Below are positions 1 through 64,000 of a DNA stretch of 64,000 bases, one piece after another; position 1 is the stretch's first letter; every line of letters begins with the position of its first letter. The notes under the pieces are model-generated. The model did no database searches. It saw only the letters and a list, made by a program, of their open reading frames with translations, and was not told where the DNA came from. Origin of the DNA: Armillaria gallica (taxonomy: Eukaryota > Basidiomycota > Agaricomycetes > Agaricales > Physalacriaceae); contig JBANDB010000007.1 of assembly GCA_037576215.1 (NCBI GenBank), positions 3,875,001-3,939,000 of the forward strand. Reading direction: 5' to 3'. Position numbers and translations under genes: made by a program.

Positions 1-88
1 ACAGTTTCTAGAATCACTTGTGCTCATGAAATGGTAGATATCACTTTTGTCAGATCAAAGGTACAGACATTTTTACTTTCACATTCGT
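1..88. other. Unassigned left edge
   Basis: This is 88 bases of AT-rich sequence before the first LTR. I see no coding or repeat signal, and it matches no other part of the window that I could find. Confidence 0.4.
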
Positions 89-1691
89 TGATGAGCCTCC
101 AGGCTCTGTATACTCAGAATTCTCAGATTTATCATGCTAATTAACATTACCACCCCTTCAACAGTCTTTCAGTAAACCAATGATTCCATATATGGCAATA
201 CCACTTTCACCCTATGGCAACTATGCCTCACATGCTTTGCTATTCATCCCATCTCATTATGCATCATAATTCCTGTATTCTATCATGACAAGACACCTTT
301 GATCAACAATCATTTTAAAATAGAATTGTCACATCACTCAGAAGCACCTAATTGACATGCCCATTGATCACTTAATGAAATGACATGATTAATGCAAGTA
401 CCCTTCCAGCTATAACAATTACAGCTATGGCAACTACAGACCATGTTTACTATGGCTGTTACTATGCCACAACCTCAAAAAAACATAACCCCATGCGTAC
501 TCCTCAGCACGACAACTATCGCCCAGTAATCTGCAGTTAAATAGCACTTAATGATCCACTCATTGCTCAAGAAAACCATATGGTCATTGTCCAAACACAG
601 CAACATCAAAGAGTTGCTGTGACTTTAAAGTTCAAAGACCGAATGTTGACTATGATTTTCCTAAGCTAAGGCCTCACAGTCTTACAAAGCCTCACATATT
701 TACTCTATTTATAAAACTCATACTTGTAGTATAAAAGCCAACTAGAAAATGTAGTGTAAAAACAGTTCATCTCAGTTTGACTACAGTCTACACCAGTAAA
801 CTACATCTATTCACTGTTCTACAGCAATACACTGTTTACTCCAACATATTCTTGATTGCACGACAACTCTTAAACTCACCAGAGTTATTCCATGGTCTTT
901 AACTGTAAAGAGTCCTTTGACACTCACTCTTCGCTCTTAACACTATTGGTACATGATCATATTGTGCCAATACATGATAGCTATGCCATACCTTGCCCAT
1001 GTTATCTTTTATTAGGCTGTCATTGTTTCACTTTCACCATCATTATCATCACCCACTTGAGTAGTCTCTAAGTAAACTTAGGATCAGTTTCAGCAAGTTT
1101 TTGTATCAGTATAGGACAGTCCCTCAGGTGGACTTGAAGGTTAGTTTTGACATCAACATCAGCACCATCCCACCATATAGGACCAGTATCATTGCCAGTT
1201 TTTGTAGTTCCATGTTTTCTCTCACCATTTCACCCTCAATATCTCTTTCTATGTTTTCTCTTGCCTCACATGACCTCAGCATCACATTTTCTCATCGACA
1301 CTCTCAATTCTAGACCAATTGACATCAGTTTAGTCCATCTTCCAGTATTCACCCCACTTAGATTACCATCTAGTGATGTTTTCTAGTATTGTCTTATGTT
1401 TTCTCATATGGATTCATAGTATTCACATCATACCTGCTTTTGTCCTCTCTTGTTTAGAGAGATCCCTACTGGCTTATAGCCAAAGCATCTAGCACTCAAC
1501 TACCAAGCAGTACTACTTCACAGACTTAAAGTTGCAGTGTATACTTGCATGTAGAGGAATTGATTTACTACATGGAGGTGCCCTGAACCCACTTGCACAC
1601 ACAATTACTTTGATTGCCATGCTACCATGTTAACTTTCCCAATCTCATTCCAAGTTGGTGTTGCCATTGCCACAGAAGTCTAGGCTCATCA
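89..1691 (+). repeat. F1: LTR of large Ty3/gypsy family F
   Basis: The LTR starts TGATGAGCCTCC and ends CCTAGGCTCATCA-like (TG..CA). It aligns from end to end with the F LTRs at 23716, 29549 and 43231. TATA-like stretches (tataaaagcc, near 730) lie in the middle. Most CpG positions seen in the copy at 29549 are TG or CA here, so this is an old copy. It is followed directly by a primer-binding-site-like sequence, so it is a 5' LTR in + orientation. The left TSD cannot be checked because no matching right flank is present. Confidence 0.8.
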
Positions 1692-1918
1692 TTTCTGGAG
1701 CCTACCATGAGGAGATCAGTTCACATCCCAAATTGATTCTTTGATTGCATTTATATACACATATCACCCTTAAATTCACCCTTCATAGTGGGCTCATCAT
1801 TTCTGCGAACCCAAATTCTTCATCATTTCACAAAAATTCAAATATAAAACACCCTACATTACAGCTCCAAGCAGAAAACTATGAAATACCTCTGCACATC
1901 TTCAGTTGCACCTATGAA
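1692..1918 (+). other. F1 PBS and leader, truncated
   Basis: The sequence TGGAGCCTACC at 1696-1706 corresponds to TGGAGCCCACC at 26737 in F2 and is a likely primer binding site. The leader matches F2 26733-26950 and stops at 'cttcagtt', where a family D terminus begins. No gag remains. Confidence 0.6.
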
Positions 1919-2183
1919 TGCTACTTTAACAGATAAAATAGTGTCAGTTGACGCATATTAAAAACACAATATGAGTGTCACTTGAAAATATTTAATTTCT
2001 CAGTAGCCCAACTCATGACATTATTAGAAACTCTGGCAGACCCAGGATCTTAAAAAGATTTTTAATAATGTCACATGACTTTTCCAAGCAAACATGCCAA
2101 CCACTGTACCATACTAGCATTATATATTTATGTAATCATCCCTCCATATGGCCTCCCTCTCTTATATTTATAACAAGCCTATG
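1919..2183. mobile_element. D0: terminal fragment of foldback element D
   Basis: It begins CACCTATGAATGCTAC, the same terminus as D2 at 44579 and (as reverse complement) the right end of D1. It runs through the tRNA-like block, read on the minus strand, and then leaves the D consensus after 'cttatatttataa'. It could be a truncated D end, or a separate tRNA-derived SINE that also forms the D ends. No TSD is visible. Confidence 0.6.
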
Positions 2184-2444
2184 CCTTGTGTCTTTGTCAT
2201 GATTGCAGGCCCCTCATACCTTGGGTCCCGGCAACCTGACTGCGACATGGGACTTCGGCTTGTTGGGGCCTGCCCCAAACCCAGCTTTCTACTAAGATAT
2301 GTTATTGAATCTCTATTATTTGTTTAGAGTCACTACATTGACTGCAATGGAGCAAAATACTTTTTATGAGTGCCATAAAGCATTGTTCTGTTACTTCTGT
2401 AAGCCATGTAATGGACAGGTAGGGATTCTCATGATTTGGGTGAT
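2184..2444. other. Unassigned spacer with GC-rich hairpin
   Basis: This is 261 bases without a gene. A 9-bp stem (GCAGGCCCC at 2205-2213, GGGGCCTGC at 2265-2273) closes a loop with a further TCCC/GGGA pairing. It keeps CpGs that the flanking old repeats have lost. Origin unknown. Confidence 0.35.
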
Positions 2445-2971
2445 TGTTACGCACATGCCATAGACCTCCACTTCATACCAACTTCAAGCATTGAACTCCA
2501 TCTTAGATGGTCACCCTATTGGACCTCCACGGCCTCTGGCTGCTTACCATTTACTTTACTCCATTTGATGTTTCATTTCCATTTCATTTACTAATTCACA
2601 TATTAAATCTAGAATCCGAATTTGGTAGCGAATAGACCTCCATCAGATTCCATCGGACTCCAACTCAGATTACCTACTTATATATATACTGTAGAATTAC
2701 TTGTAGATACTCAGTTCGAATATCAACTTGGTTTAGCCAAATCTATCTCTGACTCCAAGTCCAATCTATCACTCTCCAAGTCCACAGCTTCTGCTCTATT
2801 GGACTAATCTTTGCTCTATCCAAACCTTTGCTCTCCATGGACTCTGCTCCGCAATCCAATCTCAGGGCTTCAGCTCAAGGGTGACGTTGCTAATAGCTTT
2901 GCCAAAGCCCATGCACTCCGTGGACCTCCGCTCATGTGAGTTATCTTTATCTATTTGGCACGTCCCTAACA
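2445..2971 (+). repeat. E1: 5' LTR of Ty3/gypsy chromovirus family E
   Basis: It starts TGTTACGCACATGCC and ends GTCCCTAACA, 527 bp. It aligns with the E2 LTRs at 45341-45866 and 53455-53969. E1 is truncated 3', so no partner LTR is present. The 5-bp left flank GTGAT may be half of a TSD. Confidence 0.85.
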
Positions 2972-2980
2972 GTATATTCG

Positions 2981-2998
2981 AACTCAACCCCTTGAGTT
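2981..2998. other. Hairpin just after the E1 LTR
   Basis: AACTCAA at 2981-2987 pairs with TTGAGTT at 2992-2998, ten bases after the LTR end, where the primer binding site is expected. The same hairpin lies after the E2 5' LTR near 45875. No ordinary tRNA-complementary PBS starting TGG is evident here. A role in priming is a guess. Confidence 0.45.
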
Positions 2999-3017
2999 GA
3001 ATTTTTTTCTCTAAATC

Positions 3018-4517
3018 ATGACAACCACATACACTTACCCTCCAGAGACAGGTAAAGGCCTGAAATGAAAAACATCGGTCTTTTCCATGGAAGACATAGC
3101 AGCATCTGCATCTAAGAAAAATCCAGAGCTTTTCGGATCGGCTTCCATCAGAGGACAACCATCCTGTAGAGAAACCTACAGCCACTCCAGTTTCACTGCT
3201 CGTCAATCTGACAACTACAGTTCCCCTAACCCTTTCAGTACTCCACCATCCAACAATCTTCTACATCACCAAAGGACAGGCCTATTCGATGGATACTGAG
3301 AAAATCTGGATCCACACACCCTAGCACCTCAACCCACTTCCAATGGGGAACAAACAGACACTGCGGAATCTGATGATTCTGAAGGCGAAACCGATACCCC
3401 CACTCATCCTTTGAATCAACACAACCAGGGTGACAATGGATCCGACTCCCCAGGTAGCCCAAACAGACCTGGAGGCCTTGGCAGCCCCAACAGACCAGGA
3501 GGACCAGGTGGACCTGACAACAACATTCCCAATGAGCAAGAATTCTTACAAGAATTCATGAACCTGTTGCATGGGGTTTCCACTTCGCTAAACAATCCTC
3601 GACCCAACAAAATTCGTACCAAGGTCAAAGAACCCGATACTTTCGACAGCTCCAACCTGTGGAAGCTTAAGGCTTTCATTGTCTCCCTTCAGTTGAACTT
3701 TAATGACAGACCCACTGTTTTTGCGGCGAACACCAGTAAAGTCAACTACGCCATCTCCTTCCTTTCCGGCACTGCTCTTGACTGGTTTGAACCAGACATC
3801 CTCCATCCCAATCCACGGAATCCACCAGCATGGCAGTACTCTTACACCGCCTTCCTTGACAAACTTCAAACCAACTTTGATCCTTTCAATGCCATTGGAG
3901 ATGCTGAGGATGCCCTCGAACATCTCTGTATGTGTGACAGAGACTGAATCATGAAGTACATGGTTCAGTTTAATCAATATGCCTCCCAAGTTGGCTACAG
4001 CGACAATTCCCTTCACCATGGTTTCTACTGCAGACTTTGCACACACATTAAGAATGATATGGCTCACCACAGGAAACCTAACAATCTCTGTGACATGCAT
4101 TTCCTAGCCCAAGAACTCAACATGTGCTATTGGACTCGGAGGACTGAGATATCCTATGAAAACTGGGAAAACAAGTCCTCCAGTTCATATTCCAACAACC
4201 CTAAATCCAAGGGTTCCAACTCCAATGCCAGTTCTTCGACTTCTGGATCAGCTCTGAAGTCTTCCGATTCCAACTCCTTGGGACCTGCTTCCAACCCCAA
4301 GCCCTATGCTGATAAGCTAGGCAAAGACGGCCATCTTACTCAAGAAGAAAAGGACCACCACTGAAAGAACAACCTCTGTATGTTCTATGGAGGCAAGCAC
4401 AAGACTGAAGACTGCAACAAATGCAAGGCCACAGCCTCCGCTAAAGGCCGTGCTGCAGAAGTTGAAGAACCTGCTCCTGCCTCTGAGGATCTGGCTCCTA
4501 TGGAGTCAGAAAACTAG
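3018..4517 (+). pseudogene. gag: E1 Gag, broken by TGA codons
   Basis: This is the capsid/nucleocapsid polyprotein of family E. The ATG at 3018 follows the leader and is shared with E2. In-frame TGA codons stand at 3066, 3297, 3945 and 4362. At 3066 and 3297 E2 has CAA, and at 3945 E2 has CGA, which points to ancestral CGA codons. Frame 0 holds throughout, ending at a TAG (4515-4517) that E2 shares. The Gag core ([11 protein letters not shown] to DALEHL) is clear. The nucleocapsid motif has lost a Cys (CMFYGGKH against CMFCGGKH in E2). A Gly/Pro-rich tract near 3455-3520 is about half as long as in E2. Non-functional. Confidence 0.85.
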
Positions 4518-4818
4518 AGGGCAGCCCTGAATCCTCCATGTGAGATCAGGGTTGCGTTGACTGTAATCACACATCGGAGGTTGTCACCCTCAATGCTGCC
4601 ACTCTTTCCAACCATTCACTAACTGTATCACTCTCTTCTGAAGTCGGCTCCAGTATGGAGTCTGACGACTCTCCAATCATTACTATCCTTCATTTCCTTG
4701 CCTTGGTTGACTCTGGTTCTAGCCATTGTTTCATCAACTCCAAATACGTTGAGGATCACAACCTTCCTACCAAACCTATACCTCCTGTACAGCTTCAGCT
4801 CCTTGACGGCTCTGCCGG
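4518..4818 (+). pseudogene. pol: E1 Pol: protease fragment, truncated
   Basis: It encodes an aspartic-protease core (LVDSGSSHCFINSKYV, DSG active site near 4710) that matches E2 closely up to LLDGS. Similarity to E2 then stops, where element A1 begins. RT, RNase H, integrase and the antisense gene of E1 are absent from this window, so E1 is a 5' remnant split by A1. Confidence 0.8.
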
Positions 4819-6536
4819 TGTCATGCCTGCAGCATGTCTAAGGGTGTAATTTTGCAAAATTCACATACCTTACACGTTAGCAAAGCAGAAGCACAGAGAG
4901 CGGACTAATAGTGCAAATGGCATGTGAGGAAGCAAGGTTACCAAGGTTGAGAGCTCTATGATAGAAACAGAAGCAACGGAATTAAAACATAAGGACTTCA
5001 TTGTTGCACTGTACCTTATGGGCATGCACAACAATAGGGCCGAAGAGTGAGCTCACTCATGCCAAACATCCGTCTGCAGTAGAGAATTCAACTTTCAGTG
5101 GGATGCACTTGTACGCAGGCTGGGACTAATTTAGATAACTATGCATCGATAATCTATGACGTGTAGTCCCTGGAGATCCGGAGAAAAGATATCATGCATG
5201 GGGTAATCAAAAGAACCCTGGGCATGGCCTAGAAACAGACTTCAGCTGATGGGAATAGCGAGCAGACTCAAAATCTGAAGCATTCCTTGGTTACCGAGTC
5301 TAGAATATGACGCTGTCACTTTCAGAGCAGAACCGAAAGCTGAATATGAGGTGTGATCGGTGATCAAGGATTAAGCAGCCATTGAGTACAAGTCAGCAAG
5401 CTACTCTGCTGCTAGGGCAAACGACATCGACATCACTTAGCCCTTTGAGGATACTAAAAGGAGGCCCAAGTGGTGCTCTGCCAAGAGTGTTGCACCAGTT
5501 CAGATGAAGAATTATTGGCCAACAAAGGAAGTAAATTACTAAAAGACTGTTTGTAATACTCAATTTCCCATAGTATAAGTAGGTAGAATTTCACGTAGTA
5601 AAGCAAGATACCTACCCCCCACATACAGTAATAAAGTTTCAGTTTGGATCTGGACTTGTTGCGATGTGTAAGAGTTAGTAGCTTTGAGCCTCGTCTAGAA
5701 TGCAAGTTTAGCAAGCTCACAGAGAAATAGAACAAGAGAAACATTTTGGATACAAACTTCAGTTTACTTGAGATAAGAGAGAGATTCGGGGGCAGTGACG
5801 CTGCACCCATCTTGAGAGTTTGCTAAGATAAATCTGAGAGAAAAGCTCTGTTCCTTTTTCTGGTTCAGTATAAAAAGAGAACTTGTGTTGTGTCGGCCTC
5901 TGTGTAGGTCTAGAAAGTAGTTGCAAGAGAATCAGCCAGCTTGGGCTGTTCTAGCAGTTGCACAAAGTGTGACAGGTGTGTGCAGTTGGACCTTGCAGCA
6001 CCGTTGTTAGGGTGAGCGCACTGTGTGTGAGGACTTGCGGGGACGGTTCTGAGAGTAATCAAGACTTGAGTGGGAGTGCCGAGGGCCTCCATCATGACGA
6101 GTTTGGTAGTCAGGTTTAGCCACTAAGAGAAAGGTGGTGTTGCACACAGATTAGGTCTAGTGGCAGGTCATACTTAGCAAGCTCACTGACCGAACTTGGT
6201 CAACTTGCGGATCTGCATATCCGTGTGTTCTGGCTATTGAAATATATTTTGCCTTGAGGGTTGCATGGTTCACCGTGCTCTCTTGTAAGAAGCTCCAAAG
6301 AGCTAAAGAATTTGAGACTAGTTTGAAAATACTATGTGGTTGCACATATCATTCTAGCAAGCTCACTGAGAAAAATTGGGATACTGTCATCATGCAAGTT
6401 GAATTAAAATCCTTGCTCCCCTCCACACTTAAAGAGATTGTGTGTGTGTGTGTGTTTAGTGAGGTTGAGTTAGGTTTGGTGTGTGTTCACACTAGGCCGT
6501 GCTCAGTTTCATGAGTGCCCGTCACCAGCATCGTCA
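4819..6536 (+). repeat. A1: 5' LTR of large Ty3/gypsy family A
   Basis: The left edge is set where E1 similarity ends and a TGTCATGCC start is possible; it may be off by about 10-20 bases. The right edge (CATCGTCA) is set by the primer binding site that follows. A TATA box lies at 5869, and a (GT)n run lies near 6439-6456. No second copy of this LTR is present, because the 3' end of A1 is lost at the F2 insertion, so the LTR call rests on context. Confidence 0.6.
5869..5876 (+). promoter_or_regulatory. TATA box in A1 LTR
   Basis: TATAAAAA is preceded by a T/C-rich stretch (ctgttcctttttctggttcag), about 670 bases before the LTR end. It is a plausible Pol II promoter for the genomic RNA. Confidence 0.45.
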
Positions 6537-6538
6537 TT

Positions 6539-6549
6539 TGGAGCCCACC
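6539..6549 (+). other. Primer binding site of A1
   Basis: TGGAGCCCACC lies two bases after the LTR terminal CA. The same 11-mer is found after the F2 5' LTR, so families A and F appear to use the same primer tRNA. I cannot name the tRNA from sequence alone. Confidence 0.55.
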
Positions 6550-6600
6550 GTGAGAGGGGGTCTTCAATTGTGCATTGATAGTATCATGATTTGTTTTTAA

Positions 6601-8238
6601 CAACTCGCTACTCAGTACGACAAAGCTATTGTAAGCTTATCAAAAATTCTGTCAAGGAGTAAATCTGTTGGACAAGTTCCTAATCAGAACGACTCTGACA
6701 CTGAGGGTACTACCTCACAAAAGAGATCGACTATCCACGTACCACCAGTACAAGGACCATCTCAGTCTAGAGAACCAAAAACTAGATCAGTGAAAGCAGT
6801 GAGAGGATTAAGTGTTCCCCCGATATACCCATATCCAGCAGCGGGACACACAGCTAAGAAGGGTAGATCCAATGCAGACATCCAAACATGGTGAGAACCT
6901 GTTCCCGTTCCCGTTACTCAAAGACATTTGAGCAGTTCTGGTATTCCTGGTCCTGCAGGTACAGTCAGAGCTCCTACTACGAGCTCACAACCTAATATAA
7001 ACACAAGATATTTCATACCCCCATTCAGTGGTAATATCACCATGGCACCCTCTATGTCTGGACCAAATGAAAAGTCCATGTCTAGATTTGAGAGCTCTAC
7101 AGATCCTGAAGAGCTAGAAAGATTCTTCTTGAGATTAGAGGAGTTATTCGATAAGAGCACTGTAACAACCGATGCAGAAAAGAAGAAGTACACTGTTGTC
7201 TATACTGACATCAAGACAGAAAAGCAGTGAAAAGTTCTAGAGCATTATGCAAAGGGCATGTTCGAGGAGTTTAAGAAAGAGATACTGGGTAGTTATGACG
7301 GCGCCCTAGCTGGTGACCGTGATGCTATGCAGGAAATGAAACAACTCGTGCACCAGTACAGGCTCTCTCCAATCCAAGAGAGATCAGATTACATGTCCTT
7401 CAAACGAGAATTTCAAGTCCTAGCAGCGGTTCTCAAGAATGAAGACGTATGTTCAAACAGGGAACTGGTAGATCAGTTTCTCACTTCAATGTCTGACGGG
7501 TTATACAACTCGATGAAGCTATGGTTGGAGAGGCTGAATCCACCAGCAGAGAAAACCTGCAGAGATCCGGCAAATCCATATACTCTGGAGGAAGTTATGG
7601 CCAGTGGTCTTGACATACTCCAAGAGGTGTTTTCATCAATGGATAGGAAGCGAGATGAAGCCCACGGGCTAGATACAGCTGCTTTTAGTACAAGAGAATT
7701 GCATGGAGTCTGCACGAGCAATAGAAGTAATGCAAGTGCTAATGAAGCCACAGTGAAACAGAAAGATGTAGGAGGCATTCTGGCCTTGACGAAAGACATA
7801 TTTGAGCAGCAGATGCAGCAGGCTCAACAGGAGCGGCAGCGTATAGCAGCTTTAGAAAAAGCCTTCGTTGAGCAGCAGAAGACAATTATGAGTTTCTTGC
7901 AGCAGTAGCAGCAGCAAATTCAGGCACAACAGTATAATCCATACAATACATGATCGGCACTGTCTGGCCTTAGCAGTGCACCCAGACAAATGAACACTGG
8001 AACAAGCCTGCTAAACAGGCTGGAGTGCTGGTTCTGTGGAGAAAACGGACACATGAATGTGGATTGTCCAACGAGGATGGACTATCTTAACATAGGGAAG
8101 ATAGTCATGGTGTGAGGAAGGGTGCATCTTCATGACAGAGGCGAATTCCCAGCAGATATAAAAGATCCCCTCCCTAAAAACCAGATTGATGAGTATTATT
8201 CACAACAGGAGAAGAACATAAGCCAGAATGTGTTAATC
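6601..8238 (+). pseudogene. gag: A1 Gag, first part, split by D1
   Basis: A single reading frame runs from about 6601; the true start is unclear because a TAA stands just before it. In-frame stops include TGA at 6892 and 7228 and TAG at 7906. Features in order: a Ser/Pro-rich N-terminus, a capsid-like helical region (DPEELERFF to SGLDILQEV), a Gln-rich coiled coil (EQQMQQAQQERQRIAALEKAF), then a perfect CX2CX4HX4C zinc knuckle at 8026-8067 (CWFCGENGHMNVDC). The frame is cut by D1 within the 7-bp duplication GTTAATC and resumes in the same frame after it. This is the nucleic-acid-packaging protein of the element, now dead. Confidence 0.8.
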
Positions 8239-9624
8239 CAGCCTTGCATGCTAGATTTCTACTTAAATAGTGTCAGTTGTAAAGATTCAATTTCTCAGGA
8301 TTATATGGTATATTAGTCAGCAAGCCAACTCTTGACATGATGACATCATCAGAAAATCCAGCAGACCTAGGAATTGAACCCAGAATCTTAAAAAGATTTA
8401 TAACAATATCACATGACTTTTCCAAGCAGACATGCTAACCACTGTACTATACTGACATTATATATATATGTAATCATCACTCTATATGGCCTCCCTCTCT
8501 TAGATTTATAATATCCCAATTGGGCCCTCCCTTTGGTGCGCTTTTTTTTCCTTATTGGGCTGGTCACATCGGCCCATCAATTGCACCTAGAATTGGCTCT
8601 CCCATGGCATTGATGGCATCAATATCAGGCCATTTTCAGACAAAATTCGCATTTTGGCTCATTTTGGGCTTCCTCAGGCTACTGGGTGGGTCAGGGGATG
8701 GTACTAGTATATGCCTAAATATAAATAGCATAATAGCGAACCCTCTGCTGAGGTATGGGGGCCCTGGGGAGGGGGTAAAATAGGTAAAATAGTGAAAAAT
8801 AGCAGAAAATCACCGAAAATTCGCGTTTTGGGGATACTACGCGCATCGGATCGCTTCGAAAACTTGACCAATGAATTTCCTGACCTTGAAAACCCCAAAA
8901 CGGCCCCTCTACAGTACATGTGGCGCATTTTATGGCTAGGCATAATCAGGAAAATTGGATTTTATGGTGCTGTGTACATTGGATCGCTCTGGGGATGATA
9001 CCAATCGATTTCTACACTATATAAACCCTAGAATACATCTTCATTTGCTATATATGACCACCGGAATGCGATAAAAAATGGGGGATTGGGGGGGAAACAC
9101 AGTCTATTTTGTTTTCTAGGCATCGCGTCGGTCTGGGGACATCACCAATCGATTTCTCGACCTTTGAAACCCCAAAAAGACTCTTGGTTACATTTATGGG
9201 GTCTCAGGAACGATGGAAATAATGATGTAACAGTTTAGGAGGAGCACATGGGGAAACTCACATTTCTGAGCTTCGGAAAACTTCGGAGTTGCTGCCAATG
9301 GATTACTTGACCTTTAAAACCCCCATAAAACCCCAGGTACACATTTCAAACCTTTGAAATCCATGGTAAAAAAGGTGATAGTGAAAGTATGCAAAATACC
9401 ATATATCTCGCATTCTTGAGTGTTGGGGAACATGATTCTGGTATGAAATACACGATATATATTGTATAATAGTGTATACAAAAGACTAGGATGATCCGAA
9501 ACGTATTGGCAGAGATATAAGGAGATCTTTCGGAAAAAAAAGGAGGAGCACCCCCCAGATTTCGATGTTCTGGTTATCCTATGGCCTGGGGACTATCAGA
9601 TTCAGATTCCTGAACCTAAAAAAC
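8239..9624 (+). repeat. D1 left arm
   Basis: It is the reverse complement of 9768-11151. Arm coordinates sum to about 19392 throughout, showing almost no indels. It carries a tRNA-like block near its outer end. Confidence 0.85.
8359..8459 (-). other. tRNA-like block, D1 left end
   Basis: This is the minus-strand copy of the block at 10933-11033, with A-box-like and B-box-like motifs. It reads outward from the element. It is not a functional tRNA, since acceptor arms do not pair. Confidence 0.45.
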
Positions 9625-9767
9625 CCCAGAATCAACAATCATCCTTGGGGTTTATGTGTCAAAACTCCGAAGTAATGAGTGTGCTATTAGTTATGCACAA
9701 AGATATACTGTGTGCACAGATATTGCACTATTGAAAATGACCCCCAGGGATGATAGATGAGTCTACT
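9625..9767. other. D1 central spacer
   Basis: This is a single-copy loop between the arms, with no coding signal. The D2 spacer near 54640 is the same sequence in the opposite orientation and about 30 bp shorter. Confidence 0.6.
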
Positions 9768-11151
9768 GTTTTTTAGGTCCAGGAATCTGAATCTGATAGT
9801 CCCCAGGCCATAGGATAACCAGAACATCGAAATCTGGGGGGTGCTCCTCCTTTTTTTTCCGAAAGATCTCCTTATATCTCTGCCAATACGTTTCGGATCA
9901 TCCTAGTCTTTTGTATACACTATTATACAATATATATCGTGTATTTCATACCAGAATCATGTTCCCCAACACTCAAGAATGCGAGATATATGGTATTTTG
10001 CATACTTTCACTATCACCTTTTTTACCATGGATTTCAAAGGTTTGAAATGTGTACCTGGGGTTTTATGGGGGTTTTAAAGGTCAAGTAATCCATTGGCAG
10101 CAACTCCGAAGTTTTCCGAAGCTCAGAAATGTGAGTTTCCCCATGTGCTCCTCCTAAACTGTTACATCATTATTTCCATCGTTCCTGAGACCCCATAAAT
10201 GTAACCAAGAGTCTTTTTGGGGTTTCAAAGGTCGAGAAATCGATTGGTGATGTCCCCAGACCGACGCGATGCCTAGAAAACAAAATAGACTGTGTTTCCC
10301 CCCCAATCCCCCATTTTTTATCGCATTCCGGTGGTCATATATAGCAAATGAAGATGTATTCTAGGGTTTATATAGTGTAGAAATCGATTGGTATCATCCC
10401 CAGAGCGATCCAATGTACACAGCACCATAAAATCCAATTTTCCTGATTATGCCTAGCCATAAAATGCGCCACATGTACTGTAGAGGGGCCGTTTTGGGGT
10501 TTTCAAGGTCAGGAAATTCATTGGTCAAGTTTTCGAAGCGATCCGATGCGCGTAGTATCCCCAAAACGCGAATTTTCGGTGATTTTCTGCTATTTTTCAC
10601 TATTTTACCTATTTTACCCCCTCCCCAGGGCCCCCATACCTCAGCAGAGGGTTCGCTATTATGCTATTTATATTTAGGCATATACTAGTACCATCCCCTG
10701 ACCCACCCAGTAGCCTGAGGAAGCCCAAAATGAGCCAAAATGCGAATTTTGTCTGAAAATGGCCTGATATTGATGCCATCAATGCCATGGGAGAGCCAAT
10801 TCTAGGTGCAATTGATGGGCCGATGTGACCAGCCCAATAAGGAAAAAAGCGCACCAAAGGGAGGGCCCAATTGGGATATTATAAATCTAAGAGAGGAGGC
10901 CATATAGAGTGATGATTACATATATATATAATGTCAGTATAGTACAGTGGTTAGCATGTCTGCTTGGAAAAGTCATGTGATATTGTTATAAATCTTTTTA
11001 AGATTCTGGGTTCAATTCCTAGGTCTGCTGGATTTTCTGATGATGTCATCATGTCAAGAGTTGGCTTGCTGACTAATATACCATATAATCCTGAGAAATT
11101 GAATTTTTACAACTGACACTATTTGATCTGTTAAAGTAGCATTTATAGGTG
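9768..11151 (-). repeat. D1 right arm
   Basis: It is the inverted copy of the left arm. The outer end read inwards is CACCTATAAATGCTAC, the same as the D0 and D2 termini. Confidence 0.85.
10933..11033 (+). other. tRNA-like block, D1 right end
   Basis: It has an A-box-like stretch (TAGTACAGTGGTTAGCATG), a possible anticodon region (TCTGCTTGGAAAA), an extra AT-rich stretch, and a B-box-like GGGTTCAATTCCTAG with a pairable T-stem. The ends do not pair as an acceptor stem, so I call it tRNA-derived (SINE-like Pol III promoter) and not a tRNA gene. Similar blocks occur in D0 and D2. Confidence 0.45.
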
Positions 11152-12664
11152 GTTAATCACTGGGTCTCTGACCTCTGGCCTCCTAAATGTGACTGGCTCT
11201 TTAGTGATGTTGCTTCAAGAAAAACAAGATTTGGAGTGCGAACTGTATGAGCTGAGATCGCAAAACGTGAATATGGCACTGGGTCCTCAAACGAGAAGTA
11301 GAGGGTACAAACTAGATCAAGCTGGCAAGGAGCTCCCTACAGAAGAAGGAAGGAAGCAGGGTTTTTATAAACGTTCAATGAAGGTGGGCAGGAGCCAAAG
11401 TAAGACTAGCAGAGTTGCCAGGTCTGGTTCACCATCACCCCTGGAGGATGTAAACAAAAACCAAAAGAAAACAAGGGGAGAAGTAGTTGAGAAGAAGAAA
11501 GTAACGGTCGAAGAGATTGAGGATTCAGAGGATGATGAGCAAACGATGAAAAATAAGCAAGTACGAATGGACCCTGTACCCAAGGTCATACCTATGCCGC
11601 AGGTGGTAGTTCCACGCATACCTAAGGATTTCTTTAATGTGCATAGCAAACCAACAACAGAAGGAGAGAGAGGTTCTGCAAAAAAGAAAGACATCATGAA
11701 GGGGTACATGCCGTACCATCCAGACCCAAAGGAACCCGTGTATAAGATCAGGGCACTGATCCAAGAACAAGGCAATAGGGCCGAGGTCATGGAAAGGGTC
11801 ATGAATACAGAGGTACCGATAACTGTCAGCGAGCTCCTCTCATTGTCAAAGTTATGAGACAATGTGAAAAGCAAGCTTACCCTGAAATGGATTGCATTGG
11901 GCAAGAAGGCAAGGGGAGGAAAGCAGCAATTCGGATACTTCATCAAGGAGAATACCGACAAGGAAGAGAAAGGAGAAGCAAGTGCAGAAACAAAGCAAGT
12001 CTTCCCCTTTAGTGAATTAGAAACAGAAGAGGTGGAAGGGCTGCCAGAAGGAGCAATTCATATTTCAAAGCTGCCCTTCATCGGTAGTTTCATGGTGTCA
12101 ACTGAGACAAGAAATGGCATGTCAGCGGGCTCACTAATTTGGCAAGATCCATTCTTGTAGTATGTGAACGAGGTGGCCAAGCGCAGTGAGGAACCCAAGG
12201 CTGTATACATAGCCAAGGATTCACAAGCCATACGCTTGGTGTTTCCACTCATCAACGGCGTCGAGAAATTAGAGAGCTTGCATGATACTGGCTCTCAAAT
12301 AGTATCGATGTCTGAACGTATCGCTGACCAACTAGGACTGATTTATGATCCTGATATAATCATTAATATGCAGTCAGCTAACAAACAAGTGGAGAAATCG
12401 CTAGGCATGGCCAAGAATGTGCCATTCTTATTTGGTGACATTACAGTGTATCTACAAGTACACATTATATGCGATCCCGCATACGATGTATTGCTAGAGA
12501 GACTGTTCGATGTGTTAACTTCGAGCACGGTATATAATAACACTGACGGCGGACAAGTGATAAAAATAAAAGACCCGAACTCACTACAGAGCGCAATGGT
12601 GCCAACGTTCCCGCATGGACAGTGCCATGTAGCGCAGCGAGAGGTCGAACAGGGTTTTCAGTGA
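11152..12664 (+). pseudogene. pol: A1 Gag end and protease
   Basis: It continues the frame interrupted by D1. A Lys/Glu-rich linker (RGEVVEKKKVTVEEIEDSEDDEQ) is followed by VYKIRALIQEQ, shared with F2 (PAYRTRAPIEG). The aspartic protease has an intact D-T-G at 12284 (LHDTGSQIVSM). Stops are a TGA at 11855 and a TAG at 12158. The frame ends at 12664, just past the point near 12640 where RT continues one frame away, whereas F2 has protease and RT in one frame. I therefore place a single-base frameshift near 12640. Gag and protease share a frame, so A probably made one Gag-Pol polyprotein. Confidence 0.8.
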
Positions 12665-14957
12665 TTGATGATTTGATTGATGATCAAGGAGAGCTGGCCC
12701 TAATTATAGAAGAAAAATATGATGAGGACTTACTGATCAGTGGCTATGCTCTACCGACAGGATCAAAAACATTTAGAAGAGAAGAATTACAGGCGACCTA
12801 TGCAGTAGCGGGCTCACTGGTGAGAGGCAAAGACAAAAAGGCATGCAGGACATTGTCTTCGTATTTTGGAGTGCTTAAAGATATCAGAGACATTCATGAA
12901 CAACAAAGATGCGTAGAGGAGTCTGACAGGATGCTGGAGGATAATCCAAGTAGATGGATTAGAACATATTTCTACAGGGAAATTGACCCGTCATATACTC
13001 TGCCTCCAGTTGGCTCAGTCAAAGATGTGTTTGCAACGAGAAAGTACAAACCGGTGGCGCAAAAAGTGAGGCCAGTAACAGGGGGGCTGCCCTCTGAATT
13101 CAGGATCGAGAGAAATATCAAGGGAGATCCCCTAAAAGACATGCTGACCCTTAGCGAGCGGCCTCCCAACTTCACACCAACCGGGAGGTACACGGCAGAA
13201 AGGAAAGAGCAGATCGATAAGGTGCATAAGGAAGGATTCCTATGGCCCAAGGAGAGAAAGCTCATGCATCATTTTATGATGGAGCAGAATGCAGGTTTTG
13301 CTTGGGACGATACAGAGAGGGGGGCATTCAAGGAGAAATACTTCCCACCTGTAACTATCCCAATAATAGAGCATACACCCTGGGTACAGAAAAATATACC
13401 AATTCCACCGGAAATATTTGATGAGGTCTGTAAGATCATACACATGAAGATACAGGCTGGTGTGTATGAGCCTTCGAACTCTGTGTACCACTTGCGCTGG
13501 TTCTGCATCATCAAGAAAGATGATGATGGGGTGTACCCCGTTATGAGCACGGATTATGTTTCTTTCTCTATGATACATTGTTTAGCCAGATTAGTCTTTC
13601 TACATAGCTTTATTCCTAGTTCAGTAGTTGATTACCTCAGCAATTCACCCTTTGACTCAGACCACCACCTCTCTCCAAACAACTCGCAGGATGAGGCCTT
13701 GCTCTAGCTTGTATAGAGCACCTCATTCTCAACAACGGCAAGAGCCTCTGACTCGTACATAGCCTGGAACCCCTAAATGCAGTAACAATAAAGCACTCGG
13801 GGGTACCTCCAGCAACTGACGAGCTCGCTGAACACTTTGCTGGTAGATCCTGCAGAGCTACATTGGATTTATACGTAGGATACGATGAGAGGACATTGGA
13901 TGAGAAGTCAAGAGATATGATGACATTCCAAACACCATTCGGTGTGCTACAGCTAGTAACACTGCCTATGGGATGGACCAATTCAGTACCCATCTTTCAT
14001 GATGATGTAACCTACATTCTGCAAGAGGAGGTTCCACATGTAACTATACCATACGTCGACGATGTGCCAGTATGTGGACCAAAAACCTGCTATGAGACAA
14101 AAGACGGGGGATATGAGACCATCCCTGCAAATGAGAGCATATGAAGATTCATATGGAAGCACTTCCAGAACGTAAATAGAGTCGTGCAGCGCATGAAATA
14201 TGCAGGAGACACATTCTCGGGACACAAAGCAGTGCTGTGCATGTCAGAAATCATGGTGGTTGGTCATAGATGCACCTACGACAGAAGGAAACCAGAAACT
14301 GATAGGGTAGGTGTCATCATGAGGTGGGGACCTTGCCAAGACTTAGGCGATGTCTGCTTGTTTCTAGGCACTGTGGGAGTGCATCACATATTTATAAGGG
14401 ACTATGCAAAGAAAGCAGAACCATTGACCAAGCTCACATGGCTTAAGGAACCCTTCACCTTTGAAAAAGACCAAGAGGAAGCGATGCAGAAGCTGAAAGA
14501 CATGCAGCAAGACTGCCCCTCATTAATGCCACTGGATTATGAGATAGACTCACCCATAATATTGGGCGTAGATACCTCATATAGAGCTATAGGATTTTAT
14601 ATCTGTCAACTCGATCCAGATAACCCTAAGAGGAGGAGATATGCAAGGTTTGGGTTGATCGTGCTGAATGAGCAAGAAGCTCACTTCTCGCAACCTAAGA
14701 GAGAGCTGTATGGATTATTCTGTACACTGCATGCTTGCAGACACTGGCTATTCAGTGTCAGGAAATTGGTGGTGGGAACGGATGCGAAATATATTGCAGG
14801 GATGCTAAGGAACCCAGATGAGGTTCCCAACGCCACAATAAATAGGTGGATCGAATCAATCCTCATGTTTCATTTCACGTTAGTACACATTCCTGGCGAG
14901 CGGCATGCACCAGACAGCCTCTCGAGGCAAGACTTCCAACCTGAGGATGAAGAATAG
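12665..14957 (+). pseudogene. pol: A1 reverse transcriptase and RNase H
   Basis: The RT N-terminal part is shared with F2 (FATRKYKPVAQ, EGFLWPKERKLMHHFMM, EHTPWVQKNIPIPPEIF). It is cut by a foreign 209-base stretch (13528-13736). The palm resumes (SLEPLNAVT, ATLDLYVGYDE, LPMGWTNSVPIFHDD) with YVDD at 14052-14063. RNase H (14184-14957) retains VDTS, KRELYG, GTDAKY and HAPDSLSR, which correspond to its acidic active-site positions. Frame changes (frame 1 before the insertion, frame 0 after it) and TGA codons near 13749 and 14142 break it. These enzymes would copy element RNA into cDNA. Confidence 0.85.
13528..13736. other. ~209-bp insertion inside A1 RT
   Basis: F2 has KKDGKSLHIV here, while A1 has KKDD, then about 209 unrelated bases, then GGCAAGAGCCTC resuming the gene. 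I see no clear TSD, TIR or GT..AG intron borders. Origin unknown. Confidence 0.6.
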
Positions 14958-16683
14958 TCAAATCCAGAGGAAGGGTATGAACCTATTGACAAGGAAGTAG
15001 AAATAGTCAATGAGACAGAAGAAGAAGTCTTAGATATCACAGACTTCAAGGAAAGAATAGATACACGGCATGGCTACATGACCATAGCCAGAGTGGTACA
15101 CAATTTCCATGAAGAAAAGGTTATAAAAAGTGCATTAGACACAGCCGACGTTCTCACAGTTAGATATAACAAGGGAGTTTTCCTGCCAGAAGAAGCGGAA
15201 TTCACGGAGTCAGCAGACTACCCTGAAGAACGGAGGAGTGGATACGCAAAGATGTTGGATAGACAGCTCGCTAAAGTCATACAATGGCATGCAAACCCTA
15301 CTGAATGTCTAGATGGCTTTACCGACAACCAGTATAGAAACTTCATTCGCTATGTGAAGAATTTCATAGTGGATAAAGGAAAATTGTACCGATGAGATAT
15401 GGAATCAGAATACAAGCTAGTAATATATCCTGAGCGCCGCATGTACATTATGAAAACTGCACATGACCAGCTAGGCCACCACAGGATGTATGCAATGAAG
15501 ATGCTAATTAAGGAGAGGTTCTGGTGGCCAGAAATGGAGAGAGACATTGCATGGTATGTTGGTACTTGCCATATATGTCAAGAACACCAGAAGACAGTGA
15601 TAAAAGCACCGCCAATGGTATCATTCACACCCTCAGTCTTTCAGGTGTTGCATGCAGACACCATGCACATGCCTAAAGCCTCGAATGGTCACAAATACAT
15701 CGTACATGGCTGGTGTGCGCTCACTAGTTGGATGGAAGGAAGAACACTGGCGAGTGAGACAGCTCAAGCAATCAGAGAATGGTTGTTCAAGAACATCATA
15801 TGTAGATGGGGATGCTTATCCCTCATTGTAATGGATAATGGGAAGCCCTTCAAGGCAGCTCTCAAATACCTAGAGAAAAAGTATGGGATTAGGGGCATCT
15901 TAATATTGCTTTATAATTCTCAAGCTAATGGAAGGATCAAGCGACCACACTGGGACATCCATCAGGTGCTCTATAAAGCATGTGGCAGGGTAGAAAACCA
16001 GTGGCATAACTACTTCATCCTCATAATGTGGGCTGACCAAGTTACCATACGAAAAAGGATGGGATGCTCTCCATTCTTTGCAGTAACGGGGCACATCTGG
16101 TCCTACCATTAGACGTACTAGAGGTGACTTGGCTAGTGGAGTACCCTGGCAGAATCCTAGAAGACTGGGAGCTCCGCGGACTAAGGGCCATAGCACACTA
16201 CAGAAACATGCAGATAAAGTAGAAGAAATGCACCAGAACATGGATGCAGCGAAGAGAGAAAAAATGTTGCAGTACACAAAGATGAATGTGAACAAGATCA
16301 AAGAATTCAAGTTTAAGTGCGGCGATCTGGTCTTGATGCGAAACAGTCAGATTGAGAGCTCATTAAACACAAAAATGAAACCATGATACTTGGGGCCCCT
16401 GGTGGTCGTGCATTGCATCAAGGCTGGCAACTACATCTTAGCCAAGATAGATGGAGCTATAATTCGTTCTAAGATAGCTGCATTTAGGGTAGTACCATAT
16501 CTAGCCCAAAAATCCATAGATTTGGAAGGGCAGATACTTGAACTCATGAATATGTCACATGCAGAGTTACAGAAACTTATGGACTCCCCAGAACCTAAAG
16601 ATAAAGTACCAGATAACTTCACAGAGGATTATCCAGAGACAGAGAACCTTAAAGTGTCAAAAGACATTAACTTAGACAATTAA
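14958..16683 (+). pseudogene. pol: A1 integrase
   Basis: The zinc-binding HHCC domain (HDQLGHHRMYAMKMLIKERFWWPE, then CHICQEHQ) is near 15460-15590. The DDE core has D in LHADTMHM and D in VMDNGKPF. The third position, expected Glu (F2 has ANGIAERPHF), is Lys here (codon 15939-15941), a G-to-A change that would kill catalysis. A TGA at 15393, frameshifts near 16090 and 16196 and a TGA at 16384 add to the damage. The C-terminal domain (KCGDLVLMRNSQIESSLNTKM to PEPKDKVPDN) matches A2 at 56810-57195. There is no chromodomain, unlike E. The frame closes at TAA 16681. Confidence 0.85.
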
Positions 16684-17040
16684 ACTCAGAGAGCTCACAT
16701 CAAAGAAAGCACAAGACACTCTGAGGGCGGCATATTATGGCGTGTAAAGACAGTGCAAAGCCATTACTAACTAATGGCGGTGAGGGAAAACTAGCTAAAC
16801 AGCACAAGATGAAAACTACTGGATGATGAGATAGGCCTTGGAGACTCCTGGAATGCTACTCTTAAAGTAAGCTAAGAGAAAATAACAGTAAGGGAGCAGA
16901 TAGTCAACATCAGTAGCAGATAACTGGAAAGAGATGTGAGGAGATGAGGAAACCGAGTTACTGTGACCATTACCAATGAGAGAACTGGAGATATCAACGA
17001 CGAAGGGCCAGGGCCTAGAAACATGAAGGCTCCAGGATAA

Positions 17041-18495
17041 TCAGGGTTGGAGCAGAGGCACTGCGCCAGGATCTGCAGAAGTGGCACCATCAGGTGAGCC
17101 AGCTTTAGTACCAGAAGCAGATAGAGCCCCTTGGATTCCAGAGAGCTCGCTGAGAAGGAATGTGTGCTGTCTCTCCACAGCAAAAATGGTATGATGGAGC
17201 ACAATGAGGTCACCCAGGACGGCACTCTTGAGCTGGGCCAAGAACTCAGGCGACTTGATGCGAAGACCGTCCAGGAATGCCCCTTGTGGAGACAAGCGAA
17301 GTGCCTCACTAAGGGCAGCATTTCCGCTCTCCCTAGAAACTAAAAGGGGACAATGAGAAAAGAGATAGACAAAAGAAAAGAAAAATGCACCAGTGCTGAC
17401 CAGACCAAGAACAGAGGCCACCCGTCTATCAGATCTGCCATGAGGACGAGAAGAATAGAACTCACAGGCTGAAGAATATGGGAAGGCATGACAGGACCAC
17501 TTAGCATTGTGGTCGGCATCCTGGTAATGGTGCTTGGTAGGAGAAGACTAGGAAACTGAGAGTTAGCGTGATAAGTTAGCAAGCACGCAAGAAGAAAGAA
17601 CTTACAGTGCCAGCAGCAGGGCAATCTAGAAGAGAATGATCATTCCCTCCACAATGGAAACAGGCAGAGGGCTTGTCCTAAAGCGAGGAGCTTTTAGTGT
17701 GGGGGATATCTTGAGGAAAGACAAGATATCTCATCTTGGAAGACTCCTTATGTTTCTCACCAATGACAGTGTCATCAGACTTGCCTTTAAAAGACTTGGT
17801 AGCCTTGGGAGGAGCTGGTTTGGAGTTATCGTCGTCAACAGACATCTTGAGGATACCATCAGTTAGCATGCAGAATAGAGACATTTGAGGAATCTAAGAA
17901 AGAGTGTACTTTAATGGACTCAGACTCAGAATCAGAACAGTCGGCTACCTTGTCAGGCTCCCTGTCGGCGGATTTGGAACCAGAATCAATGATGGCAGGA
18001 GACCTCTTGAGGGCACGAGCTTTGCCTTTGCTGTGAGTAACTGGAGTCTAGAAGAAACCAAATAAGTATGAAGAAGAAAGATAAAAGAAAGGGAAATACA
18101 TCGTGGTGAGGACCGGTAGGGGCAGAAGCAGGAGGACCCGACTCGACGACATGCCGTTCAGACTGGACCCAGCCAGTAATGGTCTTCAAGACCTTGTGAA
18201 TAGGCTGTTTCGAGGTGCTGGTATGAAACTTTTTCTTGATGGTGCTGCGAGCCTTGAAAATGATCTCCTTGAACTCCTTGTCCTTGATGAGTTCGTCCTT
18301 GTGAGCCTTGAGATACTTCTGCAAAAACGAAGTTAGTACCACTACAAAAGGTAGCAAGCTTGCTAAAAAGATGCACAGTATACTCATGGAGCTGAGCCAT
18401 ATTATCAGATGCAGTAACGCTGAGGTTCTGGCAAAGCTGTGTGATAATGGCCTTGATGGCGACAAAGGGCATAACAGAAGTAGCAGAGGAAGACA
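17041..18495 (-). CDS. A1 antisense gene 2: CCHC zinc-knuckle protein
   Basis: This is a spliced gene opposite in direction to gag/pol, just downstream of integrase. The ATG (18495-18493) begins MSSSATSVMPFVAIKAIITQL. An intron of about 65 nt has donor GTATAC, branch TACTAAC and acceptor TTTGCAG, joining ..NMAQLHE to KYLKAHKDELIKDKEFKEI. Further exons: a Lys/Arg-rich helix (IIFKARSTIKKKFHT), a Ser/Asp-rich part, MLTDGILKMSVDDDN.., then a CX2CX4HX4C knuckle CFHCGGNDHSLLDC at 17662-17621, a Cys/His-containing exon (KWSCHAFPYSSACEFYSSRP), and a C-terminal helical exon ending PLLQP and TGA (17043-17041). A2 conserves the exons and introns, though it is decayed. Nucleic-acid binding is likely; the role is unknown. 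Intermediate splice sites are my reading. Confidence 0.6.
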
Positions 18496-19067
18496 TATTG
18501 GAAAGGGTTGTAGCAGAAAGTAAGCTAGAACACTTGTACAATCAAGATATATGGTGGTGGAATATACCAGCGAGCTCTCTCAGCTTTTATACCAGAAGCA
18601 CAGCAGCTACAGCTAAATAGGTATATTGAACCAAGACCATTCATAACCTAGAAGAAAATAAATTTCTGACAAGTATGCATCTCGAATTTAGAAAATAACA
18701 ATGGATGCGACTAACTCAGAAATTGATTGGAAATCTAAGATAAATTTAGTGATGGGTGGTGTTGATGACTGGGGACAGTCAATTCTTTTTAGTGTGGGGG
18801 ATATAGTAGGTATATGCAAGTATACCTTTATACCTTTTAACATTTAAAGTGGAAAATTAGGAAACAAATTTTCGATTCTATGAATAACACACAGAGGAGA
18901 TTGATCAGGCCAGGTCAGGGTCGCTTAATGATGACAGTGATTTAGAAATGACACCTGATGCTGAAAAATGAGAATAAAAATGGAGACAAGTGGCAGACAG
19001 ACTGGTATGAAACAAAAGAAAAAGCATGCCAGGACCCTGCAAACTAAAGACAAGAAAAACTGGCTAT
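18496..19067. other. Spacer between the two A1 antisense genes
   Basis: No coding signal was seen. It should hold the promoter of antisense gene 2; TTTTATACCAGAAGCAC lies near 18590. A motif 'gtgggggatata' near 18793 recurs at 17698 as 'gtgggggatatc'. The site corresponding to the H3 insertion in A2 is intact here (aatGGATGCGACTAAC, near 18702-18715). Confidence 0.4.
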
Positions 19068-19839
19068 CACTGCTGCGATTGGTTAGTATTTTGGAGGGGT
19101 CAAATACTTTGGCGGATTTTGATCCGGTTTTGGCTCGCAAATCAAGCGCGGCAAATCCGGCATCAAACCCAGCGACATTTTTACATGTATTTATTGTCAG
19201 CTTTACCTTCGGATTTGGATCCGAAATACTTGTACCAAAATGTACTGTTTTTGCATATGTATTTTGGCTTGCATATTTGGGGCTGAAAACCTGCTGTTAG
19301 GATTTGAGTCTGAAATCCCGAAGGCTAAATCCTCTTTCAAAGGCGAAAAGGATTTCTTATGGTATTTTAGGAACAAAGCCTACAAATCAAAATACGGAAG
19401 CAAATACAATGGGATTTGGATCAGGATTTGGATCCCAAATCCTGATAGGCACCTGCTTGAAGTCCGGGATTTGGTTTCCAAATCCCGTTGTATTTGCATC
19501 AGGGTTTTGATTTGATTTGGGATGAGCGCTTTGTTCCCAAAATACCGCGGGAAATCCCTCGGGTCATTGGGAAGGGATTTCCCCTTCGGGATTTGATACC
19601 CAAATCCCAACGGCCGGTTTTTAACCCCAATTATGCAAGCCAAAATACATATGCAAAAACAGTACATTTTGGTACAAGTATTTCGGATCCAAATCCGAAG
19701 GTAAAGCTGACAATAAATACATGTAAAAATGTCGCTGGGTTTGATGCTGGATTTGCCGCACTTGATTTGCGAGCCAAAACCGGATCAAAATCCGCCAAAG
19801 TATTTGACCCCTCCAAAATACTAATCAATCGCAGCAGTG
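19068..19839. mobile_element. G: CACTA-like foldback MITE, 772 bp
   Basis: The termini are CACTGCTGCGATTGRTTAG in inverted orientation. The arms extend nearly to the centre (about 19453), so the whole element is a hairpin. A 3-bp TSD, TAT, stands at 19065-19067 and 19840-19842. The A2 copy lacks the insertion (empty site near 61190), showing mobility. CACT ends and a 3-bp TSD are typical of CACTA/EnSpm elements. There is no transposase, so it is non-autonomous. The interior is full of GGATTTGG / CCAAATCC blocks. Confidence 0.7.
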
Positions 19840-19842
19840 TAT

Positions 19843-20136
19843 AGAAAAGAGAAAAGAAGACGAACAGAGAAGGAGCTCGCAACAGAAAGGGGATAACACA
19901 TAGCCAATACAGATCAGGGCTGCAGAAGGGGCATGAAGCTCTAGACTCAAGAACTGTGGTAGGCTAAGATATGATCACACAAAGAGAAAGCAAGAAAGAT
20001 AAATGATAATTAGAAGGGGCCCATAAGGGGCCTTGGGATACAACAAGTCAAGAGAAAAGCGAGATATAAAACTGACAAGAGGAGTCCACAGGTGGAAAAC
20101 TACCAAGAAAGATGTATATACATGTAATACATGTAT
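19843..20136. other. Spacer downstream of A1 antisense gene 1
   Basis: This is A-rich sequence with no gene, the 3' flank of the antisense gene that ends at 20137. It aligns with 61200-61496 in A2. Confidence 0.35.
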
Positions 20137-23100
20137 CTACTTGGAAGCTTCAGATGTGCCCTCGCTGTCACCGCCCTGAGTACCTGAAGGACCAGCTGCC
20201 AGCTCATCCTCACCCTTGTCCCACATTGAAGTGTCGTTGTTGGAGAGTGTGTACTCAGGACCTTCAGGAAGGTTGAGAGACAGGCCAAGAGAGTGCCACA
20301 GACCGTCGTCAACGATGAAGCTGTGAACTTCACAATAGACGTGAGACAGGTCATTGATGAGCTTGTTGCCACCCTCAGCACTGGCAAACTGATCCAAGCT
20401 CTCGGCAATGTTGCGAACAACACGATTGCAAGCACAAAGACGACCCCAGTAGAGGTAGTCAACATGCTCCAGCTCACAGTTGATACTGTGGAGCTGCGTG
20501 ATGTTATGACAAAGAGCTAGAAGAAGAGTTCAGTAAGCAAAGGCTAGGAAAGAAAACAGAAAGAGGAACATACCAGGGATGTTATACCACGAGAACATAG
20601 TGAGATGCAAGGTAATATCATGCATCTTGCGAGTGGTGTAACGAGTGGAACATCCTCCATGATGACCCTCCTGACACTGATCACAGTCAGCACCTGGGAA
20701 CCAATTGGTCCAGGTACAGTTGAGTTGATGATAAGCACATGGGAGGCAGGTCTTCTCATAATGCTAGAAAAGGGAATTAGACCTGAGAAAAATAAAAGAA
20801 ATAGCGAGCTCACATCGGGAGCATGCACGTAGTAAGCATAACGAGAAGAACGAGCACCAAATGTGCTGTTCTTGTTACCATAATGAACAGGGCTAGGAGA
20901 AAATCAGCTGGAAAAAGAGAAGAGGAATAAAGAACTTACTCAAAGAACTCGTCGGGCGCAGTGATTAAATCCTCAAAACGGTAGTCCTCTAGCTTGGCAC
21001 AACTATTATGCCTATCAATGGGAACACCCTCTTGATCAGGATTTTGCATGTGGGTGAGCATAGCAGCCAAGAAATGCTGCTTTGGGTGACCAGAAAACAT
21101 CCAGTTGGAACCTTGAGGAACGCTAGAGGCAGCAGACTTAGTAGTCTTGCAGAAAGCCTTTGTAGAAACCTTCTTGGGAGAAAACCGAGGCTTCTTGACA
21201 GAGGGACCAGTGACCCCAGAACCACTGGCAGTGCTAGGAATAGCGGCTGCTTTTGAAGCAGCGACACTAGAACAAGTTGATTTGGAAGGGCCAGGACCAG
21301 AAGAAGCAACCACATCAGGAGTGCGCTTCCTCTTCAGAGCTTTCTTCTTCTTCTGAGGTGGCTCCTCTCGAGCAGAAGAAGTAGCGACAATGGTGGGAGG
21401 AGAGGGGGTGTGAGCAGGCACAGGATTGGGGGCAGCGATCTTACCCTTGCCTTTACTCTTCGTCTTCTTCCCCTTCAGCTGAACTGCAATGCTATCAGCA
21501 GGAGCAGAGGCCTCCACAGGTTTGGAAACAGAGGGAGAAGCCTCAGGTGAAGGTGAGCGCACGACCAGAGAACCAGAATGGAGTGGAGCACCAGTCACAG
21601 GGTGATAGACCCTGGGAGGCGACGGCAGCACATCCACATTCATGAAGTCGGTAGGAGAAGGAACCTCCTTGATGAAGGCAGACATCCAGTCCTCCTCTGG
21701 AAGAGGAGGTGGCAGAGTCGCAGGCATGGGAGGCTCCTCATCTATGGGTGACAAGGGTCAAACTCCAGTGAAGTCACCTTGTCCCAAAATGGGAGGCAAG
21801 GGCAGCGTTGCAAGAGAGGATTGGGGCGCTGATGCATGGAACGCGAGGAAGACCCAGGCATGTCGAACTACAAATACATGACATTAGAAAAGAGGAAAAG
21901 AGGAAAAACTAGAGGGAACTCATGACATCCAAAGGGTGCTCAGTAGTACCCGATGGTAAGGGCTGAGAAAGAAGAGAGTCAGCTAAAAAGAGATGGCTGA
22001 GAAGGGCAACTTACATCAAGGGGCGTAACCCTAGAGTGAGGAGCTAGGAAGGAACAGAGACCAGGAGTTAGCAAGCTCGCTAACTCTGGCAGAGAAGGAT
22101 CACTAACTTGTAATATCACCTGCCGGCGTGGTAGAATCGGCAGAGCTAAATAAGAAACAAGTTAGACAAAAGCAGAAAGAAAACAATGCGATGACTTACC
22201 CTGAAGTATGAAGCTCTACACCAGAACCAGGTGTGAGTAGAGCTTGGCGCAAGTCCTGGATGGAACTGGCCATGTCTTGAAGGCTGTGACTGAGGGAGGT
22301 ACTCTGAGCAGCCATAGTGTCATGTTGGGAAGGTGTAGCGGGAGCAGTACTCGTTGGACGACGGTATAACCCCAGAGGCTTAACAGGGGTGAATGAATTC
22401 CATAATGGAGGGGCCCGACGATTGGTGAGTGGGCTCAGCAGCGAAACGGGAGAAGACAAGACATGCCCCAAAGCATGGACATGAGGATAATCATGGGGAA
22501 TAGGGGAAATTTCAGGTGAATTAACAACTGGAGGCACCAAGGAAACTGGAGTCCTTTGAGGGTGCATGCTTCGAGGAGGAAGTGGCGGAGTGGGAGTAGT
22601 TGAGGAGGAGGCCTGAGGACGCACAGGAGTAGAGGGAGACTCCTTCCTGGGGCTTTCAAAGATGATGACCTCCTCGTCCTCTGCAGCACCAGGGAGCAGA
22701 GTAGGAAACTGGTCAAAAACGTAGCCAGGGAAATCCTTGTTGTTAGTAACTAGACCTGGACGAAGTGTAGCACCCTCGGGGATGGCGTGCTGCAGGAGAT
22801 AAGACTCCATGGGAATTGTGGGGTCATCCATGTTGAAACCATCCTCCCCAGGGAAGGACACGTTGGGGGACAGACAGGTCAACACCTGTGCAGACAGAAG
22901 GAAGGAGTCAGAAAAGATGGAAGAGGGAAAAATTAGGGAGCTCACATGAGAAGGGCACACCTCAGGCATCATATGAGCGATAGTGTGATGCCAGTCATCG
23001 ATCCTCAACTGGCAGGGCAAAGCGTCGTGGACATGTGTCACCCAGTTGTGGATAGACATGCTGATGTGAGAGTCAATCAGGGTCTCATGCTCGAGAGCAG

Positions 23101-23387
23101 CAACATGGGGTGCCTGGGCAAGAACTGTGAATTAGCCAGCTGTGAAAGAGAAAAGACAGAGAAATACACACTAAGTGCTTATAAACCTGCCTCAACAGGT
23201 CAGCAACTTCTTTGTTGGAGTACTCATTCTGGTTGCACCAATAAGGCATGAGGAGGTCCATGACAGCACGGTAGGGGCAGTAGTAGACGACAGGGTCGAA
23301 CTGCACGAAGTACTCGTACTTTGGCATTTCATTGTCCTCGGGTATGGGTGTCAACATCTTAATAGGCAGTATGAGTGGCGACGACAT
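20137..23387 (-). CDS. A1 antisense gene 1: Zn2Cys6-like protein, multi-exon
   Basis: The ATG is at 23387-23385 (MSSPLILPIKMLTPIPED). Introns I can place: 23167-23125 (GTATTT..CACAG), 22945-22886 (GTGAGC..CACAG), 22199-22146 (GTAAGT..TTTAG), 22119-22044 (GTGATA..CCTAG), and one starting at 22014 (GTAAGT); phases agree across these joins. More follow at 20940 (GTAAGT) and after YYVHAPD. Exons encode a Pro/Ser-rich low-complexity middle, basic NLS-like tracts (QKKKKALKRKRTPD, GKKTKSKGKGK), an IDR..EDYRFEDLI block, then CX2CX6CX10CX2CX7C (CLPCAYHQLNC..CDQCQEGHHGGC, 20750-20650), and a conserved C-terminal exon (AESLDQFASAEGG..CEVHSFIVDDGLW) ending EASK and stop at 20139-20137. One TGA (near 21757) may be decay. 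The Cys spacing fits the fungal Zn(II)2Cys6 DNA-binding consensus. Probably nuclear; target unknown. Confidence 0.65.
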
Positions 23388-23715
23388 GTTGAAGGAAGCA
23401 TGGAGGAAAGAAGAGTCAGTCAATACGATAACATGCGTAAAACACATGTTAAAGTAGAGGCGACATTAACAAGACAAGCAGAGAAGAAGGGAGACAGTGA
23501 GCTCACTGGAATGTGGGCAGAAAGAAAGAGAGGTGGCAAAAATTTCAGTAAGTCCCCAACATATAAGTGTTACAGGATTTCTGGAAAGAACCAAGCTACA
23601 AGAAAAGAAGTGTGCATGAGAACTTCTGATAACATTGATGTATCAAGAACATACCATCGCGGAATGTCTTTGGAATCAAGAGAAGAGAAGCATTGCCCAC
23701 CTGCAAAGTGACCGA
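23388..23715. other. A1 antisense upstream region, cut by F2
   Basis: This is the region between the antisense ATG and the expected A 3' LTR. F2 starts at 23716, so the polypurine tract and 3' LTR of A1 are missing from this side. It presumably carries the antisense promoter, but no clear TATA was seen. Confidence 0.4.
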
Positions 23716-26700
23716 TGATGAGCCTCCAGGCTCTGTACGCTCAGAATTCGTGGATTTTGTCTGCTAATTAACGCTATTGTCCCTTCAACGGCCTTTCAGC
23801 AAACCAATGATTGCACACACATTGATACCACTTTCATCCTATGGCAACCACTCCTTATGCGCTTTGTTATCCATCTCATCTTGCCACACATCATAATTGC
23901 TGTACCTCATCATGGCAAGGCACCGTAGATCAACAATCATCCCAATATGGAATTGACGCATCACTCAGAAGCATCTAGTTGACATGCTCATTGATCACTT
24001 AATGAAAATGACGTGATTGATGCGAGTACCCTCCCAGCTACGGCAACTACAGACCATGTTTACTAAGGCTGTTACTTCACCAAGGCCTCAAGAAAACGTT
24101 ACCCCACGTGTACTCCTCAGCACGACGACTATCACTCAAGTAATCCGCAGCTAAACAGCACCTAGCGATCCGTTGATGTGCTCGGTAACGGCGAGTGGCA
24201 AATGGACTAGAGGCTGGCAATGAACACCAACAACACTAAACCAATCACTAACTCTACACTTATCACCAATGTATTGAATTCGGGTGTTTTGAGTACGATA
24301 GAAGCACTCTGCAGACTTCAATAATCAAGGAAAGTTGTTTAAAGACGTTTTATTTCGTTACTAGTGAGCTATACAAGCGTACTACTCACACTAGTGGGGT
24401 TTGTAAGACACAATTGGATGAATAGTGACTCGACTTGAGCTACTGCGCTCGCTCTGACTGGGACTGCTTTGAACTAGTGGCTCTCTTGGCCCTGTAATGT
24501 CTTACAAGTGAATAAACACTTGACTAGTCGCTTTCTAGGCAGACTAGTGGCGCTCTTGGCCTAAGAATAATACTTTAAACTTCGAGAACTTGCTTGAACT
24601 AACTTCGAAACACTCTTGGCCTTTGCAGGACACAAAAGATTGCTCTAAGACACTTCTATTCACTCAATGCTATGGGTAACTTAGCGACTAGTAGCTGCTT
24701 CGTCGAGGTTAAGCACAAAAGCCTTTAATTGGGGCACTAGATACTGACTAGTAGGTCACAATTGCGGGGATGGCTTGCCTGAGCCGCGTGTGCACCTATT
24801 CTACTACTTATATACTGACAAACAAGGTACGATCGAGATATAAATAACTGACTAGAGGGGTATTATTGATAAGGATTTCTTGGCTAGTCACGAATAATGG
24901 TGAATAATCACACAATAGTCGGTCTAGAAACGATCGCTTGCTGACTAGTGAGCCTAGGAGCTCCGCTAGCGGTTGTATTCCGTGTCCTGGGCCCAGCGAC
25001 GCTCCACTAGTGCCAAGGATAAATGACTAGCCAGGCGAGCGTGCCTGTAACAGCTGTCGATCGTGATCGAAGGCGCAGCCCGGCTATACTAGCACCGATC
25101 GCAATGGATCTGTATCGCACTCGTTGGATCTGCCGCAAGGTTAACCCATTGCTAATTCATTTCTAAGTTCTGTTTTGAGATTGCCACGTGACTAGTTAAC
25201 CTGACTTAAGCGTTTATGCCCAGAGCGGCTCGCTAGTGACCAAACTTCACGAGATTTGTGTCCTCTGCTTCTTGTTTGGTGCGCTAGTCGCGTTACTTGT
25301 CCACTAGTGGCTGTATTCACTTAGCCCTGTTAGCATTCAAGTCACTAGTATGACCGGCTGGTAGATTTAACCCACTAGTGGTATCGCATCTAAGTCCTGG
25401 CTCTACTAGTCGCATACTAGTCTAACTATCAGCTCGAAGCCTCAGCTATAGTCCTCTAAGTATCACTAATGTAAGATAGATATGCAATAGTATTATTATA
25501 AAATCGCAAAATCTAGGTGTGAACGTGTAGACGGCGTATCACCGTGCATTGCTCAATGACCCCATACGGTTCACATCCATACATGGCAACATTGACAAGT
25601 TGCTGTTACTTTAGAAGATGAAGTACCATATGTTTCCTCCGATTTTTACAAAGCCAAGGCCTTACAGCCTTACTAAGTCTCACATATTTACTCTATTTAT
25701 AAATTCGTACTTTTAGTATAAAAACTAGCTAGAAAACATAGTTCAAGAGCAGTTCATCTCTAGTTGACCCCAGACTACGTCAATTATCGTCTCACACTAG
25801 TCTATCACCAGTAAACCACGTTTATTCACCATTCTACGGCAATATACAGTTTACCCCAGCATATTCTCGATTGCACGTCGACTCTTGAAGCTCACCAGAG
25901 TTATTCCATGGTTTTTAACTGTGAAGAGTCCTTCGCTATGTGCTTTTCGCTCTTAACACTATTGGTGCATGCTCATACTGTGCCAATACATGATCGCCGC
26001 GCTATACCTCACCCACATTATCTTTTATAGGCCATCATCGTTTCACTTTCACCATCGTTATCGTTGCCCACTTGGGTAGTCTCAGAGCAGACTTAGGATC
26101 AGTTTCAGCCAGTTTTTGTATAGTATCAGTCCCTCGAGTGGACTTGAAGGTTAGTTTGACATAGGATAGGACCGTTTCAGTACCAGACAAGTTTCGACAT
26201 CGACTCAGCACTATCACATCGTATAGGACCAGTATCGCCACCAGTTTGTGTAGTTCCATGTTTTCTCTTGCCAGCCCACCCTCAGCATCTCGTTCCACGT
26301 TTATTTCGCCACTTGCAGTCCCCACACCATTTTCTCATTGCCTCGCTCATTCATAGACTATTGCCGACTGTTTAGTCTATTCTCCATCATTCACCCTGCT
26401 CCGATTACCGTAGAGCGATATTTTCTAGTCTCACAGCACATTATCTCATACGGATTCATGGTATTCACGTCATACCCATTTTCGTTCCCTCTTACTTAGA
26501 GAGAACCCTACTGGCTTATAGCCTTCGCATCTAGTACTCAACTACCAAGCAGTACTACTTCACAGACTTAAAGTCACAGTGTATTCTTGCATATAGAGGA
26601 ATTGTTCTACTGCACGGAGGTGCCCTGAACCACTCACACACACGATTGCCTTGATTGCTGTGCCACTACGTTAATTATCCAATCTCATTCAGAGTTGGTG

Positions 26701-26732
26701 TTGCCGTTGCCATGGAAGTCTAAGGCCCATCA
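23716..26732 (+). repeat. F2: 5' LTR, interrupted by solo LTR H1
   Basis: TGATGAGCC..CCCATCA, net about 1645 bp after removing H1 and one TSD. It aligns with F1, F4 and the F2 3' LTR. TATA-like 'agtataaaaactagc' lies near 25720. CpG retention is clearly higher than in its own 3' LTR at 43231. Confidence 0.85.
24174..25541 (+). repeat. H1: solo LTR, 1368 bp
   Basis: It starts TGATGTGCTCGG and ends GGCGTATCA, with perfect 4-bp TSD CCGT (24170-24173 and 25542-25545). The empty site is present in the F4 LTR (gatccgtgcatcgctc, near 30013). It is the same length as H2 (37225-38592). No internal region is present. It contains fifteen exact ACTAGT palindromes by my count. Confidence 0.9.
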
Positions 26733-26736
26733 TTTC

Positions 26737-26747
26737 TGGAGCCCACC
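26737..26747 (+). other. Primer binding site of F2
   Basis: TGGAGCCCACC stands four bases after the LTR end (CCCATCA), identical to the A1 site at 6539. The leader then runs to about 26970. Confidence 0.55.
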
Positions 26748-26973
26748 ATGAGGGGATCAGTTCACATCCTGGATCAATTCTTTGATCACGTTTATATATG
26801 CCTATCACCTTTCAATTCACCCTTCATAGCGAGCTTATACTTGCTGCGAACCCGAATTCTTCACCATTTCACAAAAATTCGAATGTAAAACACCTTATGT
26901 CCCAGTTCCGGGCAGAGGCCTCCGAAATACCTCTGCACATCTTCAGTTACAAGAATCTACAGCCCATTTAGCA

Positions 26974-29548
26974 TTGTCTGAAGTGTCATCTTCAACGCTC
27001 GCTACAGAAACCCTGTTACCAGACTCCCCTCATAGTCCCATTCCTGGGTCTTTCGTTGAATCCCCCACATCCCCGTTTCCCAAAGAGTTAGACATCTCTG
27101 AAAGAGAGAACTTGTCGTTTTCTGGACCAAAAGACAAAGAAGAAACTGAAGTTACCATAGAACTCTTTCGTTCAAACTACAGAACAGCCCCTGGCACCCC
27201 TTATTCCAGACAAGCTTTCAGAGGCTACCATGTAGAATCCACCTCGTTCACACATTATCGACAAGAAGAATCCATTGAATCTAGCGATGAATTAGTATCA
27301 GATTCCGCTACCACCATAAACTTTGATATCAAGGACGAGTCCTTCGAACAAAGTCTCACTTTTGATCCACCGGCAGAGGCTTCCACCTCTTATTTTCCCA
27401 TTTTCCCCATCTTACCACCAGTCAATCTGAATCAACAACCAGCCCCCGTAGCGCAACCTGGTGCACAACCACCCGTACAGCCCCCAGTACAACCTCCAGT
27501 TCAGCAGCCAGTACAACAACCTGCAGCCATGGCAGCAGCATCTATGCCTTTCCGAAAGGAGAAGAGCGCTCTGAATATCATTGACAAAATTAGTCCTGGA
27601 CGCTAATTGACGTGTTATATCAATGATATTGAAGGCCTTTTCACCCATCATAGCATAAACGCAGAAGCCGATAAAAAGAAGTGGTTTATCTACTATCCCA
27701 GTCTCGTCATCTCCAAATTTTTGGAGAGCTTGCCTGAATATAGTGATGCCGGCAAAACCTACGAAAATTTCAAGGATGCCATAGTTGCTCAGTATCCTGA
27801 CGCTAGCACCACTCGTAAATACGAGAGACATGAACTTGAGCGCATTATTGGAAAATATGCATGAGAAGTGGATAATCTCATAGACCTAGGAGTGTTTTAT
27901 CGAGAATTCTACCCCAAAGTAAAGCACTTGGTCACGAATAATTGTTTGTCAAACCACAAGAACGGCAATATGTTCAGCAAAGGCTTTCCTAACCATGTTT
28001 GGGACACCATTGCCCATCGACTCCAGATCAAATTACCAGACCATCATCCAGCAGACCCTTATGACCTCAGCGATATTTATGCAGCTGCTCAGTTTGTTCT
28101 ACAAGGCATGAATAAAGGAGAAAGCACTCTTAGCAGCATGCCTACTCAGAGTTTTCGTGACGCTGGTCCAGCCAGACCCTCCGAGATGCCGTATCCCGGT
28201 CCAGTCTCACAACCTCAGCCTATCGTTCACGTCAAAGAGGAACCTGTGGAACCCCAAGTCAAGATGGAGCATATTAATCAGCTCATTAAACTTGGCAAAA
28301 CATTATTGCAGTTAAACTCAAATGATCGATTCCAGAAAGCTCAGCAACGATTGTTTTTGTCTGGTCCACTGCAGCAGAGCAGTTATGCTAATACAGCAAC
28401 TGGTCAAAATTGCAGTTTCTGCGGCAAAATTGGTCATTTTATTTGAGAATGTCTCAAAGTCGAGGAGATGATTAAAGAAGGGAAGTGCAGGTGCAATATA
28501 GATGGGAAGATCGTCCTATCTACTGGCGCTTGGGTTCCTAGAGGTCTCCAAGGCACTTGGCTTAAAGATCGCATCGAAGAATGGCACTGTCAGAATCCAG
28601 GCCAGATCGGCATTGTCAATCAGCTGATGAACGCCATCGTTGAGCCAGTTCCACATCTCAGCTGGCAATGTTCTTCACCAGTTAATGCAGACGCTCAGTC
28701 ACTTAGTGCGCCTGTTTCTGGGATTGATGCATGTCAACGCCTTGAGGTGCTCATTGCCAAATCTGAAGCTATTGGGAAAGAGATCCAGGGCATCAAACAG
28801 TTCATGCATGTTGCCGAAGAAGACGCTTCTAGTCCAAATACCGCAGACACTATGGATACTATGATTCGCCAGGTCGTAGTCAAAGTTCCATGCCTTAAAC
28901 ATGGACCGACAAAGAAGGCAGCTCCCGCAGCAAAAGCGGAGGCCGCTGTTCTGCAAGAACCTACTAAGGCAGTGGGTTGACAAACTCGTACTAGTCGGAA
29001 GGCCGCTGAAGAAGCTGTGCTTGATGACGAGCAGGAGGTTGCCATACCCAAGATTTGCAATCACTTCGATCAAGATCTTACCCCAGATTATGACAGCATG
29101 CCCAACTTAGTTGAATATTCAGATGACGAAGACAATATTACCATACCTATTCAGACCAAGCAAGATGACAAAATTGCCGCAGCCATTATAGAGTCTTATT
29201 CTCCACATCAATTCGAGAAAGCTAAGACAGTAGTCCATGGCAATGATCAGGATATTCGTTCCAAGTTTCCATCTTACGTGCCACCTGCTACTCTGCGACA
29301 CGATCTATCCAAGACGGTCACGGCAGTACCCGAGCATGCACCAGTCAAGGAGCGTGTAGCTCAGCTCATCCCCGAAGATATTCATCCATTTGCCGCAGCA
29401 AAGCCAGCCAATTATGCACCGCCAGCAGTTCGTAACGTGGGTGCAAAGCCAGATGTCTGCAAGCATCCCAAAGACAATGAACCTGCTTATAGGACGCGGG
29501 CGCCGATAGAAGGTTCCCATGTTGCGTGAGAAGTCTACAAGCGTGCGC
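26974..29548 (+). pseudogene. gag: F2 Gag, interrupted by solo LTR F4
   Basis: One frame runs from about 26974 (no ATG there; the open frame extends a little further upstream) to the F4 insertion. Order: acidic/Ser-rich N-terminus, a PPVQ-rich tract (27475-27515), a capsid-like region (KEKSALNIIDKISPGR to LERIIGKYA, then LIDLGVFYREFYPKVKHLV), and a zinc knuckle CSFCGKIGHFI-stop-EC at 28411-28452, whose TGA is an extra break. In-frame stops at 27604 (TAA), 27862, 28444, 28978 and 29527 (TGA) also break it. After F4 the same frame continues (EVYKRA | LDSTITL), so Gag, protease and RT formed one polyprotein. Confidence 0.8.
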
Positions 29549-31237
29549 TGATGAGCCTCCAGGCTCTGTACGCTCAGAATTCGCGGATTTTGCCTGCTAA
29601 TTAACGCTATTGTCCCTTCAACGGCCTTTCAGCAAACCAATGATTGCACGCACATTGATACCACTTTCATCCTACGGCGATCACTCCTTACGCGCTTTGT
29701 TATCCATCCCATCTTGCCACGCATCATAATTGCCGTACTTCATCACGGCAAGGCACCTTTGATCAACAATCATCCCAATACGGAATTGACGCATCACTCA
29801 GAAGCACTCAGTTGACGCGCTCATTGATCACTTAATGAAAATGATGTGATTGGCACGAGTACCCTCTCAGCTACGGCAATTGCAGCTACGGCAACTACAG
29901 ACCGTGTTTACTAAGGCTGTTACTCCGCCAAGGCCTCAAGAAAACGTTGCCCCACGCGTATTCCTCAGTACGACGACTATCGCTCAGTAATCCGCAGCTA
30001 AACAGCACCTAACGATCCGTGCATCGCTCAACAAAAACCATACGGTTCGCATCCATACGCGGCAATGTCGACGAGCTGCTGTTACTTTAGAAGACCAAGG
30101 ACCATATGTTACCTACGATTTTTACAAAGCCAAGGCTTTACGGCCTTACTAAGTCTCGCATATATACTCTATTTATAAATCCGTACTTGTAGTATAAAAA
30201 CTAGTTAGAAAACGTAGTTGAGGGGCAGTTCATCTCCAGTTGACCCCAGACTATGTCAATTATCGTCACGCTCTAGTCTATCGCCAGTAAACAACGTTTA
30301 TTCACTGTTCTACGGCAATATACCGTTTGCACCAGCATATTCTTGATCGCACGTCGACTCTTGAGCTCACCAGAGTTATCTCACGGTTTTAACTGTGAAG
30401 AGTCCTTCGCTACGTGCTCTTCGCTCTTAACACTATTGGTACACGCTCATACTGTGCCAATACGTGATCGCCGCGCTATACCTCGCCCCCGTTATCTTTT
30501 ATAGGCCGTCATCGTTTCACCTTCGCACCATTGGAGTTTTTACAGTTTCACTTTCGTCATCGTTATCGTCGCCCACTTGGGTAGTCTCAGAGCAGACTTA
30601 GGATCAGTTTCAGCCAGTTTTCGTATAGTATCAGTCCCCCGAGTGGACTTGAAGGTTAGTTTGACATAGGATAGGATCGTTTCAGTACCAGACAAGTTTC
30701 GACATCGACTCAGCACCCTCGCATCGTATAGGACCAGTATCGCCACCAGTTTTCGTAGTTCCACGTTTTCTCTCGCCAGCCCACCCTCTGCACCTCGTTC
30801 CACGTTTATTTCGCCACTCGCAGTCCCCACACCGTTTTCTCATCGCTTCGCTCGCCCACAGACTATTGCCGACCGTTTAGTCTATCTTCCATCGTTCTCC
30901 CCGCTCAGACTATCGCCCAGCGACGTTTTCTAGTCTCGCAGCATGTTTTCTCATACGGATTCATGGTATTCACGTCATACCCGTTTTCGTTCCCTCTCAT
31001 TTCGAGAGATCCCTACCGGCTTGAAGCCATAGCATTTAGTACTCGACTACCAAGCAGTACTACTTCGCAGACTTAAAGTCGCAGTGTATTCTTGCGTATA
31101 GAGGAATTGTTCTACTGCACGGAGGTGCCCCGAACCACTCGCACACACGATCGCCTTGATTGCCGTGCCACTACGTTAATTAACCAATCTCATTCCGAGT
31201 TGGTGTTGCCATTGCCATGGAAGTCTTAGGCCCATCA
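29549..31237 (+). repeat. F4: solo F-family LTR, CpG-rich, 1689 bp
   Basis: TGATGAGCC..CCCATCA inserted inside F2 gag-pol with perfect 4-bp TSD GCGC (29545-29548 and 31238-31241). It is the F LTR copy with the most CpGs, so it is the youngest or least methylated. No internal region or second LTR is adjacent; it probably formed by LTR-LTR recombination of a complete insertion. Confidence 0.9.
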
Positions 31238-31241
31238 GCGC

Positions 31242-33634
31242 TTGACTCCACGATCACATTGTCGCATCAAGAGTTATATTCTTTATCACCAGCAATCAGG
31301 GAAATGATTAAGGAGGATAACACGAAGCGCAAAGTGCCAAATACCGTGAAACAGTTCCAGAAGGAGGTAGCTTTACCATTTACCGGACCCGAAACCGTAG
31401 AGATCACGGTAAAGGTGCCAGAAGACCACGAAAACGGCAAAACTTCCACTCTTTTATACAGCATGCCGGATAATTTCGTGCAGACTTTCGAGCAGACCAG
31501 TAACGCTCAGAAAGAACCACCAGCAGGATCGTCAGTTGTCCCAGACCCGTACGAAGCTCGCATCAAGAAAGGGGAGAAGATCGGACCCTTGAAATGCACA
31601 GCAGATTCTATTTCATTAAGATCCATTGTTCCAGTGGTGGATCATCAGCTCAAAGTCGAGTGCATCATTGATCCCAGATCACAAGTGATCTCCATGTTGG
31701 AAGCTGTGTGCTTGCACTTTGGGTTGATCTATGATCCTATGGTTATATTGAAAATGCAGTCGGCCAATGGAACTACGAATTATTCCTTGGGTCTAGCATG
31801 AAATGTTGCATTTTTGTTTGGAGATATCATGCTATACTTGCAAGTGCATATCATTTGGCAATCCACCTACAATATCTTGCTCAGCAGACCTTTCAACACG
31901 TTAATTCAGAGCATTGTTCACAATTATTCGGATGAGAATCAGACCATTACCATCCATGATCTGAACACTGGCAAGACCACCACCATCCTGACAATTCCTT
32001 GTGGTTGTCCCTGCATCCTTAACCATGTCCCATTTTCTTGGGAAATTTGACTAGAAGAACCCAACAATGATATAGAGGAGATCACCCTCATCATTGAATT
32101 AGACACGAATCAAGAACCTAAAATTATTGCCTATGTGGCATCCACTTCCAAATTTGACTTAGAAAAAGCTTCAACCCAATATTTATCGGCTTGTGACCCT
32201 AATAAATTCCCTATCCAACCCACTATGTTTACACAATCACTATGGTCGACTGAAACCATGTACAGTTCCACCCCATATGCCAAATTCTCTTTACCAACAG
32301 ATCACAAACAATTGTTACCATTATATTCTATTCCTACTCAGATTCCTCAAGATTTCTCAGATTCCAGTTCCATTACCCAGCCCCAAGATTACATGTATTG
32401 TCTATACAGTTCTAATATTATTGGAGATCAATCCTATGAGCCATGGTTCTCTAAGAAAGTCTCAGTTTTTGCAGGCAAGAAGTACAAGCCAGTCGCTTCG
32501 AAAACAAAGCCCGTACTTGCAACCTTGCCTGATAAATTCCATATCATTTGCAATATTCAAGGAGATCCATTAGCCGATATACTTACATTATCTCCAACTC
32601 CACCCCCTTTTATTCCCACTGAATGTTATACCCAAGAATGCAAGGAGTACATCAACTCCATCCATAATGATGGTTTTCTTTGGCCAGAAGAAATGAAGCT
32701 CATGCATCACTTCATGATGGTTCAGGAGAAAGCATTTGCATGGGAGGATTCAGAACGAGGCAGTTTTCATAAAGATTTCTTCCCTCCAATTGATATCCCA
32801 GTTGTTGAACACACCCCTTGGGTTCTACAAAATATTCCTATACCTCCAGGCATTTATGCAGAAGTTTGCCATATGATCAAGACAAAGATTGATGCAGGCA
32901 TTTATGAACCTTCCAATTCTTCTTACCACTCGAGATGGTTTATGGTTTTAAAGAAAGATGGCAAAAGTCTTCACATAGTTTACAGTCTAGAACCATTAAA
33001 CAAAGTTATGATTGCTCATTCTGGATTACCACTGGCAACAGATCCTCTTGCAGAACATTTTACAGGATGAGCATGCAGCGCTACTCTAGACTTATTCATT
33101 GGATATGATGAACGTCTATTGGCAGAGTCATCTCATGACCTTACCACCTTCCAGACTCCTTATGGGGCACTACGACTTGTTACTTTACCCATGGGTTGGA
33201 TCAATTCCATACCAATATTCCATGATGATGTTATCTTCATTCTACAACCTGAAATCCCAGAGTTCACCATTCCTTACATTGATGACATTCCAGTTTGAAG
33301 ACCAGAAACTCGATACGAAATCATAGGAGGCTATGAAACCATTTCTCTCAATACTGGCATTCAATGTTTTGTTTGGGAACACTTCCAAAACCTAAACAGA
33401 ATTGTCCAATGCATGAAATATTGTAGAGGCATATTTTCAGGCAAGAAAGCCTACCTTTGTTGTGCCAAAATTACCGTGCTAGGTCATAGATGCACATATG
33501 CTGGCCAACTACCTCTTGAAAGTATTGTCTCTTCAATACTCCAATGGGGACCTTGTATTGACGTCTCTGATGTGCATGCCTTCATTGGTACCATCGGAGT
33601 CCTATGGATATTCATCGATAATTTCACAACCTGA
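31242..33634 (+). pseudogene. pol: F2 protease and reverse transcriptase
   Basis: The protease active site reads D-P-R (31670-31678, IIDPRSQVISM) where A1 has DTG; the Gly is lost. A TGA at 31799 stands where A1 has Lys (GMAKNV). RT starts near KYKPVASKTKPV; the fingers/palm retain KLMHHFMMVQEKAFAWED, HTPWVLQNIPIPPGIY, YEPSNSSYHSRWFMVLKKDGK, SLEPLNKV, LPMGWINSIPIFHDD and YIDD at 33275-33286. TGA codons stand at 32048, 33068, 33296 and 33632. No chromodomain was found later in the element. A and F are sister families by these shared blocks. Confidence 0.85.
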
Positions 33635-35656
33635 GCTCTATCCATTACCAAGTTATTCAGAAAAGATGTTAGTTTCAAATTCAAATCAGCAGAGATTGCC
33701 ACACAAGAAGATCTTAAAGATGCAGTTAGTCAGCCCAGCATTAAGGCCCCTCAGTTACACATCAACCAGAGCTGTTATACTTGCTGTTGATACAGGACCT
33801 TCCGCAGTTGGATACTATCTAGCACAGTGCAACCCTGTCAATCCAAAGATATGCTATTTCACTAGATTCAGTTCAATCACTCTTAATGAATGTGAGTGTG
33901 GATATTCTCAAGCCAAGAAAGCGATATTTGGACTATACCACATACTAGGAGATTGCAAAATTTATCTTATTAGTCTTCCAATGTTTATTGTTGAAGTAGA
34001 TGCAAGTGCTATCAAGGGAATGCTCAAGAACCCTGATATCGCACCTTCAGCAGCAGTTAACTGATGGATTATTGGCATTCTATCTTTTCATTTCATTCTA
34101 GTCCATGTACCAGGCTTCAAGCATGGTCCAGATGGATTATCATGATGCTCACCCCAACTAGGAGACCCTCCTCCACCTGAAGACAGCATGGAAGACTTCT
34201 TACACATTCATTACAGGCTTATGCATTTTATTAATTCAACTTCACCTATGGTTAATTCACCAATCAAGTTAATTTAAGTTCTACAACAAGAAGTTTCTGT
34301 AGATTCCATGGAAATCATTCCTTACTTGACAGTTCCTCATACCGCAAAGCAACAATGTCTAGATGAATAGCTAACACATTTATTGCCATAGCATCTATAT
34401 CTCAAGAGACCTGCAGGATTCGACGATATTGCATATGTGAAATTCATGAAATATGCTGTTCATTTCTTTGAGAGACAAGGAAAGCTATGGCGCAAAAACA
34501 TAGATGGGAGACACCAGCTTGTACTGTTCCCCGAACATTGCATTCAAGTGATGATGTCTTGTCACGATGATGTTGCTCACAAGGGCTTCTATGCAACGCA
34601 TGTGCTAATCAAGGAATGTTATTGAAGTATGATATTTCCTGGTTCATAAGAATGTGTCATCTATGCCAAATCTGTCAAACCCAACAAATTTAATACCATT
34701 ACATCGTCCAAGGCAGATTTTCACTCAGTTATTATCCAGAATTTCGTTGCTTGTGCAAAGAAACAGCATGAACCTTAGGAGAATGGATTTTCAAAGATAT
34801 CTTATGCCATTGGGGATCCTTAGTTGAGATCATTACTGACAATGGATCCACCTTTGTTGCCACAATCAATTATTTGAGCAAGAAGTACCATATCAATCAC
34901 ATTCGTATCTCTGGTTATAACTCCAGAGCCAATGGAATTGCCGAAAGACCACACTTCGATGTCTGTCAAGAACTGTTTAAGGTGTCTGATGGTGATCAAA
35001 AGAAGTGGAGTCAAAACACCTATTCTGTATTTTAGGCAGACCAAATAATGATCAACAGATGCATGGGTTGTTCACTATATTTTGCCACAACTGGGATGGA
35101 ACCCCTTCTTCCAATAGACATAGTTGAATCTACATGGTTGATGCCACCACCAAACAATATCATCAGTACCACATTATTAATTGCACACCAAGCCATTAGT
35201 CTTCAAAAATGTTTTCAAGATCTCAAGCATTTGAGGTCTAAAGTCTATGAAGCTAGAAGAAATGCTGCAGTTAAATTCGAGAAGGACCACAAATACTCTA
35301 TCAGAGACTTCAACTTCCAGAAGAGAGATTTAGTTTTGATGCACAACAAACAGATAGAGAAGGCTTTAAATCATAAAATGTGCACCAGATATTTGGGCCC
35401 CTTAGTGATCTTGGGGAGGAATAAAGGCCATGCATATCTCCTTTGTGAATTAGACGGTTTGACCTTTGCAAGACCAGTTGCCACATTTAAGCTATTGCTG
35501 TACTTTGCCAGGAAGAAGATTGATATACCAGATATCAATGCAATCATTGATGTGCCACCTGTGTGGATCAATGGTCTCTTTGCATCATCAGATGATGGTA
35601 TGCTTGACAACCTTCCAGACTTAGAAGGAGTGCATAATGAAGTGGAACTTGCTTAA
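33635..35656 (+). pseudogene. pol: F2 RNase H and integrase
   Basis: RNase H (AVDTGPSAVGYYLAQ, NECECGYSQAKKAIFGLYHIL, EVDASAIKGM, VHVPGFKHGPDGLS) is reached by a frameshift near 33765. The integrase zinc region is degraded (CHDDVAHKGFYATHVLIKE then CHLCQICQT). The DDE core keeps D in ITDNGSTF and Glu in ANGIAERPHF, unlike A1. The C-terminal domain (RDLVLMHNKQIEKALNHKM to LEGVHNEVELA) ends at TAA 35654. Many TGA, TAG and TAA codons break it. CpGs are scarce through this stretch. Confidence 0.8.
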
Positions 35657-35969
35657 TTTTCACTCGAGACATTGGCAAAAACTAAAAATTTTATATAAAT
35701 AATTGGGCTCCATTTTGGAGCCCCTACACATTCATTTATAGCTAATTATTCTGACCAGTATATCCATACTGGTCCCCCAACACTCTTTCAAAATATACCC
35801 CTGCAAAAATGTCCATACAAATTAAATACAATCACCTAGACAACCACGGCAACTCTAGTAATGGCCATGATGACTGGAGCCCACCCTGCTCTGCCAGTTT
35901 CCTCTATAGTTACCAGAGACACCATCCTGGTACTCAACAGATTCCTGGGGAGGTGGAGTGAGGTGGAGT
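35657..35969. other. Spacer between F2 integrase and antisense gene 2
   Basis: This is the convergent 3' ends of sense pol (stop 35656) and the antisense gene (stop 35970). It contains 'ggagcccctacac' and short AT tracts. No gene. Confidence 0.4.
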
Positions 35970-38900
35970 CTAGCTGCCTTTAGAAGGACAGTTAGCATGA
36001 CCACAATGACCCCACCCACAGCAAGGACAAAGAGCTGGTGCAGGATCAGGCTCCTGCAGGTTAGCATTGCAGTTAACGTGATTGCAACCCCAACCACATT
36101 CTTTAATGTACTGGGCAGCCTCATTTTTACCTTTACCCTTCTGATCCTCCTTTTTGCCCTTGTTCTTTGAATGGTTCTTTTTACTGTGGCCATGACCTGA
36201 ACACTGGTGCTTCTTCCTCCACCAAGGAACATAAGTTTTGTGAGAAGAAGACATAGCATGATTGTCAGTCCTCATCTTGGCTGCAGTACTAGCCTCTGCT
36301 TCCTCTTGAGTGCACATCTCATTGAGTTTAACTGTAACAAGATGGTAATGTTGGATGAGGATGTGGTGAAGCTTCAGGTTTAAGTAGATTTCACAAGTGT
36401 TGGATTCCAACTGTTGGAATTTGCCCCAACATAGGCCTTCACATTGTCGACAATCACTTTCATATGAGGGTCATCACCAATGACACTCAAAACTTCTATA
36501 AGTGCATGGAATTAGTAACTGCAGACCAGAAAAAGTGGAAGACAAGAACTTACTAGCTCCATAAGGATTGGTGTTGATGAGTTCATTAATAATGTTGAGG
36601 ATATCTTAATCATCCTCCAGATGGGGATCCTTGAATGGCATCAAAATTATTTGCCAGTCAGGAAGGCCTCCGATGCAGCGGCAAGTAACAGATTTACTAC
36701 AAGCATGGCAGACCAAAGACAGCCCAGCAAAAGTACACTCAGTGCTCTCAAGAATGCAAGTCCCACAAGGACAAACAGCTTTAGATTCATGTCAATACAA
36801 AAGAAAATGGGGATTTAAAAGAAAAATGTACCTTGGCAGAGCGAGCAGGACATCAATGAGCAGGATGACTCAGAGTACCAGAGTAATAGGCACAGAAAGT
36901 GTTGCCATATTGAAGGTCAGCCTTGTTGAAAGAGCAGTGATACAGATCAGTGATCTTCTTGCCAATCTGGATGGTGTCCTTGAAGGTACCTTCTTTTTTG
37001 GCAAACTGCTCAATGAAGGCACTGGAAGGAGTGACAACCAGAGATGGCATCTAGATCATACCAAGTCAAATTAACATGATGCTATGGTTTTAATGGATTC
37101 AAAGCATGTACCACCCAATCTGCAGAAGAGACCATAGAAGGAGACATGGCACAAGTTTCCCTAGCAGGAGTTTCCTCCTCCAATGCCATGTCAGCACCCT
37201 GAGAGGCAGAAGCAGATATGGCATTGATACGCCATTTACACATTCACACCTAGATTTTGCAATTTTATAATAATACTATTGCATATCTATCTTACATTAG
37301 TGATACTTAGAAGACTATAGCTGAGGCTTCGAGCTGATAGTTAGACTAGTATGTGACTAGTAGAGCCAGGACTTAAATGCAATACCACTAGTGGGTTAAA
37401 TCTACTAGCTGGCCATACTAGTGACTTGAATGTTAACAGGGCTAAGTGAATACGGCCACTAGTGGACAAGTAACATGACTAGTGCACCAAACAAGAAGCA
37501 GAGGACACAAATCTCATGAAGTTTGGTCACTAGTGAGTCAATCTGGGCATAAACACCTAAGTTAGGTTAACTAGTCACGCAGCAATCTCGAAACAGGACT
37601 TAGAAATGAATTAGCAATGGATTAATCTTGCGGCAGATCCGACTAGTGCGATACAGATCCATTGCGATCGGTACTAGTATAGCCAGGCTGCACCTTCAAT
37701 TACAATCAACAGCTGTTACAGGCATGCTCACCTGGCTAGTCATTTATCCTTGACACTAGTGGAGTGTCGCTGGGCCCAGGGCATGGAATACAACTGCTAG
37801 CGGAGCTCCTAGGCTCATTAGTCAGCAAGCAACCATTTCTAGACCGACTATTGCATGATTATTCACCATTATTCATGACTAGCCAAGAAATCCTTATCAA
37901 TAATACCCCTCTAGTCAGTTATTTATATCTCGATCATACCTTGTTTGTCAATATATAAGTAGTAGAATAGGCACATGTATAGCCCAGGCAAGCCATCCCT
38001 GCAATTGTGACCTACTAGTCAGTATCTAGTGCCCCAATTAAAGGCTTTTGTACTTAACCTCAATGAAGCAGCTACTAGTTGCTAAGTTACCCATAGCATT
38101 GAGTGAATAGAAGTGTCTTAGAGCAATCTTTTGTGTCCTGCAAAGGCCAAGAGTGTTTCAAAGTTAGTTCAAGCGAGTTTTTGAAGTTTAAAGTATTATT
38201 CTTAGGCCAAGAGTGCCACTAGTCTGCCTAGAAAGTGACTAGTCAAGTGTTTATTTACTTGTAAGACATTATAGAGCCAAGAGAGCCACTAGTTTGAAGC
38301 AGTCCCAGTCAGAGCAAGTGCAGTAGCTCGAGTTAAGTCACTATTCATCCAATTGTGTCTTACCAACCCTGCTAGTGTGAGTAGTATGCTTGTATAGCTC
38401 ACTAGTAATGAAATTAAACATCTTTAAACAACTTTCCTTGATTATTGAAGTCTGCAGAGTGCTTCTATTGTACTTGAAATGCCTGAATTCAATACATTGG
38501 TGATAAGTGTAGAGTTAGTGATTGGTTTAGTGTTGTTGGTGTTCATTGCCAGCCTCTAGTCCATTTGCCACTCGCCATTACTGAGCACATCAGTGTCTGA
38601 AAACAAAGGCATAGTCTGAACTTCCTTGAAAGGAGTGACATTGGGAGTGAACAGAGCAGAGGACATCTGGATATCATTGTTGATATGGTAATGCAAGGGA
38701 GGGAAAACCTTCAGAGCATCCAAGATTTGGTTGCCGGAGATGGAGTACTGTCCACTGACAGAAAACTTGAGACAGTCAGACTCGATCTTGAGCATGGTGT
38801 CTATGGAAGTTATACTTAGAGATGAAGCCATCAACAACAGCTTCAAACATCTTAAAGAATTCTTCCTTGAGAGTGGATGGATAGTGTGCCTTGATCTGGC

Positions 38901-39094
38901 ACTATTCAATGTCAATTAGAGCATGAAAACCTACACAGGAGCATGGCAATTTACCTTGACATGTACCACCTCATCAAAGTAGGTGGTGAGATGTAACAAT
39001 TGTGCATTAGGCTGAAGAGGACTTGCAAGATGGCATTAGCACACCTGACAAGGGAGATGAGAGATGGAATAGCTTGAGCAGCAGAAGTAGACAT
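35970..39094 (-). pseudogene. F2 antisense gene 2: Cys-rich protein, split by H2
   Basis: The ATG at 39094-39092 begins MSTSAAQAIPSLISLVRCANA, in the same position as antisense gene 2 of A1. The exon at 38915-38597 (..DCLKFSVSGQYSISGNQIL..) is cut by solo LTR H2 after DT; the frame resumes at 37220 as AISASASQGADMALEEETPARE. Later exons: AFIEQFAKKEGTFKDTIQIGKKITDLYHCSF, a Cys cluster CPCGTC..C..CHAC..CRC (36771-36676), and a Lys/His-rich C-terminal exon (36262-35970) with CGWGCNHVNC and CPCCGWGHCGHANC. The Cys arrangement differs from the CCHC knuckle of A1. Several zinc sites are likely. No known family is recognised. Broken by H2 and by C-to-T decay. Confidence 0.5.
37225..38592 (-). repeat. 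H2: solo LTR, 1368 bp, inverted
   Basis: It is the reverse complement of H1 and exactly the same length. The flanks are GCAT (37221-37224) and GTGT (38593-38596) on the plus strand. These do not match as they stand, but both derive from GCGT by CpG decay on opposite strands. It interrupts F2 antisense gene 2. Confidence 0.85.
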
Positions 39095-40012
39095 GGCGAT
39101 TCAGTGAAATGCAATGATTCTGAGGACACAACAATGAAAAAACATTCCCTTTATATGAAAACTCAGAAACAACTCATCTCATCATATTTACGTGAAGATT
39201 TCTACCAGGCTTGGATCATATGCTCAATGGAACACAGCATGAAATCAAACCACATGTTTGCAACTTTCAAAACTCAGTGGCATTCACTTTCAAATTACAA
39301 GTCTTCGAACCTCAGTTTAAATCTTTTCGGCCTTGGCCAGCAAAGATTTAAAAAGTTTAGGGGGAAGAGACATAGTCCCCATGTTGTTCATAGGACAAAA
39401 ACACACATTCTTTTCAACATGACATTTTCATGCAAAAAGTAATGAAATCATGAAAGAAATGACCTTTCAATCTACGAAATACTTTATGAAGAACTATGAA
39501 AATATCATTTCTAACAATAAAAATACCACACTCCACCATCAATTTGACTATACACAATGGAGATATCACCAAAATCATACTTCAGTAATGAAAACTCATG
39601 ACCAGTAACACAAAACATGATGAAACCAAAGGTCAACAGTGCCAGAGCCATGGCCATCTATATTCCTTATCATTTTAATTTCACAGCAATTCAGACTTGG
39701 AGAAATTATTTCAAGAAACAGCCAAAGGTGGACAATCATGTGAATCCTAGCACATGAGCCCCAGCAGCTGAAATTTCTCTAAGTCCAAATTTACTGAAAA
39801 TCACTCAAAAATCTTCAAAAATCACAACAAAACAGAGCAAGAAAAAGTGATCTTATTTATTTTCACCCTCATTGGGGTGGCGACATTCAACACTGTGTAA
39901 AAATATTGCCCGTAGGCATGCAATACAGATCTACATATAAAATGCTTAAAAATATTAGAGTCTTGCTCCCAAGAGATGATGCCTGTTGATGACCAGTCCC
40001 CAATTCCGCAGC
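39095..40012. other. Spacer between F2 antisense genes
   Basis: AT-rich, with no gene seen. Its position corresponds to 18496-20136 in A1. It presumably contains the promoter of antisense gene 2 and the terminator of antisense gene 1. Confidence 0.35.
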
Positions 40013-43000
40013 TCAGCCCAACCTACCCTTCTTCTTTGTGGAGGGCCTAGCAACACCTTCAGCAACATCATCCAATGCATCATCCTCACCAACATTCTTG
40101 TCATCTTCTTTGTCAGCCTCAATGAAATCCAGACAGCCACAGAGATGAGATGCTTGAGCATGAATACTATCAGTATGAGCAAAAATGCTAAGGCCAGCCA
40201 GGTATTGCTGAGTGATTTTGGAGATGGTGATGTTATTGGCCTTGATAGTGTTGAGGGCTCCCTTGAAAGTGTTGACCATGTCTACAAAAGAAGACAAAGT
40301 TAGCATGATGAAACAAACAAGGAGAAATATTACCATAGCCCTTGGGTTGATAGTGCTCAACAGAGTTTAGCACAGCAACCCCATTGACCTTGCACAGGAG
40401 TCTTGAGTAGTGACAATGCACACACTTGATGGTGTGCATCAAGAGCTTGCAGCACTAGGTACCAAGGTGTTTGCAGTGATCACAAGGGGTGGTGTACTGC
40501 TCAAAAACTCGTTAATTAAACCCAAAATTTGAACAGAACAATACGTACTCATTCACCTATGAACAGTGTGACAGACTTATTCCAGTAACTCTTGTCAACT
40601 TTGACGAATTCACCAAAATCCCTGTCAACTATGAGCATGCCAATGCTCTTGACACCATTCTTTACCACCTTTGCGGAAGAAGGGACTTTCTCTCCAAACC
40701 CTCCACCACTAATGCCTAAAGTAACAGGTAGCAGTTTCAAAGGCTCTGGACCATGTTTATGGACCACCTTGGTAGCCACAGCAGCTAAGAAAAAGGAGCT
40801 AAAAAAAGGATAACATGGGTAGAGAGAAGGAAGGACTCACATTTGTCATCCTCAATCACCACAGTCTCTTTCAACTTGGGTTTTTTAGGGGCAGGTTTAT
40901 CCTTCACCTGTCTAGTATCCTCTTCAGTCCTCATGTGTTTACAAGGTTCCTTGGTCTCTGTAGCCTGGTCTTTACCCTTTGTGTCCTTTTTCTTCTTCCT
41001 GGTCATGTCAATCTTGGATCCTTGCATGGTCTTGAGGTATGCGGCATCAGGATTGAAAGGAGAACCCTGCAAGTGAGCAGAGCGATGGAGATCCTGACTT
41101 GTAGCAGGAGGAGCAATGGGCCTAGGAAGGAAAATAGTAGGATGAGACTCAATGAAATCTCCAGTAACCTCATCAAATATGAACAAGATTCTTGGTTCTT
41201 GTCAGAAGTGGTGAGCTAAGTTCATAGAAGGAGGACTCAGCTCCTCATCATCACTTGGTGTCTCATCCTTGTCAAGGTCCATTGGTTCTCCCTGAAGAGA
41301 GTTAGGCTTGTTATTGTCCTGGCTTGAAAAATGATCGGCCAGGCCATCATCTTCAAAGAGGGTCACCCCATCAGTCACCAAGTCCTCATGAACTTCTTCT
41401 TCTTCATTGTCTGTATTAAGAAAAAATAAAGGCTTGTGGACACTTGAAGGAACAATGACATTATCTTCTTGAAGGGGACCAAGAGTAGGGTCAGGACCTC
41501 AAATGATGTTAGGATGAGCCATGGCTAAAAAATAACAAGTCAGTATAGTGATCAACCAAAGAGGTTAGAAGTGCCTACTGTCAATGGCAAGCGCACAAGC
41601 AAAAGCCTTAGTCAACACCTCAGATTGAGTAGTATTAATCAGAGGCCCGGTCTTGAACTGTTGAGCAGGTTTGCTGTGCAGAGGCGAGGACCAATCCTTT
41701 TGAAAGGTCTTGGTAGAGTCAAAAGGACTAAAAGAAGAAAATTGTTAGCCACAGAATTGATGAGTCATGTCAATATAAACTCACCCAGAATTGTCATTGA
41801 CCAAAGATTTATCAAAACCAATAGATGTCACCTTTCCATGGATCATAGAGGATTGGCCAGTTTTCTTAGCAGTAGAAGGAGCCATAAACCAAGGCAATGT
41901 TGACATGTGAAGAGCTCAAAGTTCAAATGTTGGAGAATGAAGTAATAGCTGCAGGATTAGCAGCTGCAAGATCAAGATTGGGAACTGAGCTAGCAAAACT
42001 TAAAGTACAAGGAGGCATTGCTCTCTGAGGAGTAATAGGTGCTGCAGATTATTGTTTTTGAGGCACAGGTGTCTTCTCCTTCTGAGGAGGAGGCATTGTT
42101 GGCTTTGGGGCCGGCAGCAGTGTCATTGTCTTCAGAGGTGCAGGTGCTTGGACATGCAATTCTGGCTCAGGAGATGGCGAAGGAGTATTCAAAGAAATAG
42201 GACGAAGATTTGGAATGAAATACTTGTGCTGGACAAGAGGCATTAGAAAAACAGGAACAGACAAAGAAAATAACTAATGCACCACCTGATGGACCAAAGC
42301 ATTAAACCTCTCATGGGAGTTGTCAATCAGACCCTTATCCACTAGAGGCAAGCAAGCCAATAGCATGTATTCCAAGTCATTCCAATTATTCTTTTTGATA
42401 CCGGTGGGTCTTTAGAAATTCAAACAAATGACCCATTGAAGATAGGCATCAGATAGCCACTCATCAACAGCAATTGCAGAACTGTCCTTGTCAGGAGGGA
42501 ATTTGATTTTATGCTGCAGTAGGGCAGCAGCAGCCTCGTAAGAACTCAGCACTTCATGCTTGAGTGCTGGGCCATTCTTGATAATGGGAGGCTTGGCCAT
42601 TTTGCAGAGATGACAAGTGAAATGTTTGGAGGATAGCTTCACCAGCATTGAACACTGTTGAAGGAGGCGAAGGAAGAACGGAAACAACACTGAAAAACCT
42701 TCAGTAAAACTGAAGGATGTTGTCAGTATGTGTCAAAGTGGAAAGATCCATCTGTGTAACAGATGGTGTCTCAGCAAAAGGACTACTCACCTCTGAAGGT
42801 AGAGGAGGAAGAGCATCCTTGAGAAGAAAATTGATGAGCACAAAAGAAAAGAAGATGACTGTGCAAGCAGAGGGGAATAAGAGGATGAAGGCAAAAGTAA
42901 GAAAGAAAGAGAGATGAATGGAAAATTTCTCTAAGTCCAACTTGTCATGTGGCAACAGAAAGTTCTCCACTCTTTCACATGTCACAGAAGATTCTGTTGC

Positions 43001-43015
43001 GAAACGAGAAGACAT
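40013..43015 (-). pseudogene. F2 antisense gene 1: Zn2Cys6-like protein
   Basis: The ATG at 43015-43013 (MSSRFATESSV) lies 215 bases inside the 3' LTR, in the same place as in A1 and E2. Exon blocks: KDALPPLPSEVSSPFAETPS; MAKPPIIKNGPALKHEVLSSYEAAAALLQ; a Pro-rich block (PSPSPEPELHVQAPAPLKT); basic NLS-like KKKKDTKGKDQ and PAPKKPKLKE; IGMLIVDRDFGEFVKVDKSYW; then CX2CX6CX9CX2CX6C at about 40475-40392 (CDHCKHLGT-stop-C, CVHCHYSRLLC), where the TAG replaces a likely Trp. The C-terminal exon (ALNTIKANNITISKITQQYLAGLSIFAH..) has an acidic DKEDDKNVGEDDALDD tail and ends at 40013. Intron borders are less clear than in A1. Non-functional now. Confidence 0.55.
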
Positions 43016-43221
43016 ACAATGACTTCCATGCCTGTGAACAGCAATTAATGATGTCTATCTTTAGATCACCAACATGTCTAAAGCACTTTGATCACCAATA
43101 TTGGCTGGATTGCACAGCCACCACATCATCTCCTGGCAATAGGACCCAAAACCCTAACTTCTCATGGGAATACAGTTACTCATACATTGGTCTTATGTTC
43201 CTGAGTAATATAATAAAAGTT

Positions 43222-43230
43222 TAGGAGGGA
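43222..43230 (+). other. Polypurine tract of F2
   Basis: TAGGAGGGA lies immediately before the 3' LTR start TGATGAGCC. It is short but correctly placed for plus-strand priming. Confidence 0.5.
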
Positions 43231-44578
43231 TGATGAGCCTTCAAGCTCTGTATACTCAGAATTTGCAGATTTTACCTGCTGATTAATGCTACTGTCCCTT
43301 CAATAACCTCTCAGTAAACCAATGATTGCACACCTACTGATACCACTTTTATCCTATGGCAACCACTCCTTACATGCTTTGTTATCCATCTCATCTTGCC
43401 ATGCATTGTAATTGCTGTACTTCATCATGGCAAGGCACCTTTGATTGACAATCACCCCAATACAGAATTGATGCATCACTCAGAAGCACCCAGTTGATGT
43501 GCTCATTGATCACTTAATGAAAATGATGTGATTGACAAGAGTACCCTTGCAGCTATGACAATTGCAGCTATGGCAACTACAGACTGTGTTTACTAAGGCT
43601 GTTACTTTGCCAAGGCCACAAGAAAATGTTGCCCCATGAGTACTCCTCAGCACGATGACTATTGCCTAGTAATCCACAGCTAAACAGCATCTAGTGATAT
43701 GAGTATCACTCAAAGACTCCATACTGTTTGCATCCATACATGGCAACATCAACAAGTTGCTGTTACTTTAGAAGACCAAGGACCATATGTTTCCTATGAT
43801 TTTTACAAAGCAAAGGCCTTACAGCCTTACTAAGTCTCGTGTATTTACTCTATTCATAAATTTGTACTTGTAGTATAAAAACTAGCTAGAAAATGTAGCT
43901 ATAGAGCAGTTCATCTATAGTTGACCCCAGACTATGTCAATTGTCATCACACTCTAGTCTATCACCAGTAAACAATGTTTATTCACCATTCTATAGCAAT
44001 ATACAGTTTACCCCAGCATATTCTTGATTGCATGTTAACTCTTGAGCTCACCAGAGTAATTCCATGGTTTTTAACTGTGAAGAGTCCTTTGCTACTCACT
44101 CCTCACTCTTAACACTATTGGTACACACTCATACTGTGCCAATACATGATCGCCATGCCATACCTCATCTCTGTTATCTTTTATAAGCTGTCATCATATC
44201 ACTTTCACACCACTGGAGTTTTTACAGTTTCTCTTTCACCATTGTTATTGTCACCCACTTGGGTAGTCTCAGAGCAGATTTAGGATCAGTTTCAGCAAGT
44301 TTTCATATAGTATCAGTCCCTCAAGTGAACTTGAAGGTTAGTTTGACATAGAATAGGATCATGTCGGTACCAGACCAGTTTTGACATCGACTCAGCACCA
44401 TTGCATCATATAGGACCAGTATCACCACCAGTTTTTGTAGTTTCACATTTTCCCTCACCATTCCACTCCCAGCACCTTGTTCCATGTTTTCTTTCAATTC
44501 ACATTTTCTCATATGGATTTGTGGTATTCACATCATATCTGCTTCCATTCCCTCTCATTTCAATAGAACCCTACCAGC
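43231..44578 (+). repeat. F2: 3' LTR, truncated by D2
   Basis: It aligns with F4 from its first base to 'ccctaccagc', about 1.35 of 1.69 kb, where D2 (CACCTATGAATG) begins. The missing end is not found to the right of D2. CpGs are strongly depleted relative to the F2 5' LTR. Confidence 0.8.
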
Positions 44579-45340
44579 CACCTATGAATGCTACTTTAAT
44601 AGATCAAATAGTGTCAGTTAAAAATATTCAATTTCTCAGGATTATATGGCATATTAGTCAGCAGGCCAACTCTTGACATTATGACATTATCAGAAAATCT
44701 GGCAGAACCAGGAATTGAACCCAGGATCTTAAAAAGATTTTTAATAATACCATATAACTTGTCCAAGCAGACATGCTAAGCACTGTACTATACTAGCATT
44801 ATATATTTATATAATCATCACTCTATATGATCACCCTCTCTTATATTTATAATATCTTAATTGGGCCCCTCCCTTTGGTGCACTTTGGTGTGCTTTTTTT
44901 TCCTTATTGGGCTGGTAAAATTGGCCCATCAATTGGACCTAGAATTGGCTCTCCCATAGCATTGATGGCATTAATATCAGGCCATTTTCAGTCAAAATTC
45001 ACATTTTGGCGCATTTGAGGCTTCCTCAGGCTACTGGGTGGGTCAGGGGATGGTACTAGTATATGCCTAAACATAAATAGCATAAAAGCGAACCCTCTGG
45101 TGAGGTATGGGGGCCCTGGGGAGGGGGTAAAAAGGGTAAAATAGTGGAAAATAGTGGAAAATCACTGAAAATTTGCATTTAGAGGGTGCTATGTGTATTG
45201 GATCACTTTAAAAACTTGATATATGAATTTCCTTGTCTTGAAAACCCCTAAATGGCCCCTCTACAGTACATGTGGCACATTTTATAGCTAGGCATAATTG
45301 GGAAAATTGGCATTTTATGGTGCTGCATACATTGGATTGC
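44579..45340. mobile_element. D2: left arm, outer part
   Basis: It begins at the terminus CACCTATGAATGCTAC, followed by the tRNA-like block (minus strand, near 44700-44810) and the same arm sequence as D1 8239-8985. E2 splits it within ATTGC. It is older than D1, with many transitions. Confidence 0.8.
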
Positions 45341-45866
45341 TATTATGCACATGCCGTGGACCTCTGCTTCACACTGACTTCACACACAGACTTCATCTCA
45401 ACAAATCACACCATCAGACCTCCATGGCCTCCAGCCGCTTACCATCTACTTACTCCATTTTAATATTTCATTTTCATTTCATTTTACTATTTCACATATT
45501 AAATCTAGAACCCAAATTCAGTAGCAAACAGATTTCCATTGGATTCCATCAGACTCTGATTCAGATTACCTACTCATATATATACTGTAGAATTACTTGT
45601 AGATACTCAGTTTAAATATTGACTTGGTTTAGCCAAATCTCTCTCTGACTCCAAGTCTAATCTATCGCTCTCCAAGTCCGTGGTCTCTGCTCCATTGGAC
45701 TATCCTTACTCTATCCAAACCTTCGCTCTTCATGGACTCCACTCCGCAATCCAATCTTAGGGCTTTGGCTCAAGGGCGACGTTGCTAATAGCTTTGCCAA
45801 AGCCCACACACTCCATGGCCCTCCGCTTGTGCGAGTTATCTTTGTCTATTTGGCACATCCCTAACA
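45341..45866 (+). repeat. E2 5' LTR
   Basis: 526 bp, ends CCCTAACA. The first bases are TATTATGCAC, a decayed form of TGTTACGCAC seen in E1. Confidence 0.9.
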
Positions 45867-45912
45867 GTATATTCGAACTCAACCCTTTGAGTTGAATTTT
45901 TTTCTCTAAATC

Positions 45913-47475
<1,563 letters not shown>

Positions 47476-50400
47476 AGGGCAGCCCTGTATCCTCCGTGCG
47501 AGATCAGGGTTGCGTTGACTGTAATCGCACACCAGAGGTTGTCACCCTCAATGCCACCGCTCTTTCCAATCATTCACTCACTGTACCACTCTCCTCTGAA
47601 ATCGGCTCCAGTACGGAGGCCGATGACTCTCCAATCATTACTATCCTTCGTTTTCTTTCCTTGATTGACTCTGGTTCTAGCCATTGTTTTGTTGACTCCA
47701 AATACGTTGAGGATCACAACCTTCCTACCAAACCCATTCCCCCTGTTCAACTTTGGCTCCTTGACGGCTCCACCAGATCTCACATTTCTCAATCCATTAC
47801 CCTTCCAGAGACATCATCTCTATCGACTTCTATGTCACTCGTCTAGATTCATCCTGTAACATTGTCCTGGGATACAACTGGCTCTCCCGCTGCAATCCGT
47901 TGATTGACTGGGCAAAGCACAGTATCACTTTCCGTTCACCATTACCAGGTGTTTCCTTCCCTGCAAGTGCTTCCGTGGCATCTGATGCAACTGCATCTAA
48001 CTGCACAGACATTTCTCATCCAACTCCTATTCCTAATTCCAACCCGGCTCCTAAGCCAATTCTGAGATCCTGACAGACTCCGCCGCCATATGAACCCATC
48101 TACTCCTACCCTACCATTCCTTCCTTTTCTGCAATGGCTACACCCAAGATATCTATCATCTCTGCAGCCACTTTTGTTCGAGCATGTGCTGAAGACGGAG
48201 CTCAACAATACACCCTCCAACCTTCTGCACCTAGCATCAGCGGAATGGCCAGCTCTGCAGCCCTGCCAGATATGACAGATGTACCAGCAGAATATCACAA
48301 CTTTGCTGATGTTTTCAGTGACTTGCTCTCCGAGAAACTCCCTGAGCATAGACCGTACAACCTCAAGATCAATATTGAGGAAGAAACATCTCCTCCGCTT
48401 GGGCCAATTTACTCCCTCTCGGAGTCCAAGCTCAAAGCTTTACATGAGTTTATTGATGATAATCTCCATAGTGGATTCATCACACCCTCACATTCTCCCC
48501 ATGGAGCTCCAGTGCTTTTTGTCAAGAAAAAGACTGGAGAACTCCATCTTTGTGTCGATTTCCGTGGCTTAAACAAGATATCCAAGAAAGACCATTATCC
48601 CCTTCCACTCATTTCCAATCTCCTTGACTCCACACGCTCCACTCGCATCTATACCAAACTTGATCTCTGGCATGCTTATCATCTTGTATGCATAGCTGAA
48701 GGTGATGAATGAAAAACAGCCTTCCAGACCTGTTACGGCTCCTTCGAATGGCATGTCATGCCTTTTGGACTCACCAATGCTCCCACGGTGTTCCAACGCT
48801 TTGTGAACAATATTTTTGCTGACATGCTTGACATTTCTGTAGTTGTATACCTCGACGACATCCTCATCTATTCCGACAACCCCGTGGAGCACCGGGAACA
48901 CGTACACAAGGTTCTGCACAGATTAAGAGCAAACAGGCTCTACTGCAAAGGATCCAAATGCAAGTTTCACTGGGATTCCGTGGAATATCTAGGCTACATT
49001 CTCTCACCAGAGGGCCTCCGCATGTCTGAAGACAAGGTCAAGGCCATTTTAGATTGGCCAGTTCCCCGGAAAGTTAAGGACATCCAATCCTTCCTTGGCT
49101 TCGCCAATTTCTACCGCTGTTTCATCCACGAGTACAGTGACATCGTTATTCCTTTAACCCGCCTCACACGCAAAGGAACTCTGTGGAAATTCGACGACAA
49201 GTGCATGGCCGCTTTCAATGAACTAAAGCAAGCCTTCACTCACACTCCTATCCTTACCCATTGGGTTCCCGATCGGCAATTAGTTGTAGAGACTGATGCC
49301 TCTGACTATGCCATTGCTGCTATCCTCTCTATCTACCTTGATGACAGCAAAATCCACCCTATCGCTTTCCTATCCCAGAGCCTCCACAACGCCGAACTCA
49401 ACTACAACACCCATGATAAAGAGCTTCTGGCTATCTTTGAAGCCTTTAAATACTGGCATCACTACCTTGAAGGCTCCACAGATCCGATCAACGTCATAAT
49501 GAACCACAAGAATCTTGAATATTTTTCAACCACCAAGATTCTTACCTGGCACCAAGTCCAGTGGTCTGAATACCTATCCCAATTCAATCTAGTAATCTGC
49601 TTCTGACCAGGGAAACTTGGAGGGAAACTAGACGCACTCAATAGACGATGGGACGTCTATCCAAAAGAGGGGGATAGTCAATACACAGCAGTCAATCCTC
49701 ATAATTTCTGCCCTGTATTCACTCAAGAACAACTCTCCACGTCTCTCCGCACTACTTTCCTTGAAGGCCCTGCCCTCCATGCTAGTGCTATAATGGATAT
49801 TGACAAGCTCCATTTAGATATCAAGCAAGCACAATCATCCAACTCCGCAGCCTCTGATGGTTTCTGTCAGGCCAAATCCTCCACTCCCTCTTCCCCCTCT
49901 CAGTGGTCCATAGATGAATCAGACATTCTCTGTCTTGATAATCGCATCTATGTCCCGGACTCTGAGGATCTCCGTCTCCATGTCCTACAAAATAATCATG
50001 ATCACATCTTGGCAGGTCATTTTGGCCAAAATCAGACCTTGGAATTAGTCTGACGAAGCTATATCTGGCCACAGATGCATGAATATGTTTGCCACTACAT
50101 CAAATCTTGCACAATTTGCGGTCGCAACAAGACACCTAGACATCATCCTTATGGTTTGCTGAAACCTTTGCCGGTCCCAGAATGTCCGTGGGATTCCATT
50201 TCAATGGATTTCATTGAACAGTTACCGGACTCCAACAGATTCACTGCTATTCTTGTAGTAATCAACCGTGCAAGCAAGCAAGCCATCTTTATTCCTACAC
50301 ACGACACCATTAATTCCGAAGAACTTGCCCAGTTATTTGTCATTCATGTATTCTCCAAGTATGGTGTTCCTAACCACATCACCTATGACTGCAGCTCCGA

Positions 50401-51301
50401 ATCTGTCTCCCAATTCACGTGCACCCTTGCTAAGGCCCTTGACATGGAACTTCACTTCACTTCTGGTTATCACCCGGAGGCCGATGGGCAAACCAAACAT
50501 GCAAACCAAACCTTGGAACAGTACATCCACATCTATTGTTCTTATCAACAGGACAACTGGGATTTACTACTACCCATTGCAGAATTTGCATACAACAATG
50601 CTCCAAACGCCTCTACCAGAATCTCTCCATTCTTTGCCAACAAAGGCTACCACCCTAATATCACTGTTCACCCTGAACGTGATATTGCATCCGCTCAGGC
50701 CTGCAACTTTGTAGTCAACCTCGATGAACTACACCAATTCCTACGTGATAAAATCACCCAGGCGCAGTCTCACTACAAGATCCAAGCGGACAAGCGCTGG
50801 AATCTGGCTCCCCCTTTCAAAGTAGGTGACAAAGTCTATCTTAGCTCTAAGCATATCAAGACTACTTGCCCTACTGCGAAATTCGTGGAGAAATTCCTTG
50901 GTCCATTTGAAATCATAGCTCAACCAGGCTCCCATTCCTTCACCCTCAAACTCCCAATGGACCTCCGTGCCATTCACCCTGTCTTCCACATATCACAACT
51001 GGAACCTGTAGATGAAAACACTATCCCTAATCACACTCAACCTCTGCCACCTCCGGTGGAAGTCAACGGTGAAGAGCAATACGAAATAGCTCAGATCCTT
51101 GACTCCAAGATAGACTGCCGGTTCCAATGCCCTCTTCTCTACAGGATTCAATGGTTAGGTTATGAAGGCACTGATGAGGAATTTGCTTGGCTACTGGCTA
51201 CTGAATTCTCCATGGATGAATTCATTGAAGATTTTCATCATCGCTATCCAGACAAACCAGGACCATTAGCCAAAGTTACCATCTGCAAATCCACCATCTA
51301 A
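47476..51301 (+). pseudogene. pol: E2 Pol: protease, RT, RNase H, integrase, chromodomain
   Basis: Protease DSG near 47668 (LIDSGSSHCFVD); a frameshift near 47815 moves to the frame used up to 51301. RT: AEYHNFADVFS, KLDLWHAYHLV, MPFGLTNAPTVFQRFVN, YLDD at 48848-48859. RNase H: ETDASDYAIAA, NTHDKELLAIFEAFKYW. Integrase zinc domain: HDHILAGHF..CTICGRNK. The DDE core keeps MDFIEQLP and the Asp of TYDCSSE, but the third acidic residue is Lys (codon 50495-50497, QTKHANQTLEQ where Glu is expected). C-terminal chromodomain (YEIAQILDSKIDCRFQCPLLYRIQWLGYEGTDEEFAWL, about 51086-51195), typical of chromoviruses that target heterochromatin. TGA codons at 48071, 48710, 49604 and 50051. Dead copy. Confidence 0.9.
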
Positions 51302-51550
51302 TTCCTTTCGTGACTTGTAATACCACCGGTCTCCATCGGCTCCAACCATTTCTATTTCAAATCAAATCCACAAAAACTATTGCAAATTCGTTTCCTAATT
51401 GGGAACAGAATCCGTCAGCTCCATCTCATTCTCTTTCCTGTTCCCAAATCCAAACCAAGAAGTCAATATATATTATTGGGCCACTGGGGCCCCAACGTTG
51501 TACCAGTATTATCAAGAAATACAAGAAAATTATACCAAGGCAACAAAGGT
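51302..51550. other. E2 pol 3' flank
   Basis: About 250 bases between the sense pol stop and the antisense gene stop (convergent ends). No gene. Confidence 0.4.
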
Positions 51551-53292
51551 TCAAGAGGCTTCGGCACCCGATGGACCTGCCATATCTACATCTTCTACTT
51601 CTCTCTCAAGCTCCTGTACCAACATCGGCTCCAAATCTTCATACATTTCTCCTTCATTCTCCACCTTGATCCTGTTCTCCTGATTATATGCTCTCATCTG
51701 CACCGTTGCCTGCCGCTGGAGCTTCTTTTCGGCCTCTTCCTCTGGGTCCACATCAGGCATGGGCATTTTAATCAAGGCATCCAATTCCGGAATACCGACA
51801 GACTCCGTGCCTGGGACCATATCCTCCCTAACTTCCTCCTCCAAGTCCAACGGCTCATCTGAATCCTCCATCCGGTACCCTTCCTAGTCCCTCAATAACC
51901 TCTTCCACAGCTGCCATTCCTTGCGTCATCTGTGTGCATTGTAGAAGTCCTGGCAGGCCCATAGGAACTTGTTACGAGCCAGCATTTGCTGATGCAAACC
52001 GGCAGTGCCAATCTGCCCGACTCAGAAGGACTTGTTGAGAATCTCATATGGATCCTCCATTCCCAATGGCGTATCCATGGCCAACGCCAGTAAACCTTCA
52101 CCCTTGATAATGGCCATATCCCTATCAAGACATTGCTTGGCCATTTGACACAACGCCTCGCTGTAGATATCGCCCGTTTTTCGGAGCTCTATTTGCGATG
52201 CCTCAAACTCCGCCATCATAGACTTAGAAGGAAGGTCATCAGGATACTTGACGTCATGATCTGGATGGTAATCATCCACCAAGTCCTCCACCCACTCCAC
52301 AATTGTATCCACCTTTTCCTCCAAATGCGCTAGCCTTGAAGAAATATCTTGAAGAATCTCCAGCATACTGCTGGAACCCACGGAGCAGCCTTCCTCACCA
52401 CCTTTGTTGAAGGAACATCGCACCTTTTTAACACGGCACTGCTGACAGGTTCGGAGACTGCCACGGACAAAACAGGCAGCGTTATCAGTACGACATTTGC
52501 CACAGTGTTCTAACCCAAGTTAGCAAAAGACAACGGGATCTGATGGCATCACATACCATTGCCAGTCAAGACCTTATCCTTGGCCTGAGGCGCAGGCTCA
52601 GTCTTCAGACGCTTGGGCAACGAAGGATCCACCAGCACACCTTCTGCCTCTCCTTCACTTGCTACTACACTAGCAGACCAGAACTTACGCTTTCGGGGCT
52701 CCGTAATATTCACCTTTCCTTTTCCCTTGGCATCCTTTCTCCTCTTTCTTAATTCAGCCATCGTGGCCGTTTTTGGATCCGCCAGATCCGCCTTGGTATC
52801 TCCGTCACTCACCAATGAAATACCAACAGCCTGCAAGGCCAACTCGTTCGCCTCATCCTCTTTCTCCTTCTCCCTCTCCTTATCCTCCTTCTCCTTCAAG
52901 TCAGCCAATCACTGATGCTCTGTGGCCTCCTGTTGCTCCCTCTCCTTCTCCAAGGCCAACACCTTTTCCTTTTCAGCCTCCAACCAGATCCGCTCCTTCT
53001 CCAACCTCTTCTCCTCCACTTTCCTCTCCACCTCCTCCTTCTCCCTTTTCAAAGCCTCCATCTTAAGCTGATGAGTCAGCTTGTCCTGCTTCAGCTTCTC
53101 CACCTGCACCTCCTTTGCCTTTGCGGTCTTCCAGCTGTCATGGCAAGTAACAGCTTTGTCATACCGCTCCTCCACAGCAGTCCACTCCTCTGTTAATGCC
53201 TTGTAATCTTTGAAGGAAAGATCAGGTGGTGTCAGTGCCGACTCATAAGACTTGGGTGTTGTGGAGTCGCGATACTTGACAGGTGCTGACAT
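51551..53292 (-). pseudogene. E2 antisense gene: Zn2Cys6-like coiled-coil protein
   Basis: The ATG at 53292 (MSAPVKYRDSTTPKSYESALTPPD) lies 163 bases inside the 3' LTR. A long Lys/Glu coiled coil follows (EVQVEKLKQDKLTHQLKMEALKREKEE.., about residues 45-150), then basic NLS-like tracts (LRKRRKDAKGKGK, EPRKRKFW, PKRLKTEP). A clean 47-nt intron (52556-52510, GTATGT..CTAAC..GGTTAG, phase 1) joins LTGN to EHCGKCRT. The Cys motif is CX2CX6CX8CX2CX6C (CGKCRTDNAAC, CQQCRVKKVRC; 52504-52415); its second half resembles the basic half of a Gal4-type cluster. A second coiled coil (LEILQDISSRLAHLEEKVDTIVEWVEDL) resembles the dimer helix of Zn2Cys6 factors. An acidic C-terminus ends GAEAS. TGA codons near 52907 and 52025 show decay. 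Confidence 0.65.
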
Positions 53293-53441
53293 GTTTATCA
53301 TTGAGGAAAGGAGAAGCGAGGAAAATACAGGGATGATGAGAGTAGGAGGTTAAGTTGCAAAATTTCCACAGTCAAAATTTCGTGCATGCATACCTATACT
53401 GATTGGCCATCGGGATCAGCGCTCTTGAGGGCAAGAACGCT

Positions 53442-53454
53442 AAGGGGGAGATAC
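53442..53454 (+). other. E2 polypurine tract
   Basis: AAGGGGGAGATAC lies directly before the 3' LTR TGTTACATGC. A good plus-strand primer site. Confidence 0.6.
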
Positions 53455-53969
53455 TGTTACATGCATGCCATGGACCTCTGCTTCACACTGACTTCACACA
53501 CAGACTTCATCTCAACAAATCACACCATCGGACCTCCGCAGCCTCCAGCCACTTACCATCTACTTACTCCATTTTAATATTTCATTTTACTATTTCACAT
53601 ATTAAATCTAGAACCCAAATTCAGTAGCAAACAGATTTCTGTCGGATTCCATTGGACTCTGACTCAGATTACCTACTCATATATATACTGTAGAATTACT
53701 TGTAGATACTCAGTTTGAATATCAACTTAGTTTAGCCAAATCTCTCTCTGACTCCAAGTCTAATCTATCGCTCTCCAAGTCCATGGTCTCCACTCCGTTG
53801 GACTATCCTTACTCTATCCAAACCTTCGCTCTCCATGGACTCCGCTCTGCAATCCAATCTTAGGGCTTTGGCTCAAGGGCGACATTGCTAATAGCTTTGC
53901 CAAAGCCCACGCACTCCATGGCTCTCCACTTGTGCAAGTTATCTTTGTCTATTTGGCACGTCCCTAACA
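53455..53969 (+). repeat. E2 3' LTR
   Basis: 515 bp, TGTTAC..CCCTAACA, aligned with the 5' LTR; one copy of a short repeated stretch (ttcattttcatttc) is lost. Followed by the TSD. Confidence 0.9.
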
Positions 53970-53974
53970 ATTGC

Positions 53975-55740
53975 TCCAGGGATGTTACCAATCAATTTCT
54001 ACACTATTTAAACCCTAGAATACATCTTCATATGATATATATGATGACTGGAATGTGATAAAAAATGGGGAATTGGGGAGGAAACATGGTCTATTTTGTT
54101 TTCTAGGTGTTGTGTCAGTCTGGAAACATCACCAATCAATTCCTTGACCTTTAAAACTCCCAAATGACTCTTGGTTACATTTATGAGGTCTCAGGAACAA
54201 TGGAAATAATGATGTAACAGTTTAGGAGGAGCATATAGGGAAACTCACATTTCTGAGCTTCAGAGAACTTTGGAGTTGTTACCAATGGATTCCTTGATCT
54301 TGAAAACTACTAGACCACCCCAAGAACACATTTAAAACTGTTGCAATCCATAGTAAAAAAGGTGATAGTGAAAATCTCTGAAATGCTATATAGCTTACAT
54401 TTCTAAGTGTTGAGGAGGATGATTCTGGTATAGGATACACAATATATATTGTATAATAGTGTGTACAAAAGACTGGATGATCTAAAATATATTGGCAGAG
54501 ATATAAGGTGATCTTTCTGAAAAAAAGAAGGAGTATCACTCTGATTTCGATGTTCTGGTCATCCTATGGCTTGAGGACTATCAGATTCAGATTCCTGGAC
54601 CCAAAAAACCCTAAAATAATCAATCATCCCTATGGGTAATTTTTAATAGTACAATATCTATAAACAGAAGCACACTTATTACTTTGGAGTTTTGACATAT
54701 AAATCCCATGGATGGTTGATAATTCTAGGGTTTTTTGGGTCCAGGAATCTGAATCTGGTAGTCCTCAAGCCATAGAATGACCAGAACATCGAAATCAGGG
54801 TGATGCTCCTCTTTTTTTTCAAAAAGATCACCTTATATCTCTGCCAATACATTTCAGATCATGCTAGTATTTTGTACACACTATTTTACAATATGTATTG
54901 TGTATCCTATACCAGAATTATCCTCCCCAACACTCAGAAATGTAAGCTGTATGGCATTTCAGAGATTTTCACTATGACTATTTTTACCATGGATTTCAAA
55001 AGTTTGTAATGTGCTCCTGGGGTGTTCTGGAGGCTTTTAAGGCCAAGGAATTCATTAGAAACAACTCTGAAATTTCCTGAGGCTCAGAAACATGAGTATT
55101 CATATGTGCCCCTCTTAAACTGTAATATCATTATTATGATCAATACTGAGACCTCAAAAATAAAACATAGAGTTTTTTGGGGGTTTTCAAGGTCAAGGAA
55201 TTGAATGGTAACACTCCCAGAGGAATCAGGATGCCTATAAAGCAATATAATGCATATTTTACCTTTAATTCTCTATTTTTCAGTGTTCTGGTGGTCATAT
55301 ATAACTAATGAGGATGTATTCTAAGCTTTTCATAGTGTAGAAAATGGATGGAAAAGTCTCTGAAGCCATCTGATGCACAAAGCACCTCCAAAACACGAAT
55401 TTCCTACTTATTTTCGCTATTTTTCACTATTTTACTCTTTCACCCACTCCACAGGGCCCTCATATCTCATTAGAGGCTTTGTTTTTGTGTTATTTATCTT
55501 TAGGCATATACTAGTACCATCCCCTAGCCTATCCAGTATCTATAAACCACCCCAAATGCAAATTTTCTGTCTATTTTCACTATTTTTCACTATTTTAGCC
55601 TTTTTAACCACTTTCCAGGACCCCCATACATCACTAGATAGTTTGCTTTTATGTTATTTATATTTGAGTATATAATAGTACCATTCCCTGGCCCACCAAC
55701 CACCCAGAGGATGCTTCAATAAGCCTAAACCCCTATTCAG
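53975..55740. mobile_element. D2: inner left arm, spacer and right arm, decayed
   Basis: Continues D2 after E2 (compare 8990 onwards in D1). The spacer near 54630-54720 is in the opposite orientation to D1. The right arm (from about 54730) is diverged. A part is duplicated in tandem (about 55420-55545 and 55585-55710, period 164). The outer end is not recognisable, so the right border is approximate. Confidence 0.7.
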
Positions 55741-56805
55741 TCCAAAAATAGATTGATATTATTGATGGCATTCTGCAGTGCCACTACATCCAAACCAATT
55801 TTGACATATCCATCTATTTTGGCTGCATTTCAATGAAATAACCTTACAGATATAAAGAAAAGTATAGAGCAAGATTTTCTCTTTAATATTAGTCCAATCT
55901 ATCAAGAAATTAGCTGGTATAGTGATCTAAATATTGATAGGGTCACTATACCAGCTAATTATAGATTATTATAAGAAGCCTAGAATTTTATTTTAGCTCT
56001 TCCCAATGAGAAATAAGCTAGATTTTTGAGAAACATTGATCTGGCATTTCAAATCTGGCTCTAGCCTCTAAAAATAGCAAAAATGCACAATTAATGCTAA
56101 TAATAGACCCTCTCCTCATCACCCCACCCTAAAAATAGCCTCACCTAAACTCTCTACTTATATCACAACCCAATACAAAATATTGCTAGTATTGCTAACA
56201 ATATAATATCACTCTATAATAGATCTATTATTATAGGCTCTCTATATAATAGAAATTGCTATTGTAATAGTAATATTTATAAAGGGGCTAGGGCATTGGG
56301 TGTAAAGGTAAGACATAGAAGAGAATTGATTGTGTTGCTTATAATCATAGCAAAAGAAATAGTCAGTTGCTTAGGTTAGAGTTGGAGACATTAGACATGT
56401 GCCCAGCTCGATGAGTAACAGATCACATGATATGACAAAGAGCCATCTAGCTGAATGATATGTGACTACAATCACAGTCACAATTTTATTTACTGATTTA
56501 ATAAGGTCTAGAAATACATCACAGTTTAATTTATTTGCTTTAATTGCTATTTATTATAGACCTATCACATTATATCCTTCATTATCTGATGATCTTAAAT
56601 CATATTTTTATCAACTTGATCTGTAATTAAATTTTGGATAACCTTTATTGCTTCCATACATAGAGCTATGATATTAAAAAGGTTTTTCTAAAATAGTTGT
56701 ATTTATTATATTTATAAAAAATTCATATCTATATTTAACAATACAGTAGTATCTAGGGTATTAAAGCACAGATACATTTGAAATAGAGCATACTAGTCTT
56801 GTATT
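55741..56805. other. AT-rich spacer with an 18-bp hairpin
   Basis: No gene seen. A perfect inverted repeat, 55908-55925 with 55943-55960 (AATTAGCTGGTATAGTGA and its complement), has an 18-nt loop. The remainder is AT-rich and without recognisable similarity. Confidence 0.4.
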
Positions 56806-57195
56806 TGGTATCAAGGAGTTTAAGTTTAAATGCAGTGATCTGGTTTTGTTATGAAACAGTCAGATTGAGAGCTCATTAAATATGAAAATGAAACTACGAT
56901 ACTTGGGACCCTTGATTGTTATACATCACACCAAGGTTGGCAATTACATATTAGCCAAAATAGTTGGAGCTATAATTCATTCTAAAATAGCTGCTTTTAG
57001 GGTAGTACTCTATTTAGCCTAAAAATTCATAGATTTAGAAGGGAGAATACTTGAACTCATGGATATGTCATATGCAGAGCTACAGAAACTTATGGACTCA
57101 CCAGAGCCTAAAGATAAAGTACCAGATAACTTCACAGATGACTATCCAGAGACAGAAAATCTTAAAGTGTCAAAAGATATTAACTTAGACAATTA
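56806..57195 (+). pseudogene. pol: A2: integrase C-terminal fragment
   Basis: It matches A1 16294-16683 (KFKCxDLVL..QIESSLN, PEPKDKVPDNF) and stops at the same TAA. CAA->TAA and other C-to-T changes are present. Nothing of A2 upstream of this point is recognisable in the window. Confidence 0.8.
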
Positions 57196-57553
57196 AACCT
57201 AGAGAGCTCACATCAAAGAAAAACCAAGACACTTGGCAGGCAGTGTAATATTACTTGTACAGACAGTATGAAACCATTACTAACTAATGGTGAAAAGAAA
57301 AAACTAGCTAAAAAGTATGAGCTAGATACTACTGGATGATACGATAGGTCCTGGAGACTTCTGGAATGCTACTCTCAAAGTAAGCTAACAGGGAATGACA
57401 GTAAGGGAGCAGATATTCAACATCAGTAGCAGATAACTGAAAAGAGACAAAGTGGGATGAGGAAACTAAGTCACCATTACCATTACCAATAAGAGAACCA
57501 GAAATATCAATGATGAGAGGCCAGGGCCTAGAAACATGAAGGCTTTAAGATAA

Positions 57554-59016
57554 TCAGGATTGGAACAGAAGCCTCACATCCAGGATCTGTAGAAGCAGTG
57601 CCATTAAGCAAGCCAGCTTCTGGACTGGAAGCAGATAAAGCCTCTTGGATTCCAGAGAGCTCACTGAGTAGGAATGTCCACTATCTCTTTGTAGCAAAAA
57701 TGATGTACTGAAGCACAATGAGGTCACCTAGGATAGCACTCTTGAGCTTGGCCAAGTACTCAGGTGACTCAATGCAAAGACTGTCCAAGGATGCCCTTTG
57801 TGGAGATAAGCAAAGAGCCTCACTAAGAGCAGCATTTCTGCTTTCCTTGGAAACTGAAAAGGGAGAGTGAGAAAAGGAAAAAACAAAACAAAAAACAAAA
57901 AAAGGCTCACTGGTGCTGACTAGACCAAGAACTGAGGCCAGGCACCTATCAAATCTGTTATGAAAATGAGTAGCATAGAACTCATGGGCTGAAGAATATG
58001 GAAAGACATGATGAAACCACTTCAAATCATGATTTGAATCCTTGTGGTAGCACCTGGAAGAAGAAGCCTAGGAAGCTTGCAGTCAGTGTATTGAGTTAGC
58101 AAGCTCACTAAATAAAAGAACTCACAGCACCAGAAGTGGTGCAATCCAGGAGAGAATGGACGTTTCCTCCACAATGAAAACAAGCAGAGGGTTCATCTTA
58201 GAGTCAAGAGCTTTTAGTGAGGGGGATACCTTGAAGAAAATCAAGATACCTCATCTTGGAAGGCTCCTTGCACTTCTCACTGACGATAGCATCACCAGAC
58301 CTACCCTTGGAAGGCTTTGCAGCCTTGGGAGGAGCTGGTCTGAAGTTGTCATTGTTGACAGATATCTTGAAGATACTATCAGTTAGCATGCGGAACAGAG
58401 ACATTTGAGGAATCTAAAAAGAGAGCATACTTTAATGGATTTGGATTTGGAATCAGAATGGTTGGCTACCTTGTCAGGCTTCCCATCCTTGGATTTGAAA
58501 CCAGAATCTATGATAGCAGGAGACCTCTTGAGAGCACAGGCTTTGCCTCTGCTGCGAATAACTGGAGTTTAAAAGAAACAAAATAAGTACGAGGAAGAAA
58601 GATAAAAGAAAGAGAAATACATTGCAGCAAGGACCAGTAGGAGCAGAAGCAGGAGGACCTGACTCAATGATGTGCCATTCAGACTGGACTCAGCCAGTGA
58701 TGGTCTTCAAGACCTTGTGAACAGGCTGCTTTGAGGCATTGGTGTGAAACTTCTTCTTAATGGTGCTGTGAGCCTTGAAGATGATCTCCTTGAACTCTTT
58801 GTCCTTGATGAGCTTGTCCTTGTGAGCCTCAAGATACTTCTGCAAAATGAAGTCAGTATCATTACAAAAAGTAGTGAGCTTGCTAAAAAGGCATATCATA
58901 TACTTGTGAAGCTGAGCCATGTTATCAGATGCAGTAGCGCTGAGGTTCTGGAAAAGCTGGATAATGACAGCCTTGATAGTGACAAAAGACATAACAGGAG
59001 CAGCAGAGAAAAACAT
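57554..59016 (-). pseudogene. A2: antisense gene 2, decayed copy
   Basis: Homologue of A1 17041-18495. The ATG at 59016 (MFFSAAPVMSFVTIKAVIIQLFQNL), the intron with TACTGAC and TTTGCAG, KYLEAHKDKLIKDKEFKEI, and the zinc knuckle CFHCGGNVHSLLDC (near 58180-58140) are all recognisable. An acceptor AG has become AA before the knuckle exon. It shows that the exon structure is a family trait and not chance open frames. Confidence 0.65.
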
Positions 59017-59231
59017 CTTTGGAAAATGATTTTGGCAAAAAGTGAGCTAGAACGTGAGTACAATTGAGATACTGAGTAGTGGATGGAACATACTAGTGAG
59101 CTTGCTCAGCTTTTATACCAGAAGCACAGCAGCTATAGTGAAATAGATATATTGAATTAAAAACATTCATATTTCAGAAGAAAATAAATTTCTGACAAGT
59201 ATGCGCCCTCAGATTTTGAAAATAACAACAG
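59017..59231. other. A2 spacer left of H3
   Basis: Equivalent to A1 18496-18705. No gene. Confidence 0.35.
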
Positions 59232-59235
59232 ACAC

Positions 59236-60833
59236 TGATGTGCTTGGTAATGGGCAGCACACAAATGAAACAAGTGTCTAGATCATCAATTTACATACTA
59301 AATCACACACACACACACACTATCATCAATGTTTAAGTTCAAGGGTAAGTACAGTAGAAGCACTCGTGATATACTTAGATATCAATAATTAATTGGGTTT
59401 GCTTCAAAACAACTTCGATTCAAGTCTAGAAGTGTTTACACAAGATACACTAATTGTAACAGTGAGGTATATGGATGTGGGGTTTTTGTAAGGTATAATT
59501 TGAGTAGTTTAGACTTAAAATGACTTCATCTAGGCAAGCTGGTAAAGCTTTAACTAGGGAAGCTTTGATAATCAAACAATCAAATACCTAGAGGTCTACA
59601 AAGAGTGTAATTGCTCTGTAGTACATGAACTCAATTATAACACAAGCACATGCATTTGCAACAAAGAACTGGAGTTCTACAAAGAGTACACAGACTCTAG
59701 AGTATACTGACTTGTTAACTGTTCAAACTTAAAGTGTTTTAGAGCTTATTTCACTTCAACTAGGCAACATCTTTGGTCTATAGTTGACTTAGCACATCTA
59801 GATCACTTTAGTTGGTGAGAGAGCATGAGGTCTTTGTATGCGAAGCAGTTCAATTAACTAGCAAGACACAAACACAGGGACAACTCTTCTTCCTACTTAG
59901 TTCTTCTAGATTACTTATAGCTACCCTTTTGAGGTTGACTTGATAAACTTAATTCACTTCAGTTGAGGATATGTAATTAAACCAGTGATTGATTAGGTAG
60001 CTATAAGGCTACTAGCACAAACATGGGAGAATGCTTTCCTGCCATTATGCATCTAGTTGCTGTTAATTTATACAATTTTTAGCCTAGGTATAGGAGCTTG
60101 TAGCTAAAAGTAATTATAGTACAAGCTCTGGGTATCAATACAAATGATAAGTAATTAATTTATAAGTATTGCACCATTCCAAGGTTTCTATTCAGTGGGA
60201 CAGAATGACTAGTAATCATTCTATCACTGAGGAGTGCCTTAATGGTCCATAGGAACTCCTTACTCTTCCTTCATGTCTTGCTGTGTGGATTTCTATTTAA
60301 TACTACAGCTTGCACAGTATTTCAAGGATGTAACCACCAATTGTGATCAATTGTTGAACCGAGATTGTATTGCTTCAATCAGTGCATGATCTTAATTAGC
60401 TATCTTAGCACCAAGCATTGGTTATTCAGTTATTCCAGGTTTAGTTATGTTCTAAACTAAGTTCATTTCACTGTGTGCATCATTGTGGACTTAGCAATTC
60501 TTTTTTAAGTTCATTCCCTTCATTGAGATGATAAGTAATCCAGTCCTTCTATGTTCTGCTTTATATTTGTAACTCATCTTGATGTGTCCCTTGGTTTCAA
60601 CTGTAAATAGTCTTGTTTTGGACAGGGAATAGCATTCAGTATTGAAGGCTTATAGAGTTGACTTGTTTAGATGTCGCTTCTAAGTCCCTTCTGATACTGC
60701 ATTGCTCACTATCTTATGTAGTGTACTAGCTATCAGTGTAAAGCCTTCACTATAGCTCTCTGTACTGCTTGTAGACTGTGCTATTTGATAGAAAATAGCA
60801 AAATCTATGGATAGCCTGATACCAAGCATATCA
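59236..60833 (+). repeat. H3: diverged solo LTR, 1598 bp
   Basis: TGATGTGCTTGG..AGCATATCA resembles the H1 ends; the interior is AT-rich and mostly unlike H1. The flanks ACAC (59232-59235) and ATGC (60834-60837) both derive from ACGC; A1 has the empty site (ATGC in aatGGATGCGACTAAC). A (CA)n run is at about 59304-59320. Confidence 0.75.
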
Positions 60834-60837
60834 ATGC

Positions 60838-61496
60838 AACTAAGTCAGAAATTAATTTGAAATTTGAGAATTTTTAGTGATGGGTGATGTTGATGACTGG
60901 GGACAGTCAATGCTTTTTAGTATAGGGATATAGTAGGTATATGCAAGTATACCTTCATATCTTTTAACATTTAAAGTGGAAAATTAAGAAATAAATTTTT
61001 GATTCTATAAATACTACACAGAGAAGAGTGATCTGACCAAGTCAGGAATGCTTAGCAATAACAGCAACTTAGAGAAAAATGACACCTGATGCTGAAAAAC
61101 TAGAATAAAAATGAAGACAAGTGGTGGACAGACTAGTATGGAACAAAGAAAAAGCCTGGCAGGACCCCATAGACTGAATACAAGAAAAACTGGCAACAGA
61201 TACCAGAGAAGAAGGCAAATTGAAGAGGGAGCTCATATCAGAAAGAGGATAACATGAGTCTAATGCAGATCAGGGTCTTAGAGTTTGACAACAAGACCCT
61301 AGATTTGATAACATTAGCAGACTTAGAGACAATCATGCAGAGAGAGCACAAGCAGATGAAATAATATTTGAAGCAGCTTATAAGGGGCACCAAGATACAA
61401 CAAGCCTAAGAAGTTTGAAAAATAAAAGAAAATAAAAAGGCAAATGAAAGGAGCAAGTGGACTGAAATTTACCAAGAAAGATGTATATACATATAT
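60838..61496. other. A2 spacer right of H3
   Basis: Matches A1 18710-19067 and 19843-20136, without MITE G. It contains the G empty site near 61190. No gene. Confidence 0.5.
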
Positions 61497-62490
61497 CTAC
61501 TCTGAAGCTCCAGCTGCACCCTCATCATCACCATCCTGAGTACTTGAAGGACCAGCAGCCAGCTTGCCCTCACTCCTGCCATCCTCGCCTTTGTCCCACA
61601 TTGAAGCATTGTTGTTGGAAGGCACATACTCAAGACTCTCAGGAAAGTCGAGAGACAGGCTAAGAGAGCACCAAAGACTGTTGTCAACAATGAAGCTGTG
61701 AACTTCACAATAGATGTAAGACAGGTCATCGATAAGCTCATTGCCACCCTCAGTGCTGGCAAACTGATCCAGGCTCTCTGCAATGTCATGAACAACACGA
61801 TTGCGAGCACAAAGATGACCACAATAGAGATAGTTGATGTGCTCCAGCTTGTGGTTGATACCATGGAGCTGCATGATATTGCAACAGAAAGCTGGGAAAA
61901 TGCAGTAAGCAAACAGCCTAGAGAAGGGAACAGAAGAAGAAAGACTCATCAGGGATATTGTACCACATAAAAGTAGTAAGACATGAGATAATCTCATGCA
62001 TCTCATGAGTGGTGTAACAAGTGGAGCACTCCGTGATGACCCTCCTGGCATTGGTTGCAGTTGGCACCTGAAAACCAATTGTTTCAAGTGTAGTCAATTT
62101 GATAGTGAGCACATGAGAGGCAGGTCTTTTCATAATGCTAGAAAAAGGTTTTACTTGAGGAGAAAGATAAAAAAAATAGTGAGCTCACATCAGAAGCACA
62201 CAAGTAGTAGGTGTAATAAGAAGAATAAGCACTATAGATGCCATTCTTGTTGCTGTAGTGAATGAGGCTAGGAGAAAATCAGTCTGGATGAAGGGAGAAG
62301 AAATAAAGAGCTTACTCAAAAAACTTGTTGGATGCAGTGACTAAGTCCTCAAAGCGGTAGTCCTCCAACTCAGCATGGCTGTTATGCCTGTTGATAGAGA
62401 CACCCTCTTGATCAGGGTCTTGCACCTGTGTGAGCTCAGCAGCCAGGAATTACTGCTTGGGATGACCAAGAAACATCTGATTAGTAGATC
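61497..62490 (-). pseudogene. A2: antisense gene 1, 3' part only
   Basis: It corresponds to A1 20137 to about 21090. The C-terminal exon is readable (SLDQFASTEGGNELIDDLSYIYCEVHSFIVDN.. ending GAASE-like and stop at 61497). The Zn2Cys6-like exon is damaged: the third Cys is Tyr and a Trp is TGA. Similarity ends near 62490, truncating the gene. Confidence 0.65.
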
Positions 62491-64000
62491 TGAGGCAAAT
62501 ACAGCCCACTCTAGTAAGAAAAAACATTTACATTATATCTTATATAGCAAGAATCCCTCTACAGCCTTATAACAAAGCAGTACATGCTCCTGCATCAGAA
62601 AAATATTATATAATTGTTTCAGGCAAATATTCAGCACCTTCTCTCCTACATATGATGCCCCTATATTGCCTGCTGCTCTTTCAACCACTGCTATAATAAT
62701 TTAGGCATAGCTACTGCCCAAAATAGGTTTCAGTATGCTTCAGCATTGGCACTCTAGCATAATTGCTGAATTGGCTTATGAGCACCAGATATCTCACCCT
62801 CCTGCTCATTGTTTGGGCGAGAAAAAAAATCTACAAGCCCTAAAAATAATATTGCATATTCTAATACTGCCTCCCGACCTATGTGCCACCTATTTTGGCT
62901 GGATTCAACATTGCTGCCTCAGATGTAGCAAATCGTGAAAAAATATCATTTCCAATCTGATAAGCTTCATAATTTTTAAAAGCTGACTGAAATTTGGGAT
63001 CCTGGATACAATAAATTCTTTAATTTTCATTGAAAAACATGTATATTTCACTTCTCTATGAAACAATATTATTTGCTTAATATTTTTTACCATCCAGACC
63101 ATAGTGAAAATTCTATTCCGATGACTTTCAGAGCTTGCCAGAGCAAGCTAAAATCATTGCTCTCCTCAAAATTTCACCAATTCTTTTACTTTTGACTCAT
63201 TTCTAGACCATAGAAATGTAATTAAGTACTTATTGTATCTGTATTTACTTATACTAGTAGGTATCAGGGCAGAATTGATGCTTGATAACTCAATACATAG
63301 CAATTTCATTCTCAAAGATAGTAAAACCTATTGCTTCAATAATAAATGCCACTATACATCACAAAATTAATATGAAGTGTCTCAAAAATCATTTGTGGCA
63401 CTTACATATAGTAGTTTAAACCCAAATATTGCTCTGAAGAAAAGATAGTGTAGCCATACTCAATAGTACAATGAGTGGAGAAACATTCACATTGTATTGA
63501 CTTTTACTTAAGGATTAAACTTGTTATCAGAACATGTATTAATGGATTGGGGTGGATTGGAGGCCTAGATACAATACTATGATATGTATTCTAGGATATC
63601 CCGCTATCTTGATACTATTTAGGACAATGGTAAGAGGTGTAGTAACAATATACTGTTCAGAAAGACCCAAAATGCAGAGTAATGAGAATAAAATAGAAAT
63701 TATCATAGGATAAGAGCACTCTAGTATGCTATAAACTAGATATGAATACTATAAATACATGTATGGAGATATCCCAATGATTTCTGGAACCTCCCACTCA
63801 CTCAATTGCCCCAGACCATACATCTGCACAGTAATTAAGTGGCTGTGCAGCATCTTTTTCTATCCCTTCCCACCACTCTCCCCTCATTTTACATCCTCTT
63901 GCTCATCTCTATTGCCCATTTTTATGGATTTCAGATATGTTTTATTTGATGTAACTACTAATACATTGCTTTTAGGTCTTTTGGCACATCCAGTGTCATG
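62491..64000. other. AT-rich right edge, nothing recognised
   Basis: No open frame of note, no RNA gene, and no similarity to other parts of the window that I could see. It may be an older, fully decayed repeat or intergenic DNA. Confidence 0.4.

Follow-up and report, generated by a model that had tools for sequence, protein, structure and literature searches.

Three families of LTR retrotransposons in Armillaria gallica, here called A, E and F, carry protein-coding genes on the strand opposite to their own, and these genes are clearly under purifying selection. They are aORF-3R genes, located between pol and the 3′ LTR and bounded by the LTRs of the element. We found them in a 64-kb window (C7:3875001-3939000 of an assembly of 86 Mb), where each encodes a six-cysteine cluster resembling that of Zn(II)2Cys6 factors. 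On balance we think it probable that the products, predicted to be nuclear, act as Zn2Cys6-like coiled-coil dimers on DNA and regulate transcription from their own LTRs.

Antisense cysteine clusters in elements A, E and F

An earlier note on this DNA had reported antisense Zn(II)2Cys6-like patterns in all three families. A six-frame regular-expression scan of the 64-kb window with the pattern CX2CX6CX5-16CX2CX6-8C confirmed them, giving four matches, every one on the minus strand, and the cluster coordinates in that note proved correct to within about 10 bases. The clusters lie at 20650-20748 in A (CLPCAYHQLNC-10-CDQCQEGHHGGC), at 52415-52504 in E (CGKCRTDNAAC-8-CQQCRVKKVRC), at 40392-40484 in F gene a (CDHCKHLGT*C-9-CVHCHYSRLLC, with one in-frame stop in the window copy) and at 36675-36767 in F gene b (CGTCILESTEC-8-CHACSKSVTCRC), the last of which had been missed. 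The Zn(II)2Cys6 consensus, also quoted in the note, is CX2CX6CX5-12CX2CX6-8C. All four window clusters have linkers within its stricter range of 5-12 residues; the linker of the E2 gene type described below has 14, above the consensus maximum of 12. Chance origin of the pattern was rejected, as no match with a linker of 5-12 appeared when the window was simulated 30 times with an order-2 Markov model and none of 62 pattern matches in 74 loci was on the other strand. NLS-like basic tracts are visible in the sequence as had been claimed, and a long helix is predicted behind the cluster for both E and F.

Element E (45341..53969, plus strand) is a Ty3/Gypsy LTR retrotransposon, defined by self-BLAST, its boundaries and Pfam domains. 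It is complete, with LTRs at 45341-45866 and 53455-53969, a 5-bp target-site duplication (ATTGC, at 45336-45340 and 53970-53974) and, in Pfam, Ty3-type capsid, RT, RNase H and integrase domains. The exon structure of the antisense genes was recovered in the window by tblastn with Armillaria proteins. Exon 1 of the E gene (52557..53292, minus; tblastn with Armillaria homologues, splice donor) encodes a conserved N-terminus, a long charged helix and basic tracts, and exon 2 (51549..52509, minus; genome matches, tblastn, splice analysis) encodes the zinc cluster, a coiled coil and an acidic C-terminus. The spliced frame of this copy is decayed, with four in-frame stops (one in exon 1, three in exon 2) and no frameshifts. 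Separately, a 2.86-kb stretch at 8265-11124 is its own inverted repeat (97% identity) and is related to 44606-45341 and 53970-55411.

The A antisense gene (20140..23387, minus; tblastn, splice flanks) has matched exons at 22199-22699, 20927-21802, 20814-20882, 20575-20763, which holds the zinc cluster, and ~20140-20525; its earlier exons and start are approximate. The window copy of A has lost its 3′ LTR. A copy on C5 retains both LTRs, 97% identical to each other (5′ LTR at 3890710-3891063, 3′ LTR at the place of query 31-385), and there the antisense zinc exon sits between the integrase and the 3′ LTR. A second, decayed copy of the A gene was found by tblastn at 61500..62485 (minus). In addition, A seems to have a possible second antisense gene at 17041-18541 (minus), a frame with AALSEALRLSPQ and the start MSS..VMPFVAIKA..QLCQNLS, which is kept in three copies (L040, L042 and L044); the window scan found no six-cysteine pattern at this place.

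Element F (23716..44578, plus strand, limits approximate; self-BLAST, LTR searches) has a 5′ LTR at 23716-26732 containing a 1.37-kb insert, part of an integrase at 35036-35656, and a 3′ LTR that starts at 43231 and is cut at ~44578. A solo F-type LTR lies inside it at 29549-31237, between gag and pol, with GCGC on both flanks. F carries two antisense genes. Gene a (40028..42600, minus; tblastn, genome copies) comprises stretches at ~41893-42600, 40794-41900, 40552-40785, 40326-40508, which includes the zinc cluster with its stop, and 40028-40282. Gene b (36477..39100, minus, limits approximate; self-BLAST, scan, genome search) lies nearer the integrase, has its zinc-cluster exon at 36609-36791 and is broken by a 1.37-kb repeat at 37225-38592. 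An inverted copy of this repeat (93%) is found at 24174-25541, so that one copy is within the 5′ LTR of F and the other within gene b. In all three families, the starts of the antisense genes had been put at a distance of 163-330 bases from an LTR or the edge of the element. This is exact for E (ATG at 53292, LTR from 53455) and approximately right for A, whose ATG is at ~23387 and where, in a window without A's own 3′ LTR, the F LTR starts at 23716, but it does not hold for F, in which the likely start of gene a, 42600, is ~630 bases from the LTR at 43231.

Genome-wide occurrence, selection and protein type

Searching the genome exon by exon gave 77 matches for E, 14 for A and 37 for F, some being fragments that belong to the same copy. 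Those 3′ of an integrase and on the opposite strand numbered 65/77 for E, 8/14 for A and 33/37 for F; two E matches were on the same strand as the integrase, and 10 E, 6 A and 4 F matches had no listed integrase nearby. The A and F figures are among the integrases entered, a part of the full lists. When pieces were merged, the corresponding places were 53/62 for E, 8/14 for A and 33/37 for F, with median integrase-gene spacings of 746, 3744 and 3592 bases, respectively. The spacing was within a quarter of the median at 40/53 E, 6/8 A and 28/33 F places, and one F place was 11 kb off. Since strand and spacing recur across copies, we rejected a host gene lying beside an element. Furthermore, among the ~40 LTR matches scored in each search, a matching 3′ LTR was present beyond the gene in at least 20 of the 77 E matches (11 also with a 5′ LTR) and at least 6 of the 37 F matches (one with both LTRs).

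Most copies carry the gene, and its protein sequence is conserved. Among E-type integrases it accompanies 59/68 at 75% identity or more and 0/34 at 34-35%. For F, among the integrases entered, the counts are 26/32 (at least 75%), 6/8 (60-75%) and 0/11 (40-60%), and for A, the weaker case, 8/15 (at least 75%) and 0/8 (60-75%), again among those entered. The zinc exon of F gene b gave 42 genome matches, of which 39 lie antisense and 3′ to an F integrase, at a median spacing of 890 bases. Its cysteines are retained in all four loci that were read (two of them overlapping at one place). At 34 F integrases (60% identity or more, at least 500 bases), gene a is found at 30, gene b at 32, both at 29 and neither at one. 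Apart from these families, about 12 matches above the Zn_clus cut-off form two clusters away from the A, E and F matches (C2:6500457-6795326 and C5:5507185-5630261); most of their frames have ~173-226 residues, and they could be zinc-cluster genes of a local family or belong to a further mobile element.

The earlier note had made its reading depend on relatives keeping the antisense frame and cysteine pattern and on a dN/dS away from 1. Many relatives do keep both: the pattern is in register at 23/30 E, 9/14 A and 26/30 F loci, with in-frame stops inside it at 11, 1 and 3 of these, respectively. Many copies (L009-L082) bear CG-to-TG/CA changes together with TGA stops, the marks expected when methylated cytosines decay. 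Between diverged copies dN/dS is far below 1. Taking open copies only and pairs with dS > 0.1, the median was 0.078 for the F zinc exon (26/30 loci open), 0.100 for the preceding F exon (27 open) and 0.140 for the last (22 open); 0.102 for the A zinc exon (7/14 open), 0.218 for the last A exon and 0.185 for the N-terminal one (8 open each); and 0.336 for E exon 1 (7/35 open). In E exon 2, ~0.08 was obtained for three E1 pairs that include L017, a rough value as dS was ~2; E2 pairs gave 0.14-0.31 (9/10 computable), and three near-identical E1 pairs 0.50-0.68 on 14 to 26 changes. In the exon sets with median values, third positions of the antisense frame hold the largest share of differences, 43-64%.

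Homologous proteins in Armillaria number 38 for E, at least 74 for F and 9 for A. Among the matches listed, every homologue showing a name is from Armillaria, the automatic name 'Zn(2)-C6 fungal-type domain' is visible on nine F-type and one E-type homologues, and all six cysteines are complete in 13/38 E, 37/74 F and 1/9 A homologues, fragments and decayed copies counted. The Pfam Zn_clus HMM (PF00172), which the earlier note had proposed as a check, gave scores below the gathering cut-off; a profile search of PDB sequences found no Zn2Cys6 match at E 1, and an NCBIfam search no useful match. In a comparison of the E and F profiles, the six cysteines align only weakly (hhalign probability 6%, E 0.0063), which supports a conserved architecture over recent copying. 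Structures listed as similar to the F model are DNA-binding domains of the Zn2Cys6 type, and the E model is of low confidence. Basic residues in the cluster are found in the second half in E (CRVKKVRC) and in the first half in F (CRRLGTQC), and are absent in A. Taken from sequence, an element-encoded nuclear regulator below the Zn_clus cut-off is what we infer for these genes.

Gene types and LTR-start sites of family E

Family E has two antisense gene types, E1 with 60-100% and E2 with 32-42% identity to exon 2 of the window copy. Where a long integrase match exists, the integrases of the two types stand at nearly the same distance from window E, with identities of 78-89% for E1 (n=10) and 70-89% for E2 (n=17). 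Five E2 copies compared with window E were 80-83% identical in the LTR, 71-74% in the leader, 57-59% in exon 1, 50-52% in exon 2, 60-70% in the 3′ flank and 89% at the pol end (two of the five long enough), and six E1 copies were 87-92% identical in the LTR and 75-91% in exon 2 (the LTR of L013, 61% over a short alignment). dS between E1 and E2 was at least 1.6 or not computable, that is, saturated, and therefore the gene looks older than its backbone, as after exchange. Rapid adaptive divergence is disfavoured by a dS of 1.6 or more in copies whose LTRs are yet 80-83% identical; judged by these comparisons, an exchange with an older relative fits the split better.

The two types also differ at the LTR start. 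In six E1 and five E2 copies, fixed differences occupy 27 of 670 LTR-plus-leader columns, and 13 of the 27 are packed into a single stretch of 40 columns close to the LTR start, a concentration reached by 0/5000 column permutations; the best of 461 other 6/5 splits had 13 fixed columns in total. CGG-CCG inverted pairs flank this stretch. Zn2Cys6 dimers classically bind such pairs, and the spacing sets their specificity. In the window copy, site 1 (53529..53538) is intact as CGGAGGTCCG (CGG-N4-CCG), site 2 (53471..53480) is decayed (CAGAGGTCCA), and site 0, beside site 1 (53539..53547), is decayed as well (TGGAGGCTG) and has spacing 3 in both E1 and E2. The sites lie 180-255 bases upstream of the antisense ATG.

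The spacing of two of the three sites tracks the gene type, being 3 with E2 and 4 with E1. The site segment is present in 14/15 E2 copies tried and in 21/30 E1 loci. Intact E2 pairs number 22 at spacing 3 (0.46 expected), none at 4, seven at 7 and five at 12; intact E1 pairs number four at spacing 4 (0.26 expected), two at 3, two at 0 and three at 7, most E1 sites having decayed through CG-to-TG/CA changes. When decay is tolerated, the spacing-4 form CGGAGGTCCG is found in E1 at both sites 1 and 2 in 13/21, at one site in six and at neither in two; a single E1 copy, L028, shows spacing 3 at site 1. In E2, spacing-3 forms are found at both sites in 13/14, the fourteenth segment (L094) being truncated, and the spacing-4 form in none. 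CGG pairs are not enriched in the F LTR pieces, and A LTRs have few. By eye, two F LTR-start pieces (L102 and L103) each contain the heptamer ACGGCAA three times, and it may be a half-site for an F protein.

The main rival explanation for the E spacing pattern is passive linkage, in which a recombination that swapped the gene brought the LTR start along without any recognition between protein and site. Such linkage is expected because only ~160 bases separate the LTR start from the ATG, and all E2 copies may stem from one swap. The distribution of fixed differences argues against it, with 7/160 leader columns versus 20/166 LTR-start columns (alignment positions 361-520), as does E2 site 2, which exists as CGGAGGCCG and, allowing decay, as CGGAGTCCG (L100 and L101), with spacing 3 in both. 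We regard passive linkage as rather unlikely, and it would be compatible with LTR regulation by the antisense protein.

Proposed function and relation to known systems

Under the reading we prefer, the product of the antisense gene would enter the nucleus, bind DNA as a dimer and act at the start of the LTR, where U3 begins in both LTRs. During reverse transcription, the U3 of each new LTR is taken from the 3′ end of the RNA, so an adjoining regulator gene and its site would travel together. Introns would be retained in the antisense gene, since the RNA that is replicated comes from the opposite strand. In family E, the gene and the adjoining U3 start form a linked cassette, with two divergent gene types on a common backbone. 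Activation would be preferred over repression because the C-terminus is acidic. More tentatively, these could be exchangeable self-recognition cassettes, each an antisense zinc-cluster regulator with its own LTR-start site, having at least two specificities (CGG-N3-CCG and CGG-N4-CCG) on one backbone and each type controlling its own kind alone, as in phage repressor-operator immunity.

The protein might instead anchor the integration complex at particular chromosomal sites or on chromatin, and so serve target choice, not transcription. A DNA-binding fold and basic tracts are equally compatible with this, and F LTRs without CGG-pair enrichment would fit it, but LTR-start sites that vary by E gene type are unexpected of a targeting factor and make tethering unlikely. 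Less likely still is a role in chaperoning or packaging the RNA or cDNA of the element, with the cysteine cluster serving as an RNA-binding knuckle. Retroelement gag zinc knuckles bind RNA, and F gene b is near a minus-strand frame with cysteine-rich stretches (35973-36470); however, the cysteine spacing is that of Zn2Cys6 and not of a CCHC knuckle, and the predicted F structure likewise points to DNA-binding domains. An antisense transcript acting alone, as double-stranded RNA that damps the element with an incidental reading frame, has been proposed for plant-element antisense ORFs in passages of PMC7264820, but a dN/dS of ~0.1 and the third-position share show selection on the protein, so that it is rejected as the sole role and is very improbable overall.

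The products share with Gal4/Ppr1-type Zn(II)2Cys6 factors (PF00172) the six-cysteine spacing, a predicted helix after the cluster, the matches listed for the F model and the inverted CGG pairs in the E LTR. They differ in scoring below the Pfam cut-off, in being encoded antisense by retrotransposons and, for A, in lacking the usual basic residues. HBZ of HTLV-1 is an antisense, spliced proviral regulator that starts at the 3′ LTR. Its likeness to the A, E and F genes is formal only, as the protein types are unrelated and regulation by A, E and F is what we infer.

Closer in position are antisense ORFs of plant Ty3/Gypsy elements (Grande gene23, RIRE2, Retand TRP28, PvRetro13), which occupy the same place and strand. 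According to passages of PMC7264820 and PMC11963269, they too are present in most copies of a family, the Grande protein is nuclear and the Retand domain is predicted to bind DNA. They differ, as far as these passages describe them, in having no Zn2Cys6-like cluster or matched LTR site, and they belong to plants, not fungi. A fungal case is brtn, an antisense gene between pol and the 3′ LTR of Boty in Botrytis cinerea (passages of PMC7264820, PMC8365987 and PMC5987419), by description in the same place and strand; Boty differs in being an ascomycete element. Antisense genes of LTR retrotransposons have been known since the 1990s; passages of PMC7264820 state that their function is unknown and that they show no clear similarity to known proteins save SMC and Transposase_28 domains. 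The top-ranked literature outside subscription titles (brtn's among the latter) held no recognisable antisense Zn2Cys6 gene in a fungal LTR retrotransposon and, within the same scope, no matched LTR site for any antisense retrotransposon gene. Armillaria ostoyae is an outlier for host-TE fusion proteins (passages of PMC10799480), and the word 'antisense' is absent from the passages of that paper and of PMC7487993, on the A. borealis genome.

Described here is a set of antisense genes in fungal elements that combine a recognisable DNA-binding architecture with clear purifying selection, and one family, E, with a candidate target in its own LTR whose spacing varies by gene type. The old open question of what antisense genes do becomes experimentally approachable. 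Our findings also suggest that retrotransposons encode a part of the unnamed 'Zn(2)-C6 domain' proteins predicted in Armillaria, in which case the numbers of transcription factors counted there would be inflated.
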